Assembly (NCBI GenBank): GCA_948567375.1
Contig: OX419759.1
Coordinates: 38,220,593-38,284,592, forward strand
DNA from: Lunularia cruciata
Lineage: Eukaryota; Streptophyta; Marchantiopsida; Lunulariales; Lunulariaceae
Length of the DNA: 64,000 nt
Direction of reading: 5' to 3'
How positions within the stretch are numbered: position 1 is the stretch's first letter; the number at the start of each line of letters is the position of its first letter. A program made the position numbers and the translations under genes. The notes below the pieces were generated by a model that was given only the letters and a program-made list of their open reading frames with translations, made no database searches and was not told where the DNA came from. Positions 1 through 64,000 of the stretch are shown here, piece after piece.

Positions 1-3000
1 GATGTCCTTGTTGCCATGGAATCTTCAAACTCTTGGATGGCCATTTGTGCATTGTGGAGATGAGAAAAGGGCTCCTATGTGATATCATGAAGAGGATATC
101 CTTTCCAAAGGACCTTATATTCCTTGTGTCATTGGTGGCCACATTGGATGTTGCAACGTGCAAGTATATGATCAAATTTGTATTCCTCATGATTGTTGAC
201 AAGGATGGGAGGACAAGGGAGTTGGACACGAGTGGAAAAGGAAGAGAGATTAGAAACAAAGGGTTTTAACTTGGAAACATGAAAGATAGGATGGATTTTC
301 ATATGACTATGCAAGGCCAATTAATACGCAATTGGAGAAATGAAACATCAAATGGACCTATCCAATAATTAAGAGTAAGTTTTTGAACTTGGATATCAAG
401 TAAGAGAAGAAGGTTACTAGAAGAAAGCATGACCTTATCACCTTGTTGAAAGATGAGATGTTGATTAGTATATTACTTTTGCCCATTTTGAGCAATGAGA
501 AGATGATACTTGGCTTGGTGTAAGGATTTAGATATTATCGACAAGAAAGTGGAAGTATGAGGAATGTGAGATGGTAGTATAGCACAAAAGGAATTTGGAA
601 CAAGTGGGTCTTGCCCAAAATTAAGGAAGTAGGTAGAGAACACAATGCTTGCCTGCTTTGACTATTGTAGGTGAACTTGGTAGTTGCAAGACAAATATCT
701 CAATTGGTATGGTGGATGTTGAAAAAAGGCACAGAGCATATCTTCTAAGGTAAAATTGGCCTATTTAGATTGCCCATCAATTTGAGGATGATAATCCATA
801 GATAAAGCAAATTGGGTGCTAATTAGCTTGAAGAGTGTTTGCCAAGATTTATTAATAAATCAAGGATCATTGTTAGAGATGAGAACCTTGGCATTGTATG
901 GTCTTGGAAACAATATCAAAGTAAATCTTGGCTACTATTGGAGCATTCATAGTGTGTCAAGTGAATTTACTTGCTAATTTTATCAACAAACACCACAATG
1001 GTGGTATGGCCCTAATCTATTTTGGGCAAGGATGTGATGAGGTCAAGATTGGCAAGTTCTCATCAAGCAATTGGAATAAGAAGTGGTTGAAGTAGTCCAC
1101 ATGGTTGTTGGTTATTGATCTTGTTGTGTGGTAATTCTCACAAGATCAAACAAACTCTCAAACTTCTTGTGCCATGTTTGGCCACCATCAATGACATTGT
1201 AGCATACTCAAGATTTTTTCCACCCAAACAACCACCATTTGTAAGTCATGGGCTTCTTGAAGCCACATAAGTTGGAAGTCATCTATAACAAGACCATAGA
1301 TCCTATTCTCATAAAATAAAAGGCACTCCTTGAAGAAAAATGTTATACTCCTTATCATGCACTATAAGACAACTTTGTACCATTCAATAAAAAATTGACC
1401 TCTATATGTACCTTTGAGTTGGTTGACACCATGATTATTGCTAATATCATGGAAGATTCAAGAAGAACCTTCAAATCATGATGTTGTGATAGTGCATCAA
1501 GAATTACATAGAAATTACCAGATTTGTACTCAATTTTGATATCAAAAGATTATTGTTATTCCTCCCATCATTGATGTTGACTCTTCATCGGCTCCAAATG
1601 TAAGATCTATAACAAAGGTTTATGATTAGTGTGAATGATCACTTGTTTCTCCAAGAGATAAAACATTTATGGTATATAACATTACTAATTGTTCTCAATC
1701 TCAATTAAAATGATTATTTTAAGTTATTTAGTCAGCAAGACACAATGGCAATAGGACATAAGCCATCTGGAAATTCTTATTACAATGGCAAAGTTAGAAA
1801 CATCAAAATCAACCACACAAGGTAGTTTAGGATCATATGGTTGGAATATGGGTTGTGAGGACACCATCTGCTTCAAATACTTGAATGCTTCTTTATGCTT
1901 TTTGATCCATGCAAAACTTGACTTCTTCTCCAAGAGATCATTCAATTATTTAATATAGTCACATGAGCATAATAGTGGATGAATCAGAAGTAAAATCTTG
2001 CCAATCCATGAAATACCCAAACTTCCATGGCATCCTTAAGAGTAGACCAATTAATAATGGTCTTGATTTTCTCCTCTTCCATCTTGATCTCCATTATTAC
2101 AACCTTATGACCCAAGAAAGTAACCTCCTTTTGCCAAAAAGCACACTTTGATGTCGTGTAATAAAACTTCCACTAACATAATTGTTGTAAGACTTCTTGT
2201 ACATGATTCTTGTGCTCTACCTCCATCTTACAATAAATTAAAATATCATCCAAGAACACCACCATGTATTGATCCAGTAGTCTTTCCAACACCCAATGCA
2301 TTTGATCCATAAAAACTACCATAACATTAATGAACCAAAAAAGTAAAACACTCCATTCTACCTTGTGCAAAAAAGGTATCCTTTTGCCCATCCTCCCGAT
2401 CAATAGGAATCCGCCAAAAGCCACTTTGTAGATCCAATTTTGAGAAATATTGTGCTCCATTTAATTGATTTGATTTGAGGTAAGGGATATACATTTTGCA
2501 TTATTTTTTTAATTAAGGCCATGGTAGTCAACACAAAATCAAAACCTTTCATATTTCTTTGGTACAAAAAATATTGGTGCTTCCCATGGAAATGAATTAT
2601 GTCATATGAAATCCTTCTCCAAGAACTTTGTCAACTTTGTTCAAAGTTCCTCTAACTCCTTTTGTGAGAGTTGATAGATTGGTCTACTCATAGGAGTACT
2701 ACTTTACAATAATTCAATCTTGAAATGCATAACTTGATTAGAGGTAATCTCTTTGGAAAGTCATATGGAACACATCTACAAACTCTTGAAGTATTGAATC
2801 AACCATTGGCTTTTGATTCTCATCAAAGTCCCCTTGTGTAAAAATTTTGATCTACATTGCAAAGATAGGGATATTATCTTTCAAAGCTTACTCTATAGTT
2901 GCTATATTGACAAACTTCTCATCTTAGGATTGACTATTCTTAGGTGTCTTACTCAAAGATGCTAAACAACCTAATTGGTAATTCTTACCTTAGTGTGTTG

Positions 3001-3186
3001 TACTTGAATTTTTGGTTAGGTCCAATCAAATTGAACCTTATGCCATTCAAGCCAAGGAAGATCTAGAATAATATTGTAATATAAGGGGATGACTAAAAAT
3101 TTCATGTACTAGGAATACTCCTTCCCAATCTTGAATATAATAGGTTGTGAGGTTTGGAATGCAAATCCTTTTCTACCATCTACCAT
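1..3186 (-). mobile_element. Ty3/gypsy chromovirus fossil A, pol portion
   Basis: Minus-strand remains of a chromovirus that also runs off the left edge. Read from right to left, the order is a protease region (about 3186-3000, with an LEWHKVQFDW stretch), reverse transcriptase (about 2900-1950, with a FLDDILIY catalytic-box stretch at about 2250), RNase H start (about 1945-1700), integrase remnants (about 1600-400) and a chromodomain-like tail near the left edge. The tail includes HPIFHVSKLKPF and a KVLWKGYP-type stretch. This order and the C-terminal chromodomain are typical of chromoviruses. The copy is heavily decayed, with well over ten breaks, and looks old. It is cut at its right edge by element B. 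Its gag and LTR continue at 18258-19610, so the two pieces were once one element. Confidence 0.85.
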
Positions 3187-5150
3187 CAAGGTTGAGAGCT
3201 ACAAAGACCCTGTGAAGAGACGGATCATGAGTGCTCTGATGGCTATCCTAAAGCCAAAGAGAACCACTTGTGTGATGAAACACCAAGCGGTGTTCTTCTA
3301 TAAGTTGTTTGCAGGAGAACCAATCAATTGGGCAAGGTGTTTTCACGGGAGAACGAGCCAGATGGTGTGGAATTTGCGGGATAAGTCGCCTCCACACTAC
3401 ATCGTGCCGTTTGCAGCACACTTCTACCTCGGGCTCAACTTGCTGAATTTGGCGGAGTGGACTAGGATGGTATTGCACTTCCATTTGGATGTGCGAAAGG
3501 AGGTCGATATCGAGGAACAGCAGTACATTCTCCAAATCAGGAGCATCGACGACTACTACGCAAAGACAAGGAAGAACGTGGAGGTCACAGTGAGTACCCC
3601 GATGAAGAAGAGGAGTCGGAAAGGAGAAGCCGAAGATAGCAAGAAACCTCAAAAGATGCAAAGAAGTAACCCGAGGCAAAGTATGATGGTGATTGAGTCG
3701 GAGGATGAGGACTTAGAAGGAGATGCCGAGCTCAAAACGGAAGACTCAGAACACGAGGAGGAGCCTGAGCTAACATTGCAGAGTGGAGGTACGAGTAGCA
3801 ATAGTGATGAAGTGGGAGAGATGACATCGGCGCCAGTAGCTGACAAATACGAGGAGGAAGAAGTGCACGCTGAGATGGAGACCAAAGACAGCACACAATT
3901 GGAGGACGAAATGACTGTGCCCGAGGAAAGGAAGATCGCAGTACAGCAAGGAGTTCGCTCAAGACATAAGGCGAAGTGTGAAGCGGGGCTGATTAAAGTG
4001 AAGGAAGAGGTCGGAGAAAGCTCGGGCAGTGAGGCGTCAATTCCGATACAAAGACTGCAAAGGAGAATGCAAGTATCGGGTAAAGAAGAGGTAAGGAAGG
4101 AGATTTCTATGCAGGAAGAAGTAGTTGCAAGAAATGGAGTAGAGTACCTGCAGGAAATTGTGTGTCCATTGTTGGTGAAGTTGGAGTACAAGAAGAAGGA
4201 GATGCAGTCGACTTGTCCAGAGGTAAAGACTGTATTGCAGGTGTTGGTGAGATTAGAAAAAGAGAACTCGGAGTTGAATAAGAGTGTAACCCAAGGTGAG
4301 GAGGAAAGGGAAGTACTGCGAGCGGAGGCAGTAGAGAGAATGCAGGTAATTGAAGACCTGAAAAGAGAAGTGAGCTATCGAGAGGAGCTTGTGAAGAAGA
4401 GTGACATAGCAAGGGAGAGACAAGTAGCTGAATACGATATCTTGAAGCAACAATTTGTTTATTCAAGAGTAGAAGTTATCCATGCTATGGCGAGAGTCGC
4501 AGCAAAGGATCAAGAGCTCGATAAAGTGATGGAGAGTATGGAGGAGAAGAAACAACTCTGGCAACGAGAGTTGGCGGCGCAATATAGAGAAGAAGACCGA
4601 TTACAAGAATTACTTTGTAATCAGGAGGAGAAGGTAGTACAGAAGGAGAAGGAGAAGGAGAAGGAGAAGGAGACGGTGAAAGCCAAATTTGAGGAGGAGT
4701 TGGCAATGTACAGAGAGGACTGGCTTGCAGATCGGGAACGAGAAAGGAAGACAAGATTGGAGCCGATAAAGGAGATTGTCCTCCAGATGAATGCAATGTT
4801 GAGTACAGAGGCCAGCGTTCGAATTGAAGAGACGAGACTGCACGAGTTGAAATTGTTGGTGAAGGAGACGAGGCGAAGATAGGCGGAAGACACCGAGATG
4901 AATGCCTTGTTGATTAAATTGAGAACTCATGTAGATAGGAAGATATTAGAGGTAGAAGATAATATTGCGATTAGACTAGACTTAGTGAAAATAGAGATAG
5001 AAAAGCTTTGGAAAGATGTTGAAGCAAAACGTGAAGTAGATAACATAGGAGTGCAAATGTCTTTGGAGTTACCATCAGAGACATTAGAGAAGAGTGGGTC
5101 GGGAGATAAGGAGTTAGATAGATTACCCACTAGTGGAATTTCAGATTAGG
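3187..5150 (+). other. Long open region inside the LTR of element B (coiled-coil protein, fossil)
   Basis: The 5' LTR is open for well over 500 codons in the same direction as gag-pol. The predicted product starts with a globular part of about 100 residues, including AGEPINWARCFHGRT and VPFAAHFYLGLNLLNLAE. A very acidic and basic middle follows, with runs such as ESEDEDLEGD. The C-terminal half is rich in Glu, Lys, Arg, Gln and Leu and has a strong coiled-coil look. The same protein is legible in the 3' LTR on both sides of insert C, and its start there lies further upstream (about 12.78-13.43 kb). No family is recognised with confidence. The INWAR-containing part distantly recalls domains described as putative plant transposon proteins, which is only a guess. 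Extra ORFs are known in Athila and Ogre relatives but usually lie in the internal region, not in the LTR. The region belongs to a broken element. Confidence 0.6.
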
Positions 5151-6072
5151 AAAGAGAGTTGTTGGAATTGGTAGAAGAAGTAGGAGATATGAAACCCGAG
5201 GAAAAAGTGATAGGAAGTAAGATTACTTCGGGTTTGGGTTTGAAAGCCAAGAAAGAAGTAGACATCGGATCAGAGTAGTAACAAATTTGAGATTTGAAGA
5301 GGCAGATATGAAGAGGTGCATTGTCATTTTGGATCTGAAGGTTAGAAGAGTTGTTGTAGAATGGTATAGTTGTTAGAACTATCGATTTGTTCACTACTTA
5401 AGAGTGGCATTCGCAATATCATGTTGTTTAGTGCTCATTATTTCTGAGAATAGATAAAGCGAAGTGCTGTGAAGCAGTGCTCGTCGCTTGAGCTTGATTC
5501 CAAGTATCAACTTTGTGATTATGTTTGTGAGTGTGTGGAGAAATTCAAAGTGCAAGTCAGAGTGCTTGTTGGATGTTGGATTCCACAACCTTGATCTTCA
5601 TTCTGTGTGTTTGATCTTGAGTGAAGTGCAATCAAAGCAATGCCTTGACAAATCTGAGAGGAATTGTAGTGTTGGTAGTATTCTGCATTTGTGAGTGCAG
5701 TGCAAAGTTGATGTGAAGCAATTTTGATCGAGGAAGTTGTGCCTTCAGTGGAGGGGTGGAACACAATTCTGAGGCAAAGTCATTTTGCAGTGAAGTGCCA
5801 TTTTTGGGAGAGCCTGAATTATCACAATCAAGATTGTTTGGAAAGATTTGATGGAGTTGTGATTAAGAAGTGTTAATTTGTGACAAGACTGCGAGTCAGT
5901 GCTTGTTACTCTCTTGTGGGTGTGGTTTCTACCTGAGAGATTAAAGACGCAACCAAGAAGAACTACATTGTTACTGTTTGCTTTGTATTTGACCAATTTT
6001 GACTTGTATCTCTGCGGGAACAAACTTTACTTACCTGATTACTGCAAAAGTGATATTTGCCGGGTTGTCACA
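3187..6072 (+). repeat. 5' LTR copy of element B
   Basis: This stretch is repeated at 13130-18257 with about 95 percent identity in sampled parts, leaving aside insert C. It ends in TGTCACA just before the primer-binding site, exactly as the 3' copy ends at 18257. The outermost part of the 3' LTR has no counterpart here. The sequence begins directly against chromovirus A with no visible TG terminus. Confidence 0.85.
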
Positions 6073-6079
6073 TGATTTT

Positions 6080-6097
6080 TGGCGCCGCTGCCGGGGA
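6080..6097 (+). other. Primer-binding site of element B (tRNA-Asp type)
   Basis: TGGCGCCGCTGCCGGGGA lies seven bases after the TGTCACA end of the 5' LTR. This sequence is the well-known minus-strand primer site of Athila and Tat/Ogre elements, complementary to the 3' end of tRNA-Asp. It fixes the LTR/internal boundary. Confidence 0.9.
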
Positions 6098-9000
6098 TAC
6101 AAATCTGAAAAGTGGAAGAATACAAAGCCAAATTGGAAACTGGGTATCAACGCAATATGAATGTCTGCATCGAGAGAACAACGGGAAGAGAGAGCTCGAA
6201 GACGAGCACTTCAGCATGAAGAAGACAAACGTCTGAACGTCCCATCCCTCGTTGACAAAACTGAACGAGAGGCATTGGATTTTCAACTCCTTCATGAAGT
6301 GCAAGAAGCCCTGCAAGAACTCGATCACAAGAAACGCGAAGGCGGTTGGCAAGGCTATTTTGCATCTCCCTCTTCTTCCAAAAAGAAGAAAGAATCGAGT
6401 GTGCAAACATATGCATTGCGGCCCAGTACACCAACTTCCCCTAGAGCTGTAAAGGAAGTTGTGTCCTTGAAGAACTTTGTTCGAGACAAGACAGCAAGAA
6501 CACTTACTGAAGACGAGTGTCAACATCTTCTACAAACAATTCCTTGGTTGTCCCAAAGGAATTTTGAAGAACCAATTGAAGGCATTGATCCTGAATCTTC
6601 CACTCGGGTTGAAGTTGACACCCTCATAGAAGAAATTGTCAAAGAAGACCCCACCTTGAACTTGACAAATTGGAATCCTTGGGCTGACAACATGGCATTA
6701 ATACCAGCCAATCCTTCAGTTCCGTCAAGTTCAACACTACCTCAGCCGATCCCTATGCATCGAACAATGACTTTGCTGCCTGTCACCCGACACGCCTATC
6801 AAAAGTATAAGGGAACAGAACAAGATGAAGACCCCGATGAATTCATCAAAGAATTCAAAGTCATCTCCTTTGCTAACAAGGAGCATGACTCGGCGGATTG
6901 ATTGAGAATTTTCCCAAGTTTGCTCCGCAAGAAAGCTTGGAGCTAGTACACCCATGTGACCCAAAAGGGGTTCGTACCAGCGGACTGGGCAGACTTGAGA
7001 AACAACTTCCTGGAACAATTCCGTGAGGTTGACTACGACACAAGTATCTTTGTAGCACTCAACGATTTGGACCGAGGCAAAAAGGAGAAGTTGAGAGACT
7101 ACTTTGAGCAGTATATGGCACTATTGAACCGAGTTCCCAAGCAATTGGGGGTGGTGGGTTACTCCGATGCCCAAGCCATTACCTGGTTCCTCTAGGGCCT
7201 TTCACCAGAGATATGAATCTTTGCCAGGGAGAGGAATGTAACTTCCCTTGACAAAGTACTCAAACATGTCGCTTGTTATGAAGCGGCCCACTCTCACTAT
7301 GCCGGTCCGGAGAAATCGGAAGAAGAAAGGCAAGAAGCCCAGAAGGAGAGCTTTGTGCAACACCTCCCCTTCTTTGGACAAATGCTCTACGTGTTTGAGC
7401 TCTTCTTCAGAATTCAAAGAAGAATCAAAGCCAAGACGAATCAGAAGACGTGGAGGCAAGAAATCAATGACTCCTCCAGCAAAGAGTGTACATAAGGCGG
7501 ATACCAAGCTGGATGCCCTCATCAAGGAGTTTTTGGATTTCAAGCTCCAGATGATTGGGGCCAAAGACCAAAAGAAGGCCCTAGCATTTGGACGATCTAA
7601 TGTGTGGTGCACCACATGTGGCAAATCCGGCCACGCCAACACAGAATGCAATACTCGTAATGCATTCCCGGTGCAGCAAATTGATTGGGTTCCAGGATGG
7701 AACCAAGACGAGGACAAAGAGGCGGTGTACCAAACTTAGGAAGGACAGCCTCAAGCGATCACATCGAATCAAGGTCCGAGGTTTGGACCTAGGGAGTATA
7801 ACCCCAATGCTCCTCCACAAAGACCACCAATGAGCAACCAAAATCGGCCTCAGAATGTTGCACCCGGAGCCTGTTATAATTATGGCTCAATGGGACATTG
7901 GTCTCCAAACTATCCCGAGCCAAGAAGGCAACTTGGGTACGTTCCTTTGTGCGGAAATTGTAAAGGATCGGGGCATACGGGCAACCAATGTCCTTACCCA
8001 CCAAACCCGAAGCCGCATGTAAAGTATGTACAGACCCCCGCTGAGCGTGCAGCACTTCAGCCAAAGGAGGATACAAATGTAAATTGCATTACCCTTGAGG
8101 AAGAAAGACCTCAAGAAGGGAGTCCGGCCTCAGAAGGAAAATGGCCAGACCTTGAAATTTTGAAGGTTGAGACACGCTCCAGTAAGAAGAAGCGTGATCC
8201 CGAAGAACTGAGTACGACCTTGTTGTCTTCGAGAAAGGCGAAGAGATTGCACCCAAAAGCAATTCTTTCTGCTAAGGAGGAAAAAATCCTCGCAAAAGCT
8301 AAAGCTAAAGCCTTGTAGAAAGAACTAAAGGAGGCACTACTCAAGACTCGGGAACAGAGTTTGGAAGAGGAGACGAAGACAAAGTCTCTAGTTTTTCCGG
8401 CGGACATCTGATCCAAAGTAAAGGGTCTGATCCAAGCCGAGGTGGGCCAACCCAAGGAACCTCGGGTTAAGGCCATCAGCAAGCCCGTCACCATTTTGAA
8501 GCATCCCAAAGTCAAGATGGAACATGGAGAGACTTCAGATCCAAAGCCAAAGGCAAAGATGGTCAAATTGGGAGGAGTTCCCCAATATGATATTGTAGCA
8601 GATCTGGCAACCACAAATGCCAACGTAACATTCAAGCAATTGTGGGAAGATAACAAGTTGTACAAGAGACAACTGAATTCGGCCCTCAAGAAGGTGAGGT
8701 TGATGTCAAAGAAGGACCTGCCTGCTATCTATTGTATTGAGCAAGAAGATTTGGGATCTCCCGAGGTAGACGCGGAGATTTCAGGGTGCATGATCACATT
8801 GATATCCATTGACTCTGGGTCCGGTGTGAATGTCATGACCGAGGATACTGTGAATCGACTTGGGTATCACACGTTTGAACCAACATCCCGACTGTTGAAG
8901 TTTGCAGACCAAACCAAGAGACGGCCTTTGGGCATGCTGTCAAACATTACCATGATCATTGGAGGGGTACCCTTCAAGTTGAATTACATTGTGTTGCAAC

Positions 9001-12000
9001 CAGTGACAAAGACTGGTTACCCTCTGTTGATCGGCAGACCCTGGTTGTCTAGTGCCCAAGTTGTGGTGGATTGGCATCAACAGAAGTTACGATTCAATGA
9101 TATCTCGTCCGAAGAGCAGAAGCTGGTGACTGTGAGTTGGACGAAGGTTCCCCATCTTGGGGAAACAAGTTTGTTGGAAGAGGAGGACAAATCCGAGGAC
9201 TCATCGTCTTCGTCCTCAGATGACTCCGAAGACAAAGTCCAAGTTAATTACTTGGAATGCTACGAGGTGGATGTTGAGGACAAAGATCCATATGACCTTG
9301 CCTCTGGTAAACCTGACTTGGAGGAAGGGGGTTTGATGGCCGCTCGCCTCGGGTTAAGCCGAGTAAGCCATGTTGAAGGAGTCATCAACCCCGATGACTG
9401 TCAAGATGTTTTATTAACTGAAGGAAAAATTTTAAAAATTTCAAAGACAATTACTTTGGAGGAGTTGGCAGGATACACTGCCCTATTTATAGAATTCTAG
9501 GATGTATTTGCCTGGTCAATTGATCAAATGCCAGGTATTCCATGAGAATTTGGACAACACCGGATTGATCTAGTTGAAGGTGCAGTTCCGGTTTAGCAAC
9601 GACAATACCGCCTGAACCCGAAGTACTCGCTTTTGGTGAAAGATGAAATCAACAAGTACTTAGGGGCCAGAATCATCTTCCCTGTCTTAAGCAGTGAATG
9701 GGTCTCCCCCATTGTCATTGTCCCAAAGAAGAAAACATGGAAGATCCGAGTGTGCCAAGACTTCCGAAAGCTGAACGCAGTCATGAGGAAAGATCATCAT
9801 CCCTTGCCTTTTACTGATACAATTTTAGATCAGGTAGTTGGGCATCCTTGTTATTTTTTTCTCGATGGATTTTCAAGGTACAATTAAGTATCCATTCAAG
9901 AAGAAGACAAGGATAAAACTACATTCACGACCGATTGGGGCACTTTCACTTACAATCAAATGCCCTTTGGGTTGTGTAATGCCCCCGCTACTTTTCAACG
10001 GATGATGAATTCAATCTTCAAAGATTTTTTGTGTAAATTTGTGGAAGTCTTCATTGATGATTTTTGCGTGTTTGGGCGAAGAGAGGTACATATAGATTAT
10101 CTTTGCCAAACGTTTGAAAGGTGTTGTTTTGCCGGCTTTTCATTACACCCGGAGAAATGCTTCTTCGCAATGAAGGAGGGAATTTTTCTGGGGCATTGGG
10201 TGTCAAGCCGAGGTATTGAAGTTGATGTTGAGAAGGTTAAGATAATCACAGCTTTGGAATCCCAAAGAACATCCGGGAGCTGAGAACCTTCTTGGGACAT
10301 GTCGGATATTACAAACGCTTCATGTCAAACTATGCAGTACTTGTTGCACCACTTACAAAGCTTCTAAAGAAATCCGAAGACTATCTAAGGGAAGCAAATC
10401 AAGAAGAAGCTTTTGAGGTGTTGAAGAAGAAGCTGTTTGAAGCACCAGTTATGAGGGCCCCAAATTTGGACGTCCCTTTTCATGTATATGTGGACACTTT
10501 ATCCATGGCCATCAGAGTTGTCTTAAGTCAAAATGACGAGAAGAAGAAGGACTACCTGATGTATTATGCCAGCCAACAACTTTCAGTCTCTAAAAAGAAT
10601 TACTTGATGATTGAAAGAGAAGCACTCGAAATGGTGTATGCCTGCAAGAATTTTGTCATTATTTGTTGGGGTATGAGTTTGTCTTCTATGTTGACCATTA
10701 TGCCTTGCAACATTTGGTCAAGAAAGCAGATTTATCGGGACGAATTGCAAGATGGATCTTGTTGTTACAAGAGTTCACGTATATTGTACAAGTAAGGAAG
10801 GGAGCTTTGCATTCAAATGCGGACTTCCTGTCCAGGAGTGGGAAATTGACGATCGGTTCCCTGACAAAGAGTTGTATCACTTATCAGCAATGCAAAGTAC
10901 AAGGTATGCAGCTGAATATAATTATCTGAATACTCTCCATTTTCCTCAAGGGATGGACCCGGAATAGAGGGCAGTCTTTCTCAAGAAAATGGGGCCGTAC
11001 CAGCTTAAACACAACATTTTATTAAGATGGGCGAAGACGAAGTACTTCAGCGATGCTTGGAGACATACAAAGTAGGAGGAGTGATTGAATCTTTACACTC
11101 TGAAGCATTGGGAGGACATTATGCTTTGAAGAATACTGTAAAGAAAATTCTTTTGGTAGGGTATTGGTGGCCTACAATGTACAAAGATGTACATGCTCAT
11201 ATCCGAAGTTGTGATGCTTGTCAGAGAACGGGGAAGCCGACGGCTACTTCTCAATGGCCTTTGAGACCAATTTTGCCTTTGGCCCCATTTGAGAAATGGG
11301 GAATTGATTTTGTGAGTCCCATTCAACCAGTGACCCGAGTCACAAGAAAGCGCTACATTTTGGTTTGCACTGACTATGCTACCAAGATGGTCGAAGCTGA
11401 AGCAACTCGTAGAGATGATGTTGAAACTGTGGCGGAATTTTTCTTTCGAAACATCATCTCCCGATATGGGTGTCCTTTGGAATTGGTCAGTGACCAAGGA
11501 ACACATTTTTTGAACTCTATAATGGAGGCGTTAACCAAGTACTTTCAGATTAAACATCGGAAGATGACTCCTTACAACCCTAAAGCAAATGGCTTAATGG
11601 AAAAAGCGAATGGGTTACTTTGTAAAATTTTGAATAAGGTGATTGTCAATTATGCCTATGACTGGGATACGAAATTACCAGCCACGTTGTGGGCATATCA
11701 AACAGCAGAAAAGATTACAACCAAACAAACTCCGTACTTCTTGACATATGGCTTGCATCCCATACTGCCAGTTGAATTTGAAGTTCTGACATATTGGGTT
11801 CTTTGCGAAGAACAAATGTCGGAAGAAGAAAGTTAGGATCTTTGGATTCATCAACTGATGTGGTTAGAAGAGAAAAGAGACGATGCAATGCAAACCATGA
11901 AAGAAGTACAAGCACAGAGGAAAGTCAGGCACGATAAGAGAATCAAGCCTGTGACTATACGAGAAGGAGATTTGGTTTTGTTATATGACAATTGCCGAAT

Positions 12001-12206
12001 ATTTTTTCCAGGCAAGTTGCATTTGAGATGGATGGGTCCCTATTGAGTTCTTCATCTTTACGAAAATGGGTCCATGCAGCTCATCGACTTGGAAGGTAAT
12101 CCTTTTGCCAATCAAGTAAACGGGTGGAGAGTTTGGAGATATTGGACCATAGACGCGGAAGTTCCTAAAACACCCGAGGTCTATGTTTGCGGGGACACTC
12201 ACATTT

Positions 12207-12217
12207 GAGGAAGGGGG
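12207..12217 (+). other. Polypurine tract of element B
   Basis: GAGGAAGGGGG stands immediately before the TGTGGTGCCC start of the 3' LTR at 12220. Its position and purine content fit the plus-strand primer of an LTR retrotransposon. Confidence 0.75.
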
Positions 12218-14329
12218 TATGTGGTGCCCACATTTTTTGTTTTTCTTCAAAATAAAGGAGAAGAAGTGTATAGAGAAGTTGGATTGCGCCTATATGGCCA
12301 AAGAAGGCAAAGAAAAGAGTCTTCGGGATGAAACCCAAAGTAAAGTGACTTTGGGTCATAAGGCGAAGTACTTGGAAATGCCCTGTCAGCATACAACCCG
12401 AAGTAAATTGTCTTCATATCAGGGGGAGCTCAACCCAAGGTGAAGACAGTCTAACAACCTTTTGTTGGGGCAAGAAATTCAAGAAGGGGCCGTTTAAAAA
12501 CTTGTGGCCCTTACGTGCAAAGGTTTATTGACAGTGACAGGTGCATGCTGGAGGTGTGATTTCTTGGTAGAAATTCGAAGTGACGGAAGACAAAGAAGCG
12601 CAACTCTATAAAAATTGAACTTGCAACGACAAAATGTTGAGTAATTTTCCTTTGCCGCTGAGAGGTCGTCTTGTAGGTGATCGTGGGAAGGGAAATAGAG
12701 TTGGAATTGTGCTAGTCGTGAGGGAGAAGTCGCGAGAGTGAAATCAAGAGAGAGTGAGAAGGTAGAAGAGATGGGAGGAGGGAAGAAGAACTCCAAATTT
12801 CCAATGAGAAATCATGCAATTTGAAGGTTAGATGTGATAGCAAGGATTGAAGTCTTGAGCCGACTTCGGATCACCTTTCTGGCATGGAGCTGGAATGTAA
12901 GTTTTCCAGGACTCATGACAGAAATCATCGTGAGTAAGTGTCTTGATGGACCCGAGGAAGAAGCAAAGAGAGGAAATCCGGCTCGCTGGACAGAGTCGGA
13001 TTGGAGACTTGTACTCGGGAAGGAAGCAGGCCCTGAGCAGGGAGCCATGTTCTTGGGAAAGGGAGAGATAGCCCAGGAAACTCAGGAGGTTAGAGATGCC
13101 TTCTCGTCAAAACAGACGAAGAATGGCTACAAGGTTGAGAGCTACAAAGACCCTGTGAAGAGAGGGATTGTGAGTGCTCTGATGGCTATCCTAAAGCCAA
13201 AGAGAACCACTTATGTGATGAAACACCAAGCGGTGTTCTTCCATAAGTTGTTTGCAGGAGAACCAATCAATTGGGCAAGGTGTTTTCACGGGAGAACGAG
13301 CCAGATGGTGTGGAATTTGTGGGATAAGTCGCCTCCACACTACATCGTGCCATTTGCAGCACACTTCTACCTCGGGCTCAACTTGCTGAATTTGGCGGAG
13401 CGGACTAGGATGGTGTCGCACTTCCATCCGGTGTCGTGGGGAACGTTTGGTCTCGAGAGTGCGCCGAGCACATGGCTGCTTGTGCTTAGTTTTCCCTACT
13501 GTCCTTCTTTTGGGTCTTTCCCATAGACTGACATTCCTTCCCTACTCCTGGTTTGTCGGGAATTTGTCTCTATATGAACCTGTTGTTTCAGTTTCCCTAA
13601 GGTTGGCTCTCCCTGAAGGTTTTGTTTTATCCTTGACTTTCATAAATTTAATCTTGTCATGCTAGTCTGGTGTTATGGTTTCTACCTCTACCTGGTCTCA
13701 TATTCTATTTTCACGTCAGGTTCAAGCTATGGTTCGGGATCTGGCAGTTCATAGACCTAGGTCAGGTGGCCCTTTAATAAAATAAAAGAAAAAGAAAAAA
13801 CAACTGAGTGATCTAACCAAACATAAACCCGGGCCTCCAGATCATTTACTTAGGCTATTCACATGGACCAGACTGAGAGTTCCTAGAATGGAGTTTTCCT
13901 CAACTCTAGTCACAATTCATAACACAATCCGCTTCTAAGATTCATCATTCACAGGAGTTTCAACAACAACGTTCACAAGGTTGGATAAGTCAAATAGTTC
14001 TAGTCAAGACAATGCCTGCCCTAAGGTTGCAACTGATCATCAACTCAGCCGGCAGTTCACATATATTCTGTCCGGCAGCATGCAAGGCAATTCACCCTCC
14101 AAACCTCTTCATTCTCCTATGCCCTGTTTTGCATATCAGATTCACTCCATTCAGACAGGCCAACCAACTTCAAATCTTTCTTGCCTTTGTTCCAGATGAG
14201 CTGAGCCACCTCAAAATTCTCCTCCTTTTCTTCCTGACTAGCTCCTATCACTGCCTGTTCAGTCACTCTTCACAACATCTTCCCAAAAAAAATTATATCT
14301 TTCTTCTTCACTCCTATCCTCACCTTCGG

Positions 14330-14650
14330 GAGATTATCCTTTGGCAACTTCTGCAGCAAATCCCCTTCAGACCTGCAAAAATTCCTCTCCAATTCTGTCC
14401 CTCAACACTCTATCAACATTTTCACATTGAAATCTCTCTTCCTCAGTCCTGTTCTCACCTTCGTGAGAGTTTCTTTTGCTACTCTTGCAGCCTGCCCTTC
14501 AGACCTGCGAAAATTCTCTTTCCAATTCTGTCCCTCAACACTCTATCAACATTTTCACACATAAATCCCTCCTCCTCAGTCCTGTTCTCACCTTTGTGAG
14601 AGTTTCTTTTGCTACTCCTGCAGCCTGCCCTTCAGACCTACAAAAATTGC
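14330..14650. repeat. Tandem array, about 132-bp unit, a little over 2 copies
   Basis: The block containing CCTTCAGACCTGC and CAACACTCTATCAACATTTT recurs, with marker spacings of 132 and 133 bp (14371, 14503, 14636). It is the first of four consecutive arrays in insert C. Confidence 0.75.
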
Positions 14651-14779
14651 CCTTCTGTCCAAGCACTTCCTCTCCTGCACATTTGTTCATTCCTTCAAGA
14701 AGAAACCTTTCTCTCCCCTGCACTCTCAAGTCCCTAACAGTACCTGCTAAAATTGTCCTCTTGCAACCTCACCAAACCA

Positions 14780-15298
14780 CTTCACATTGCTGCAAAATTT
14801 GTCTTCGTGCAGCCCTCACAAACCCCTTCACAGTCCTGCGAAAATTGCCTTCTTGAAACACTTTCTGCCCTGCACTTTCAAGCCCTCACATTCCTGCAAA
14901 AATTGCCTTCATGCACCTCACCAAAACCCATCACAGTCCTGCAAAAATTGCCTTCTTGAAACACATTCTGCCCTGCACTTTCAAGCCCTCACATTCCTGC
15001 AAAAATTGCCTTCATGCACCTCACCAAAACCCGTCACAGTCCTGCAAAAATTGCCTTCATGAAAACACTTTCTGCCCTGCACTTTCAAGCCCTCACATTC
15101 TTGCGAAAATTGCCTTCATGCACCTCACCAAAACTCATCACAGTCCTGCGAAAATTGCCTTCATGAAAACACTTTCTGCCCTGCACTTTCAAGCCCTCAC
15201 ATTCCTGCAAAAATTGCCTTCATGCACCTCACCAAAACCCATCACAGTCCTGCAAAAATTGCCTTCATGAAACACTTTCTGCCCTGCACTTTCACATT
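14780..15298. repeat. Tandem array, 103-104-bp unit, about 5 copies
   Basis: The marker CTGCCCTGCACTTTC recurs at 14865, 14968, 15072, 15176 and 15279. Each unit also holds CCTGCAAAAATTGCCTTC twice, so a shorter half-unit is embedded in it. Copies are more than 90 percent identical. Confidence 0.9.
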
Positions 15299-15309
15299 TT
15301 GAAAATTCC

Positions 15310-15495
15310 TCTCCTGGTCCAAGCACAGCCCTGCACTCTCACATTTCGAAATTTCTCTCTTGGTCCAAGCACAGCCCTGCACTCTCACATTTCGAAATTG
15401 CTCACCTGGTCCAAGCACAGCCCTGCACTCTCACATTTCGAAATTGCTCTCCTGGCCCAAGCACAGCCCTGCACTCTCACATTTCGAAATTCCTC
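15310..15495. repeat. Tandem array, 46-bp unit, 4 copies
   Basis: CTGGTCCAAGCACAGCCCTG recurs with an exact 46-bp period (15315, 15361, 15407, 15453). Each copy carries CTCTCACATTTCGAAATT. The copies are nearly identical, which implies recent amplification or homogenisation. Confidence 0.92.
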
Positions 15496-15589
15496 TCCTG
15501 TCCAACTCAAAAATCCTGGCCCTGATTGTTCCTCTTCCACCCTTCAGTTCTCAAGAAATTTTCTCCCCTGCACTCTCAAGCCCTCCTGT

Positions 15590-15955
15590 CCAACTCAAAA
15601 ATCCTCTCCTGTGTGTCTTCCTCTGTCCAAACCCTCCAGCTTCTCGAGAATTTCTCCTCCTGCCAAACCCTCTCCTGTCCAACTCAAAATCCTCTCCTGT
15701 GTGTGTTCCTCTATCCAAACCCTCCAGCTTCTCGAGAATTTCTCCTCCTGCCAAACCCTCTCCTGTCCAACTCGAAATTCCTCTCCTGTGTGTCTTCCTC
15801 TGTCCAAACCCTCCAGCTTCTCAAGAATTTCTCCTCCTGTCAAACCCTCTCCTGTCCAACTCAAAATCCTCTCCTGTGTGTGTTCCTCTGTCCAAACCCT
15901 CCAGCTTCTTGAGAATTTCTCCTCCTGCCAAACCCTCTCTTGTCCAACTCAAATT
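15590..15955. repeat. Tandem array, 88-bp unit, 4 copies
   Basis: CTCCTGTGTGT recurs at 15606, 15694, 15783 and 15871. Each unit includes CCAAACCCTCCAGCTTCT and GAATTTCTCCTCCTG. It is the last of the four arrays of insert C. Confidence 0.92.
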
Positions 15956-18257
15956 TTTTTTTTCTGATTTTTCCTCTGTCCCTAAAAGCCTTCATGACTA
16001 CTCCTTCCTAATCATTCCAGCCCCTTTTGATTCACTTCCTTCCTCCCACCTTCTGTCCTCTGCCCCCAAACTCCTCCTGTCATTCCCGAAAAAAAAAACC
16101 CTATTTCTCCCAAAACTCCTCTGTCCCTTTTCAAAAAAAAACCCTACTCCTTTCTTCTCCCAAAAATTTTTGCCACTCTTCTCGAAATCCTCTGCCAAAC
16201 CCTCTCGAAATCTTTTGGCATTTTGTGAAAACCCTCAGCCCTTCTCTGTCTCCTCACTTTCTCCCAAAACAAGATAGCAAAACCACACCCGAGATATATT
16301 ATCATAAATCCCTGTTCCTTACAACAAATAAAAGAGAAAAGAAAATTCATCACACCAAAAGCCTCAAGGGTACACGTGGGCTATTTTCCCGACAACACCG
16401 GATGTGCGAAAGGAGGTCGATATCGAGGAACAGCAGTACATTCTCCAAATCAAGAGCATCAACGACTACAACACAAAGACAGGGAAGAACATGGAGGTCG
16501 CAATGAGTACCTCGACGAAGAAGAGGAGTTGGCAAGGAGAAGCCAAAGATAGCAAGAAACCTCGGAAGATGCAGAGAAGTAACCCAAGGCAAAGTATGAT
16601 GGTGATTGAGTTGGAGGATGAGGACTCAGAAGGAGATGCTAAGCTCAAAACGGAAGACTCGGAACATGAGGAGGAGCCTGAGCTAAATACGAGATCTTGA
16701 AGCAACAATTTGTTGATTCAAGAGTAGAAGTTATCCATGCTATGGCGAGAGTAGCAACAAAGGATCAAGAGCTCGATAGAGTGATGGAGAGTATGGAGGA
16801 GAAGAAACAACTCTGGCAACAAGAGTTGGCGGCGCGATACAGAGAAGAAGACCGATTACAAGAATTACTTCGTAATCAGGAGGAGAAGGTAGTACAGAAG
16901 GAGAAGGAGACGGTGAAAGCCAAATTTGAGGAGGAGTTAGCAATGTACAAAGAGGACTGGCTTGCAGATCGGGAATGAGAAAGGAAGACAAGATTGGAGC
17001 CGATAAAGGAGATTGTCCTCCAGATGAATGCAATGTTGAGTATAGAGGCCAGCGTTCGAATTGAAGAGACGAGACTGCATGAGTTGAAATTGTTGGTGCA
17101 AGAGACAAGGCGAAGACAGGCAAAAGACACCGAGATGAACGCCTTGTTGATTAAATTGATAACTCGTGTAGATAGGAAGATATTAGAGGTAGAAGATAAT
17201 ATTGCGATTAGACTAGACTTAGTGAAAATAGAGATAGAAAAGCTTTGGAAAGATGTTGAAGCAAAACGCAAAGTAGATAACATAGGAGTGCAAATGTCTT
17301 CAGAGTTACCATCAAAGACATTAGAGAAGAGTGGGTTGGGAGATAAGGAGTTAGATAGATTACCCACTAGTGGAATTTCAGATTAGGAAAGAGAGTTGCT
17401 GGAATTGGTAGAAGAAGTAGGAGATATGAAACTCGAGGAAAAAGTGATAGGAAGTAAGATTACTTCGGGTTTGGGTTTGAAAGCTGAGGAAGAAGTAGAC
17501 ATCGGATCGGAGTAGTAACAGATTTGAGATTTGAAGAAGCAGATATGAAGAGGTGCATTGTCATTTTGGATCTGAAGGTTAGAAGAGTTGTTGTAGACAG
17601 TATAGTTGTTAGAACTGTCGATTTGTTCACTACTTAAGAGTGGCATTCGTTGTATCATGTTGTTCAGTGCTCATTATTTTTGAGAATAGATAAAGCAAAG
17701 TGTTGTGAATTAGTGCTCGTTGCTTGAGCTTGATTCCGAGTATCAACTTTGTGATTGTGTTTATGAGTGTGTGGAGAAATTTGAAGGGCAAGTCAGAGTG
17801 CTTGTTGGATGTTGGATTCCACAACCTTGATCTTCATTCTATGTGTTTGATCCTGAGTGAAGTGCAATCAAAGCAATGCCTTGAAAGATCTGAGAAGAGT
17901 TGTAGTGTTGGTAGTATTCTACATTTGTGAGTGCAGTGCAAAGTTGATGTGAAGCAATTTTGATCGAGGAAGTTATGCCTTCAGTGGAGGGGTGGAACAC
18001 AATTTTGAGGCGAAGTCGTTTTGCAGTGAAGTGCTATTTTTGGGAGAGCCTGAATCACCACAATCAAGATTGTTTGGAAAGATTTGATGGAGTTGTGATT
18101 AAGAAGTGTTAATTTGTGACAAGACTGCGAGTCAGTGCTTGTTACTTTCTTGTGGGTGTGGTTTCTACTTGAGAGATTAAAGATGCAACCAAGAAGAACT
18201 ACATTGTTACTATTTGCTTCATATTTGATCAATAGTGATATTTGCCGGGTTGTCACA

Positions 18258-19610
18258 ATTATAACTTCTCATTAAGGCAGTCTATCTCAATTTTTCTAGT
18301 CAATCTTGTACAACATTCACAACTTGGAATTTATTACACTCTTGAAGTCTTCTCATGTCAAAAATGGAGCAACAAACTACCATTGAATTTTCTTCACTTG
18401 GAATCGTCACAAGAGTTTTGCTGCTCCATTTAATTGACTTAAAGCCAAGAGGATTTTCCTCCAATCATGAACAAGATTTATGGCTTCAAAATAATATTCA
18501 CAATCAAACACAAAATGCTCTACTATTCTTGATATATTTTGCTTCAAAGACCTTTGGTTTCAAAAATTCCACTCTATCTTCTCCTTCTTGAAATGCCACT
18601 CTCTCCATTTGCTCTTGTTATTGCCCATCACAACTACTCTCTTCCAATAATTGAGGAAGATGCTCAATCTATTACTACATAACAATGATAACTTCAAGCA
18701 TCGTTGCTGTGACTACTACTCTACTACACTACCGTCTTACAATTCTCTAAGTTAGCATGTAGATGTGACACATCGAACACTCTTTGTAAGTTAAAATTGG
18801 AAGGATCGATGGTTCATCAAACAAGGTGATAATATTCAAAAGGTTTTGGCCAAAGAAAGAAGTGATGAACTCTTGGAAATGATGCTTTGGCAACCATGGA
18901 TACAAAAAGCCCAATGCTTTGGGATAGATTGATTCAATGGTGCATAGATTCCATCCATCATATTCTTACTCTAAGACCAATGTAAAAGATCAAGAGAAAT
19001 AGGAGAATGGAAGATCAAAATCACATTAGAAATGCTTAAGTGAGAGAAACTCTTAAACCTAGCATGAGCTTTATTTTGGTATTTATAGCAAAGCAACACA
19101 ATGTTCTTGAGAAGGTTCCCTTCCAATCCACCTTCTTGGAGTGTAAGCTAAGTTACCCAAGAAGTTGCCAAGGAATCATCCTAGCATACAAGCTAAGCTA
19201 GACGTTAACTGCATGTGCAAGTTTACCAATCCTTGGAAGGTACCTATAAGCTTTCTATTAAGAAGATTCCAAAGTGCATCTAGAACATTTGACCAGGAAT
19301 TTTCTAGAACATTCTTAGACTTCCTAACTATATTTGGCTTATTCTACTAACTTATTAGCATCTACAAATTTTTTATTAACTCTATATTATTATATAGAAG
19401 CTAAAAGGAGAAGAGTGTTTTGAATATTACCAAAGAGTCTTTATGGCTTAAAGTAAGCCTTAAGGGACTAAAATCAAAAGGTTGATTACTTCTTAGTGAG
19501 GTATGGGTTGCAAGCATCACTTTTTGATCCTTATGTGTATTATGGATTTGGGATACACTCACTACCTTTGTAGATGATGGACTCATTTGTGGGAAAAAAT
19601 AAATCCCACA
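18258..19610 (-). mobile_element. Chromovirus fossil A, gag remnant and LTR
   Basis: This is the other half of chromovirus A. On the minus strand a gag-like stretch (about 18700-18400) includes ALSQLNGAAK, a typical plant gypsy gag motif. To its right lies an LTR in reverse orientation, with a TATA element (GGTATTTATAG on the plus strand at about 19078). This LTR matches the inverse of the plus-strand copy at 19.77 kb and 23.4 kb. The outer edge is probably the TGTGGGATTTA start read leftward from 19610. Element B separates this part from the pol part at 1-3186. Confidence 0.75.
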
Positions 19611-19769
19611 TCACTACCATGTTAGATGACCTTGGTAGAGAGTTTGTAGTTACACTTGGAGAATTAGAATGCTATGAAGGACTTCAGATTTTTTCATGAT
19701 AGAGAAAACTCAAAATCAAATTGACTCAAGAAAGATGTGTAGAGTCAATTATAAATCTGTTCAATCTTG
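19611..19769. other. Short spacer between two inverted chromovirus copies
   Basis: About 160 bp with no gene. It may be host DNA or the unresolved outer edge of either neighbouring LTR. Confidence 0.4.
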
Positions 19770-22700
19770 GGCCAAATTAGCCATGAAATATAAGAAGATT
19801 CTAGAAACATCTAGGAAGCTACTTGGTACCTTCCAAGCATTGGGTAATATGCATGTTAAGTGATGACTTATAGGAGGAAGCTTCTTGGCTAGCTTAGCTT
19901 GCATGCAAAATAGATGGCTTCTTGAAGGAAACATCTTGAGAAACTTCCTAACTAGCTTAGCTTGCATGCCAAATAGGTGGCTTGTAAAAAAAGCTTCTTG
20001 AGAAGCTTCTTGATTAACTTGGCTTGCTCTCAAAGAAGAGAATTTTGAGAAGCTTCTTAAGAAGCTTCTCAAGAGCCTTGTATATTCCCTATAAATACCA
20101 TATCCAAATCTCATACTAAGCATTTGGAATTTAGTTTACTTGTAAGTTAATAATCTCTGATCATGTTTGTAGGATTGTGATTGATTTTGGAAGTTTAAAG
20201 AATTGCATGTCCATGCAATTATCAAAGGAATTAAGTATTCCTATTGAACCAAGAACTAAAAATAGATTGATAATGGCAGATGCTAAAAAAGGCTCTATAT
20301 TCTATAACTCACATCCTATTACATTCAAGATTAGGGAGGAGTGTTTGGAATGTATAAGGTTTATGATGGCACTTCTACACTATGATGTCATTTTAGGTTT
20401 GCACTATTTTGAATGTTGTAAGATTCAATTTGATTGGACTCAATAAAAAATTCAGGTATAACACCAAGGTAGGGATTGATTAGGTTGTCTAGCACCTTTG
20501 ATTAAAAAAAACTAAGAATATTTATTCCTAAGATAGGAATTTTGTTAGTAAAGCAACCATAGAAAAAGTTTTGGAAGAAGATAAGTCTATTTTTGATGTG
20601 GATCAAGCTTATTGCTTATGGAGAATTTGATGAGGGCCAAAAGCCTCATCAAGCAATGGTTGATCAAATAGTTCAAGAGTTTTAAGATATGTTTGTAGAT
20701 GATCTACTGAAAGGATTACCCTATGATAGTGGTATGCCTTTCAAGTGGTATGCCTTTCAATATTGAGTTATTTCCAAGAAGTACTACCAATCTATTGAGT
20801 AGACCAATCTATTGACTCTCATCAAATGAGTTAGATAAGCTTCAAGCAACATTGATGGAGTTTTGAGAGAAGGATTTAATACAACATAGTACACTTCCTT
20901 GGGAAGCAATAGTACTATTTGTCCCAAAGAAGGATAGAAGAATTCACTTTTGATTTTTTGATTGATTATTGTGGCCTCAATAAACAAATAATGAAGAATG
21001 CATATCTCTTGCCTCAAATTGATGAATTGTTAGATCAATTGAGTGAAGCATGATACTTCCCCAAGTTGGATCTCCAAAGCAACTATTGGTAGATTCCCAT
21101 TGATAGAGAGGATGTGCAAAATCTTACCTTTTGAACAAGGTATGGGTACTTTGAATGGAGTTATACCTTTCAGGCTCACAAATGCTCCAACAATCTTTAT
21201 GGATAAGATGCATTGGGTGTTGGATGGGCTATTGGATTGATACATTATGGTGTTCTTGGATGATATTTTAATCAATAGCAAGATGGAGGTAGAACATGTA
21301 AATCACGTGCAAGAAGTCTTAAGACAATTAGGTCAATGGAAGTTCTACTACAAGAAGTCAAAGTGTGCCTTTTGGTAGAAGGAAATTACCTCAACTAGGT
21401 CAATGGAAGTTCTACTACAAGAAGTCAAAGTTTGCCTTTTTTGGTAGAAGGAAAGTACCTTCTTGGGTCATAAGATCTCAACAAAGTGGATCAAGATGGA
21501 AGAGGAGAAAATCAAGACCATAACTAATTGGCTTACTCTAAAGAATACCATAAAAGTGTAGGCATTTAATGGATTGGCAAGTGCTCATGTGGCCACACCA
21601 TTGATTGACCTCTTGGGAGTATGGAAGCATTCTCTCTTGAGGAAACAAGTGATCATGCAAATTGATCATAAACCCTTATTGCAAGCATTACATTTAGAAC
21701 ACGTGAAGGGTCAACATCATTGATGGAAGGAACAACTATACTTGTTTGACATCAAACTTGAGTTTAAACTTGGTAGGTTCAATGTCATCCCTGATACCCT
21801 ATCATGATGACCTCATTTGCAAACTCTTCTTCCCATCATGGTGGCAATTAAAATAATGTCAATTGACTAAAAAGCCCAAATCAAGTTTAGGATTACTTTA
21901 CAACAAGACTCTTTTTACACTCTTTACAACAATGATACAAGGTTGTCTTGTAGCACGTAACAAGGAATACAACACCTTCTCCTTCAAAGAAAGCCTTCTA
22001 TTTTGTGAGAATTGGATCTACGTTCCAACCAAGGGTGATATATGACTTGTGCGCCTTCAAGAAGCCCATGACTTACCAATCATTGATCACATGGGTACAG
22101 ACAAGACCTTGGGTACCCCACAATACTAATGGTAGTGGCCCAACATGGTACAAGATGTTCAAGAGTTTGTCCAATATTGTAAGAGTTGTCAATGCAACAA
22201 GGCCAGCAACCAAAAACCGAGGGGCCTCCTTCAACCATTTCTCATCCCATCTTCTTGATAGGAACACGTGAGCTTAGATCTCATCACCTCCTATCCAAGA
22301 CAAAGCAAGGTCACACAACAATTATGGTGTTTGTGGATTAGCTTAGTAAGCAAATCCATTTGGCACTAACCTTTGATATAGTGGATGCTCCAATATTAGC
22401 CCAAATCTACTTCAGCAATGTCTTCAAGCATCATGGGATGTTTCATGTACTCATCTCCAATCGTGATCTCCAATTCATAAGAAAATTTTGGCAGACACTC
22501 TTCTATATACTCGGCACCAAGCTTACTTTGTCCATTGTCTATTGTCTTCAAGCTGATGGAAAAATTGAACATGAAAATTTCACCTTGGAGGATATGCTCT
22601 ATGTCTTTGTCAACATTCACAGTACCAAATAGGATGAATGTCTTATAGTTGCTTAGTTTGTCTACAATAATTCCAAATAAGCAAGCATTAGATTCTCTTC

Positions 22701-23650
22701 TTCTTCCTTAATTTTGGCTAAGATCCACTTGTTCTAGATTTTATTCTTTCTCCTCCTCCATCTCATGTCCCTCAAAATTCCACCTTCTTGACCACAATAC
22801 TCCAATCCCCACAAGAAACCAAATCCCATATCCTTGTTGCTCAAAATTGTTTGAAACAATACGCAAACCAACAACATCGTGATCTTACTTTTCAATTTGG
22901 TGATAAGGTCATATTTTCTTCTTGTAACCTACCCTTTCCCCTTGATGCCCAAGTTCTTAAACTTATTTCTAATTGGATAGGCCCATTTGATATTACCCAA
23001 ATCATTTCTCTAATTGCTTAACAACTTGCCTTGCCTTGTCATATGTCCATCCACCTTGTCTTTCATGTTTCCAAGTTGAACCCTTTGTTTCTAATACATC
23101 TTTCTTTTCTTCTCATGTCCAACCTCCTCCTCCTCATATTGTTATCAACAATCATAAGGATTATGAAGTTAATCATATCCTTGCATGTCACAACATTCAA
23201 TGTGGTTGCCAATAACATAAGGAGTGCAAAGTCCTTTAAAAGGGTATACCCTTCATGATGCCACTAGGGAGCCTCTTTCTCATATCCAAAATTCATAAAT
23301 GGCCATCTAGGAGTTTGGAGCTTCCATGATGATGAGGACATCACCAATTACCAGTGGAAGAATATGTAACAATATGGAGTTTATCGACGAGTTAGTCAAA
23401 AATAGGCCAAATTAGCCAAGAACTATAGGAATATTCTTGAAGCATCTAGGAAACTACTTGGTACCTTCCAAGTATTGGGAAATATGCATAGCAAGTGGTG
23501 ACTTCTAGGAAGGAAGGTTGTTGGGAAGCTTCCCAATTAGCTTGGCTTGCACTCTAAGAAAGTAGCTTTTAAGAAGCTTCTCAAGAGCTTTGTATACTTC
23601 CTATAAATACCAAAGCCCAAACTCATGCTAGGAATTTAGAGGTCCCTCAT
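19770..23650 (+). mobile_element. Ty3/gypsy chromovirus fossil A', plus strand
   Basis: A second member of the family of A, in the opposite orientation. LTR-like sequence (about 19770-20170, TATAAATACC at about 20090) is followed by a protease region (about 20177-20446, with VILGLHYFECCKIQFDW), reverse transcriptase (about 20700-21450, VFLDDILI), RNase H (about 21500-21800), integrase (about 21860-22700) and a chromodomain tail with HVSKLNPLF at about 23065. A second LTR-like stretch follows (about 23390-23650, again with CTATAAATAC at 23601). The two LTR stretches are only moderately similar by eye, so the element is old. It is badly decayed, with more than ten breaks. Both ends are uncertain by 100 bp or more. 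Confidence 0.8.
20047..20100 (+). promoter_or_regulatory. LTR promoter with palindromic GAA/TTC cluster and TATA box
   Basis: A perfect 24-bp palindrome at 20047-20070 is built from two GAAGCTTC blocks separated by TTAA. This is the nGAAnnTTCn pattern of a heat-shock element. CCTATAAATACC begins about 20 bp later (20089). More GAA/TTC inverted blocks lie upstream (19990-20010), and a similar AAGAAGCTTCT plus TATA arrangement stands at 23572-23610. Heat-shock factor control is inferred, not shown. Confidence 0.45.
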
Positions 23651-26600
23651 TTGAGAGTTCTAATGTGATCTTTCATTCTGATCTTCTTTTCTCCTATTTC
23701 TCTCCTTGGTCTTTTACACTGTCTAAGTAAGAGGTTTGTCCACCAAAGACAAAGACAATGAGCACGTGGTTTCACTCTAGTTGCATCCAACAACATGTCA
23801 ATACCCATCCAAGAATGAACTTGAAGTGTACTTGCCACTACCCTTTTATGAGAATCACTCATCAAAGGGATGTTCTCCAAAATGTAGGCTAAGGAAATCG
23901 ACTTATGAATTTGGAGATATCATAATATACATAACATCTCTCAAAACATACAAAAATGGAGATCTTCTAGACCTTGACCTCATTCCACATGGGTGTATTC
24001 CCAACATAGTCATCTAGAAATCACCAAATGAATAGGACCATGTCTATTTAAATCTAGTACTCCAAGGAAGGAAATTTTGTCGATAGGATCTTTTGGTAAC
24101 CCCTAACTACTAACATTGGTAATAACTCAAGATATCAATCAGCCATGCATGCCACATGATGTAGAGAGATTTTTGTAGCAGTCTCACCTCTCTACACATA
24201 CAAGTACCTTTGAACCTGTATACTTGCATGAAGTATTGTAGCTAGTCCAATGCTAACCCCATCAAATGACTTCAATAGACATACTCTCTTTATTGGACAT
24301 TGCCCATCAATGAGTGTGGTATCCAAAGACGACAAGGTAATAGACTCCAGAAGCTCATCCTCACACTAGTCTCATGGTGGTACAAAGAGTCCACTCCAAG
24401 TTTATTGCACCAAATTTTCATGAAACAAAAATAACATCATTTGAATATGTAATTAGAGAGTTACATTCTAGATCTACTCTAGTCAACACAAAAAGGTGTG
24501 AAATATCATAGATTTCAAATGCTCTTAACTCTTGCCACACAAAACTCTATAATCCTTATATGTATCCATAGTGCTTGTAGAGATAATCTTGATGAAACAA
24601 TAATTATATCATTTGAGCATATGAAAACAAAGCTACAAAACTCTAAATACACCTTACAACACAAAAATGTGTCAATAACAAATATGACAAACTTCAAATA
24701 CTCATATATTCCACCATACATCACAAAACCTTGAAAACTTTAGATCAATAAGCCCTCATGAGGACAATTCTTATAAAACAATAAACACATGATTAAGATG
24801 TTGCTCTGCACTAATAACTTTGGCTACATAGCTCTAAATTGTACACTCTTTGTTTTAATTGAAAGTTTTTGGCTAGTGCTTCTAAGGAGATCAAAGTTGC
24901 TACATTCAAATATTTCAGTGTAGAGCAGCATCTCTCCAAATGTTTGGTACTTCATACCCACCTTTTTGGATTCCAAGTTCTTGAAATAAACTTCATATAT
25001 GATTATTTGCATTATTCTATAGTTTATTGGTTTGAACTCCAAAATTACATCAAGAATTTGTTGGTGAAATTTTAGTGTTTTGATATTAAATTCAATAATT
25101 TGAATAAATTTACTCAAGAGAAGTCAATTTTTACTTCTATTTAATTCCAACCTTTTGCTTCAATGCTTTATTTTGTATGATTTGTGTCTCATTGAATGGA
25201 AAAGTTAAAGAGGTTTCTAGGACCTTACAATTGAAGTATGCTGCAAAAAAAAATTTTAAAAAAAATTAAAAATGTTAATTTTAATTATTCCACTAATTAT
25301 AAATTTAAATAAAATTTATTTTAAGTTTCCTATAAACTCTATATTAGATAATATTTTATGATTTTGATAGTATTATGTGTAAAACTGAAAGAGCTTGCAA
25401 TCATATCTATCTTGTAGAAAAAATACCAGATGAAATTTTTACTAGAATTCTACAAATAAAATCTATTACATCAACTATCAATTGTGGATTTTGGAACCAA
25501 AACTATTCACACTTTGATTCCACTCTAAGCCTAATTTCTTATCTTAACCAACTTTTCAACTTCTGAATCTATAAATAAAGCTTTTTAATTTATAAACACT
25601 AATCATAAATTTAAGATAAATGAACCTTGTACCTTACTTCTCTTGCCTAGTTTTGTGTGATATCTTCCATGGCGTTGGGTGCCTTGTATTCAATATCCAA
25701 CCTTCTATTTCTTGATTGGTTTCCTTCTTAATATTTTGCCATAGTTATCTTGTATGATTAATTTCTATTCATAGAGTTTTATTATCTTACCAAAGTTAGT
25801 AGTGTTTCCTCATTTGGAGTACTAAGTGACTTAAATCTCCATACTATTGAGAATTTCCAAAAGTTCAAGAGACTCTTGAAGCATGTTCGGATTATATTTT
25901 GATATCATATTCTTCAATTTAACTAGTAGGTGAAATCCTCTTTACAAAGCCTATCTTATCCTTTATGATAGGCAAATTAAAGTATCAATGGCCAAAGGCA
26001 CTATGTAGATATTTAAAAATCATTCTTGACTTTTTGTAGATTTGTAAGCTTTGTTTTGGTTAATCCAATTCCTGTTTTTTATTTAAGAAGTTAGAAAATT
26101 TTCTTAAATCTATTGTCTTATCTCCCTTGATAAATTGGTCCAGATAATATCTATAAATTTTGATTTAATTTCAGAATAATATGATTACAATTTAAGAAGT
26201 GTAAATTTATGCACATCGTATTGGAAAAATTATTGCTTAATTTTTCCAATACAATGTGCATAAATTTAGAAAGGAAAATTTCATATGGAAACCATACATA
26301 TCTCATCTACATGTTAGTTAAAACTAATTGCATTCACTTGATTTTACAATTACTTTACATTTTTTGAAAGACCTTACAACATACTTCAATGAATATTATT
26401 AGTTTGGAGTCTTTAAAATGTTGAGCCTATTGATATCTTTATAACGTATCTTTGAGCATCTCTATCTAGCATATCCATGAAGTATATTATCCTCATTAAA
26501 ATTCATCTTATTTTCATACTTGTCTAAATATACATTTAGAGTTTTAGCAAACATTCCTTTAAAGGTTTGTTGACTACCTTGAACCTAAGTTACTTCTTAT

Positions 26601-27260
26601 CTCAATCTGATTCATTTATTAACATGAAGTTTGTATTATGTTTATTGCATTATGATTCCTCATTTTATATAAAATTCTTATTTTAATCAATAACTTAGAT
26701 ATGGTTCTTACCTCTCCTTTTGGAATACAGGCTTCATTTACTTTAGTTAAAAGATCTATGATGTGTAAAACCAAAAGAAAACCTTTAAAATTTTCATACA
26801 TCAATAATTCATATAATTTAATAGTTTAAAATAAATAAATAGTAAATAATAAAATTTCTCATTGTAAAAAAAAGCATATATTTTAAAATAAGGTATTACA
26901 TTTGCTTTATTTATTTATTTACAATTCATTGTTGATTGATTTTTGAATCTAAGCTTTACAAAGAATTTACTTAAAACTTTAACAAGCATAATTTAATAAG
27001 ACAATATATCTACTCTTGAATACTATGAATTCAATCAGACTGTCTACAATGCTTAAGGTTTGATAACCATTTAAGTATTGTTGAGTTTATATATCTATTG
27101 GATTACCAAAAAGCTCTTGGTGTTCAAATTTCTTGTATTGAGCTTAAGTATTATTATATGTAACTACTCATAGTGTGAGATCCTCCTTTAATCATTTAGA
27201 TAATTTTAGAGAATCACATATTTTAGATCAATAATAACATCTAGAGAATCATAAAATACA
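23651..27260. other. AT-rich repeat-like DNA without a recognisable gene
   Basis: About 3.6 kb of low-GC sequence with only short, unconvincing open frames. 23651-24050 may still hold the end of chromovirus A' and its leader. The stretch 24430-24750 has loosely repeated phrases about chance ORFs but no domain. The only sharp structure is the foldback at 26202-26268. Confidence 0.6.
26202..26268. repeat. Near-perfect 67-bp foldback
   Basis: Two arms of 31 bases starting TAAATTTATGCACAT pair with a single mismatch around a loop of about five bases. The flanks show no clear target duplication. It could be a minimal foldback element, a decayed MITE or a small-RNA hairpin. Confidence 0.8.
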
Positions 27261-27581
27261 TGTTCATATATAATGCATCATCTTTGAGTGCTCAAGTAGG
27301 ATCCTTGGAGTGATAAAGGTAAAAAATGAAGTTACTTTGAGTCCTTATGAGATTGCTTCATATATAAGATTATATGAGATTATATAAGATTCATATATGA
27401 GATTGCTTCCTATGCACAAGATTGTCTTACAAAAAAAGGTAAAAAGGTATATATATATATGAATGAGAGGAGTATCTCTCTCTATTCATTCTTTCTTACC
27501 TTCCTTGTGCACTCTATATCCTTCTCATTGTCCATTATGAATGGTATTGGAGTGTTGGTATAGTACTTGTGTTCTTTGACA
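27261..27581 (+). repeat. 5' LTR of the copia fossil
   Basis: TGTTCATATA to TTTGACA. It shares ATGAGAGGAGTA, CTATTCATTCTT and GGAGTGTT blocks with 35350-35467. It contains an (AT)n run near 27450 that could serve as a TATA region. Confidence 0.75.
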
Positions 27582-30020
27582 TGGAATCAAAGTTTGTAAG
27601 AGGTTGAGTAAGGGTGGTTGCACATGGATAAAGATAGATGAGAGTAGTTGGAAAGTTTAAGGATTTTGTGGATGCAATTAGAGTCACAAATTGCTCCAAT
27701 TTTTTACCCAAGATTGTAATTTTGGAAGGTAAGAATGCAATTTTTGCCCAAAATTGATGCACCTAGATCATAAAATTACCTTGTTTAAAATTATCAAAAT
27801 TAGTAGACATGCAAATTTTGCAACATTTAGAGGCTATTTTATCATTGGTAGCACCTTTTGAGAACTTCCATGGTCAATTTGGAGTGCCAAATGACAAAAC
27901 TAAGGCTTGCTTGTTGGAGGCACAAAAGAAATCACAATAGGTCATTTTCTCAATATGAAAGATTCCAAGTCAATAAGAGCTAGTACACATTTTTTTTTGG
28001 AATACTAAGCAAGATCACATTCAAGAAAGAATATTTTCTAGACTCTAAGGTCAACATATGTGTTTCCCATCAATATAAGAATTACGTGCTTAATTTATAT
28101 TGTTGAACTACCTGATTTATGGTGTGTTTCTTGATTGTTCTTGCACATATGGGTGCTATGATTTTGTGATGTAGCAACAATAGAGTCTATAGGTATGATC
28201 ATTGGAGAGATTGGAGAGCTTTTGTATGCAAATATTCTTTCAAGGTCAAAGGCTATGGGGTCTTGTGATAGAGAAGGAGACATAACAAATTGTGACTATT
28301 GGTTCTGGAACATCAAAAGCAATGCATGCAACATGGGGGCATAAATCATTTCAAGCACTCCATTACATTATATTTTTTCTTTCATTGTTGACGAAGGCCA
28401 TATTTAGGACCTCATTTTACCCAAGATGGCTTGGAGTGCTTTGGAAAATTTGTTTCATTTTGAAATATGGGCAAAAAATTCCAATTGCTACAATAATTCA
28501 ACACAAGTAAGAAAGGCTCAATGTGCATTAACCATTACCTTAACCACATGAAGAGACTTGTGGATCAACTTGCCTCTATGAAGGTAATAATTGATCTTAT
28601 TGAGGTAATTGGATGTACATTTTAGCATCTAATACTAGACTACAAGCAATTTTTGACATTGATTTCTACTTGAGAGCCACTTCCAAAGTGCAATGAATTG
28701 GTAGCAAATCTGCTTGGTGAGGAGTTTCAATTGTTGTATAGTGCTTGCTCATCCTCATCCTATATCTTAAAAGGCTTTTATTTTGCATGGATAGAAGGAT
28801 TTTGAGGTAGGTGTTGAGGCAAGAATGTTGCAAGAGTTGGCAATCAAGTTAGTGGTGAATATGGAGCACCATAATATCAAATGTAAAATTTTAAGGGACA
28901 AAAAAGATGGTACGCTCTTGGTACCTAAAACTATTGTCACCAAGAAGAGAACATTGCAAAGTTATGCTTCAAGAAGCAAAATGACAAATGCAAGCAACAA
29001 GCCTATGCTTGCATAAAAGACCATGAGTAGCTATTAGTAGTCACCCTTGAGAGCTATGCAATGTCCCAATTTGAAGCTAATGAGTGATTGATTTGGGTGC
29101 CATTAACACATGACACCACATGAAGAATGGTTCATTACCTTTAAGTCTTTGGAGATGCCACAATACATGGTGATAGAAGATCATACCAAGCCCCATATCC
29201 AAAATGCAAGTCACATTTTTCTTTCTATTGCACATTCTTCATTCCAAGGATTGTAAAATGTTCTAGATGTGCCTACCATATCAAATAAATTATATCTATT
29301 AGTTAGATGGCAGAGCAAGGTATGGAAGTATGATTCAACAAAGGTGGATGATTTATTGAAGAAATTGATGGTAAACTTATAGTATGCGTTAGTGGGAATG
29401 ACACATTATTTAAGCTTGATGCTTATGTTCCTCTCTTGCAATCTGTCATGCATGGACAGAGTGGTCCAATAGTGATTGACATTGCTATCTAGCATAAATG
29501 AGTTGAGCATATGAACCTTAAGAGGCTAAAGAGTCTTCACTCCTCTAGTTTGGTCACTAGGTTGCCCAAACTTGCTTTGGTTGATACTTCTACCATATAT
29601 GAAGCATGTTAGTTTGGCAAGCTGGCTAGACAATCCTTTAAGAGCCAAGGTAGACATGCTAGCAAACTCCTTGAATTGGTGCATACCAATGTATGGACTA
29701 CTTCTGAACCAAGCTCAGGTGGTTGTCACTATTTTTTGTCTTTTATTGATGACTACTCTTGTTACATATGGCTCTAAATAAAAGAAAAAGGACTTCTATA
29801 GAAGTCCTTTTAGTATTTCAAACTTTGCAAAGAGTAGTAGAGAAGCAATCTGGTTTTAGTGTCCTTAAGTTGAGATCTGATGAATGAAGAAGTTCCTTCC
29901 TCTAGAATTTGACCAATACTTGAGAGATCAAAGGTAACTTGAGATAGAAGATATGTGAATATAGTCCAAAATAGAACAAGGTTGAGGAATGAAAGAGTCA
30001 TCATATAAGGTAATGCAAGT

Positions 30021-32979
30021 TGTTGTACTTTTCCTTTCTCTCTATGTGAACACACTAGGTGCCTAGCTATGGAGCTTATGGATAGGAGGTTGTGTGTAGT
30101 CTATCACTAATAGTTTGAGCCACTTTTTGCCCAACCATCAAAACCTTCTACCTTTGATTTTAATGTTCCTTATATTAGGTAGGGGAGTAATAAGTGACCT
30201 TAGCTATCATCACAACATGCATTCCTAGTTTACTTGTCGTCACTTATAGCATCACCAAGGAGAAATAAACAACATGCCTAGAAGGAAAGAATCTAAGCAC
30301 AATGCATGCATACCTATCCAAGCAAATTGCGTATATAGTCAAGCATGCAAGCATGGAGAGGATCCAAACACAAGACGTTTAGCAAAACTTTGCATTCTTT
30401 TTAGTAAAAATGTGCTTTAGAGCATCCTTGCTCTGTCCAAGGGCTGTTATCAACTTGTATTTGTATCCAATTTGTATAGTGAGTTGGCCTGTCTCTCACT
30501 CAAGATGAACCTCTGATGGTTATTATAGTAGCTCACCATGGACTTAGAAGGCAAAGAACCCAACTCCATCATACTCCTCCAAGGCTAACACTCCAATACT
30601 CAAGACATTGCTCACTAGAGAACTCAATGAGAGAGAGATAGTTACAAATGAAAGGATGATGAGTACTTCCTCACCCCTTGTATATACTTGTGAAATAGTT
30701 ATGCATCAAAGTTACTAATTATTGGAGTAACTCAAGTTTCTAGGCTAAAAGTCAAGTAAAGTTAAAAAGTATAAAGGAATATCTATCCACATGGGCATAT
30801 TCCACTAAGCATGTGATCTTATCTTGACCCAATCACTAAGTCAAGGATTCCTTCACATGGGCTATCCTTGGACTATGGAAGAATCCAAAACAAAAAGGCT
30901 TGCAGGCACAAGAGTTCTCAACTCTTTCCCCAAAACCAAACACCTAAGAATAATACCAAGTCAACACACTAGAATCCAAAATAGTAGTGCTCATATTTTC
31001 CACTTCCTCTAAAGTAAGGTACCCTCTATCTTAGCTATGAATAAATTTAGCTAATCATGACTAATGTCAAACCATCCTTTATCTCTATATAAATAATATC
31101 TCTCAAGTAATAGTAATACCAAACTTAATATCACAATACTACATACATGCACAAATGGGTGTAATAGTACTCCAAGTAGGGAAATTCTATACCTTTTGAT
31201 ATGGGAATCTTTGCAAGACTTAGATAGAGATTTATTTTTCTCTACAGCTTTGATTTAAATTTCAAGGACTCAATGGAAAGCACAAAAGATAAGCTTTCCA
31301 ATGTTTTAAACCAAGACTTGATATTACCACTAAAGCACTCTTGAGAGGGTCCTAAACTTGGCCAATTTTTTTGTACTTCCAACTCTCATTTCAAGACCTT
31401 AAATTAGGCTCAAGTCTTGATTCTTGCATAGGTATTTGACAAATTTTGACCCATGTATTTTACTCAAAATAGTATTAAACAATTTAAGGAGCTATAATAC
31501 TTTCACTCGTGACTTCAAATTGGATATTTGATATTTAGTTGGAGTTGGAGATAAAATTGTTCCATTGAGCTTTAAATAATATTTCCAATAGAATTTTTTG
31601 CATGAGATCTCATTATTAATGAACCTTGAGCCAACTAAATTTTACACATTAGTTTTTTGTGCTCTTTTCTATACCCTTATAAATTTTGATAGTTTTATCC
31701 AATCCCAATCCTTAGATATGGAACTATTCCCAACCTAAGGTAAGCTCTGTATACCCAAGTTTATTTAATCCAAGATCCTCAGTTATTTATTTGAGAAATT
31801 CATATGAACCATTTCATAGAGGTGCAAGATCTAACCACAAAAAAAACTAGAAAGTTCATAAGTAGATTTAAACTAGAACTTGGGGAGTGACCAAAAGTAG
31901 ATTCATGACCAAAAGTAGAAAGAGGAGTGACCATAAGTAGATTCATGATTAGGTTTGGAGTCCCCAAACCTAATCATGATCTCCTCTCCAACACCTTGAT
32001 CTCAAATACCATAACTTTCAATTAATCAGATCAGATTTGAGATTGACTCAAACATAGAATTTTGTGAGCTCAACATGACCAAAATTTGGTCACTTCTCCA
32101 ACCTATTGAAAGACCATGAAAATAAGTCATAAAACTCTCACAATCCTCCAATTTGTGTACATGAGGATGAATTTGACATTTTCTTCAATAGATCATCTTC
32201 CACTAGCACTTGCTCAAATCACTTGATTATTGTATATGAACAATAGCCTTTAAGCTCTTCTCTTCAATTGTAGTTTTGCCTTCCCAAGTGCATTCCCTTA
32301 ACTCCCTCAATCCTTGAAAACTCCAAACTTGACATGTTGGGACCCAATTCTTTGCAATTTTGTTACTTAGCCATTTCTTCTTTTGACACATGGATCCCAC
32401 AACTCCACCTTGTAGCCTTTGAAAAGAATTAAGTCCCTTTGCTTCCACAAGAGCACATAAAGTTTCAAATCCCAGACCACTCCATAATGAAGCATAGGAG
32501 GGACAATAAGATCCAAGTTTTCTATCATTGATGCCTGAATGCAACTCCAAATATGCCACCATCCAACCCAAAAGTGATCATAGTGTAAAATCTAAATTCT
32601 GATAAGAAAAGAATTTAGGAGTGGCAGATCATGGGCACGGAACATCTCTTGTTCCAACTCTTTGCTTGATACTCTAGCTCCCACACTCTATTACAACTCT
32701 CAATCTTCATGTCCTCCTCCCACTTGAGACTCCTAAAACATAACACCGTTGTTTATCAAGTCTCCACCACCTATATATATATCATAGCTCTTGAAGAGGA
32801 AAGATCATGATCCATATGGCCAATTACTTAAATGTATATAAATTGCTTACATGGAAATAACTCAACCGTGAGATCCATTGTACAATCTATTCCAATAATA
32901 TAAGAATAAACAATACTAAACTAGTTTCCATTGGCTACTCAAACCATAACATGACAAAGTTATAACTAACAAGAAGCAC
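30021..32979. mobile_element. Unidentified insertion inside the copia fossil
   Basis: Copia integrase similarity stops near 30020 and resumes near 32980 (MAKVYWDNVA-like stretch). The sequence between shows no copia domain and no recognisable gene. A minus-strand open frame of 114 codons at 32227-32571 matches nothing I know. The edges read TGTTGTAC on the left and GAAGCACA on the right, which would suit an LTR-type insertion, but I see no target duplication. The exact borders are therefore uncertain. Confidence 0.45.
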
Positions 32980-35271
32980 ATGGCCAAGGTTTATTGGGAT
33001 AATGTTGCATGTACAATGTATTGATAAATAGAACAACAACAATTTTATTTCACTCAAGTACACCTTTGGAGGCATTTACAAGCAATTAGTCTATTCCTTA
33101 TGAATATTCTTTCCTTAATGTTTTTGGTTGTATTTGGTGTGTACATATTTTTGATGAGAAGCATATCCAAAGGCTAAGAGATATATTATCCTTGGATATG
33201 CTCTAGATTCCAAATGGTATAGATGTTATGGTATTGCAACACACAAGTTTTATGTTAGCTTTGATGAGCTAGACTCTTGGTTTATGTTAGCTCCCACTAT
33301 TTGATTTTCTATACCTCTTATTGTGAGCCCAAGGAGTATTAGTTATGTTTCCTTTGTATCTATTGGGGCAATTGGAGAGGTTTTTTAGTCTATGCTCCAA
33401 TTAGTTAGTTTAGGAGGATGTGCTTCTACTATTATATCCCCTTTAGATAGAATTACTACCGATGAGGATGATAGACTCATGCTCTAGCACATGCTTTCTC
33501 CTACACACAATGCTTGGATGTAGGATGTCATCTTAGTGGATATGCCTACTACATCAAAAGCATTACAATAGAAGGTAACCAATCAAGTACTCAATCCAAG
33601 ACACTCTTAGGGCGTGAAACATCCTATTAAAAAAATGTTGCATGAAGATTTTCTTATTGCGCATCATGTGCATATGACTATTTTTTTACAAGAGCACAAA
33701 CCAACCACCTTGGAAGAGGCTCTACAACAAGAACAATGAGTTGCTACTATGCAGGTAAAACTTACTGCCCTATACCAACAATGCATGTGAGAGTTGGTGG
33801 ATCTACCTTTTGATCATAAGGGTATTGATTGTAGATGGGTCTTCTACATCAAGCATAATTCTGATGGCTCTATAAGAAAGTACATGGCACAATTGGTGGC
33901 AAAGGGTCATGCTCAAAAATTTAGCATGGACTATGATGAGACTTTTAGTCTCATTGCCAATGTGGCAACCATTTGTACAATGGTTGCAATTATAGCTCAA
34001 CAAGGATGGTAGGTACACTAGATGGACTTCAAGAATGCATGGAATGGAATTCTCAATGGAAATCTCAAGGAGGAGGTCTACATGGTGTAGCTACTTTATT
34101 TTGAGGATATAAAATTTTCATCTCAAGTTTGCAAGTTGCAAAAAGCGCTTTATGGCTTGAAGCAAGCACCCAAGGCTTGGTATGAAAATATTATTTCCTT
34201 CTTGGTACCTTGTGGGTGTGTTATTTGTGCTTCTTATCCTACCTTGTATGTTTTAGGGAAGTAGGGAAGCATATCAGGATTTGATAGTCACCATCTATGT
34301 AGATGATGTAATTATCATTGGTAGATGTGAAAAGCTAGTGTCTCATCTTAAGGAGTACTTAAAGGTCCAATTTGAAATGCAAGATCAAGGTGGTCTTAGA
34401 TATTTCTTAGGTGTGTAGTTTGTTAGGGATGAATAGGATTTGTGGCTTATGCATCATCTGTATGCCACTAAAATGTTGAAGAGATTTGGCCTATTGGAGT
34501 GTAAGCCTATGACTACACCTTTGGAGTAGAACCATCACTTGGGTATTGATGATAGAGAACTGCTTGATGATCTCCTTGGATATAGACAGATGGTTGGCAA
34601 TATCATCTATTTGACAATCACTATACCTGAATTGAGTTACATGGTTGGAGTTGTTAGCCATTTCATGCAATCACCAAGCAAATATCACTTTGAGGTTGTA
34701 AAGCACATTTTTTGATATGTGAATTTCATATTGCAGTTTGGCCTTCACTACACCTTTGGTTGATCATTGGTGCTACATGGTTACAATGATGCAAATTGGG
34801 CAAGGAGTGTCCTTGATAGGAGATCTACTTCAAGGTACATGTTTGGACTTAGGAGTGTTGTTTTGAGTTATGCTTTTAAGAAGCAAACAATTATAGCTCT
34901 ATCCTCCACCAAGGCAAAGTACCTTGGAGCCACAAATGCAACTTGTGAAGCTATTTGGCTTTGGAGTTTGCTTTTTGACATTTGTGTGGCTTTTTTATTT
35001 CCCATTGTATTGTATACAAATAACATGAGTTGCATTAAGTTGTCTAGTAATCCTATGTTTCATGCTAAGACTAAGCACATTGAGGTGCACTATCATCTTG
35101 CTAGAGAGAGAGTTCTTGCATGGTAGATTGAGCTTTAGTTTGTAAGCATAGGAGAGCAAATAGTTGATATTTCAAGAAGGCTTTATCTAGAGTAAGTTTG
35201 AGGCTTTTTTACTTTGCCTTGGTACACCAAGGCAAAGTACACATGATATTGAGTTTGAGCTTAAGGAGGAG

Positions 35272-35467
35272 TGTTCATACTATCCCAAACTTGGGACTTA
35301 GTTCTAACTATACATCTATATTAGTCTAGGGTACATATGTACACTACACATACATGAGAGGAGTACCCCTATCTCTATTCATTCTTACTTACCTTCGTTG
35401 TAAACTCTTTCTCTCTTATGGTCTATTATGAATATTATAGGAGTGTTAGTCCAATCCTTGTTTGACA
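35272..35467 (+). repeat. 3' LTR of the copia fossil
   Basis: It begins TGTTCATACT after the purine run and ends TTTGACA. It is shorter than the 5' copy. The flanks do not show a matching target duplication. Confidence 0.78.
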
Positions 35468-37825
35468 TCATTCACAAAGTATTAAATATATATCACCCAC
35501 TCAATTGTGCTAACAAGTTTACAACCTTGTCTTTTTGAAAGTTTTAGACTATCTTTCTCATGCGCTAAGCTGAAATGTGGAGGTAAGAAAGCATACAAAG
35601 TATGTCTTATAAAAATTGAACAAATTTCTTTATATCAAAATACTTATAAGATCTTCAATGAATAAAAGAAAGCTTTTATCTACAAATTACACTTATTGGT
35701 AGAATGTCCAGAAAGGGTGCACTAAATATAGTATTTATAAATTTCAAAAAATTTCATTATATAATTTTTAATAGATCATCAAGAAATTTAATATGCAACT
35801 ACAAGTATAAAAGCACCAAGAAGTAAAAAAGAGAAACGGAGGCGGAGGCCAAAGCCAAGGGCCCAAAAGCCGCGGAGGAGAAATAAAGGTCCAAACCCTA
35901 CAATGTAATAAATATACTATTGAATTGCGGAATGCAGGGGATTGTGGAGAGTGTCAAAATAAAATGCGTCTCCAAGTTTGAAATTGAAATTTAACTTACT
36001 TATTAATGTTTATAGATTACCTTTAACTCATAAAAGATGTGAAAACTTACGGATCACCTCTGGAGGCTTTCACGTAGCTTTTTCAAGGCTATGAAATCTC
36101 ACCCATAAAAGAAAATAATACACGCGACAGCAACCTATCAAAATTTTACACTTTACTACGTAGAAAGTTTTATGGAATCTCCATGGGAACCTTTATGGAA
36201 CCCCTAAGACTGTAATTGAAACCCACCATTGTTTGTGTCGTATGAAATCTTCCAAAGGATAATCGTAGGATACAATAATAATTTCATTTAATATCTACTT
36301 GAAGCAGATATTTTTAAAATTAAAAACTTGTCGTTCTTGAATAATTCTTTTTACATCAAGTTGAATAAGATGTACTTTTAATTTAATAACCATCTGTCTT
36401 GGCCAGTACCGTTAATAATCTTACTAATTTTTCGTGCTGTTTTGATGTGGCTTATGTTTTGATAGGCTAGATTACAAGCACGCAAGGAATGGGAGTGTTT
36501 GTTCCCAGGAAGAATGCTTGTTCTGAATTACTCTTTGGAATGAGAAATAGAGATGCGTCATGTGGGAATTTAGTCGTGCCTTTCTACGACTTCCGTAATA
36601 TTTCATGAATGTATTTTATGCATTTTTTATTTTTTATGAATGTTTTTTTCCATCCTTCGTGTTTTCTACGCGGTCGCCCTTTTCTCTTTTATGCGATTGG
36701 TGGAAACTAAGTGGGTTTGTACCAGGAGATAGTTTGTAGAATTCATGGATCTTTGTTTTATAGCAGTGAATTCCTTCCAATTTCATGGATCTTTGTTTAT
36801 AGTAGTGAATTCCTTCCAATTTTTTTGATAATTAAGCAAATCTCATAAGAACATTTGAACGACTAACGTGAACTCATTCGTGTGGTTGTATATTGTAAGA
36901 GATAAATTGTGAGCTTCTCTAAATTTTTTATTTTTTTTAATCTATTTGCAAATTGATCTCATGAATCATCCAAAAGAACTTCCATGAAATTTCTAATCTT
37001 TCTCGTAACGATTCCATACTTGAGAATGGAAACCATTTTGTCTTGTTGTTTTTCGTCATAGTCCTCCCCAAAGGGCTTTTGGGGACTATGACAGGGTAGA
37101 GAGAACCGTGTACTACGAGATACTAGGAACTGAAAATCCAAAGTGGACCTTGGGTGTTCTTTCCTAAACCAGGGGTTTAGGAGAGTTTAGGAACATGCCA
37201 AGTTAGCACATCGATCAGTGAGCACTTTCACGCTTGGGTTCTGCTCAAACCCAAGCGTTTTCTAGACATGACATAATTTAGAGATGTGTGCGATATTTGG
37301 ACACATGAAAATCAGAAGAGGCCTAGGGTTTTGCAAAGGTCATGACAGGGTTTAGGGATGAACCGAAGAAGAGACACAAGTAAGCAACTACCAGCGCTAC
37401 GCATCAAGGGCTGGCTACCAATGAACAGAGGACGAGGCCCATTATTATCCTCAGATGGGCGTATCCATGGAAAGCGGTCGCGGGACGACCTGTTCTATAT
37501 CAGGGGATGGGAAAGCGAGGTGCTGCGGACGCGGTTGGATTTGCACAGAGTCCAGAGAGTAGAGGATATGGCCGGTATAGTTTCACGCATTTGCAGCTCA
37601 TGAAGAGCGGTAGGTACTCTGGAAGCTTATGCCGGCAGGAGGAGCGACTGCACGGCAGGGAGGGAAAGCGGACGAGGAGAGGAGTGGAGAATTCCTTCTG
37701 TGTGAGTAGACAGAGCTAGTGCGGTTTTATAATTCGGAAGTGGAATCGGCAGAGACGTTACAGGAACGCGATTTTCTTTGATATGTAAGGGGCAATAGCT
37801 GAAGCAGGAGGAGATTATCCCAGAA
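35468..37825. other. Intergenic DNA and probable promoter/5' leader of the NUMOD3 gene
   Basis: AT-rich up to about 36.4 kb, apart from a GC-rich island at 35840-35880. After that the composition becomes balanced. 36742-36820 is a two-copy tandem repeat with a 40-bp unit (TTCATGGATCTTTG...). Two strong hairpins lie at 37055-37092 and 37230-37258. The stretch 37358-37720 is GC-rich and open in two frames, probably by composition. It directly precedes the first exon and is more likely transcribed leader or promoter than a gene. Confidence 0.55.
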
Positions 37826-40800
37826 ATGCTTGCGTTATCGGTAACTTTTACCAGGTATGTCTTCCCTGGCATAAGTATGGACATTAGTCGTTGTTCTTAG
37901 TGCACATCTGGAGTCACCATGGCTGCTCGCTGTTGGTACAAGTACTTACCATTGTTAAAGCACACATCATGGACATATGCACATAATTTCTCGTTGGTAG
38001 ACTGGCTAATTAATTTCTAATAATTCAAACCTGCGCAGGTCGGTCTTGGACTTCTCGACATCCTGCATCCCTGTAAATTCTTGTGGAAGATCGTTGAACT
38101 CGAATTGTCTAGTGAAGCGCCAACCTAGGAAGCAACTCATTGTAGCTGTTGGCTCTCTCGTTAGTGGCTTTAGTCGCGGTGGGGATGGACAAAGGTTTTC
38201 TTACTTGGTTTGGCGGAAGAACTGTCACCTGGGACGCCGCTTGTCGTCGTCAAGACGACACGACCCTTATGGAGTATTCCTTGTGTTTAATAGAGCTGTC
38301 GCGATTTTAGCTCATGAGGACAGACCAGTGCTGAAGGTCTCTGGCGATACCAGCACTCGTCCCTTGAATTCTTCTGTAGTGAATTCAGGAAAAGACTTTT
38401 CTGAGGCAGTGGAACCTACGGTGGACGCCGGGGTGCAGATACCCGAAAGGCAAGAAGATGAAGATGTCGACGAAAGAGAGAGACTGCGGCGTCAAAGAAT
38501 TGGGTTGGCCAACAAAGGGAAAGTGCCCTGGAATAAGGGCAGGAACCATAGTCCAGGCAAGCCGGCTACTTTGTATCTCCATTTCACTTAGCTACATATA
38601 TCTGGTATAGTATCTGGTATCTGGTTCCCTTTGCTGTTTAGCGTCTCAGGACTCAAGCGTCCATAGCGCTTGTAGCGATATACTTTATATCCTGTCCTAT
38701 TTCGCTTCGCTCTTGTTACCCTGTTACACTTCGACAGGTTTCTGCAGCCACACCATCCTATAGCTCTCGTATTGTTCCACTCCTCCATTCCCCAGCTAAT
38801 TCCCTCCCTATTATTTTTCCTTCGCTCTTTGACTGATTCCTGGGTTCGACCTCTCGTGTATACAGTGTTCCGACCCGACTCCAGCCTACGTTTTTAATTT
38901 TTATCGTTCACGCACTGCTTACTGGCAGTCTTTTACATAGCGTTTCCTATTTCTCACAGTCGTTTGCATAGAGTTCTCGATTTCACGGTTCTTTACTAGC
39001 CTGTTAGCTATATGTTATTCTCAATTTGTTTCTATTATGCCTTTACTTCAAGCTACATTCGATACAATTCTACCTTATGGATTTCTCACTATTCTAGCAT
39101 TGTGAATCATGTACATCTTGCTTACCGATCATTTGCACTTCATGAGTTCTGGATAACCCGTCCCCAGAATGGCTTCTGTTCTCGCATACCTTTATATCTG
39201 GTATACTCATGTACATCTTGCTTACTGATCATTTGCATTTCATGAGTTCTGGATAACCCGTTCCCAGAACGGCTTCTGCTCTCATATACCTACATATCTG
39301 GTATAGTCATGGCAGAGTCAGTCCGGTCAGACTTGTGTATGGAACTGGCTTGAAATGTTTGAGTCACGTTCGTTTCAGACGTGGGTACGGATAATTTAAT
39401 GGTTCCATTCCTGAATATATCTGGTGTTACAAACAAAGTTTTAAACCTTGTTCAGTAGCAAAGATAAACAGAGAGCCTAAGGTTACATGGATTCGAAAGT
39501 TGAGATTTATACGCGAGTTTTGGGTTGGTAACGGCTCTCCCCGTTGGTTGCTCTAGTTTGTTCACTCGTCTTCTCCGTGGTCTGCAGAGACTATTGAACG
39601 TATCAGAGAGAGAACGTATCAAGCCATGCATTCTCCGAAGGTATTTGTAGTTCCAGCAGATCTGACATCGCTATTGCCCTTGGATGTGTAGAGTCAGCTA
39701 GGACTCAACATGTTCCGGACTCGCAGAGCTGCATTTGTTTAGCCGATAACCTTAGCTGCGCCTAATATTGTTTGCTTGCGCTTTTGGCACGCCGTGTCAG
39801 CGCCTTGCTTGGTATAAAGTCCTAGTTTCTAGCACAGACTTGAAACTATACTCTCCCCAATATTTGCGCAGCAGATATCTTAGAAAGTGGGGTTGGTGTA
39901 TGAAGCAGGTGATGGCAAAGCTCAAGTTGAATCCTAGACATCCTCAAAGGTAAGGATTGCCTCTCCCAACTCTCAATTCACTTGTATTGCACCCTGGATT
40001 ACAAATAGCATGGAGAACAACATGGCCGGAGGAGCTTATCAAATTGACAACCACGCTGTCTAGGTTCTGATTACGTCCTTGCTTTCGTTCAGTCCAACCT
40101 CCAACCTTTTACATTCTGCAATAGCCTTTCTAACTTTGCGTGAATAGAGTTTTGAGTACCAGTTCTCTTTACCTTGCAGTGATGAAACAAGGATAAAAAT
40201 CAGAAACAAATTGCGAGAAAAATGGGATCTGAAGAAAAAGATAAGAGGCTATCAAGACTACGTACACAAAGAATGGAAGGAATTGGTGGCAGAGGCAGCA
40301 AGATTAGGAGGATTAGGCGAAGAAGAACATGAGTGGAACAGCCATTCGATAATAAAGAAGAGATTGCGTGAGCAGCAGCGACAAGAGCAACTGAGAAAAT
40401 CTCCAAAGAAGGATCCAAAGCCTAGACCTGTCAAAACGGCAGCGCATCGCCAAAGAATATCAGCAGCTATCAGGGCCAAGTGGGAAGATCCTGTAAGAAC
40501 TACCAAAACTGTGATCAAGCTGTAATATATACAGCTTTAGTACCTTAGTGTCTGATTGCGCAGAAAAGTACTGTCTATAACATATGTAATGTTTCTCGCA
40601 TCGTCCTCTAGGCCAGTACCTACGGTCCTTCTCCCTGCTAGAACTAAATTCCTCGAGCCAGCTGAACTTGTTAGGATAATCAAACTAAGAGAAAGTTTGG
40701 AAGCCGCACATGATTTCAGCTCCTTAAATTGTATGACTCCGTTTTAGTTCACGACTCCGGTATACTAGTCACTATCTGCCCATGGAATTTCTCCTTTGCT

Positions 40801-43800
40801 GAAGAACTTGGGTATTCATGGATCCTGAAGCTTTCTTGGTCCATTAATGCAGGAATATCAACAAAAGGTACGTGATGGGATGACTAAAACTTCCAAGGTG
40901 TCTCTTACAAGTCGAAGGATGAAAAGTCCCGAATCGGGAACTGGAGTCTTTGAGAAGAAAACGAGGTCGGAGAAGGCCATGGACCAAAGTTTCATAGATG
41001 CGGTAATGTCAGCTGAGAAGCCCAGAAGGGTTCAGAAGAGTGACTATGAAAACCTGGATGATCAAAAGGTGTCAATGCTGGCGCCCGTCCAATGGGTGAA
41101 AATTCCAGCTCAGCCAATCAGGAAGGTGAATCTCCTGGAAAAGGGAATTCTCCACCCGGAGCCTGAAGAAAAAAGTCCTGGAGAGCCGCTAATGCCGGTA
41201 GATGAGCCAACAGCCTCCAAACTGCATCTGTACATGGATCCAAACGCACAAGAAAAACTTAAGAAACTGAGGCTACTTCAGGCTAACCGCGCCGTAATGG
41301 AACAACGAAGAAAGCAGTCTGCTTATCACGCCCGGTAGGTTACAGATCTTGTGCGATGCCTTGGTCTTGGCTTCCAGATGCTCACAGTTGTTGCGTTAAG
41401 TACGGAAAGTGCTGAGCTTTTCAGGGCCGCTTGTTCTACTAGTTTTAGTTGCTTAGGCCGATTTCCGTATGTTTCATCTGTCGGTTTCGTTGAAAGGGAT
41501 GCAAAATTACAGTTGACGTCGTCCTTAGGCAAATGAAACTAGACAGTAAATACGAGTGACGGGGAAAGTAACCACAGATCTTTTTTAGTCACTATCCATT
41601 TTGGTCTCTTTGGTGTATACAATTTGGACAATATATTCGTCCTAAGTCAGAGTCAGAGTTAGTCCTGTCAGACGTGGGTATGGAACCGTTTGTTTACAAC
41701 TGATTCTGTATACCATGTATATACCACAAAATATATATCACAGCGCTTGCTGTGATATATCGATATCCAGTCCTTGGATGCTTTGCTCGTCTTCCCTCGT
41801 TCTCTGAGCGATATCTTCTTCCAGTGCTCTTTCTCCTACACCTTCCACGACTTTCGTTTCTTGACAAAGATCTTCCTTGCCCCGTGATATATTCTCCTTC
41901 CCGTGCTCTTTCTCCTACACCTTCCACGATTGTCGTTTCCTGACTCCGATCTTCCTTGACCCGCGATATCTACATCTGTAAAATACTTCTTGTCTCTTGA
42001 TACCAGTTTTTCTCCATCCGTTTAAGTTGGCCGTTTATTCCTGATGTATTTTTTCTCTACTGATGTGGGAGGTCGGCATCCGCTTCTTTGATGGCTGCCT
42101 CTCAAATATGCGTATTGCTATCTACTGGTTTCTCAATGACATTTACTTCGCCTTTCATTTGCTGATGTTTCTTCTCTATATATGCAGTTGTTCCAATAGG
42201 TTTGCTTCGATTATGCCATTGCTGTCGGATACCTTCGATGCATTCTAACTTAGAGATTTCATACTACTCTAGCGTTGCGTACCATGTACATTTTGCTTAA
42301 CGATCGTTTGCAACTCATGAGTTCTGGATAACCCGTTCTGGGAACGGCATCTGTTCTCGTATACCTATATACCACAAAATATGCGTCTTATGTGGGTTCT
42401 GGATCACCCGTTCCATGAACGGCTTCTACCCGGGTTACTCAAACTCTGGATTTCTTAACGAAATTTTTTTAATTTTTTAATAAAATAATATATATTAAAT
42501 ATAAATATATATGTAAAATTCACTCCCTATTACTTTTCCTTCGCTCTATGCCTGATTCCTGGTTCGACCTCTCGCGTCCACAGGGTTCCTACCCGACTTC
42601 AGCACACGCTTTTCATTTTCATCTTTCACGCGCTGCTTACTGGCAGTCTATTACATAACACTTCCTATTTCTCACCGTCGTTTGCATAGATGTGGTCTAT
42701 TACATAACACTTCCTATTTCTCACTTTCGTTTGCATAGATGTTCTCAATTTTACGTTGTTCACTAGTCCATTAGATATATGTTATTTTCAATTTGTTTCA
42801 ATTATGCCTTTGCTTCTGGTTACATTCGATGCATTATACCTTATGGATTTATCACTATTCTAGCATTGTGAATCATGTACATCTTGCTTACCGATCATTT
42901 GCATTTCATGAGTTCTGGATAACCTGTTCAAGGAACGGCTTCCGTTCTCATATATATATTCATCATATTCCAAGGGATGTCTCGAATCCCTCACACTCTC
43001 CTGCCTTTGATTGTGTTTTCTATCTCTGCTTGTTGACTATTTCGTTTTTGGCTACATTCTGAATTTTTCCTATTTCTGCTCTTTTGGGGGAACTTAAGCT
43101 ACATTTGTTTGTTTCTGTAGCCTTCCGCCAGCTGTTTATTATTTCGAGCGGCACTGCTGGAAGCAACCGAGTTTGCCCTGGCACTCATGAGTTTTCGAGC
43201 AGAAACTCGGTACGATGGGTACTGACAATTGCTCAACTACTTCTCGGCACTGATGAAGTTGCAGGTGTTTTTGTGGAGGTTTACTATGGCCGCCTTCTGC
43301 CTCCCTTTGCTGTTTAGTGTCTCAGGACTCAAGCGTCCATAGCGTTTGTTGTGATATACTTTATATCCTGTCCTCTTACACTTCGCTCTCGGTACCCTGT
43401 TACACTTCGACCCGTTTCTGCATCCACACCATCCTATAATTCTTGTATTGTTCCACTCCTCCATGCCCCAGCTAATTCCCTCCCTAGCATTTTTCCTTCG
43501 TTCTTTGACTGATTCAGGGTTCGACCGCTCGCGTCTACAGTGTTCCTACCTTACGCCAGCCCACGTTTGTTCATCTTTATCTTTCATGCACTGCTTACTG
43601 GCGGGCTCTTACATACTGTTTCCTATTTCTGGTAGTCGTCTGCATAGATGCTTGCAATTTCATGTGGTTTACTAGTCTGTTGGCCATCCGTGATTCTCGA
43701 TTTGTTTCAATTATGCCTTTGCCGCTGGTTACATTCGATGCATTCTACCTTAGAGTTTTAACAATACTCGAGCATTGTGAATCATGTACATATTGCTTAT

Positions 43801-44188
43801 TGATCATTTGCATTTCATGAGTCCTGGATAACCTGCACCCAAAACGGCTTCTGCTCTCATATACCTACCTATATATTCGTCATAAAGTCTAGAATTTAAG
43901 ATCAGGTAGTTTGAATGCTAAGTAAACACTGGGACGAGTGGTACAGAACGCATTACAGGCTCCTCGTTATTTCTCAAGAATTTCTGAATCTTGTTTTCAA
44001 TTCTTTGCAGAGTGTTGATGGCGGAGGCAGAAAAAGCAGCCAATGCTTTAGAAGCGGCTGCCTCGAAGGATGAGTTTGCAATGGCATCTTTGACAGAGAC
44101 ACGGAGGCTTATGGCAGAAGCTGCCCGGTTAATTCAGACTGCTGAGTCTGGAAAGATAAGATTGACAGGTTCGAATCAGCCTTTGTAA
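37826..44188 (+). CDS. NUMOD3-motif protein, probably plastid-targeted (7 exons, 537 aa)
   Basis: Exons: 37826-37854, 38039-38556, 39588-39640, 39909-39949, 40180-40492, 40853-41334 and 44011-44188. All join in phase. The start MLALSVTFTR opens a Ser/Arg-rich, acid-poor N-terminus of about 60 residues that looks like a transit peptide. The core motif GLANKGKVPWNKGRNHSP then ETIERIRERT (about residues 165-193) is a classic NUMOD3 module, a DNA-binding unit first described in homing endonucleases. Weaker repeats follow: DETRIKIRNKLREKW and TAAHRQRISAAIRAKWEDP. The region between them is highly charged and helical. The C-terminus (KAANALEAAA...ETRRLMAEAARLIQ) is alpha-helical. Plants are known to have nuclear NUMOD3 proteins of unknown function with this architecture. 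No nuclease domain is seen, so it is not an active homing enzyme. Intron 2 has a GC donor. Start codon and plastid location are inferred. Confidence 0.87.
38626..39312. repeat. Intronic dispersed repeat, copy 1 (intron 2)
   Basis: Begins TCCCTTTGCTGTTTAG and ends near CATATACCTACATATCTGG. It matches 43302-43890 at nearly 90 percent, and 42516-42975 in part. A 90-bp piece with CATGTACATCTTGCTTAC and GTTCTGGATAACCCGTTCC is itself duplicated at its right end (39106-39180 and 39209-39300). It is non-coding, and I see no termini of a known class. Confidence 0.8.
41733..41760. repeat. Perfect 12-bp stem hairpin in intron 6
   Basis: ATATATCACAGC, loop GCTT, then the exact reverse complement. It lies inside intron 6 of the NUMOD3 gene. 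Confidence 0.9.
42170..42380. repeat. Intronic dispersed repeat, partial copy
   Basis: Shares the ATTATGCC, ACCATGTACAT, TTGCTTAACGATC and GTTCTGGATAACCCGTTC blocks with the right half of the other copies. It is more diverged, about 75-80 percent. Confidence 0.65.
42516..42975. repeat. Intronic dispersed repeat, copy 2 (intron 6)
   Basis: Starts inside the family at CTCCCTATTACTTTTCC and runs to the GTTCTGGATAACC block. It contains its own 49-bp tandem duplication (42647-42695 and 42696-42744, TCTATTACATAACACTTCC). Confidence 0.78.
43302..43890. repeat. Intronic dispersed repeat, copy 3 (intron 6)
   Basis: Aligns with copy 1 in intron 2 over its whole length at nearly 90 percent: TCAGGACTCAAGCGTCCATA, CACACCATCCTATA, GTTCCACTCCTCCAT and more. 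It ends about 120 bp before the last exon. Confidence 0.82.
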
Positions 44189-46900
44189 GGATAAACTTTC
44201 AATTCTACTCCTCGCAACACTACTGAAAGATTACAAGGCCCCCCAACGCCATGTATTTATGTGCCATTGTACTTTACTGCATGCACGACGTTGTAGTCAA
44301 TTTTTGCCCAGCAACCATACTTGGATAGAAACATTGTCACGATGGGCGGTTTCTTTCTTAACAAAGTTCGCATTTTTTTCACAGTGGAACTGGCTAGTAC
44401 CATGATATGTGCATCATTCACCTTATTTATAATGAGGATTTAATCTGGAATACTTCTTTGTTATTCTACACAGCTGTCAAACCTGCACTATTCAATTTGG
44501 GACATAAAAACAGGCTACCTGAAGCGATTTTGAGATTTTTAGCTCCAAGCAATCAACCGAAATCTTTGCGACATTATAAAAGTTATGCTTCCAAGTGAAA
44601 GGCAGCCGAGTTCACTCAAGGAAATAATTAGCTTGTAATAGGTGAGTCTAGCGTTTCATTGCCCGAGTGTTATTATCCAAGTATCTCTTTAGAGTGCCGC
44701 AAAGAGCACCTCAAGCTCAATTACCGCGACTTAAGTGGTCACAGGCATAGCAGTGCAAAGCTGTTCAGCTGCTGTACATCGATCAGCTGCTGCTGCGATC
44801 TACAAAAGATATTAAATCTTTGACTGAAATGACTTTCACATCACCAAATTATCATGAATTTTCTGCAAGACACGAAATTAACTTCGGATTAAAATTCCTT
44901 ATCCATGTATAACCTAGATTTAAGAAACTTCATTTTAGTAAAGATAGCATGTTTTGTAGACTACCTCACCGGTTTGATTAGATGCTTCAATAATTTTCTT
45001 TTGAAAAGTTTTCACACCGAAGATACGTTGTGTTTACTGCAGAATAATTCAAATATCGAAGAAAATTCCTTTATCCAGTTTAAACTTGGATGAAGAAACC
45101 TGATCTCGAAAACCTAAGTAGATCATGGGGAGTGGTGTCCTAGTTTGACTGATACTTGATCTCATTTGATTTATTGGTCTCCTTTTGACACAAAGCAAAT
45201 ATGTGTTAATAAAGTGACCCTATTTCGGTTGCGTAAAATATCATGTATCAAGATCATACTTTATCAAGACATTTGTGAGGACCTTCTTTTATTTATTTTG
45301 TTGTCAAATCTCATGCAATATCACGAATCAAGACTTGAATTCATTATAAAGTTACTCATCAAGACCTTCGTTTATTTATTTGGTTATAAATTTTCATCGG
45401 CAAACTAATCATGTATGAAGACTTTATTTGATTGTCAAATCTTTTATTAAAACATTGTTTATTTATTGTCAGCAAGTCGCATATCAAAGCATAATTTATT
45501 AACAAGGAAAGGAAGATTTTATTTTACTTTTTGATATCAAAACATGTACTTAGGATTGATATTCACCATGAGAGATGACGAGAAGGAAAACACAGGCGGA
45601 GCTTGGCACTCAATAATCCATCGCGCTACATATAGGATCCCATACTAGAAAATGAGAAAATCACAACAAGAAAAACACTAAGGGAGCAAAACAAACATAA
45701 AGAGAACAAAAAAAAAGGGGCTAAATCCCGACAGCTTTGCTCTTAACAATCCATCTTATTATATCTAGGATAACATAACTATGTAAGTCATACGATTTAC
45801 AACTAGTAAAGCATCCAAAGAAATATCATTCAATATGATTGTTTTTATACGGATCGTATCTATAAGTACTTTTTCTAGAATAATGGATATTGGTTTTCTA
45901 AAATAAACGACTTAATTTATTAGTTTTCATATAGACTTCCTTTATAGAATAATGTCTATTAGTTGGCTAAAATAAAATTACTTAGTTAGATCATTTTTAT
46001 GCGGATTGTATCAACAAGCATACTCTCCGTACAGCAATATGTATTATTGTCTGAATAACTTATAAAGTAGGAAAGCGACAGGGTAGTTATATCAGTTAAT
46101 ATGACAAACTTTCTTGAAGTATCTCATAACATGTCTAAGTCAATATTCATACAACTACAAAGTTAGAGCAAGATTGCAAAAATCTATCTAACGCACGTTA
46201 CTTTATAATGATAGTTAGTATTACAAACCTTAAATTCACTACTAATTCAAAGCTCGATATAACTTCAAGGCCTGAAAAAGAAGACCTTGGAAATCACCAT
46301 TACACTAATTGTGTATCACAAACGATCGGTTATCATCCATTTCAAACTACACTATTTGTGGGATCCATGATCGTAGCATTTGTTAATATAGTTGGATCTT
46401 ATCTGAAAATAGACAAGTATGCTCTAATCCTCATATTATGTAAGACTTGGCGCAATCCTTCTATATCAAATATCTATTTTCAAATGCCATTGCAAACACC
46501 ACTTCTTTCACAATGTATAAGTATATGACAATCCTTCACCTTTAAAAGGACATATATAAATAGTAAAATTAAAATTTATGCGTCAATTTGAAAATTTAGA
46601 CAAATGAATTCTAAAGTTAAAACTGTAATTTATTTATAAAATTATGACACAAATGCATTGAAATATGTATATTCAACTTGAGCGGTATCTTTCAAATGCT
46701 CGAGTTAAATAACTGGACTGGTATTGGCCAGTTCTGGGGTACATATTTGCTCTACATGATAAACTACTATACACTACTCTCGCTAATACCGCTAATACAA
46801 AAAGTGGTTGAGATCGAACTATCCTTTTTGATGGAAGATCACAATAAGAACCACTTAGGGATTCACGAGACTGTGCCTCCACTTTATCTGGCGTAAACTA
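44189..46900. other. Intergenic DNA downstream of the NUMOD3 gene
   Basis: 44189-44600 includes a possible alternative last exon of the NUMOD3 gene (44474-44598). From 44.8 to 46.7 kb the sequence is AT-rich and has loose 80-90-bp repeats (45160-45480 and 45835-46060) but no domain. An open frame of 106 codons at 46208-46528 resembles nothing known and is probably chance. Confidence 0.55.
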
Positions 46901-48064
46901 GAAGGAGAGAGGTATTTGCGTCAGTCGCACTTTAGGGCATGACAATATTTTCTTCTGCCAGGTGCCTATTTACCGGCCACGTGGTTTAGGTTTACGGCGA
47001 CGCATTCCGCGTCCGGCAGAGAACTTACATAGCTCCAAAACGCTGCCATGTTTCCTTCCATCCGCGTTTTCGTCGTCAAACACGCTCCCCTCCCTTCCCT
47101 CTTTGTGCTCCCCGGAGCTCTCCTTCCATTTCCTCCATCTTTCCATCTCTTCTGCTGCTTCACACTCGCTGACAATTTTTTAAGATCACTGCGGTAGCAG
47201 AAGGAACAATCCCATCAACAATCCCATCACCATATCTCGACTACTTCCTCCATTCTTCTACTCCTCCAGTCCTGAACCTCCTCCTCTCCATCTGTCCTGT
47301 TCTACATTTGCTGATCCGCTTCGCAGATCCGTCTGAAATCCATATACTCCCGAAGCGGTTCTTTACCCTCTTCACCATCTGTTGGCTAACCCTCTACCTT
47401 GATTGACCTCATCAATTCTGTCGCTGTGACGGGTGGGGCGTGAGGGGTTTCGGGAGGAGCGAAGTACGTTATCTAAATTTTTCATTCTTGTATAGAGTGA
47501 GTTAGTTGTAATTCTGCGGGAGCGGTGGAGGGAGGGATGTGGCGTAGGACATTCTTTACTACTGTGAATTTTTGCAGAATTCTTTCTTTCCCTCCTATTT
47601 CGGGGAAGAAGAGAAGTTATTGTTTTGATTTTTCCATCTCCCTACTTAGACACATTCATTAGCGCGGTGTGTGTCATTCAGATAAGCGCCGAGATTCAGG
47701 AAGTCTACGCCGCAACACAATTGCTGTAGCTTTTTATCGGGGTGGATCATTTATCCCAGGGCTTCTTTCACATTCAGTTCTTCTCCGACTCATTCAGGAG
47801 GGGCAACATTCCTTCACTTCTCAGTCGTGGATGGGACCAGATTCTCACTCGTTTGAGTTTCATTCGAACTTTCCTCGTGCCGCGATAGGTTCTATGAGGT
47901 GACCACTCAATTTTTGTTTGGCGCAATTACATGCGCCAAAGTGCCCGGTCACAATCCGCGTTCCCAGGACATGTTCACTTGTAAGCTTGGCTTTCTGAGC
48001 TATTTTGTTCGTGTGATCTGATTGTCTGCCGCCAAATATTTGGAGCATCGACCGGCAGGGAATA
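46900..48064 (+). promoter_or_regulatory. Probable promoter and 5' leader of the importin-11 gene
   Basis: Composition changes abruptly at about 46.9 kb to C/T-rich DNA (47080-47330), a common feature of housekeeping plant promoters and leaders. No clear TATA box is visible near a fixed start. The leader may contain an intron, which cannot be decided from sequence alone. Confidence 0.45.
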
Positions 48065-51000
48065 ATGGCTCTGTCATCAGCAGATCTGAATACTGTGTAT
48101 TCTCTCCTGCAAAATGCACTGAGCCAGGATCAAAGTATTCAGAAGCCTGCTGAAGCAACTCTTGCATCTTGCGAGAATCGTCCCGGGTTTTGTTCATGTC
48201 TCCTGGTACGACCATCTCTCTTCTCTTCTCGTAGTAGCGTACGCCTTAATGTCACCTTAATGTTTGGTCTCTGATATCTAGACAAGCTGAGGTAATCTTC
48301 CGGCCTCTCTGATGTTTGTGAGTTTACTGAGATTACTGTCCCCCATCTTCTTAACCAAGGAAACCATAACGCCGTCTACTGTACTGGATTTATCTACATG
48401 AAACTGATGTATTTCAAAGAATGAACGCAGGAGATTATTGCCTCCCGAGACTTGGAGAAACAAAGTGATCCCCGTTGGCTAGCGTCTGTATATTTTAAGA
48501 ACAGCATAAACCGATATTGGCGTATACGACGAGATACACCGTAAGTCCTGACTCCAACTTCGTATATTCAACATTGCCAATGCTCATTTGAATCAAGACT
48601 CTTCCACAAGTGTGTACCGAGAGTAGGGAAGGGCTTTACAAATATCAAACTAAGTGCCATGAATTCTCACTCGGAGCCTTGAGCTCTTTGTGTCCAATGT
48701 AGTTGAGTCAGTTGACGCAGTAATGAGTACTTTCACTATTGAAGTAGTCTTTGTATTTTCGCATGTGACGGATAAACCATCTGAATTTGATCATTTTCTT
48801 ATTTGTGGATCTTTGGGTTCCTTCAGTTACCGAAGATTTATGATAACTTTCTGCACTGAAATAAAATTTTAGCAGTGAGTCAAAGTACTGGGGTAATGGC
48901 TGTAGATGTGGACGTAGCCGGGCCCGGAGCAGCTTTTGTTTGCTCCGGGTAAGAAGCTACAAATCTAAGCCTCATAGATTCATGTGCAGCATAGGTCATG
49001 CCATCATATTCACATTGTTATATGCATACAATTTGATATTGAGTAACTTACGGAAGAAGAGGTTGGCCCTGAAAATCATTGGCTGAATGGCTACCATGAA
49101 GAGGGCCCAGTACAGCTGGCAGAAGGAATTGAAGGCATTGTCATTCGAATTTCAAGTGCCCAAGAGTGAAAAAGAAAACTTTGTCGGCTAGACCTAATAT
49201 CGTGGATGTACGCATGTTCAGTGGCATTGGCGATGCAGAAAAACCTTATTTACGAAGCAAGCTGCTGGACCTCATTAGGGAAGAAGATAATAAGGTCAGT
49301 CAAATGTCCTAGCAATTGTATACGTGAAAATGGAAACATTTTTATGTAAATTCGTTACAGGTTGAAAGTGTTGTACAACAAATAATATCATAGTTTCGCC
49401 TTTCAACTTGTTATTGCCCGTCTCTCCCCCCTGTTGTGAAATTATACGCTTGTTGCGGAGAGTTGATAAGTTTTTCTTGGAAGAAGGCCTTGTATAGAAG
49501 GTTTTGTATTTGGCTTTCAATTAAAAAGTCGAACTGCCATAGAGTTTGTACTGCTTGGGAATCTTTCAGTTGAAGGCCATTCGACGACCTCCACCCTGAA
49601 ATGTTTAGAGCAATTGCGTATCTTGAAGGTGCTGGATTTAAAAAGGCTTGAAATCATGGTTGCAGGTTGCTGTCCAACTTGCCCTTTTGATAGCGAAGAT
49701 TGCCCGATTCGATTATCCTCGGGACTGGTAAGCTTTCGATTTAGGTTTCTGCTTTGCGCACTTAAATAGTTCTTAATCAACATTGGAATTCAAATTTATC
49801 TTCAAGTCAATGTCTTCGAAGGTAAGCAGAATACATTCTGTGCTGTGTAATTCCTGGGTACACATCTCTTGGAATGGTGACTCTTTGTAGATTATATATG
49901 AATAGGTTCACTAATTGAATAGATATGGGCACTTCTCCTCAGTTTCGGATGCAGTTATATCAGTAAATCTTTGGTTAGCTTTGAAGACAAGCTAAGATTA
50001 TCGATTATATGAGTAGGGTGTTATTGATTCTCTTACACAACGACAACGACACCGACTACATCATGTATCGTAGGTACAGGCAGCATGTGACTTTCATGTA
50101 GGTTTGCAAGTGCTTACCAGGCTCATGGCTCCCAGGATATGCATGTCTCTGTTCATCCTGTTACTCAGCTACTGGAAATGGTCCGCCCGTTTTAAAGAGT
50201 TGTTTTCATCGTCAATTTCTGGAACTGAATGATCAGGCCCGAGCTATTCCCTATGCTTCTACAGAAGCTGCAGTCGCCAGATGTTCTCTTGACTCAGAGG
50301 GTGTATTTGGTGCTTAACCAAACGTTGAAGGAGTTGTCGACTAAACGCCTGGCTGCTGATCAACGCAATTTTGCAGAGGTATTACTTTTTCAGAAATTCA
50401 TACTAAAAGATTACTTCAAGCGTGGGTTGTCTCCTTCAAGCACGCTTCGATTGCTCGAAGGGAGAGTTAACGGATGTTGGGACATGCACATCTGTTCGTG
50501 ACATTAACGCTTCAGTGATTTGTTTCGCAGATAACGTCTCAACTTTTCGACTACACATGGCATCATTGGTTTGCTGATATGCAGATCATTCTTCAAGGTT
50601 TCACGCTTCTTACTTCAAGCCCTGAAAATGGCTTGCAGCCTGACCAGGGCAAGGCCTTGTCATTAACCTGTGAACGCTGGCTACTCTGCTCTAAAGTCTT
50701 ACGGCGGATGCTTTTGTTCGGGTTTCAAAGTGATGCGAAATCTGTTCAGGTTGGCCCCTTCTCTGAGGATTTCTAAGATTTAAGCTTTGTATATTAAAGA
50801 AATTCGATATGATGAGTGTTAGGGTCAGTTTCACTGTACTCATTTTTTTTTTGACTTATCAGGAAGTTGCACCGGTGAAGCAAGTATCACCAGCTTTTCT
50901 GCAAGCGATGCAATCGTTGTTGCAATATCGTAAGTAATCACCGACTTTTCTTCCTCAGCGATTTCTCTTTCAATGATTTGCAGCACTGCTTCGAAGCAGT

Positions 51001-54000
51001 TCAAGTATACTGAATCCTTTGACTGGCCCAGAAGCTGATTGGTAGTCTTGTGGGGTCTCTTAACAGATTTGGTGAGGAGGAACGTGATTCTTATCATCTT
51101 TTGTCCATTTTTGAGCTGTTTTGCAAGATTTGGAGGTTACAAGCATATGATTATCCGTGGCAAGAGGTTACCTGATTCTGCCAATTATAATCTTGTCGAA
51201 CATTTTCTTCTGAAAACTCACACTTGTATTCACTGGCATCCCGGTAACCCACAGGTGCAGTTTCTCCTATTCGAGAATTTGTGGAAAAGGCTTGCTTGAG
51301 ACTTATGAAGACTTTGGTGGAAGTTCAGAACACTCATCCTTACTCCTTCAGCAATAAGGCTGTGCTTCCTCCGATCTTGGACTTCTGTTATATACAAGTG
51401 ACAGAACAAAGCGGCGGGAGCAGTATGTTTGAGCACTTTCTGATAAAATGCATGATATTTATTCAGTCGGTTATCCAGTGTGCTTCATATAGGTCTCATA
51501 AAACTGGGCGTGTCGTGGGTCAATCTACGCCATCCATGGAAGAAGCTAAGGGAAATCTCGCGGGCCAGGCTGAAGAGATCCTACAATCTCTGCTGGATAA
51601 CCAGCGGCTCGTTGTATTATCTGAAATTCTTCTTCGAAGGTGGGGTCTATCGCTATTTGGAAATTCCTTGTCCTAAAGAAACCTGTTAGTAGCATGTGAT
51701 ATAAGGCACGTTACTGTACAAAGTTGTGTTCTGATCTGGGCTCTAAGAGAAGCCGACTTCAGAGTCGGCGAAAGATTATCTCTTCTTGGTGACTTCCTTC
51801 TTGACTTTACTTTGGGGCGTTTGGTTCCGCTCTTTACATCCTACTTGCTCTGTGGATCCAGGTACTTCATCCTCACAGGAGAGGATTTGGAAGAGTGGGC
51901 TCAGGAGCCTGAAGCGTTTCATCACGAACAAGAGATGGTTCAGTGGAGAGAAAAACTTCGACCATGTGCCGAGTCTCTATACCTAGCACTATTTGAGAGA
52001 CACCGCGAGGTAGTGACCCTAACACGGAATGACCACAGACAGTTTCTCATGGACCACGTGGGACATTTGGATGTTCAGCTTCAAAGGTTTAGCTATAACT
52101 CCAAGAAGAAGAGTATAGAGTCGGTAACAATACTTTTAAATGGTAACGAGTCAGTCCATTGTGTTTGGCCACTTGAGACCAAAGAATGAATCTATTGATT
52201 ACCTATTCTAATTGCTGCATTGAAATAGGAAGCAGAGATTTGCAGTGGTCTCTGGAGAGTGGGATGTGAGCTTGGATTTTCTGAAAAATTGAATCTCTAC
52301 TTTAAGTGTGGGGGCGTCCAGTTGGCTTTGTGCTTGGCGTGCACAAATCATGAAAAAGAAATTGGTCACTCAATGAATGCTGATTCACGATGTTGTTATG
52401 AAGATCTGATACTGAGGTCATTTCTTAGCCATATATCTTGCTGAAGTTCAAACCAAACCAATTGTGATTGTGCGAGGACCTTCTGTTTTGGCGAAACATC
52501 ACTGGAATCTACCATTTACCCGTCAGTTATTTAGCCTAAAATTTTGTAAGGGCAATGGATACTCGCAGATGTTGGCCCCACTGGTCGTAGGAATGCTGAA
52601 ACAGGCATCAGATAGTTGCCCGCCTGCAGCGCCGGATGCGGACGTACAAATTACCTCTGCTTTGTTACTGAAGGAGGCTGTCTACAACGCAGTTGGAGTC
52701 GCGAACTATGATTTATATGATTTCATAGACTTTAAGTCTTGGTAAGCATCTGTGCTTGTATTGCTCCTTGTTTAGGCCTAAACCAAAGTACAAGTATAAA
52801 TCCACGTAGACTTTTCTGTTTCAAATTTGTGTGTCCTTCCCTTGGAGAACCACGTTTTGTATGGTATTATTTTATCTATCTGTGTGCACTAAGTCAAATT
52901 TTGTTTCAGGTATGATGGTTGTCTAGCTCAGGAACTTCACAATCGACATCCAAATGGCCGTATCTTGCGCCGGAGAGTTGCCTGGCTGGTGGGCCAGTGG
53001 GTGAGCAAGGTATGCAAGGAGACCTGGACAATTCTATGTTTTATTTGTTCACATTCATATATCACGTGCCATCTAGTTTTTAGTGAAATGTGCAGCTTTC
53101 TAGCTGCATCTAGTATATAGTGTACTCTCCTCCTGAGCTTCCTATTGCTCAATAGAAATCTGATTGATTGGGGCTCCGAAGCATTGACTTGTGGTCTGTA
53201 ATTCGGACAAACAGATCAAAGATGAGATGAGAAGACCAATTTATAGCGCACTCCTTGGGCTTCTCGGTGATCGTGATCTTGCTGTGAAGGTAAGAAGTCC
53301 TTTGTTCATGCCTTAGACATTTCACCAGATGTATTGATCACAGGTAGGTGTTAAAGAACTTATCATCTACGTTTCGTTTCTAAATTGCAATCACTCCTCA
53401 TGTCGAGAGAAAACACGAGCTACGATTGAGTTTGTGGGCTGAAGAAGTCGATGGATAGCGGTGGTGATTTTGATGCCCTCAAACCACTCTGTTGTTATTG
53501 GTAATGATGGTTCTTGTTCTCTGCTGGCTGATCAACCTATTAGTCCATCATTCACACCCCTTAACTCATACATCAGACATCATCACGAACGTCATCGGTA
53601 GTTTTCACTCAGTTGTTACACAATGTTAGGGTTTTGTATGCTTGTTGCTTGCCTCGATACTTCTATCTATGTACAATATACTTCCTACATTTTTCCAGTC
53701 GTACGTGGGCATAGAACCCTATAAGGAACGGGTCCTCACATTCATACACTGAATATACTTCCTACATTCGCCTTCCAAGCAACTACGTATTGCATCCATC
53801 CAACCTCAGTTTCGTTTCATTACCGCATATTTCACATTTAACTTTCGTTGCAATATTACACTTTCTTGATTCCATTTTGCAAGTGTTAGTAGTAACAAGT
53901 TGGGATGCAAACCATTCAGAATGTTTGCAACTCGATTAAGCGTAATCGAGTATTGAAATATTGACTCATCTTTGCTATGTGGAGTGGCTTAGGTTACGAA

Positions 54001-57000
54001 ACTATGGTCTTAGTTGAAGTAAGAAAACCTAAAGGGCTCACAGTGGATTCTAATTCCTAGTCAGAATGTGATTGAGTTGTGCAGCTTGCAGCTTGTCGCT
54101 CTCTACACAATTTAATTGACGATGTTCATTTTTACGAGGAGGAGTTTGTAGAGTTCGTTCCGGCGTGTTTGCAATTCCTGTTTGAGTTTATGGGCACAGC
54201 TCAGGAGTTTGACTCCAAGGTAAACTTACTGAAATCTTATTTGCTTCTTGTCCTCTTCCTGGGAGGTTTGAATCATATCACACGGATATGGATGATAATA
54301 ATGATACAATAATCGAGTTGGTTCTTCGGCACATTTTGTCTGCATATATCCCTATGGAACCGGGTTGTTTACAACGGGTTCTGTATTTTATTACGTAATA
54401 TATCTCTATTACCTTCTTCCTAACATACAAGGGGATGGTTGAAATTCGTGTGGTTGGCATGTATTTCAGCTTCAGATTTTTAATCTGGTATCTCTTATCA
54501 TTGAACGACTGGGTGAAAAGGTTCTACCCTGTGTGGAGAAGGTTATGTCGTTTCTACCTCAGGTTTGTAACTACGATGGATTACCCTTTTCTTTCTTTGG
54601 TTGGTGATCGATATGGAAGTAATTGGAGATGTCCAATCGGGTTTGGTTTTGCATACTGCCTCTTCCCTACTTTTAGCTTATTACTCAGATGCATATCGAA
54701 TTTTATCAAAAGAAGATGTCTGTATGGTTTTTAAGATAACTTGACTATTCTATAGACATCCTAGTCCAGAATGAGCCTGAAAGGGCTTGAATATTGACAG
54801 GTGTGGCAAGCTTCAGAAGGGCAAAGTCTATTAAGAATCCAAGTTATACTTGCACTGCAACGGCTCTTGATGGCTCTAGGGCCACAGTCTCCCATGTGCT
54901 ACGAATTGCTCTTTCCAATATTGCAGTACAGCACCGATGTCAATCAACCAGACGAACTTAACATGCTCGAGGACGGAATGCAGGTTTAGACACTGACTAT
55001 TGCTGTCTTTTTATTTCTTGAACCCGTAAAGCACTTACGTTTTGATGTTACTCATTTGCTGCCAGATGCTCTAGGACTGCCGGTAACTTGAAAGCTTCGT
55101 TCAGTACCAGTTGTTTGCCAGATTCCTGAATGATTTTTAATGGACTGCTCCTACTGACGCTGTTTGGTGGTTGCAGTTGTGGCAAACAACACTGAAGCAT
55201 GCACCAGTGATGGTGCCTCAACTTCAGGGCTTATTTCCACACTTGGTTGCAGTCATGGAGAGAAGTTTTGATCATCTCCAGGTACTCTAATGTTTCCGAG
55301 CCCACTGCAAGTTCCAAGTTTTGACGATGGATATCTTATGCTTTGCGGAAGCTACCAAGCTAAGTTGTTCCCCCAGCGAGGTGCACGAGAGATCAAGGAG
55401 TTTATGTTCTTTTTCAGGTGGGTATGAATATAATCGAGAGCTATGTTCTTCTTGGAGGTGCGGAATTCCTTCGTCACCATGCTGCTGGAGTGGTGAAGAT
55501 ATTGGACAGTGTTGTGGGAAATGTAAACGAGAAGGGAATGATGTGCACCTTGCCTGTAATTGATACGCTCATTCAGGTGCGGTCCTCTGTAATTATCTTA
55601 TTTGTCGTGGTCAGTTTACTCAAGTTAATCGTTATTACTAAATCTGTTCTCTTTGATGGACTTCTGAATTGCTAATTCAGACATCTACTATCACGTGCAG
55701 TGTTTTCCTGCAGATGCACCTGGGATACTCGAACCAATTTTACAGGTACGTCTTGTGCAAGTCATAGTGGAGGTCATGGTACACCATGTTATTCTGTGCG
55801 CTTTCTCGGCCTGCCATTCTGTTGGAGCTTGTGAGTACCCGTAAGCTTTAGCCCGCACGTAAACGATATGTGCGAGCTAAAGGATGCATGCCTTCCCATC
55901 GTTCAGTGGGACGATGATGAAATATAGCAACTGGAAGTCAAGCGTTGCATGGAGTGATTGGTTCTGGTACAAGTAATGACTTGCTTCTTGGTCGTTTATC
56001 GCCAGAAATTGGTGGTTCTTGTGGTCAACGGGCAGAACGATTCTGACATCGTAAGAGCATCATCCGGAGCGATCCTGGCAAGAATACTTGTGCAAAATAG
56101 TGGCTTCTTTGCTCAGTTTACATCTCAACCATCTCTAGCGCTTGCTCTACAGCAGGCAGGCGTGACTTCTGCAGATCAAAGTGCCCTTTTCTTATTTTTT
56201 GACGCTTGGCTTGATAAGGTACGTTCACTTTCCATTGTTTTGTTCTAGCCCCCACTGGATTCTCACCTTCTCTTTTCCAATTTTGACCACCCTTATTTTT
56301 GTTCTGTCTGGATGAAGCTCTATTCCATGTGCCTATCTTTCCTCGTGTGTCTTTTGTGGGATATGTACTAGAACATTTGGTGCGGGTTTTGTTCAAGAAT
56401 CAGATACATATTTTCTTGAATTGCAGATTGATTCTCTTACGACTCTAGGCAAGCGGAAGATATGCGCCTTGGCTCTATGCGTTTTGCTCACGTTAAGGGA
56501 ACCACAGATATTAGATAGACTCGAGCAAATCCTCAGGTTTGATTATCGCTCATACCATGGTCAGAAGTAATCATCTGTTAGATTCTCAGGTTTGTACCTG
56601 TTGTGTTTCGCGGGTGATCGTCATACTGCTTGCTACTTGTGAGTAAGTCAGTCTTGGTAAAGGAGACGTAAGTTTTAAGTCATGTATACACTATTTTTAA
56701 TCTGTTGTCACTCTCCATGTTGTGGCCGGCTTTCGCAGGCCACAACATAATCTTATGGTTATTTGTACTTGTGGAAGGATCACTTTCTTAATTCGGCAAT
56801 TCTGCATGCGATCCAACTTGTGGTCAGACTTTTGAGAGTTGTAGCTGGACTTCTTGTATCCAAATTTAGAGATCCTTTCACGAACTTACAACTCTATTAG
56901 GTAGGGCACAAGAGACAAAATTTATGATCAGCTTCATTGTCATGCTCTTTACTGATTACCACGTACCATTTGGTTGCAGCGTGTGCACAAGTGTTCTTCA

Positions 57001-57936
57001 TGAGACAGAAGAAGAGAAAAATGGAACTCCCAACAGGTAAATGCTAATCTGGCCACATGGGTTGTCAATTTCTAAATGTGGTCGGAAACCATCAGTTATT
57101 TACCTCATCCAACACACGCTTCGTTTGCGCTGCATCTATGAGGTTTGTTTACAGTGTCTATCCCGTTCCTATCAAGCACTGGCCTTTGAAGTATCACTGA
57201 GCTAATATTGCTAAATTTGCCTCAACAGCTACTGGCCGTTGAATTCAAATTCTGGAGACGAGGGGTCAGTATCATCAGTTGAAAGTGAAGAATCTAGAAA
57301 GAGACAGGTTGGTGCAAGCTTCCACCTTCACTGATTTCACTGATGGAAGTGAATCTCGCACAAAGATCGGTTGACTGTATTGCTGCCATGTTATTTCTGT
57401 GTTGATCACGTACTGTCACAACGGGGTGCAAGTTATGGCAAAACGTGCGCGTTGAGTAACAGTCCGTCGTCGTGGGTGGAACCGGAGTAGAGGAACTTAA
57501 ACGGGTTCGCCATACCATTAAACAATACTGTCACATAATCTGAAAGTAGCGTACTTCAAAGAGGCCGCAAGAAAGTCGAAAAAGTAGTAACTGGCTTAAA
57601 CAGCAATGCAAAATTGTAATATGCTTGTCCCCAACGCAGTTCAATCAGTTGTAACTGTCGGTTGTCATTGTCAGGAAGGCAGTTTCGTTAGTGTTGATGA
57701 TCTATCCCTACTTTAGCCAGGGCTTTGATTTCGAGCTACTTGGTCAAGTTTAACGTTCCAAGTCTCTGGTACAGGTTATGGGTGCCGATCCGATCAACAG
57801 TCTTTCTCTTGCTCCACTTTTAAAAGAGAAGCTTCAGACATGTGCAGCTCTCCATGGAGAAGCTGCTTTCAATACAGCCATGTCTCGTCTTCATCCAATG
57901 CTGCTTGGACAATTGCGGCAATTTCTGCAAACATGA
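48065..57936 (+). CDS. IPO11: Importin-11-like nuclear import receptor (23 exons, about 1010 aa)
   Basis: Exons: 48065-48205, 48431-48540, 49222-49294, 49666-49727, 50237-50378, 50531-50749, 50863-50929, 51261-51639, 51862-52009, 52569-52741, 52910-53009, 53215-53289, 54085-54219, 54470-54562, 54801-54983, 55177-55281, 55418-55576, 55701-55745, 56006-56218, 56427-56536, 56980-57036, 57229-57307 and 57775-57936. All borders are GT-AG and all phases agree, giving 1009 residues (1011 with the upstream acceptor of exon 8). The N-terminus (MALSSADLNTVYSLLQ, AEATLASCENRPGFCSCLL, ASVYFKNSINRYWR) is the importin-beta N-terminal domain. The rest is a HEAT-repeat solenoid, for example RFDYPRDWPELFPMLL, TLKELSTKRLAADQRNFAE and GEDLEEWAQEPEAFHHEQE. 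The length equals that of known plant importin-11 proteins. Importin-11 binds RanGTP and carries cargo into the nucleus; in animals the cargo includes E2 enzymes and ribosomal protein L12. Plant cargo is not established here. The gene looks intact. Confidence 0.95.
48923..48949. repeat. Hairpin in importin intron 2
   Basis: CCCGGAGCA and TGCTCCGGG form a perfect 9-bp GC-rich stem around a 9-base loop. Confidence 0.85.
53930..53951. repeat. Hairpin in importin intron 12
   Basis: ACTCGATTA, loop AGCG, TAATCGAGT: a perfect 9-bp stem. It sits in the largest intron (53290-54084). Confidence 0.88.
55846..55882. repeat. Hairpin in importin intron 18
   Basis: CTTTAGCCCGCAC pairs with GTGCGAGCTAAAG over 13 positions with one mismatch, loop of 11. 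Confidence 0.85.
56717..56748. repeat. Hairpin in importin intron 20
   Basis: ATGTTGTGGCC and GGCCACAACAT form a perfect 11-bp stem around a 10-base loop. Confidence 0.9.
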
Positions 57937-58492
57937 CTCCTCGTAGTCTACGTGGCCCCACCAAGAGATTCCATCGGTTATTGCCAATCCATTCCAGTAA
58001 TCCATGTGAGAATGTAGCTCCCATTCAATGATTTGCAATCGAGTCCGGAATACCATAGCGATTTCATATGATCTTGGATGACAACACCAGGGAGGACAAT
58101 TCCACTCCCTTAGAATGGTATACAATTCAGTAAAATGAAACTTTAGACAGTGCTCAACAAAGACCGCGTGCTGGCGAAGGGGCTCCCAGTACTGCACGGA
58201 AGAAAGCTTTCAATCAAAATGACCATATATCATCACCACGAGTAAGTTTCGTCATCTGAGTTGATTTTATATCTTTGATTGCAGCTATTCCCATTTTCTC
58301 TTGACGTTTTGCTCGAAGATTTGTAACTTTGACACAAAGTTATCTGAAATCTGCGAGAGAGCTCAGTCAATCAAGTCTTGGAAAGACCGTTCATGTTTCC
58401 CAGCTGATTTCCCTGTACACGGCGTCCGTTTGGTTTTGTGGTTGCAGGTTCTCCTATTGCTATCCTCGACGAACACTTATAGATGTGGTCTG

Positions 58493-58685
58493 CATCAAAT
58501 TACCGTGTAATTCCCTCGGGATTACACGGTAATTTTGATGGGGGCGAGGGATTTGATGGGGGTATATCGATCGATAGGTCAAGGTGTACGCTGAGTTGGA
58601 GTTGAATGATGGTAAGTTGGCTCTAAGTCCGGACTTACTAGCCCTGTCAGAGGACCTCATTAGCCCATCTGCCCTTACAGATGGG
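58493..58685. repeat. Cluster of three strong inverted repeats
   Basis: 58493-58540: arms of about 23 bases (ATTACCGTGTAATTCCC against GGGATTACACGGTAAT, plus flanks) pair with two single-base bulges. 58624-58637: perfect 14-bp palindrome TAAGTCCGGACTTA. 58664-58685: CCCATCTG and CAGATGGG, loop of 6. All three lie within 200 bp, 0.6 kb after the importin stop codon. Confidence 0.85.
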
Positions 58686-60134
58686 GAAGGACGGTTAGTA
58701 TGAACCTTTGGGCAAGGTTTGGCTCTAGAAGCCATTGTTATGAAAATTCAAGAATTTTTAGTCTGGATATTGTTCCTCGAGAAAGTAAACGATGTGAAAA
58801 GTTTGAGACTCGTTGTTTGCGTAGTAGCATATGTGTGCACATTACTCCTGAATCTCAATGACTGATAATGCCTTTTAAAGTTGTCTGAATCCTGTGCCTA
58901 CGTTGAAGGCGATGGAATCACATCCACTCTGCGCCCTATTCATCCAACGTTTGAGAGTATTGGCTCTCTCGTTTATTCAGGAGTTATGCAGAATTGTTTT
59001 GGAAGACCGGTCTTCCGGTTTTCCGGTTTCCCAGATCTCTCAAAGGAAGCTACGGAATGGTTTAAGGTTTGGCTGGCTTACATTAATCATGAGCATCCGT
59101 CAGCGGAACGATATTTGACGATCTCTAGGATTCCCCCAAAGTAGGATTCACGTTATCATCCGTTTAGACTAGCAAATATCTATCTGGAGTACTGTGTCTG
59201 AATTTTGGCTCCCACTTCTTAAGTGAAGGAAGGTGACAGAAATCATATTCCTTTTCTAGTAGGTTGTATTTTTTGAAGAAGTCTTTTGAGCTAAACTTCC
59301 TGGCCCAGACCGGCCAATCTACCGCTTTTATCTAGTAACTCATTTTACTCGAGCCAAAATGCAACTAGCAAGACCCAAGCCTGCACAAGGAGAAAACGGG
59401 GCGACAAGTAGCTGATGAACCAAAGGAAGCTGACCTCTGTACAAGCCTTCGTCATCATCATGGCCTGACCCAAGTCTCTACAAGCTAGAAGCATGTGTAG
59501 GCATCACTACCATGCACTAGTACATCTTCGACCTGTGAATATGGGGGCTTTAACCCCATTTTACCTTTCTTGTTATCCTGCGCGGTCGCTTTTCTTCGCC
59601 AAACAAATGAAGATGCCTATCTTCATTCGTTTGCTCCTGTTTAGTGATCGTTGCTCTTCTCGATTCTAGCTGCGTAGGTAGGACTCAGTAGTCCAATAGG
59701 ACTTCAGTTACAAATCTTCGGCCACAGTGTGGATTCGCCTTTACCTGTATTCGATTTCGACACTTGTAACTCAAATATTTGAAAATGTCACCAGCATTGA
59801 CAGGTGGTCGGTCAGTTTCTCGCGGGCCTGATATGACTCCAGATCTGCCGCATTACAGCTTAAAGCCACACCTGGCCCATGCACTGTACATCGTCTCTCT
59901 TGGGTCAAGATGGTAAGTACATGTAAACTGTTAAAGACAAAGTTATGCTGGGGTCTGGCAAACGACTGCCATAGCTAACTAACCACTGCCATAGCATTCT
60001 CTTTGGGGCCCCATCCAGAAGTGCGTAGTACGATGTTCAAAGTTGATTCGATGATCGTGATGCTTGCGTAGTTTGTCAAAAGATGCCACCTGACTATAGT
60101 ACGCTTTGTAGCAACAGGCGTGTAATCAAGCACC

Positions 60135-60181
60135 AGCCAGATTCGTTCCTCTATTACTAGAGAAGTAGAGAGAATCTGGCT
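60135..60181. repeat. Hairpin with interrupted stem
   Basis: AGCCAGATTC and GAATCTGGCT pair perfectly. CTCTA and TAGAG extend the stem further inside. Confidence 0.8.
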
Positions 60182-61626
60182 ATTCTAACTTGACGGCGTA
60201 GGACCTTGGGAACATGACCTGTGAATTTGCCCTTTTGTAATTCCTAAAGATACAGGGTACGTGATGCTTTGTAAGACTCGCCCAGTCCTAGCAGAAGAGT
60301 TACTAGTAGAAGCAAGGAACCTCACTTTTTCGTTGGTTGCAGTACGACCCGCAATCTAGAGACCGTCTGCCCGTCGCCTATGCTGAGTAATATTATAAAG
60401 CCTTAAGAATCTGAGGGGCGGTAGGCAGATTTTTCATTTCGATACTATTGGGGCTTAGCCCCATTCTATCTCTTTTGTCTCTCCCCTGTACGCCTTGATG
60501 AGGTCTTCCATTCCTTCTTGTGTTTTATGGGATCGACTTTTCCGTTTAAGCCTTGAGAAAAAGTCGAATGTCAGGTGAATGCAGCCCTGTGATTCGATAT
60601 GACTTTATTTAAGGATCTATTGGCGCAGAAGTGGTTAAACACAAATGGAAGGGAACCAAGCACAGATCAACGATGAAGCCCTCAACTCGCCAACTCTTGG
60701 GATGCAATTTAGCGGAGAAAGAGTGGTTGTTTCCACTAAGGACAATACAGACACAGCAGACTTTTGTCACATATTTTCCAACTGCGCTCTGCGAAAGTTT
60801 CTCCTGCAAATTAATATATTAATATCTTGTCCGGGCATTGTCTCTCGTTGTCAGCTGCTTAAATGCAACTAGGAATATCTTTTGCAGAGCGGCCTGCTCG
60901 AACTGCATAATTGCGGTGGCACTCTCCTGGTCTGCCATATCACGGGCAGTTTTCTTGTCTCCACCCAGATCCATGCCACCAAACGCGACGCTGGGGCGCC
61001 ACACCACACAGCTGTATCTACTGCAACATTAGTAATTACTAATCAGTATACGGCTTTCACGAACGCCATCGGAGGGCCTGGTTTAGGTGGGTTGCCCGGA
61101 AGGGGTCGCTGCCACCACACCGCAAGTCTACTGCTTTGAGGATAGTCGATCCCAATTCAAGTCTTCCCATCCTTCTAGTTATCCTACGCGGTCGCCTTTC
61201 ACATTCCGAGCAAGGTAGCATCTCTTTGGATGAAAGATTGCGTGTAGTTACGGTTCTCCTGCCTCCCCACTCGGTCCACATCAAGACCCGGGTTTACTTT
61301 CAGATTTCCTCCACGGCTCGGTGATCTCCTCTCTCGCTTCAATCATTTCTTTTCTACCGCTTTCTTCTACTCCCTCTATGTCTGACTTGGAGGAGCCATA
61401 AACTCACGTACATCACATGACGAGGCCCTTCCTTGTGCCAACTGTCGCCTACTCTGCTGCTATGGAAGAGAGAGAGAGTATCTTTCCTACCACCTCTGTC
61501 TTCTATTCTCCACCTTTGACTATTCAGTGTACACCCCTTTTTCTATCTCATCAATCCCTTTCCAAGTCAAACAAAAGTAAATCGATCCATCCACCTATTC
61601 TCACCTTGTCTCAATATCGTGGATAC

Positions 61627-61653
61627 GACGACCGCGTAGGTCGCGCGGTCGTC
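61627..61653. repeat. GC-rich perfect 10-bp stem
   Basis: GACGACCGCG and CGCGGTCGTC flank a 7-base loop. The same CGCGGTCG core recurs at 36.67, 59.58 and 61.20 kb. The hairpin is framed by TCTCAATATC on both sides (61610 and 61665). Confidence 0.88.
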
Positions 61654-62020
61654 CTTTCCAGATGTCTCAATATCCAGACCATGAAGAATGGATAGATAGA
61701 TAGTTTGTTTGCTTGGACACCGGCGTCCTCTCCACACACGCATCTTTTCTCAAATCTCCAGTAGTCAGCTTCCTATCTGATTATTTAAAATTACCATACC
61801 GACTTTTTGGCTCGGTATGAAATATACAACAACATCATAATCCCACTATTCACTACACTGAGTATCTTGTTACCTGTAAACAATGCTGCTGCTGCTCCTG
61901 CTCCTTCTGCTGCACAGTAGTGTTGTGGTTTTCTGAAGGGAGACCAGGGTTGAAGATTCAAGCTAATGGTACGGAAAAGCTTTTCTCCCCCTTTCTTTTT
62001 TTGCTTCTGACTTTCTGCGT

Positions 62021-62152
62021 ATGAAGAAGAAATCAACCTCATCGGTGTACACAGATCTTTTTCCTGAAATTCGGGTCATCCATGTTGACTTACGTCCTCT
62101 CTTAGAAAAGAAACGAATGAACGAGGAGAAGGAAAAGACAACCGATCAATAG
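62021..62152 (+). CDS. Possible small ORF, 43 aa, unknown
   Basis: An ATG-started frame reads MKKKSTSSVYTDLFPEIRVI and ends in a Lys/Glu-rich tail (EKKRMNEEKEKTTDQ). It has coding-like composition but no domain, no homologue that I recognise and no visible splice partners. It may equally be chance. Confidence 0.2.
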   Translation: MKKKSTSSVYTDLFPEIRVIHVDLRPLLEKKRMNEEKEKTTDQ

Positions 62153-62462
62153 GACATTGACTTACTAAGACTCTTTTGTGAAGAAGGGAAGTTGAAGGCC
62201 AGGATACAGAATACAGAATACATTTTAATTTGATTTGATCTCCCAGCTTCATGTACTTTACATGAACTTCCTTGGAAATGGTCGAAGGTTCTGGGACTCA
62301 ATCAGTGTTAATTACAAGGTGCAAATGGATACTGTAGTCTAGGGATTGATGGGGGTGTTCCGAATAAACATCCCCTTTCACCCGGCAATGGAAGCTACAG
62401 AAGCAAATCGCGTTTTACAATACCCAACTAAACTATGGTTAGTTTATCATTCGCCTTTTGGC

Positions 62463-62672
62463 CTAAGGGTCCCTTTGACGACGTGGCTTTGGCGGAGGGA
62501 GTTCTATCGGGAGTTGGAGTGCTGAATGGCAATAATCATCTAACCTCTTTTTAAATTGAAATTCTGGGTTTTTTGCTGCCTGGTGTCTCTCATGGATGAG
62601 GACCTTGGTCATGAACCTCTCGGTTTTCAATATTGTTCCAGGAAACATTCGTTCTATAAGCAGTGAATTCAT
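62463..62672 (-). CDS. Possible small ORF or exon, about 69 aa, unknown
   Basis: The minus-strand frame starts MNSLLIERMFPGTILKTERF and ends PIELPPPKPRRQRDP. The frame stays open upstream of the first ATG. Balanced codon use and a proline/arginine-rich end make it more gene-like than its neighbours. I do not recognise it, and no promoter or further exon is evident. Confidence 0.3.
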   Translation of the reverse strand: MNSLLIERMFPGTILKTERFMTKVLIHERHQAAKNPEFQFKKRLDDYCHSALQLPIELPPPKPRRQRDP

Positions 62673-63364
62673 ATTACCATGGAAACATTGAAGAACAAAT
62701 GGTAACGTAGCTCCGACTAAACTTCAATCTCAATTGAGTCTGCTATTTCCTGTGTAATACTATTTTGTCTGTTTGTATAAGATTTTAATACTCCCTCATT
62801 GGGAACAAAGAAAAATGATTCCATATGTATAATTTTATAATTAATAACCAAACTCTTGTTTTTTTTTTACTTTCCTCTTAAATATAATCTTCCTCATATA
62901 CAAAATATTTATATAATGATTAAGGCCTAACTCTTAAGTGTAAAATATTTTTTACTATATATAGTCTTTCCACTATAACTTCTGTTAGCTTATCGCTTTT
63001 GAATCCAAGTTCCAATTTGATAATTTAAAATTTATGGTATTCTATAATTTATGTCCATATGTCCAGCAATCTATAAGTTACATAGAAAGAAAAGTATATA
63101 TAGCACATGATTATGTGGATGCCTACAAATTTCAACCACAAAAACCAATTTTCCTCTTTGCAAGCATCCTCTATCTCAAATGGCTAAGACTTGCAGACCA
63201 CACTCAAAGTGAGTAAGATGGGAAACCACTCTACATCTATTGAATAAATACATAATGCAATATACACCTATAGTATGTTGCATTTGGTATCTTATATATT
63301 ATATATTTTTGGGAACTTAGAGGGCAATTGGGCCAAGTTTAGTGTGATATAAAGGTTTAGTTTT

Positions 63365-63597
63365 GGGAGATGATATCCCTACCCTACCATACGATAAGAC
63401 ACCTCATATCCCTACATACCATATAATAGTACCCTAAACCCGCTGCTGCATGCACATCCGGATTCCTTGACTTCAATCCATTCTATGCCTTTCTGCTCAC
63501 CGTCTCCCTCTTCTCTACAGTACCGAACCACTATGCTCTTCTCTCATCATATGGTAGGGCAGGAACATCAAAAAGTAGGGTAGGAATATCATCTCCC
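63365..63597. mobile_element. Mutator-type MITE (233 bp)
   Basis: Terminal inverted repeats of about 23 bp start GGGAGATGATATCCCTACCC on the left. The right end, read in reverse, is GGGAGATGATATTCCTACCC. A perfect 9-bp target duplication TTTAGTTTT flanks both sides (63356-63364 and 63598-63606). Nine-base duplications are the mark of Mutator-like elements. The interior is non-coding, so it is a non-autonomous copy. The intact duplication and near-identical termini suggest a fairly recent insertion. Confidence 0.85.
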
Positions 63598-63606
63598 TTT
63601 AGTTTT

Positions 63607-64000
63607 TTTTTTTCTAATTTATAACATTAGGTATCTACCCAGAGTATAAGTGAATGGGAGAAAATTATAATATGTAATGGAGAACTGATACTTCCATATT
63701 GATTTTCTCTATTTCTACACCTCCCACCAAGTTTGAGAGTGTTAGATTACACTTCTTATCAAGTCAAGTTGAGGAATTTTAAATTAGCAGATGTTGGACT
63801 ATATTTTGATATTTTCACATCCTTTCCAAATTTGGTGGTGTATTTCCAAACCTCCAGGCAGAAACAGGTGTTGGAGCTCAAAGCAGGTGCTCAGGAACTC
63901 ATTATAGGACTCATGGATTTTGGATCAGTCAAAACCTCAGTTGGTGCACTAAAATGACTAAGAACCTAGTCTAGGAACGAGTAAGCCGTCCCTTCACTAG
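63607..64000. other. AT-rich end of the window, no gene supported
   Basis: About 400 bp. An open frame of 74 codons (63733-63957) has no recognisable domain and is cut off from any context by the window edge. Confidence 0.4.

Follow-up and report, generated by a model that had tools for sequence, protein, structure and literature searches.

Does the long terminal repeat (LTR) of a plant gypsy element carry a conserved gene of its own? LTRs are commonly regarded as control signals only, and they are treated as non-coding in annotation and in insertion dating. The question is raised by a gypsy element of Lunularia cruciata in which a protein-coding frame had been noticed inside the 5′ LTR. We analysed this element in a 64,000-nucleotide stretch of contig OX419759.1 (hereafter, the window) and compared it with copies elsewhere in the genome. 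These comparisons show that the frame resides in the LTR itself, and we predict that it is probably a conserved accessory gene of a non-chromodomain, Athila-like gypsy family.

The gypsy element in the window

The element lies on the forward strand at 3187-18257 and was delimited by its LTRs, primer-binding site, gag and pol pieces and polypurine tract. The surviving part of the 5′ LTR (3187-6072) is a direct repeat with 13130-18233 and ends in TTGTCACA at 6065-6072. Its initial ~0.9 kb is gone, at the break with 1-3186, and position 3187 is the junction with a foreign antisense gypsy pol fragment (1-3186) rather than a gene start. The primer-binding site TGGCGCCGCTGCCGGGGA, which we take to be tRNA-Asp-like, follows directly after the LTR at 6080-6097. 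Broken pieces of a gag region (6161-8318) were recognised as ORFs with zinc-knuckle-like motifs; the Pfam zf-CCHC match in this region is sub-threshold (16.9 bits vs. a cut-off of 20.8). Broken pieces of pol (8442-11836) stand in the order protease, RT, RNase H, integrase, with RNase H and integrase above the Pfam cut-off, the protease sub-threshold and the RT identified by eye. Neither a chromodomain nor an additional archaeal-type RNase H was among the Pfam matches to the subset of frames scanned. The polypurine tract GAGGAAGGGGGTA (12207-12219) directly precedes the 3′ LTR (12220-18257), which runs from TGTGGTG to TTGTCACA and is enlarged by an insert. Repeat pieces of the 5′ and 3′ LTRs are 92-97% identical.

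The window also holds other repeats. Two pieces of another gypsy pol, 69-79% identical, lie in inverted orientation at 1-3186 and 20273-23342. Dispersed repeats at 38620-39311, 42092-42959 and 43296-43872 (72-91% identical) are found near gene-like frames, and NUMOD3 is matched weakly, under its cut-off, by a frame at 38046-38588 (E 0.00094).

Extent and damage of the LTR frame

The initial annotation had described an open frame at 3187-5150. The frame is real and occupies 3188-5149, within the surviving 5′ LTR and upstream of the primer site. However, it is not fully open, as an in-frame TAG at 4880-4882 precedes the TAG at 5147-5149, and 3187 is not its start. The frame of the family also extends past this end, because 27 of 30 copies read (exceptions L002, L005 and L017) share a stop, which falls at +684 to +697 when codons are numbered from the start of the window frame; this position corresponds to 5276-5281 in the window. 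The 5′ copy can thus be drawn at 3188-5278 on the forward strand, with the family stop at 5276. The start ATG was placed at codon -72 and is present there in 26 of the 30 copies (absent from L001, L009, L011 and L029), which gives a family frame of ~760 codons in an LTR of ~3.75 kb.

The first 72 codons are missing from the 5′ copy in the window, and only the 3′ LTR of this element has these N-terminal codons and the upstream promoter region. The 3′ copy begins with its ATG and head domain at 12915-13427, is split by a 2.97 kb foreign insert (13428-16399) containing 46-, 88- and ~104-bp tandem units, and resumes at 16400-17515, where 652 bp (the counterpart of 3774-4425) are missing and a TGA stands at 16976. 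With one copy cut and carrying stops and the other split and missing 652 bases, both window copies are broken. By eye, the ends of the insert look inverted (GTGT...ACAC), and it is perhaps a DNA transposon.

Most copies examined are now broken. Stops per copy ranged from 0 to 11 among the 30 read, with zero only in L022, and only three of the 77 places scored in a protein search, the window among them, were stop-free over the matched part. Other family members keep the frame, the point for which the initial annotation had suggested a genome-wide survey, but they seldom keep it intact. Relative to the most frequent alternative codon, a single C-to-T or G-to-A substitution suffices to explain 102 of the 165 in-frame stops in the 30 copies, the pattern that decay of methylated DNA would be expected to give. 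Among the indels that distinguish 28 copies from L022, 70 of 81 are multiples of three, although many are common to several copies and are not independent.

Location of the frame in LTRs of other elements

LTR stretches were fetched from 10 other element places (one pair from the protein search and nine of 19 primer-site places), excluding most of the region between the two LTRs. The frame was present in both LTRs at six of the 10. These were L031/L032, L033/L034, L035/L036, L043/L044, L047/L048 (over the entire length) and L039/L040, in which both LTRs have large deletions. L037/L038 carry a diverged frame in both LTRs, the 3′ one interrupted. L041 and L049 have the frame in the 5′ LTR; L042, the partner of L041, gave zero frame match and L050, the partner of L049, only opposite-orientation matches. 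At L045/L046, all that survives is a piece of the LTR tail and a remnant of the frame.

In all six frame-bearing pairs, a primer site follows the 5′ LTR and a polypurine tract precedes the 3′ LTR. The LTRs have TG...CA ends with single changes (L047 starts with TA and L048 ends with CT). Target duplications of 5 bp were exact in three pairs (AGTAG, GCTCT and CCAAA), had one mismatch in a fourth, were absent from L033/L034 and were unreadable in the sixth. For the window element the duplication is unreadable, its 5′ LTR being truncated. Since primer sites, polypurine tracts and target duplications frame the LTRs, the LTR boundary is real and does not lie downstream of the frame. This bears out the proposal that the frame belongs to the LTR, which in the window was seen from a 5′ copy upstream of the primer site and its recurrence in the 3′ LTR.

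The L042 region (C1:38722000-38729000) has features of its own. On its minus strand, 6279-7001 and 2542-5250 form a gypsy-type pol and methylase region, with a 903-aa pol frame (RT, RNase H, integrase) that has a PHD finger at its end (E 6.1e-11). Upstream of this pol, and oriented like it, is a match to a C5-cytosine DNA methylase that passes the cut-off (E 1.2e-7). A stretch in the flank of L022 resembles this region by eye.

Purifying selection on the frame

Selection was assessed on L001-L030, which yield 435 pairs for the whole frame. As these 30 had the highest scores among the 77 scored places, which came from 26,941 initial candidates, the sample is biased towards conserved copies. Foreign sequence in the first 72 codons of L001 (the window) and L011 and a shifted frame there in L009 and L029 were all kept in the N-terminal counts. 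Pooled pN/pS was 0.336 in frame vs. 0.676 and 0.874 in the other two frames, and the codon positions held 0.289, 0.242 and 0.469 of the differences. The corresponding pN/pS values were 0.219 vs. 0.840 and 1.283 for the head (codons 0-140) and 0.268 vs. 0.592 and 0.799 for the coil. In the non-coding LTR tail (0.621, 0.730, 0.545) and in U3 (0.734, 0.670, 0.753), none of the frames is set apart in this way, and the stretch upstream of the conserved ATG, which is open in L022, gave a weak signal (0.512 vs. 0.694 and 0.709).

The ratio of third-position to other diversity, scanned in 30-codon windows, was 1.36 at codon -60 and 2.31 at -30. It lay between 1.2 and 3.9 from 0 to +570 (lowest 1.22), was 1.43 at +600 and settled at ~1.1 from +630 to +690. 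The excess is strong from about codon -30 to +600 in a scan that is noisy, with non-coding windows reaching 1.54 and one upstream window (-150) reaching 1.93.

LTR pairs served as a control, since the two members are identical when an element inserts. Within six LTR pairs, among which L033/L034 was retained although it may not be one insertion, differences fell on the codon positions as 167/163/201 and pN/pS was 0.449 vs. 0.534 and 0.693. Three disjoint between-element pairs gave 240/175/520 and a pN/pS of 0.231; the two distributions over codon positions differ clearly (chi-square p 6.6e-11). Across all 15 pairings of the six 5′ LTRs, pN/pS was 0.240 vs. 0.856 and 1.213. Because differences are near-even within pairs and third-heavy between elements, the bias arose mostly between elements, over transposition cycles, rather than after insertion. 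Thus, the comparison of synonymous and nonsynonymous differences that had been suggested for the LTR copies comes out in favour of a coding frame when it is made between elements. Within pairs, which differ by JC distances of 0.031-0.092 with transitions making up 81-88% of the differences, the in-frame pN/pS is still below that of the other two frames, and gene conversion or selection may have left a small residue. Taken together, these substitution patterns show that the frame was kept by purifying selection across transposition cycles.

A second subfamily and a distant relative

A second subfamily, represented by L037 and L041, aligns collinearly with the first (39-41% identity over 704-721 codons), and the alignment shows the same frame to be common to at least two subfamilies. 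L022 vs. L037 gave a dN/dS of 0.22 overall and 0.13 in the head, and L003 vs. L041 gave 0.23 overall with a head ratio that is not usable. Synonymous sites are saturated between L022 and L041, making that ratio unusable. Within the second subfamily, L041 vs. L037 gave 0.28 overall and 0.35 in the head, the latter raised by the first ~55 codons from L041, which are out of frame.

A third, distant family is represented by L054 (C6:49178578 region), which has a decayed head with stops, 36% identical to the LTR frame (tblastn 6e-23). This head lies ~960 bases after a sequence that resembles the LTR start (17 of 18 bases, E 0.004).

Copy number and probable solo LTRs

The genome contains 351 junctions between polypurine tract and LTR start that match with at most one mismatch (169 forward and 182 reverse; control 0), and a slightly different pattern matched exactly at 292. 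The LTR start alone matched exactly at 2308 (1148 + 1160; control 0). Elements with two LTRs should give a junction/LTR-start ratio near one half. The observed 292 vs. 2308 suggests, from pattern counts, that many LTRs are solo, although decay of old tracts also lowers the ratio. At the protein level, the window frame scored 77 places; one is on C14 and the other 76 are spread over eight contigs of 60-85 Mb. Contig C74 of the genome carries a plastid-type rbcL of land-plant, bryophyte-like appearance. A search with the second subfamily scored 150 places from 20,781 candidates, and 28 of these were stop-free over 232 codons (a hand count that includes the query's own place).

Putative promoter and placement of the gene within the LTR

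The only TATA box common to at least eight of the 30 copies is present in 26 of them, at a distance of ~390 bases from the LTR start and ~310 bases upstream of the ATG. In the window it lies on the forward strand of the 3′ LTR at 12607-12613 and is the presumed promoter of the frame. With this box upstream, the frame would follow the start of transcription. If transcription does begin at this box, U3 would span ~0.4 kb and the gene would fill most of R/U5. RNA from the 5′ LTR would then have the gene as its first cistron, strong-stop DNA would copy the gene in each cycle, and a solo LTR would retain promoter and gene together. Gag-pol would be positioned 3′ of a 760-codon frame, with splicing, reinitiation or a second promoter as options for its translation. 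An AATAAA in U3 (window ~12250) occurs in 27 of the 30 copies; it lies upstream of the TATA box and would be useless as a poly(A) signal for a transcript starting there. A second AATAAA falls inside the coding frame in 11 of 30 copies.

The sag gene of mouse mammary tumour virus lies in U3, and in sag, primate lentivirus nef and foamy virus bel/bet, coding sequence lies in or runs into U3. The present frame shares with these genes a protein-coding sequence in or reaching into the LTR. The initial annotation had drawn the comparison with sag, which is apt as regards coding in the LTR but otherwise loose; sag lies in U3, whereas here the common TATA box is upstream of the frame, and the likeness drawn here is one of position. 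A placement in U3 like that of sag can nevertheless be imagined for the present frame. The genomic RNA would start in the ~0.8 kb non-coding LTR tail, and the protein would be made from the 3′ LTR copy or from a separate upstream promoter. Few non-coding stretches show as little diversity as the tail (about codons +780 to +900), and with gag following it, gag would be the first cistron and its translation would be solved. However, no TATA-like site in the tail is common to at least eight of the 30 copies, in contrast to the box upstream of the frame, and we regard this arrangement as unlikely.

The predicted product

The product consists of a head of ~190 residues from the ATG, followed by basic, acidic and long, charged, coil-like parts. 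The basic stretch is made of Lys/Arg clusters around residues 212-236, recognised by eye and weaker in L014. The acidic Ser/Glu stretch has a net charge of -16 or -17 over residues 251-300 in the three copies checked. The long C-terminal region is rich in Glu, Lys, Arg and Gln and nearly free of Pro and Gly; residues 381-680 of L022 hold three Pro and two Gly. Heptad periodicity over these 300 residues was reached by eight of 500 shuffles and was not notable in shorter windows. The head and charged coil-like part that had been annotated were both recovered, but the coiled coil itself is seen as composition and weak heptad periodicity rather than as a structure. The predicted structure of the window head, made from a two-row alignment, had a mean pLDDT of 37.6 and no confident fold.

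Nothing in Pfam scored above cut-off with the frame, the head or several copies, and the three copies checked were free of membrane-like segments (maximum 19-residue Kyte-Doolittle mean, 1.26). This agrees with the earlier view that the product fits no gag, pol or env. Athila ORF1 (PF03078) did not match the frame at E up to 10 and gave no match in the genome, although it gave none in the control genomes either. Transposase_28 (PF04195) and the plant mobile domain (PF10536) were not among the frame matches up to E 10. A PDB sequence search with the head returned nothing up to E 10. In the protein database, 7993 candidates were scored with the window frame, a query that began with 19 foreign codons, and 209 with the head of an extant copy; none reached E 0.001 or E 1, respectively. 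Four other Pfam families (E 0.089 to 9.1, one protein each) were taken as chance.

The head of one copy, L053, matched Transposase_32 (PF20167) at positions 76-160 of 177 with 22.9 bits and E 8.8e-5, against a curated cut-off of 45 bits. L054 matched positions 69-163 with 20.3 bits, and the other heads scanned gave no match. A genome search with Transposase_32 scored seven candidates, with four places up to E 1 and a best score of 22.0 bits, at a copy of the family itself; the two places that were fetched proved to be a copy of the LTR-frame family and the distant relative. In the L053 match, ~22 of 85 residues, ahead of the head, are read in a shifted frame. Because of this shift, and because L053 is the best of many copies, the similarity is a lead to a possible remote link and does not establish membership.

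Based upon the basic stretch seen by eye, the acidic stretch, the coil and analogy with other systems, we favour the reading that the product would be an accessory nuclear protein. It may self-associate through its coiled coil and aid the family in trans. Its route of action could be chromatin or anti-silencing, or escort of RNA or cDNA, as proposed for other extra ORFs. A role outside the nucleus, in which the protein would act as a Gag partner in particle or RNP assembly, is in keeping with the coil-like region and with a sense frame 5′ of gag. The separate downstream gag with its zinc-knuckle-like motifs and the basic and acidic stretches of the product weigh somewhat against such a role, and it appears improbable.

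It is also conceivable that an older element's upstream extra ORF was swallowed as the primer site moved, and that only its remains persist. Excerpts of one survey document plant gypsy elements with extra ORFs upstream of gag (PMC6317226), and most copies of the present frame have stops. In contrast, the between-element pN/pS of 0.24, together with a third-position excess across two subfamilies that both carry the frame in the LTR, makes this very unlikely. An origin by such swallowing may still hold; it is the lack of function that is disfavoured. Although some Athila relatives carry env-like extra ORFs (PMC7264820, in the part available), an env-like protein is hardly credible for a frame that sits 5′ of gag and whose product, in the three copies checked, lacks a strongly hydrophobic segment.

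Relation to known systems and implications

The VANC proteins of VANDAL transposons are anti-silencing proteins. By analogy, VANC may be a functional counterpart of the LTR-encoded protein, as an accessory protein acting in trans on its own family, although VANDAL, unlike the family studied here, is a DNA transposon. If the LTR-encoded accessory gene acts in this manner, the LTR could be a self-contained cassette of promoter and trans-acting protein that is duplicated with each insertion, and solo LTRs could feed the family an anti-silencing or targeting factor. We put this extension forward tentatively, and it is more doubtful than not.

Plant gypsy OTA elements commonly carry extra ORFs. The available part of a survey sorts these into ones upstream and ones downstream of the polyprotein and gives LTR lengths of up to ~5 kb (PMC6317226). 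Some of the 5′ eORFs of that survey could, judging from these excerpts, be LTR-resident like the present frame. In the portions available of two other reports, aORFs are placed in the internal region, and nuclear or DNA-binding roles are proposed for other plant gypsy extra ORFs (PMC7264820; PMC11963269). A further paper, in the excerpt at hand, speaks of "long noncoding terminal repeats" (PMC6431247). Rotifer elements carry extra ORFs as well, and the excerpts of that study contain no LTR-resident gene (PMC5408684). Athila ORF1 (PF03078), the Ogre plant mobile domain (PF10536) and Retand Transposase_28 (PF04195) are likewise lineage-specific extra proteins of large non-chromodomain gypsy elements. 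As far as the partial sources go, however, those extra ORFs lie up- or downstream of gag-pol or internally, while the present frame lies in the LTR in sense orientation. We found no report of a conserved gene in a plant LTR in the open-licence literature. With extra ORFs common in gypsy elements and no LTR-resident case found in that literature, the frame is best described as an extra ORF of known type in an unusual place.

An LTR-resident gene has consequences for how such families are studied. When LTRs of different elements are compared, coding and non-coding rates are mixed. If the gene lies in R/U5, minus-strand strong-stop DNA must copy the whole of it. Solo LTRs can hold the gene and its promoter together. 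Since the protein can be followed apart from gag-pol, this family would offer a testable case for the role of the extra proteins of plant gypsy elements.
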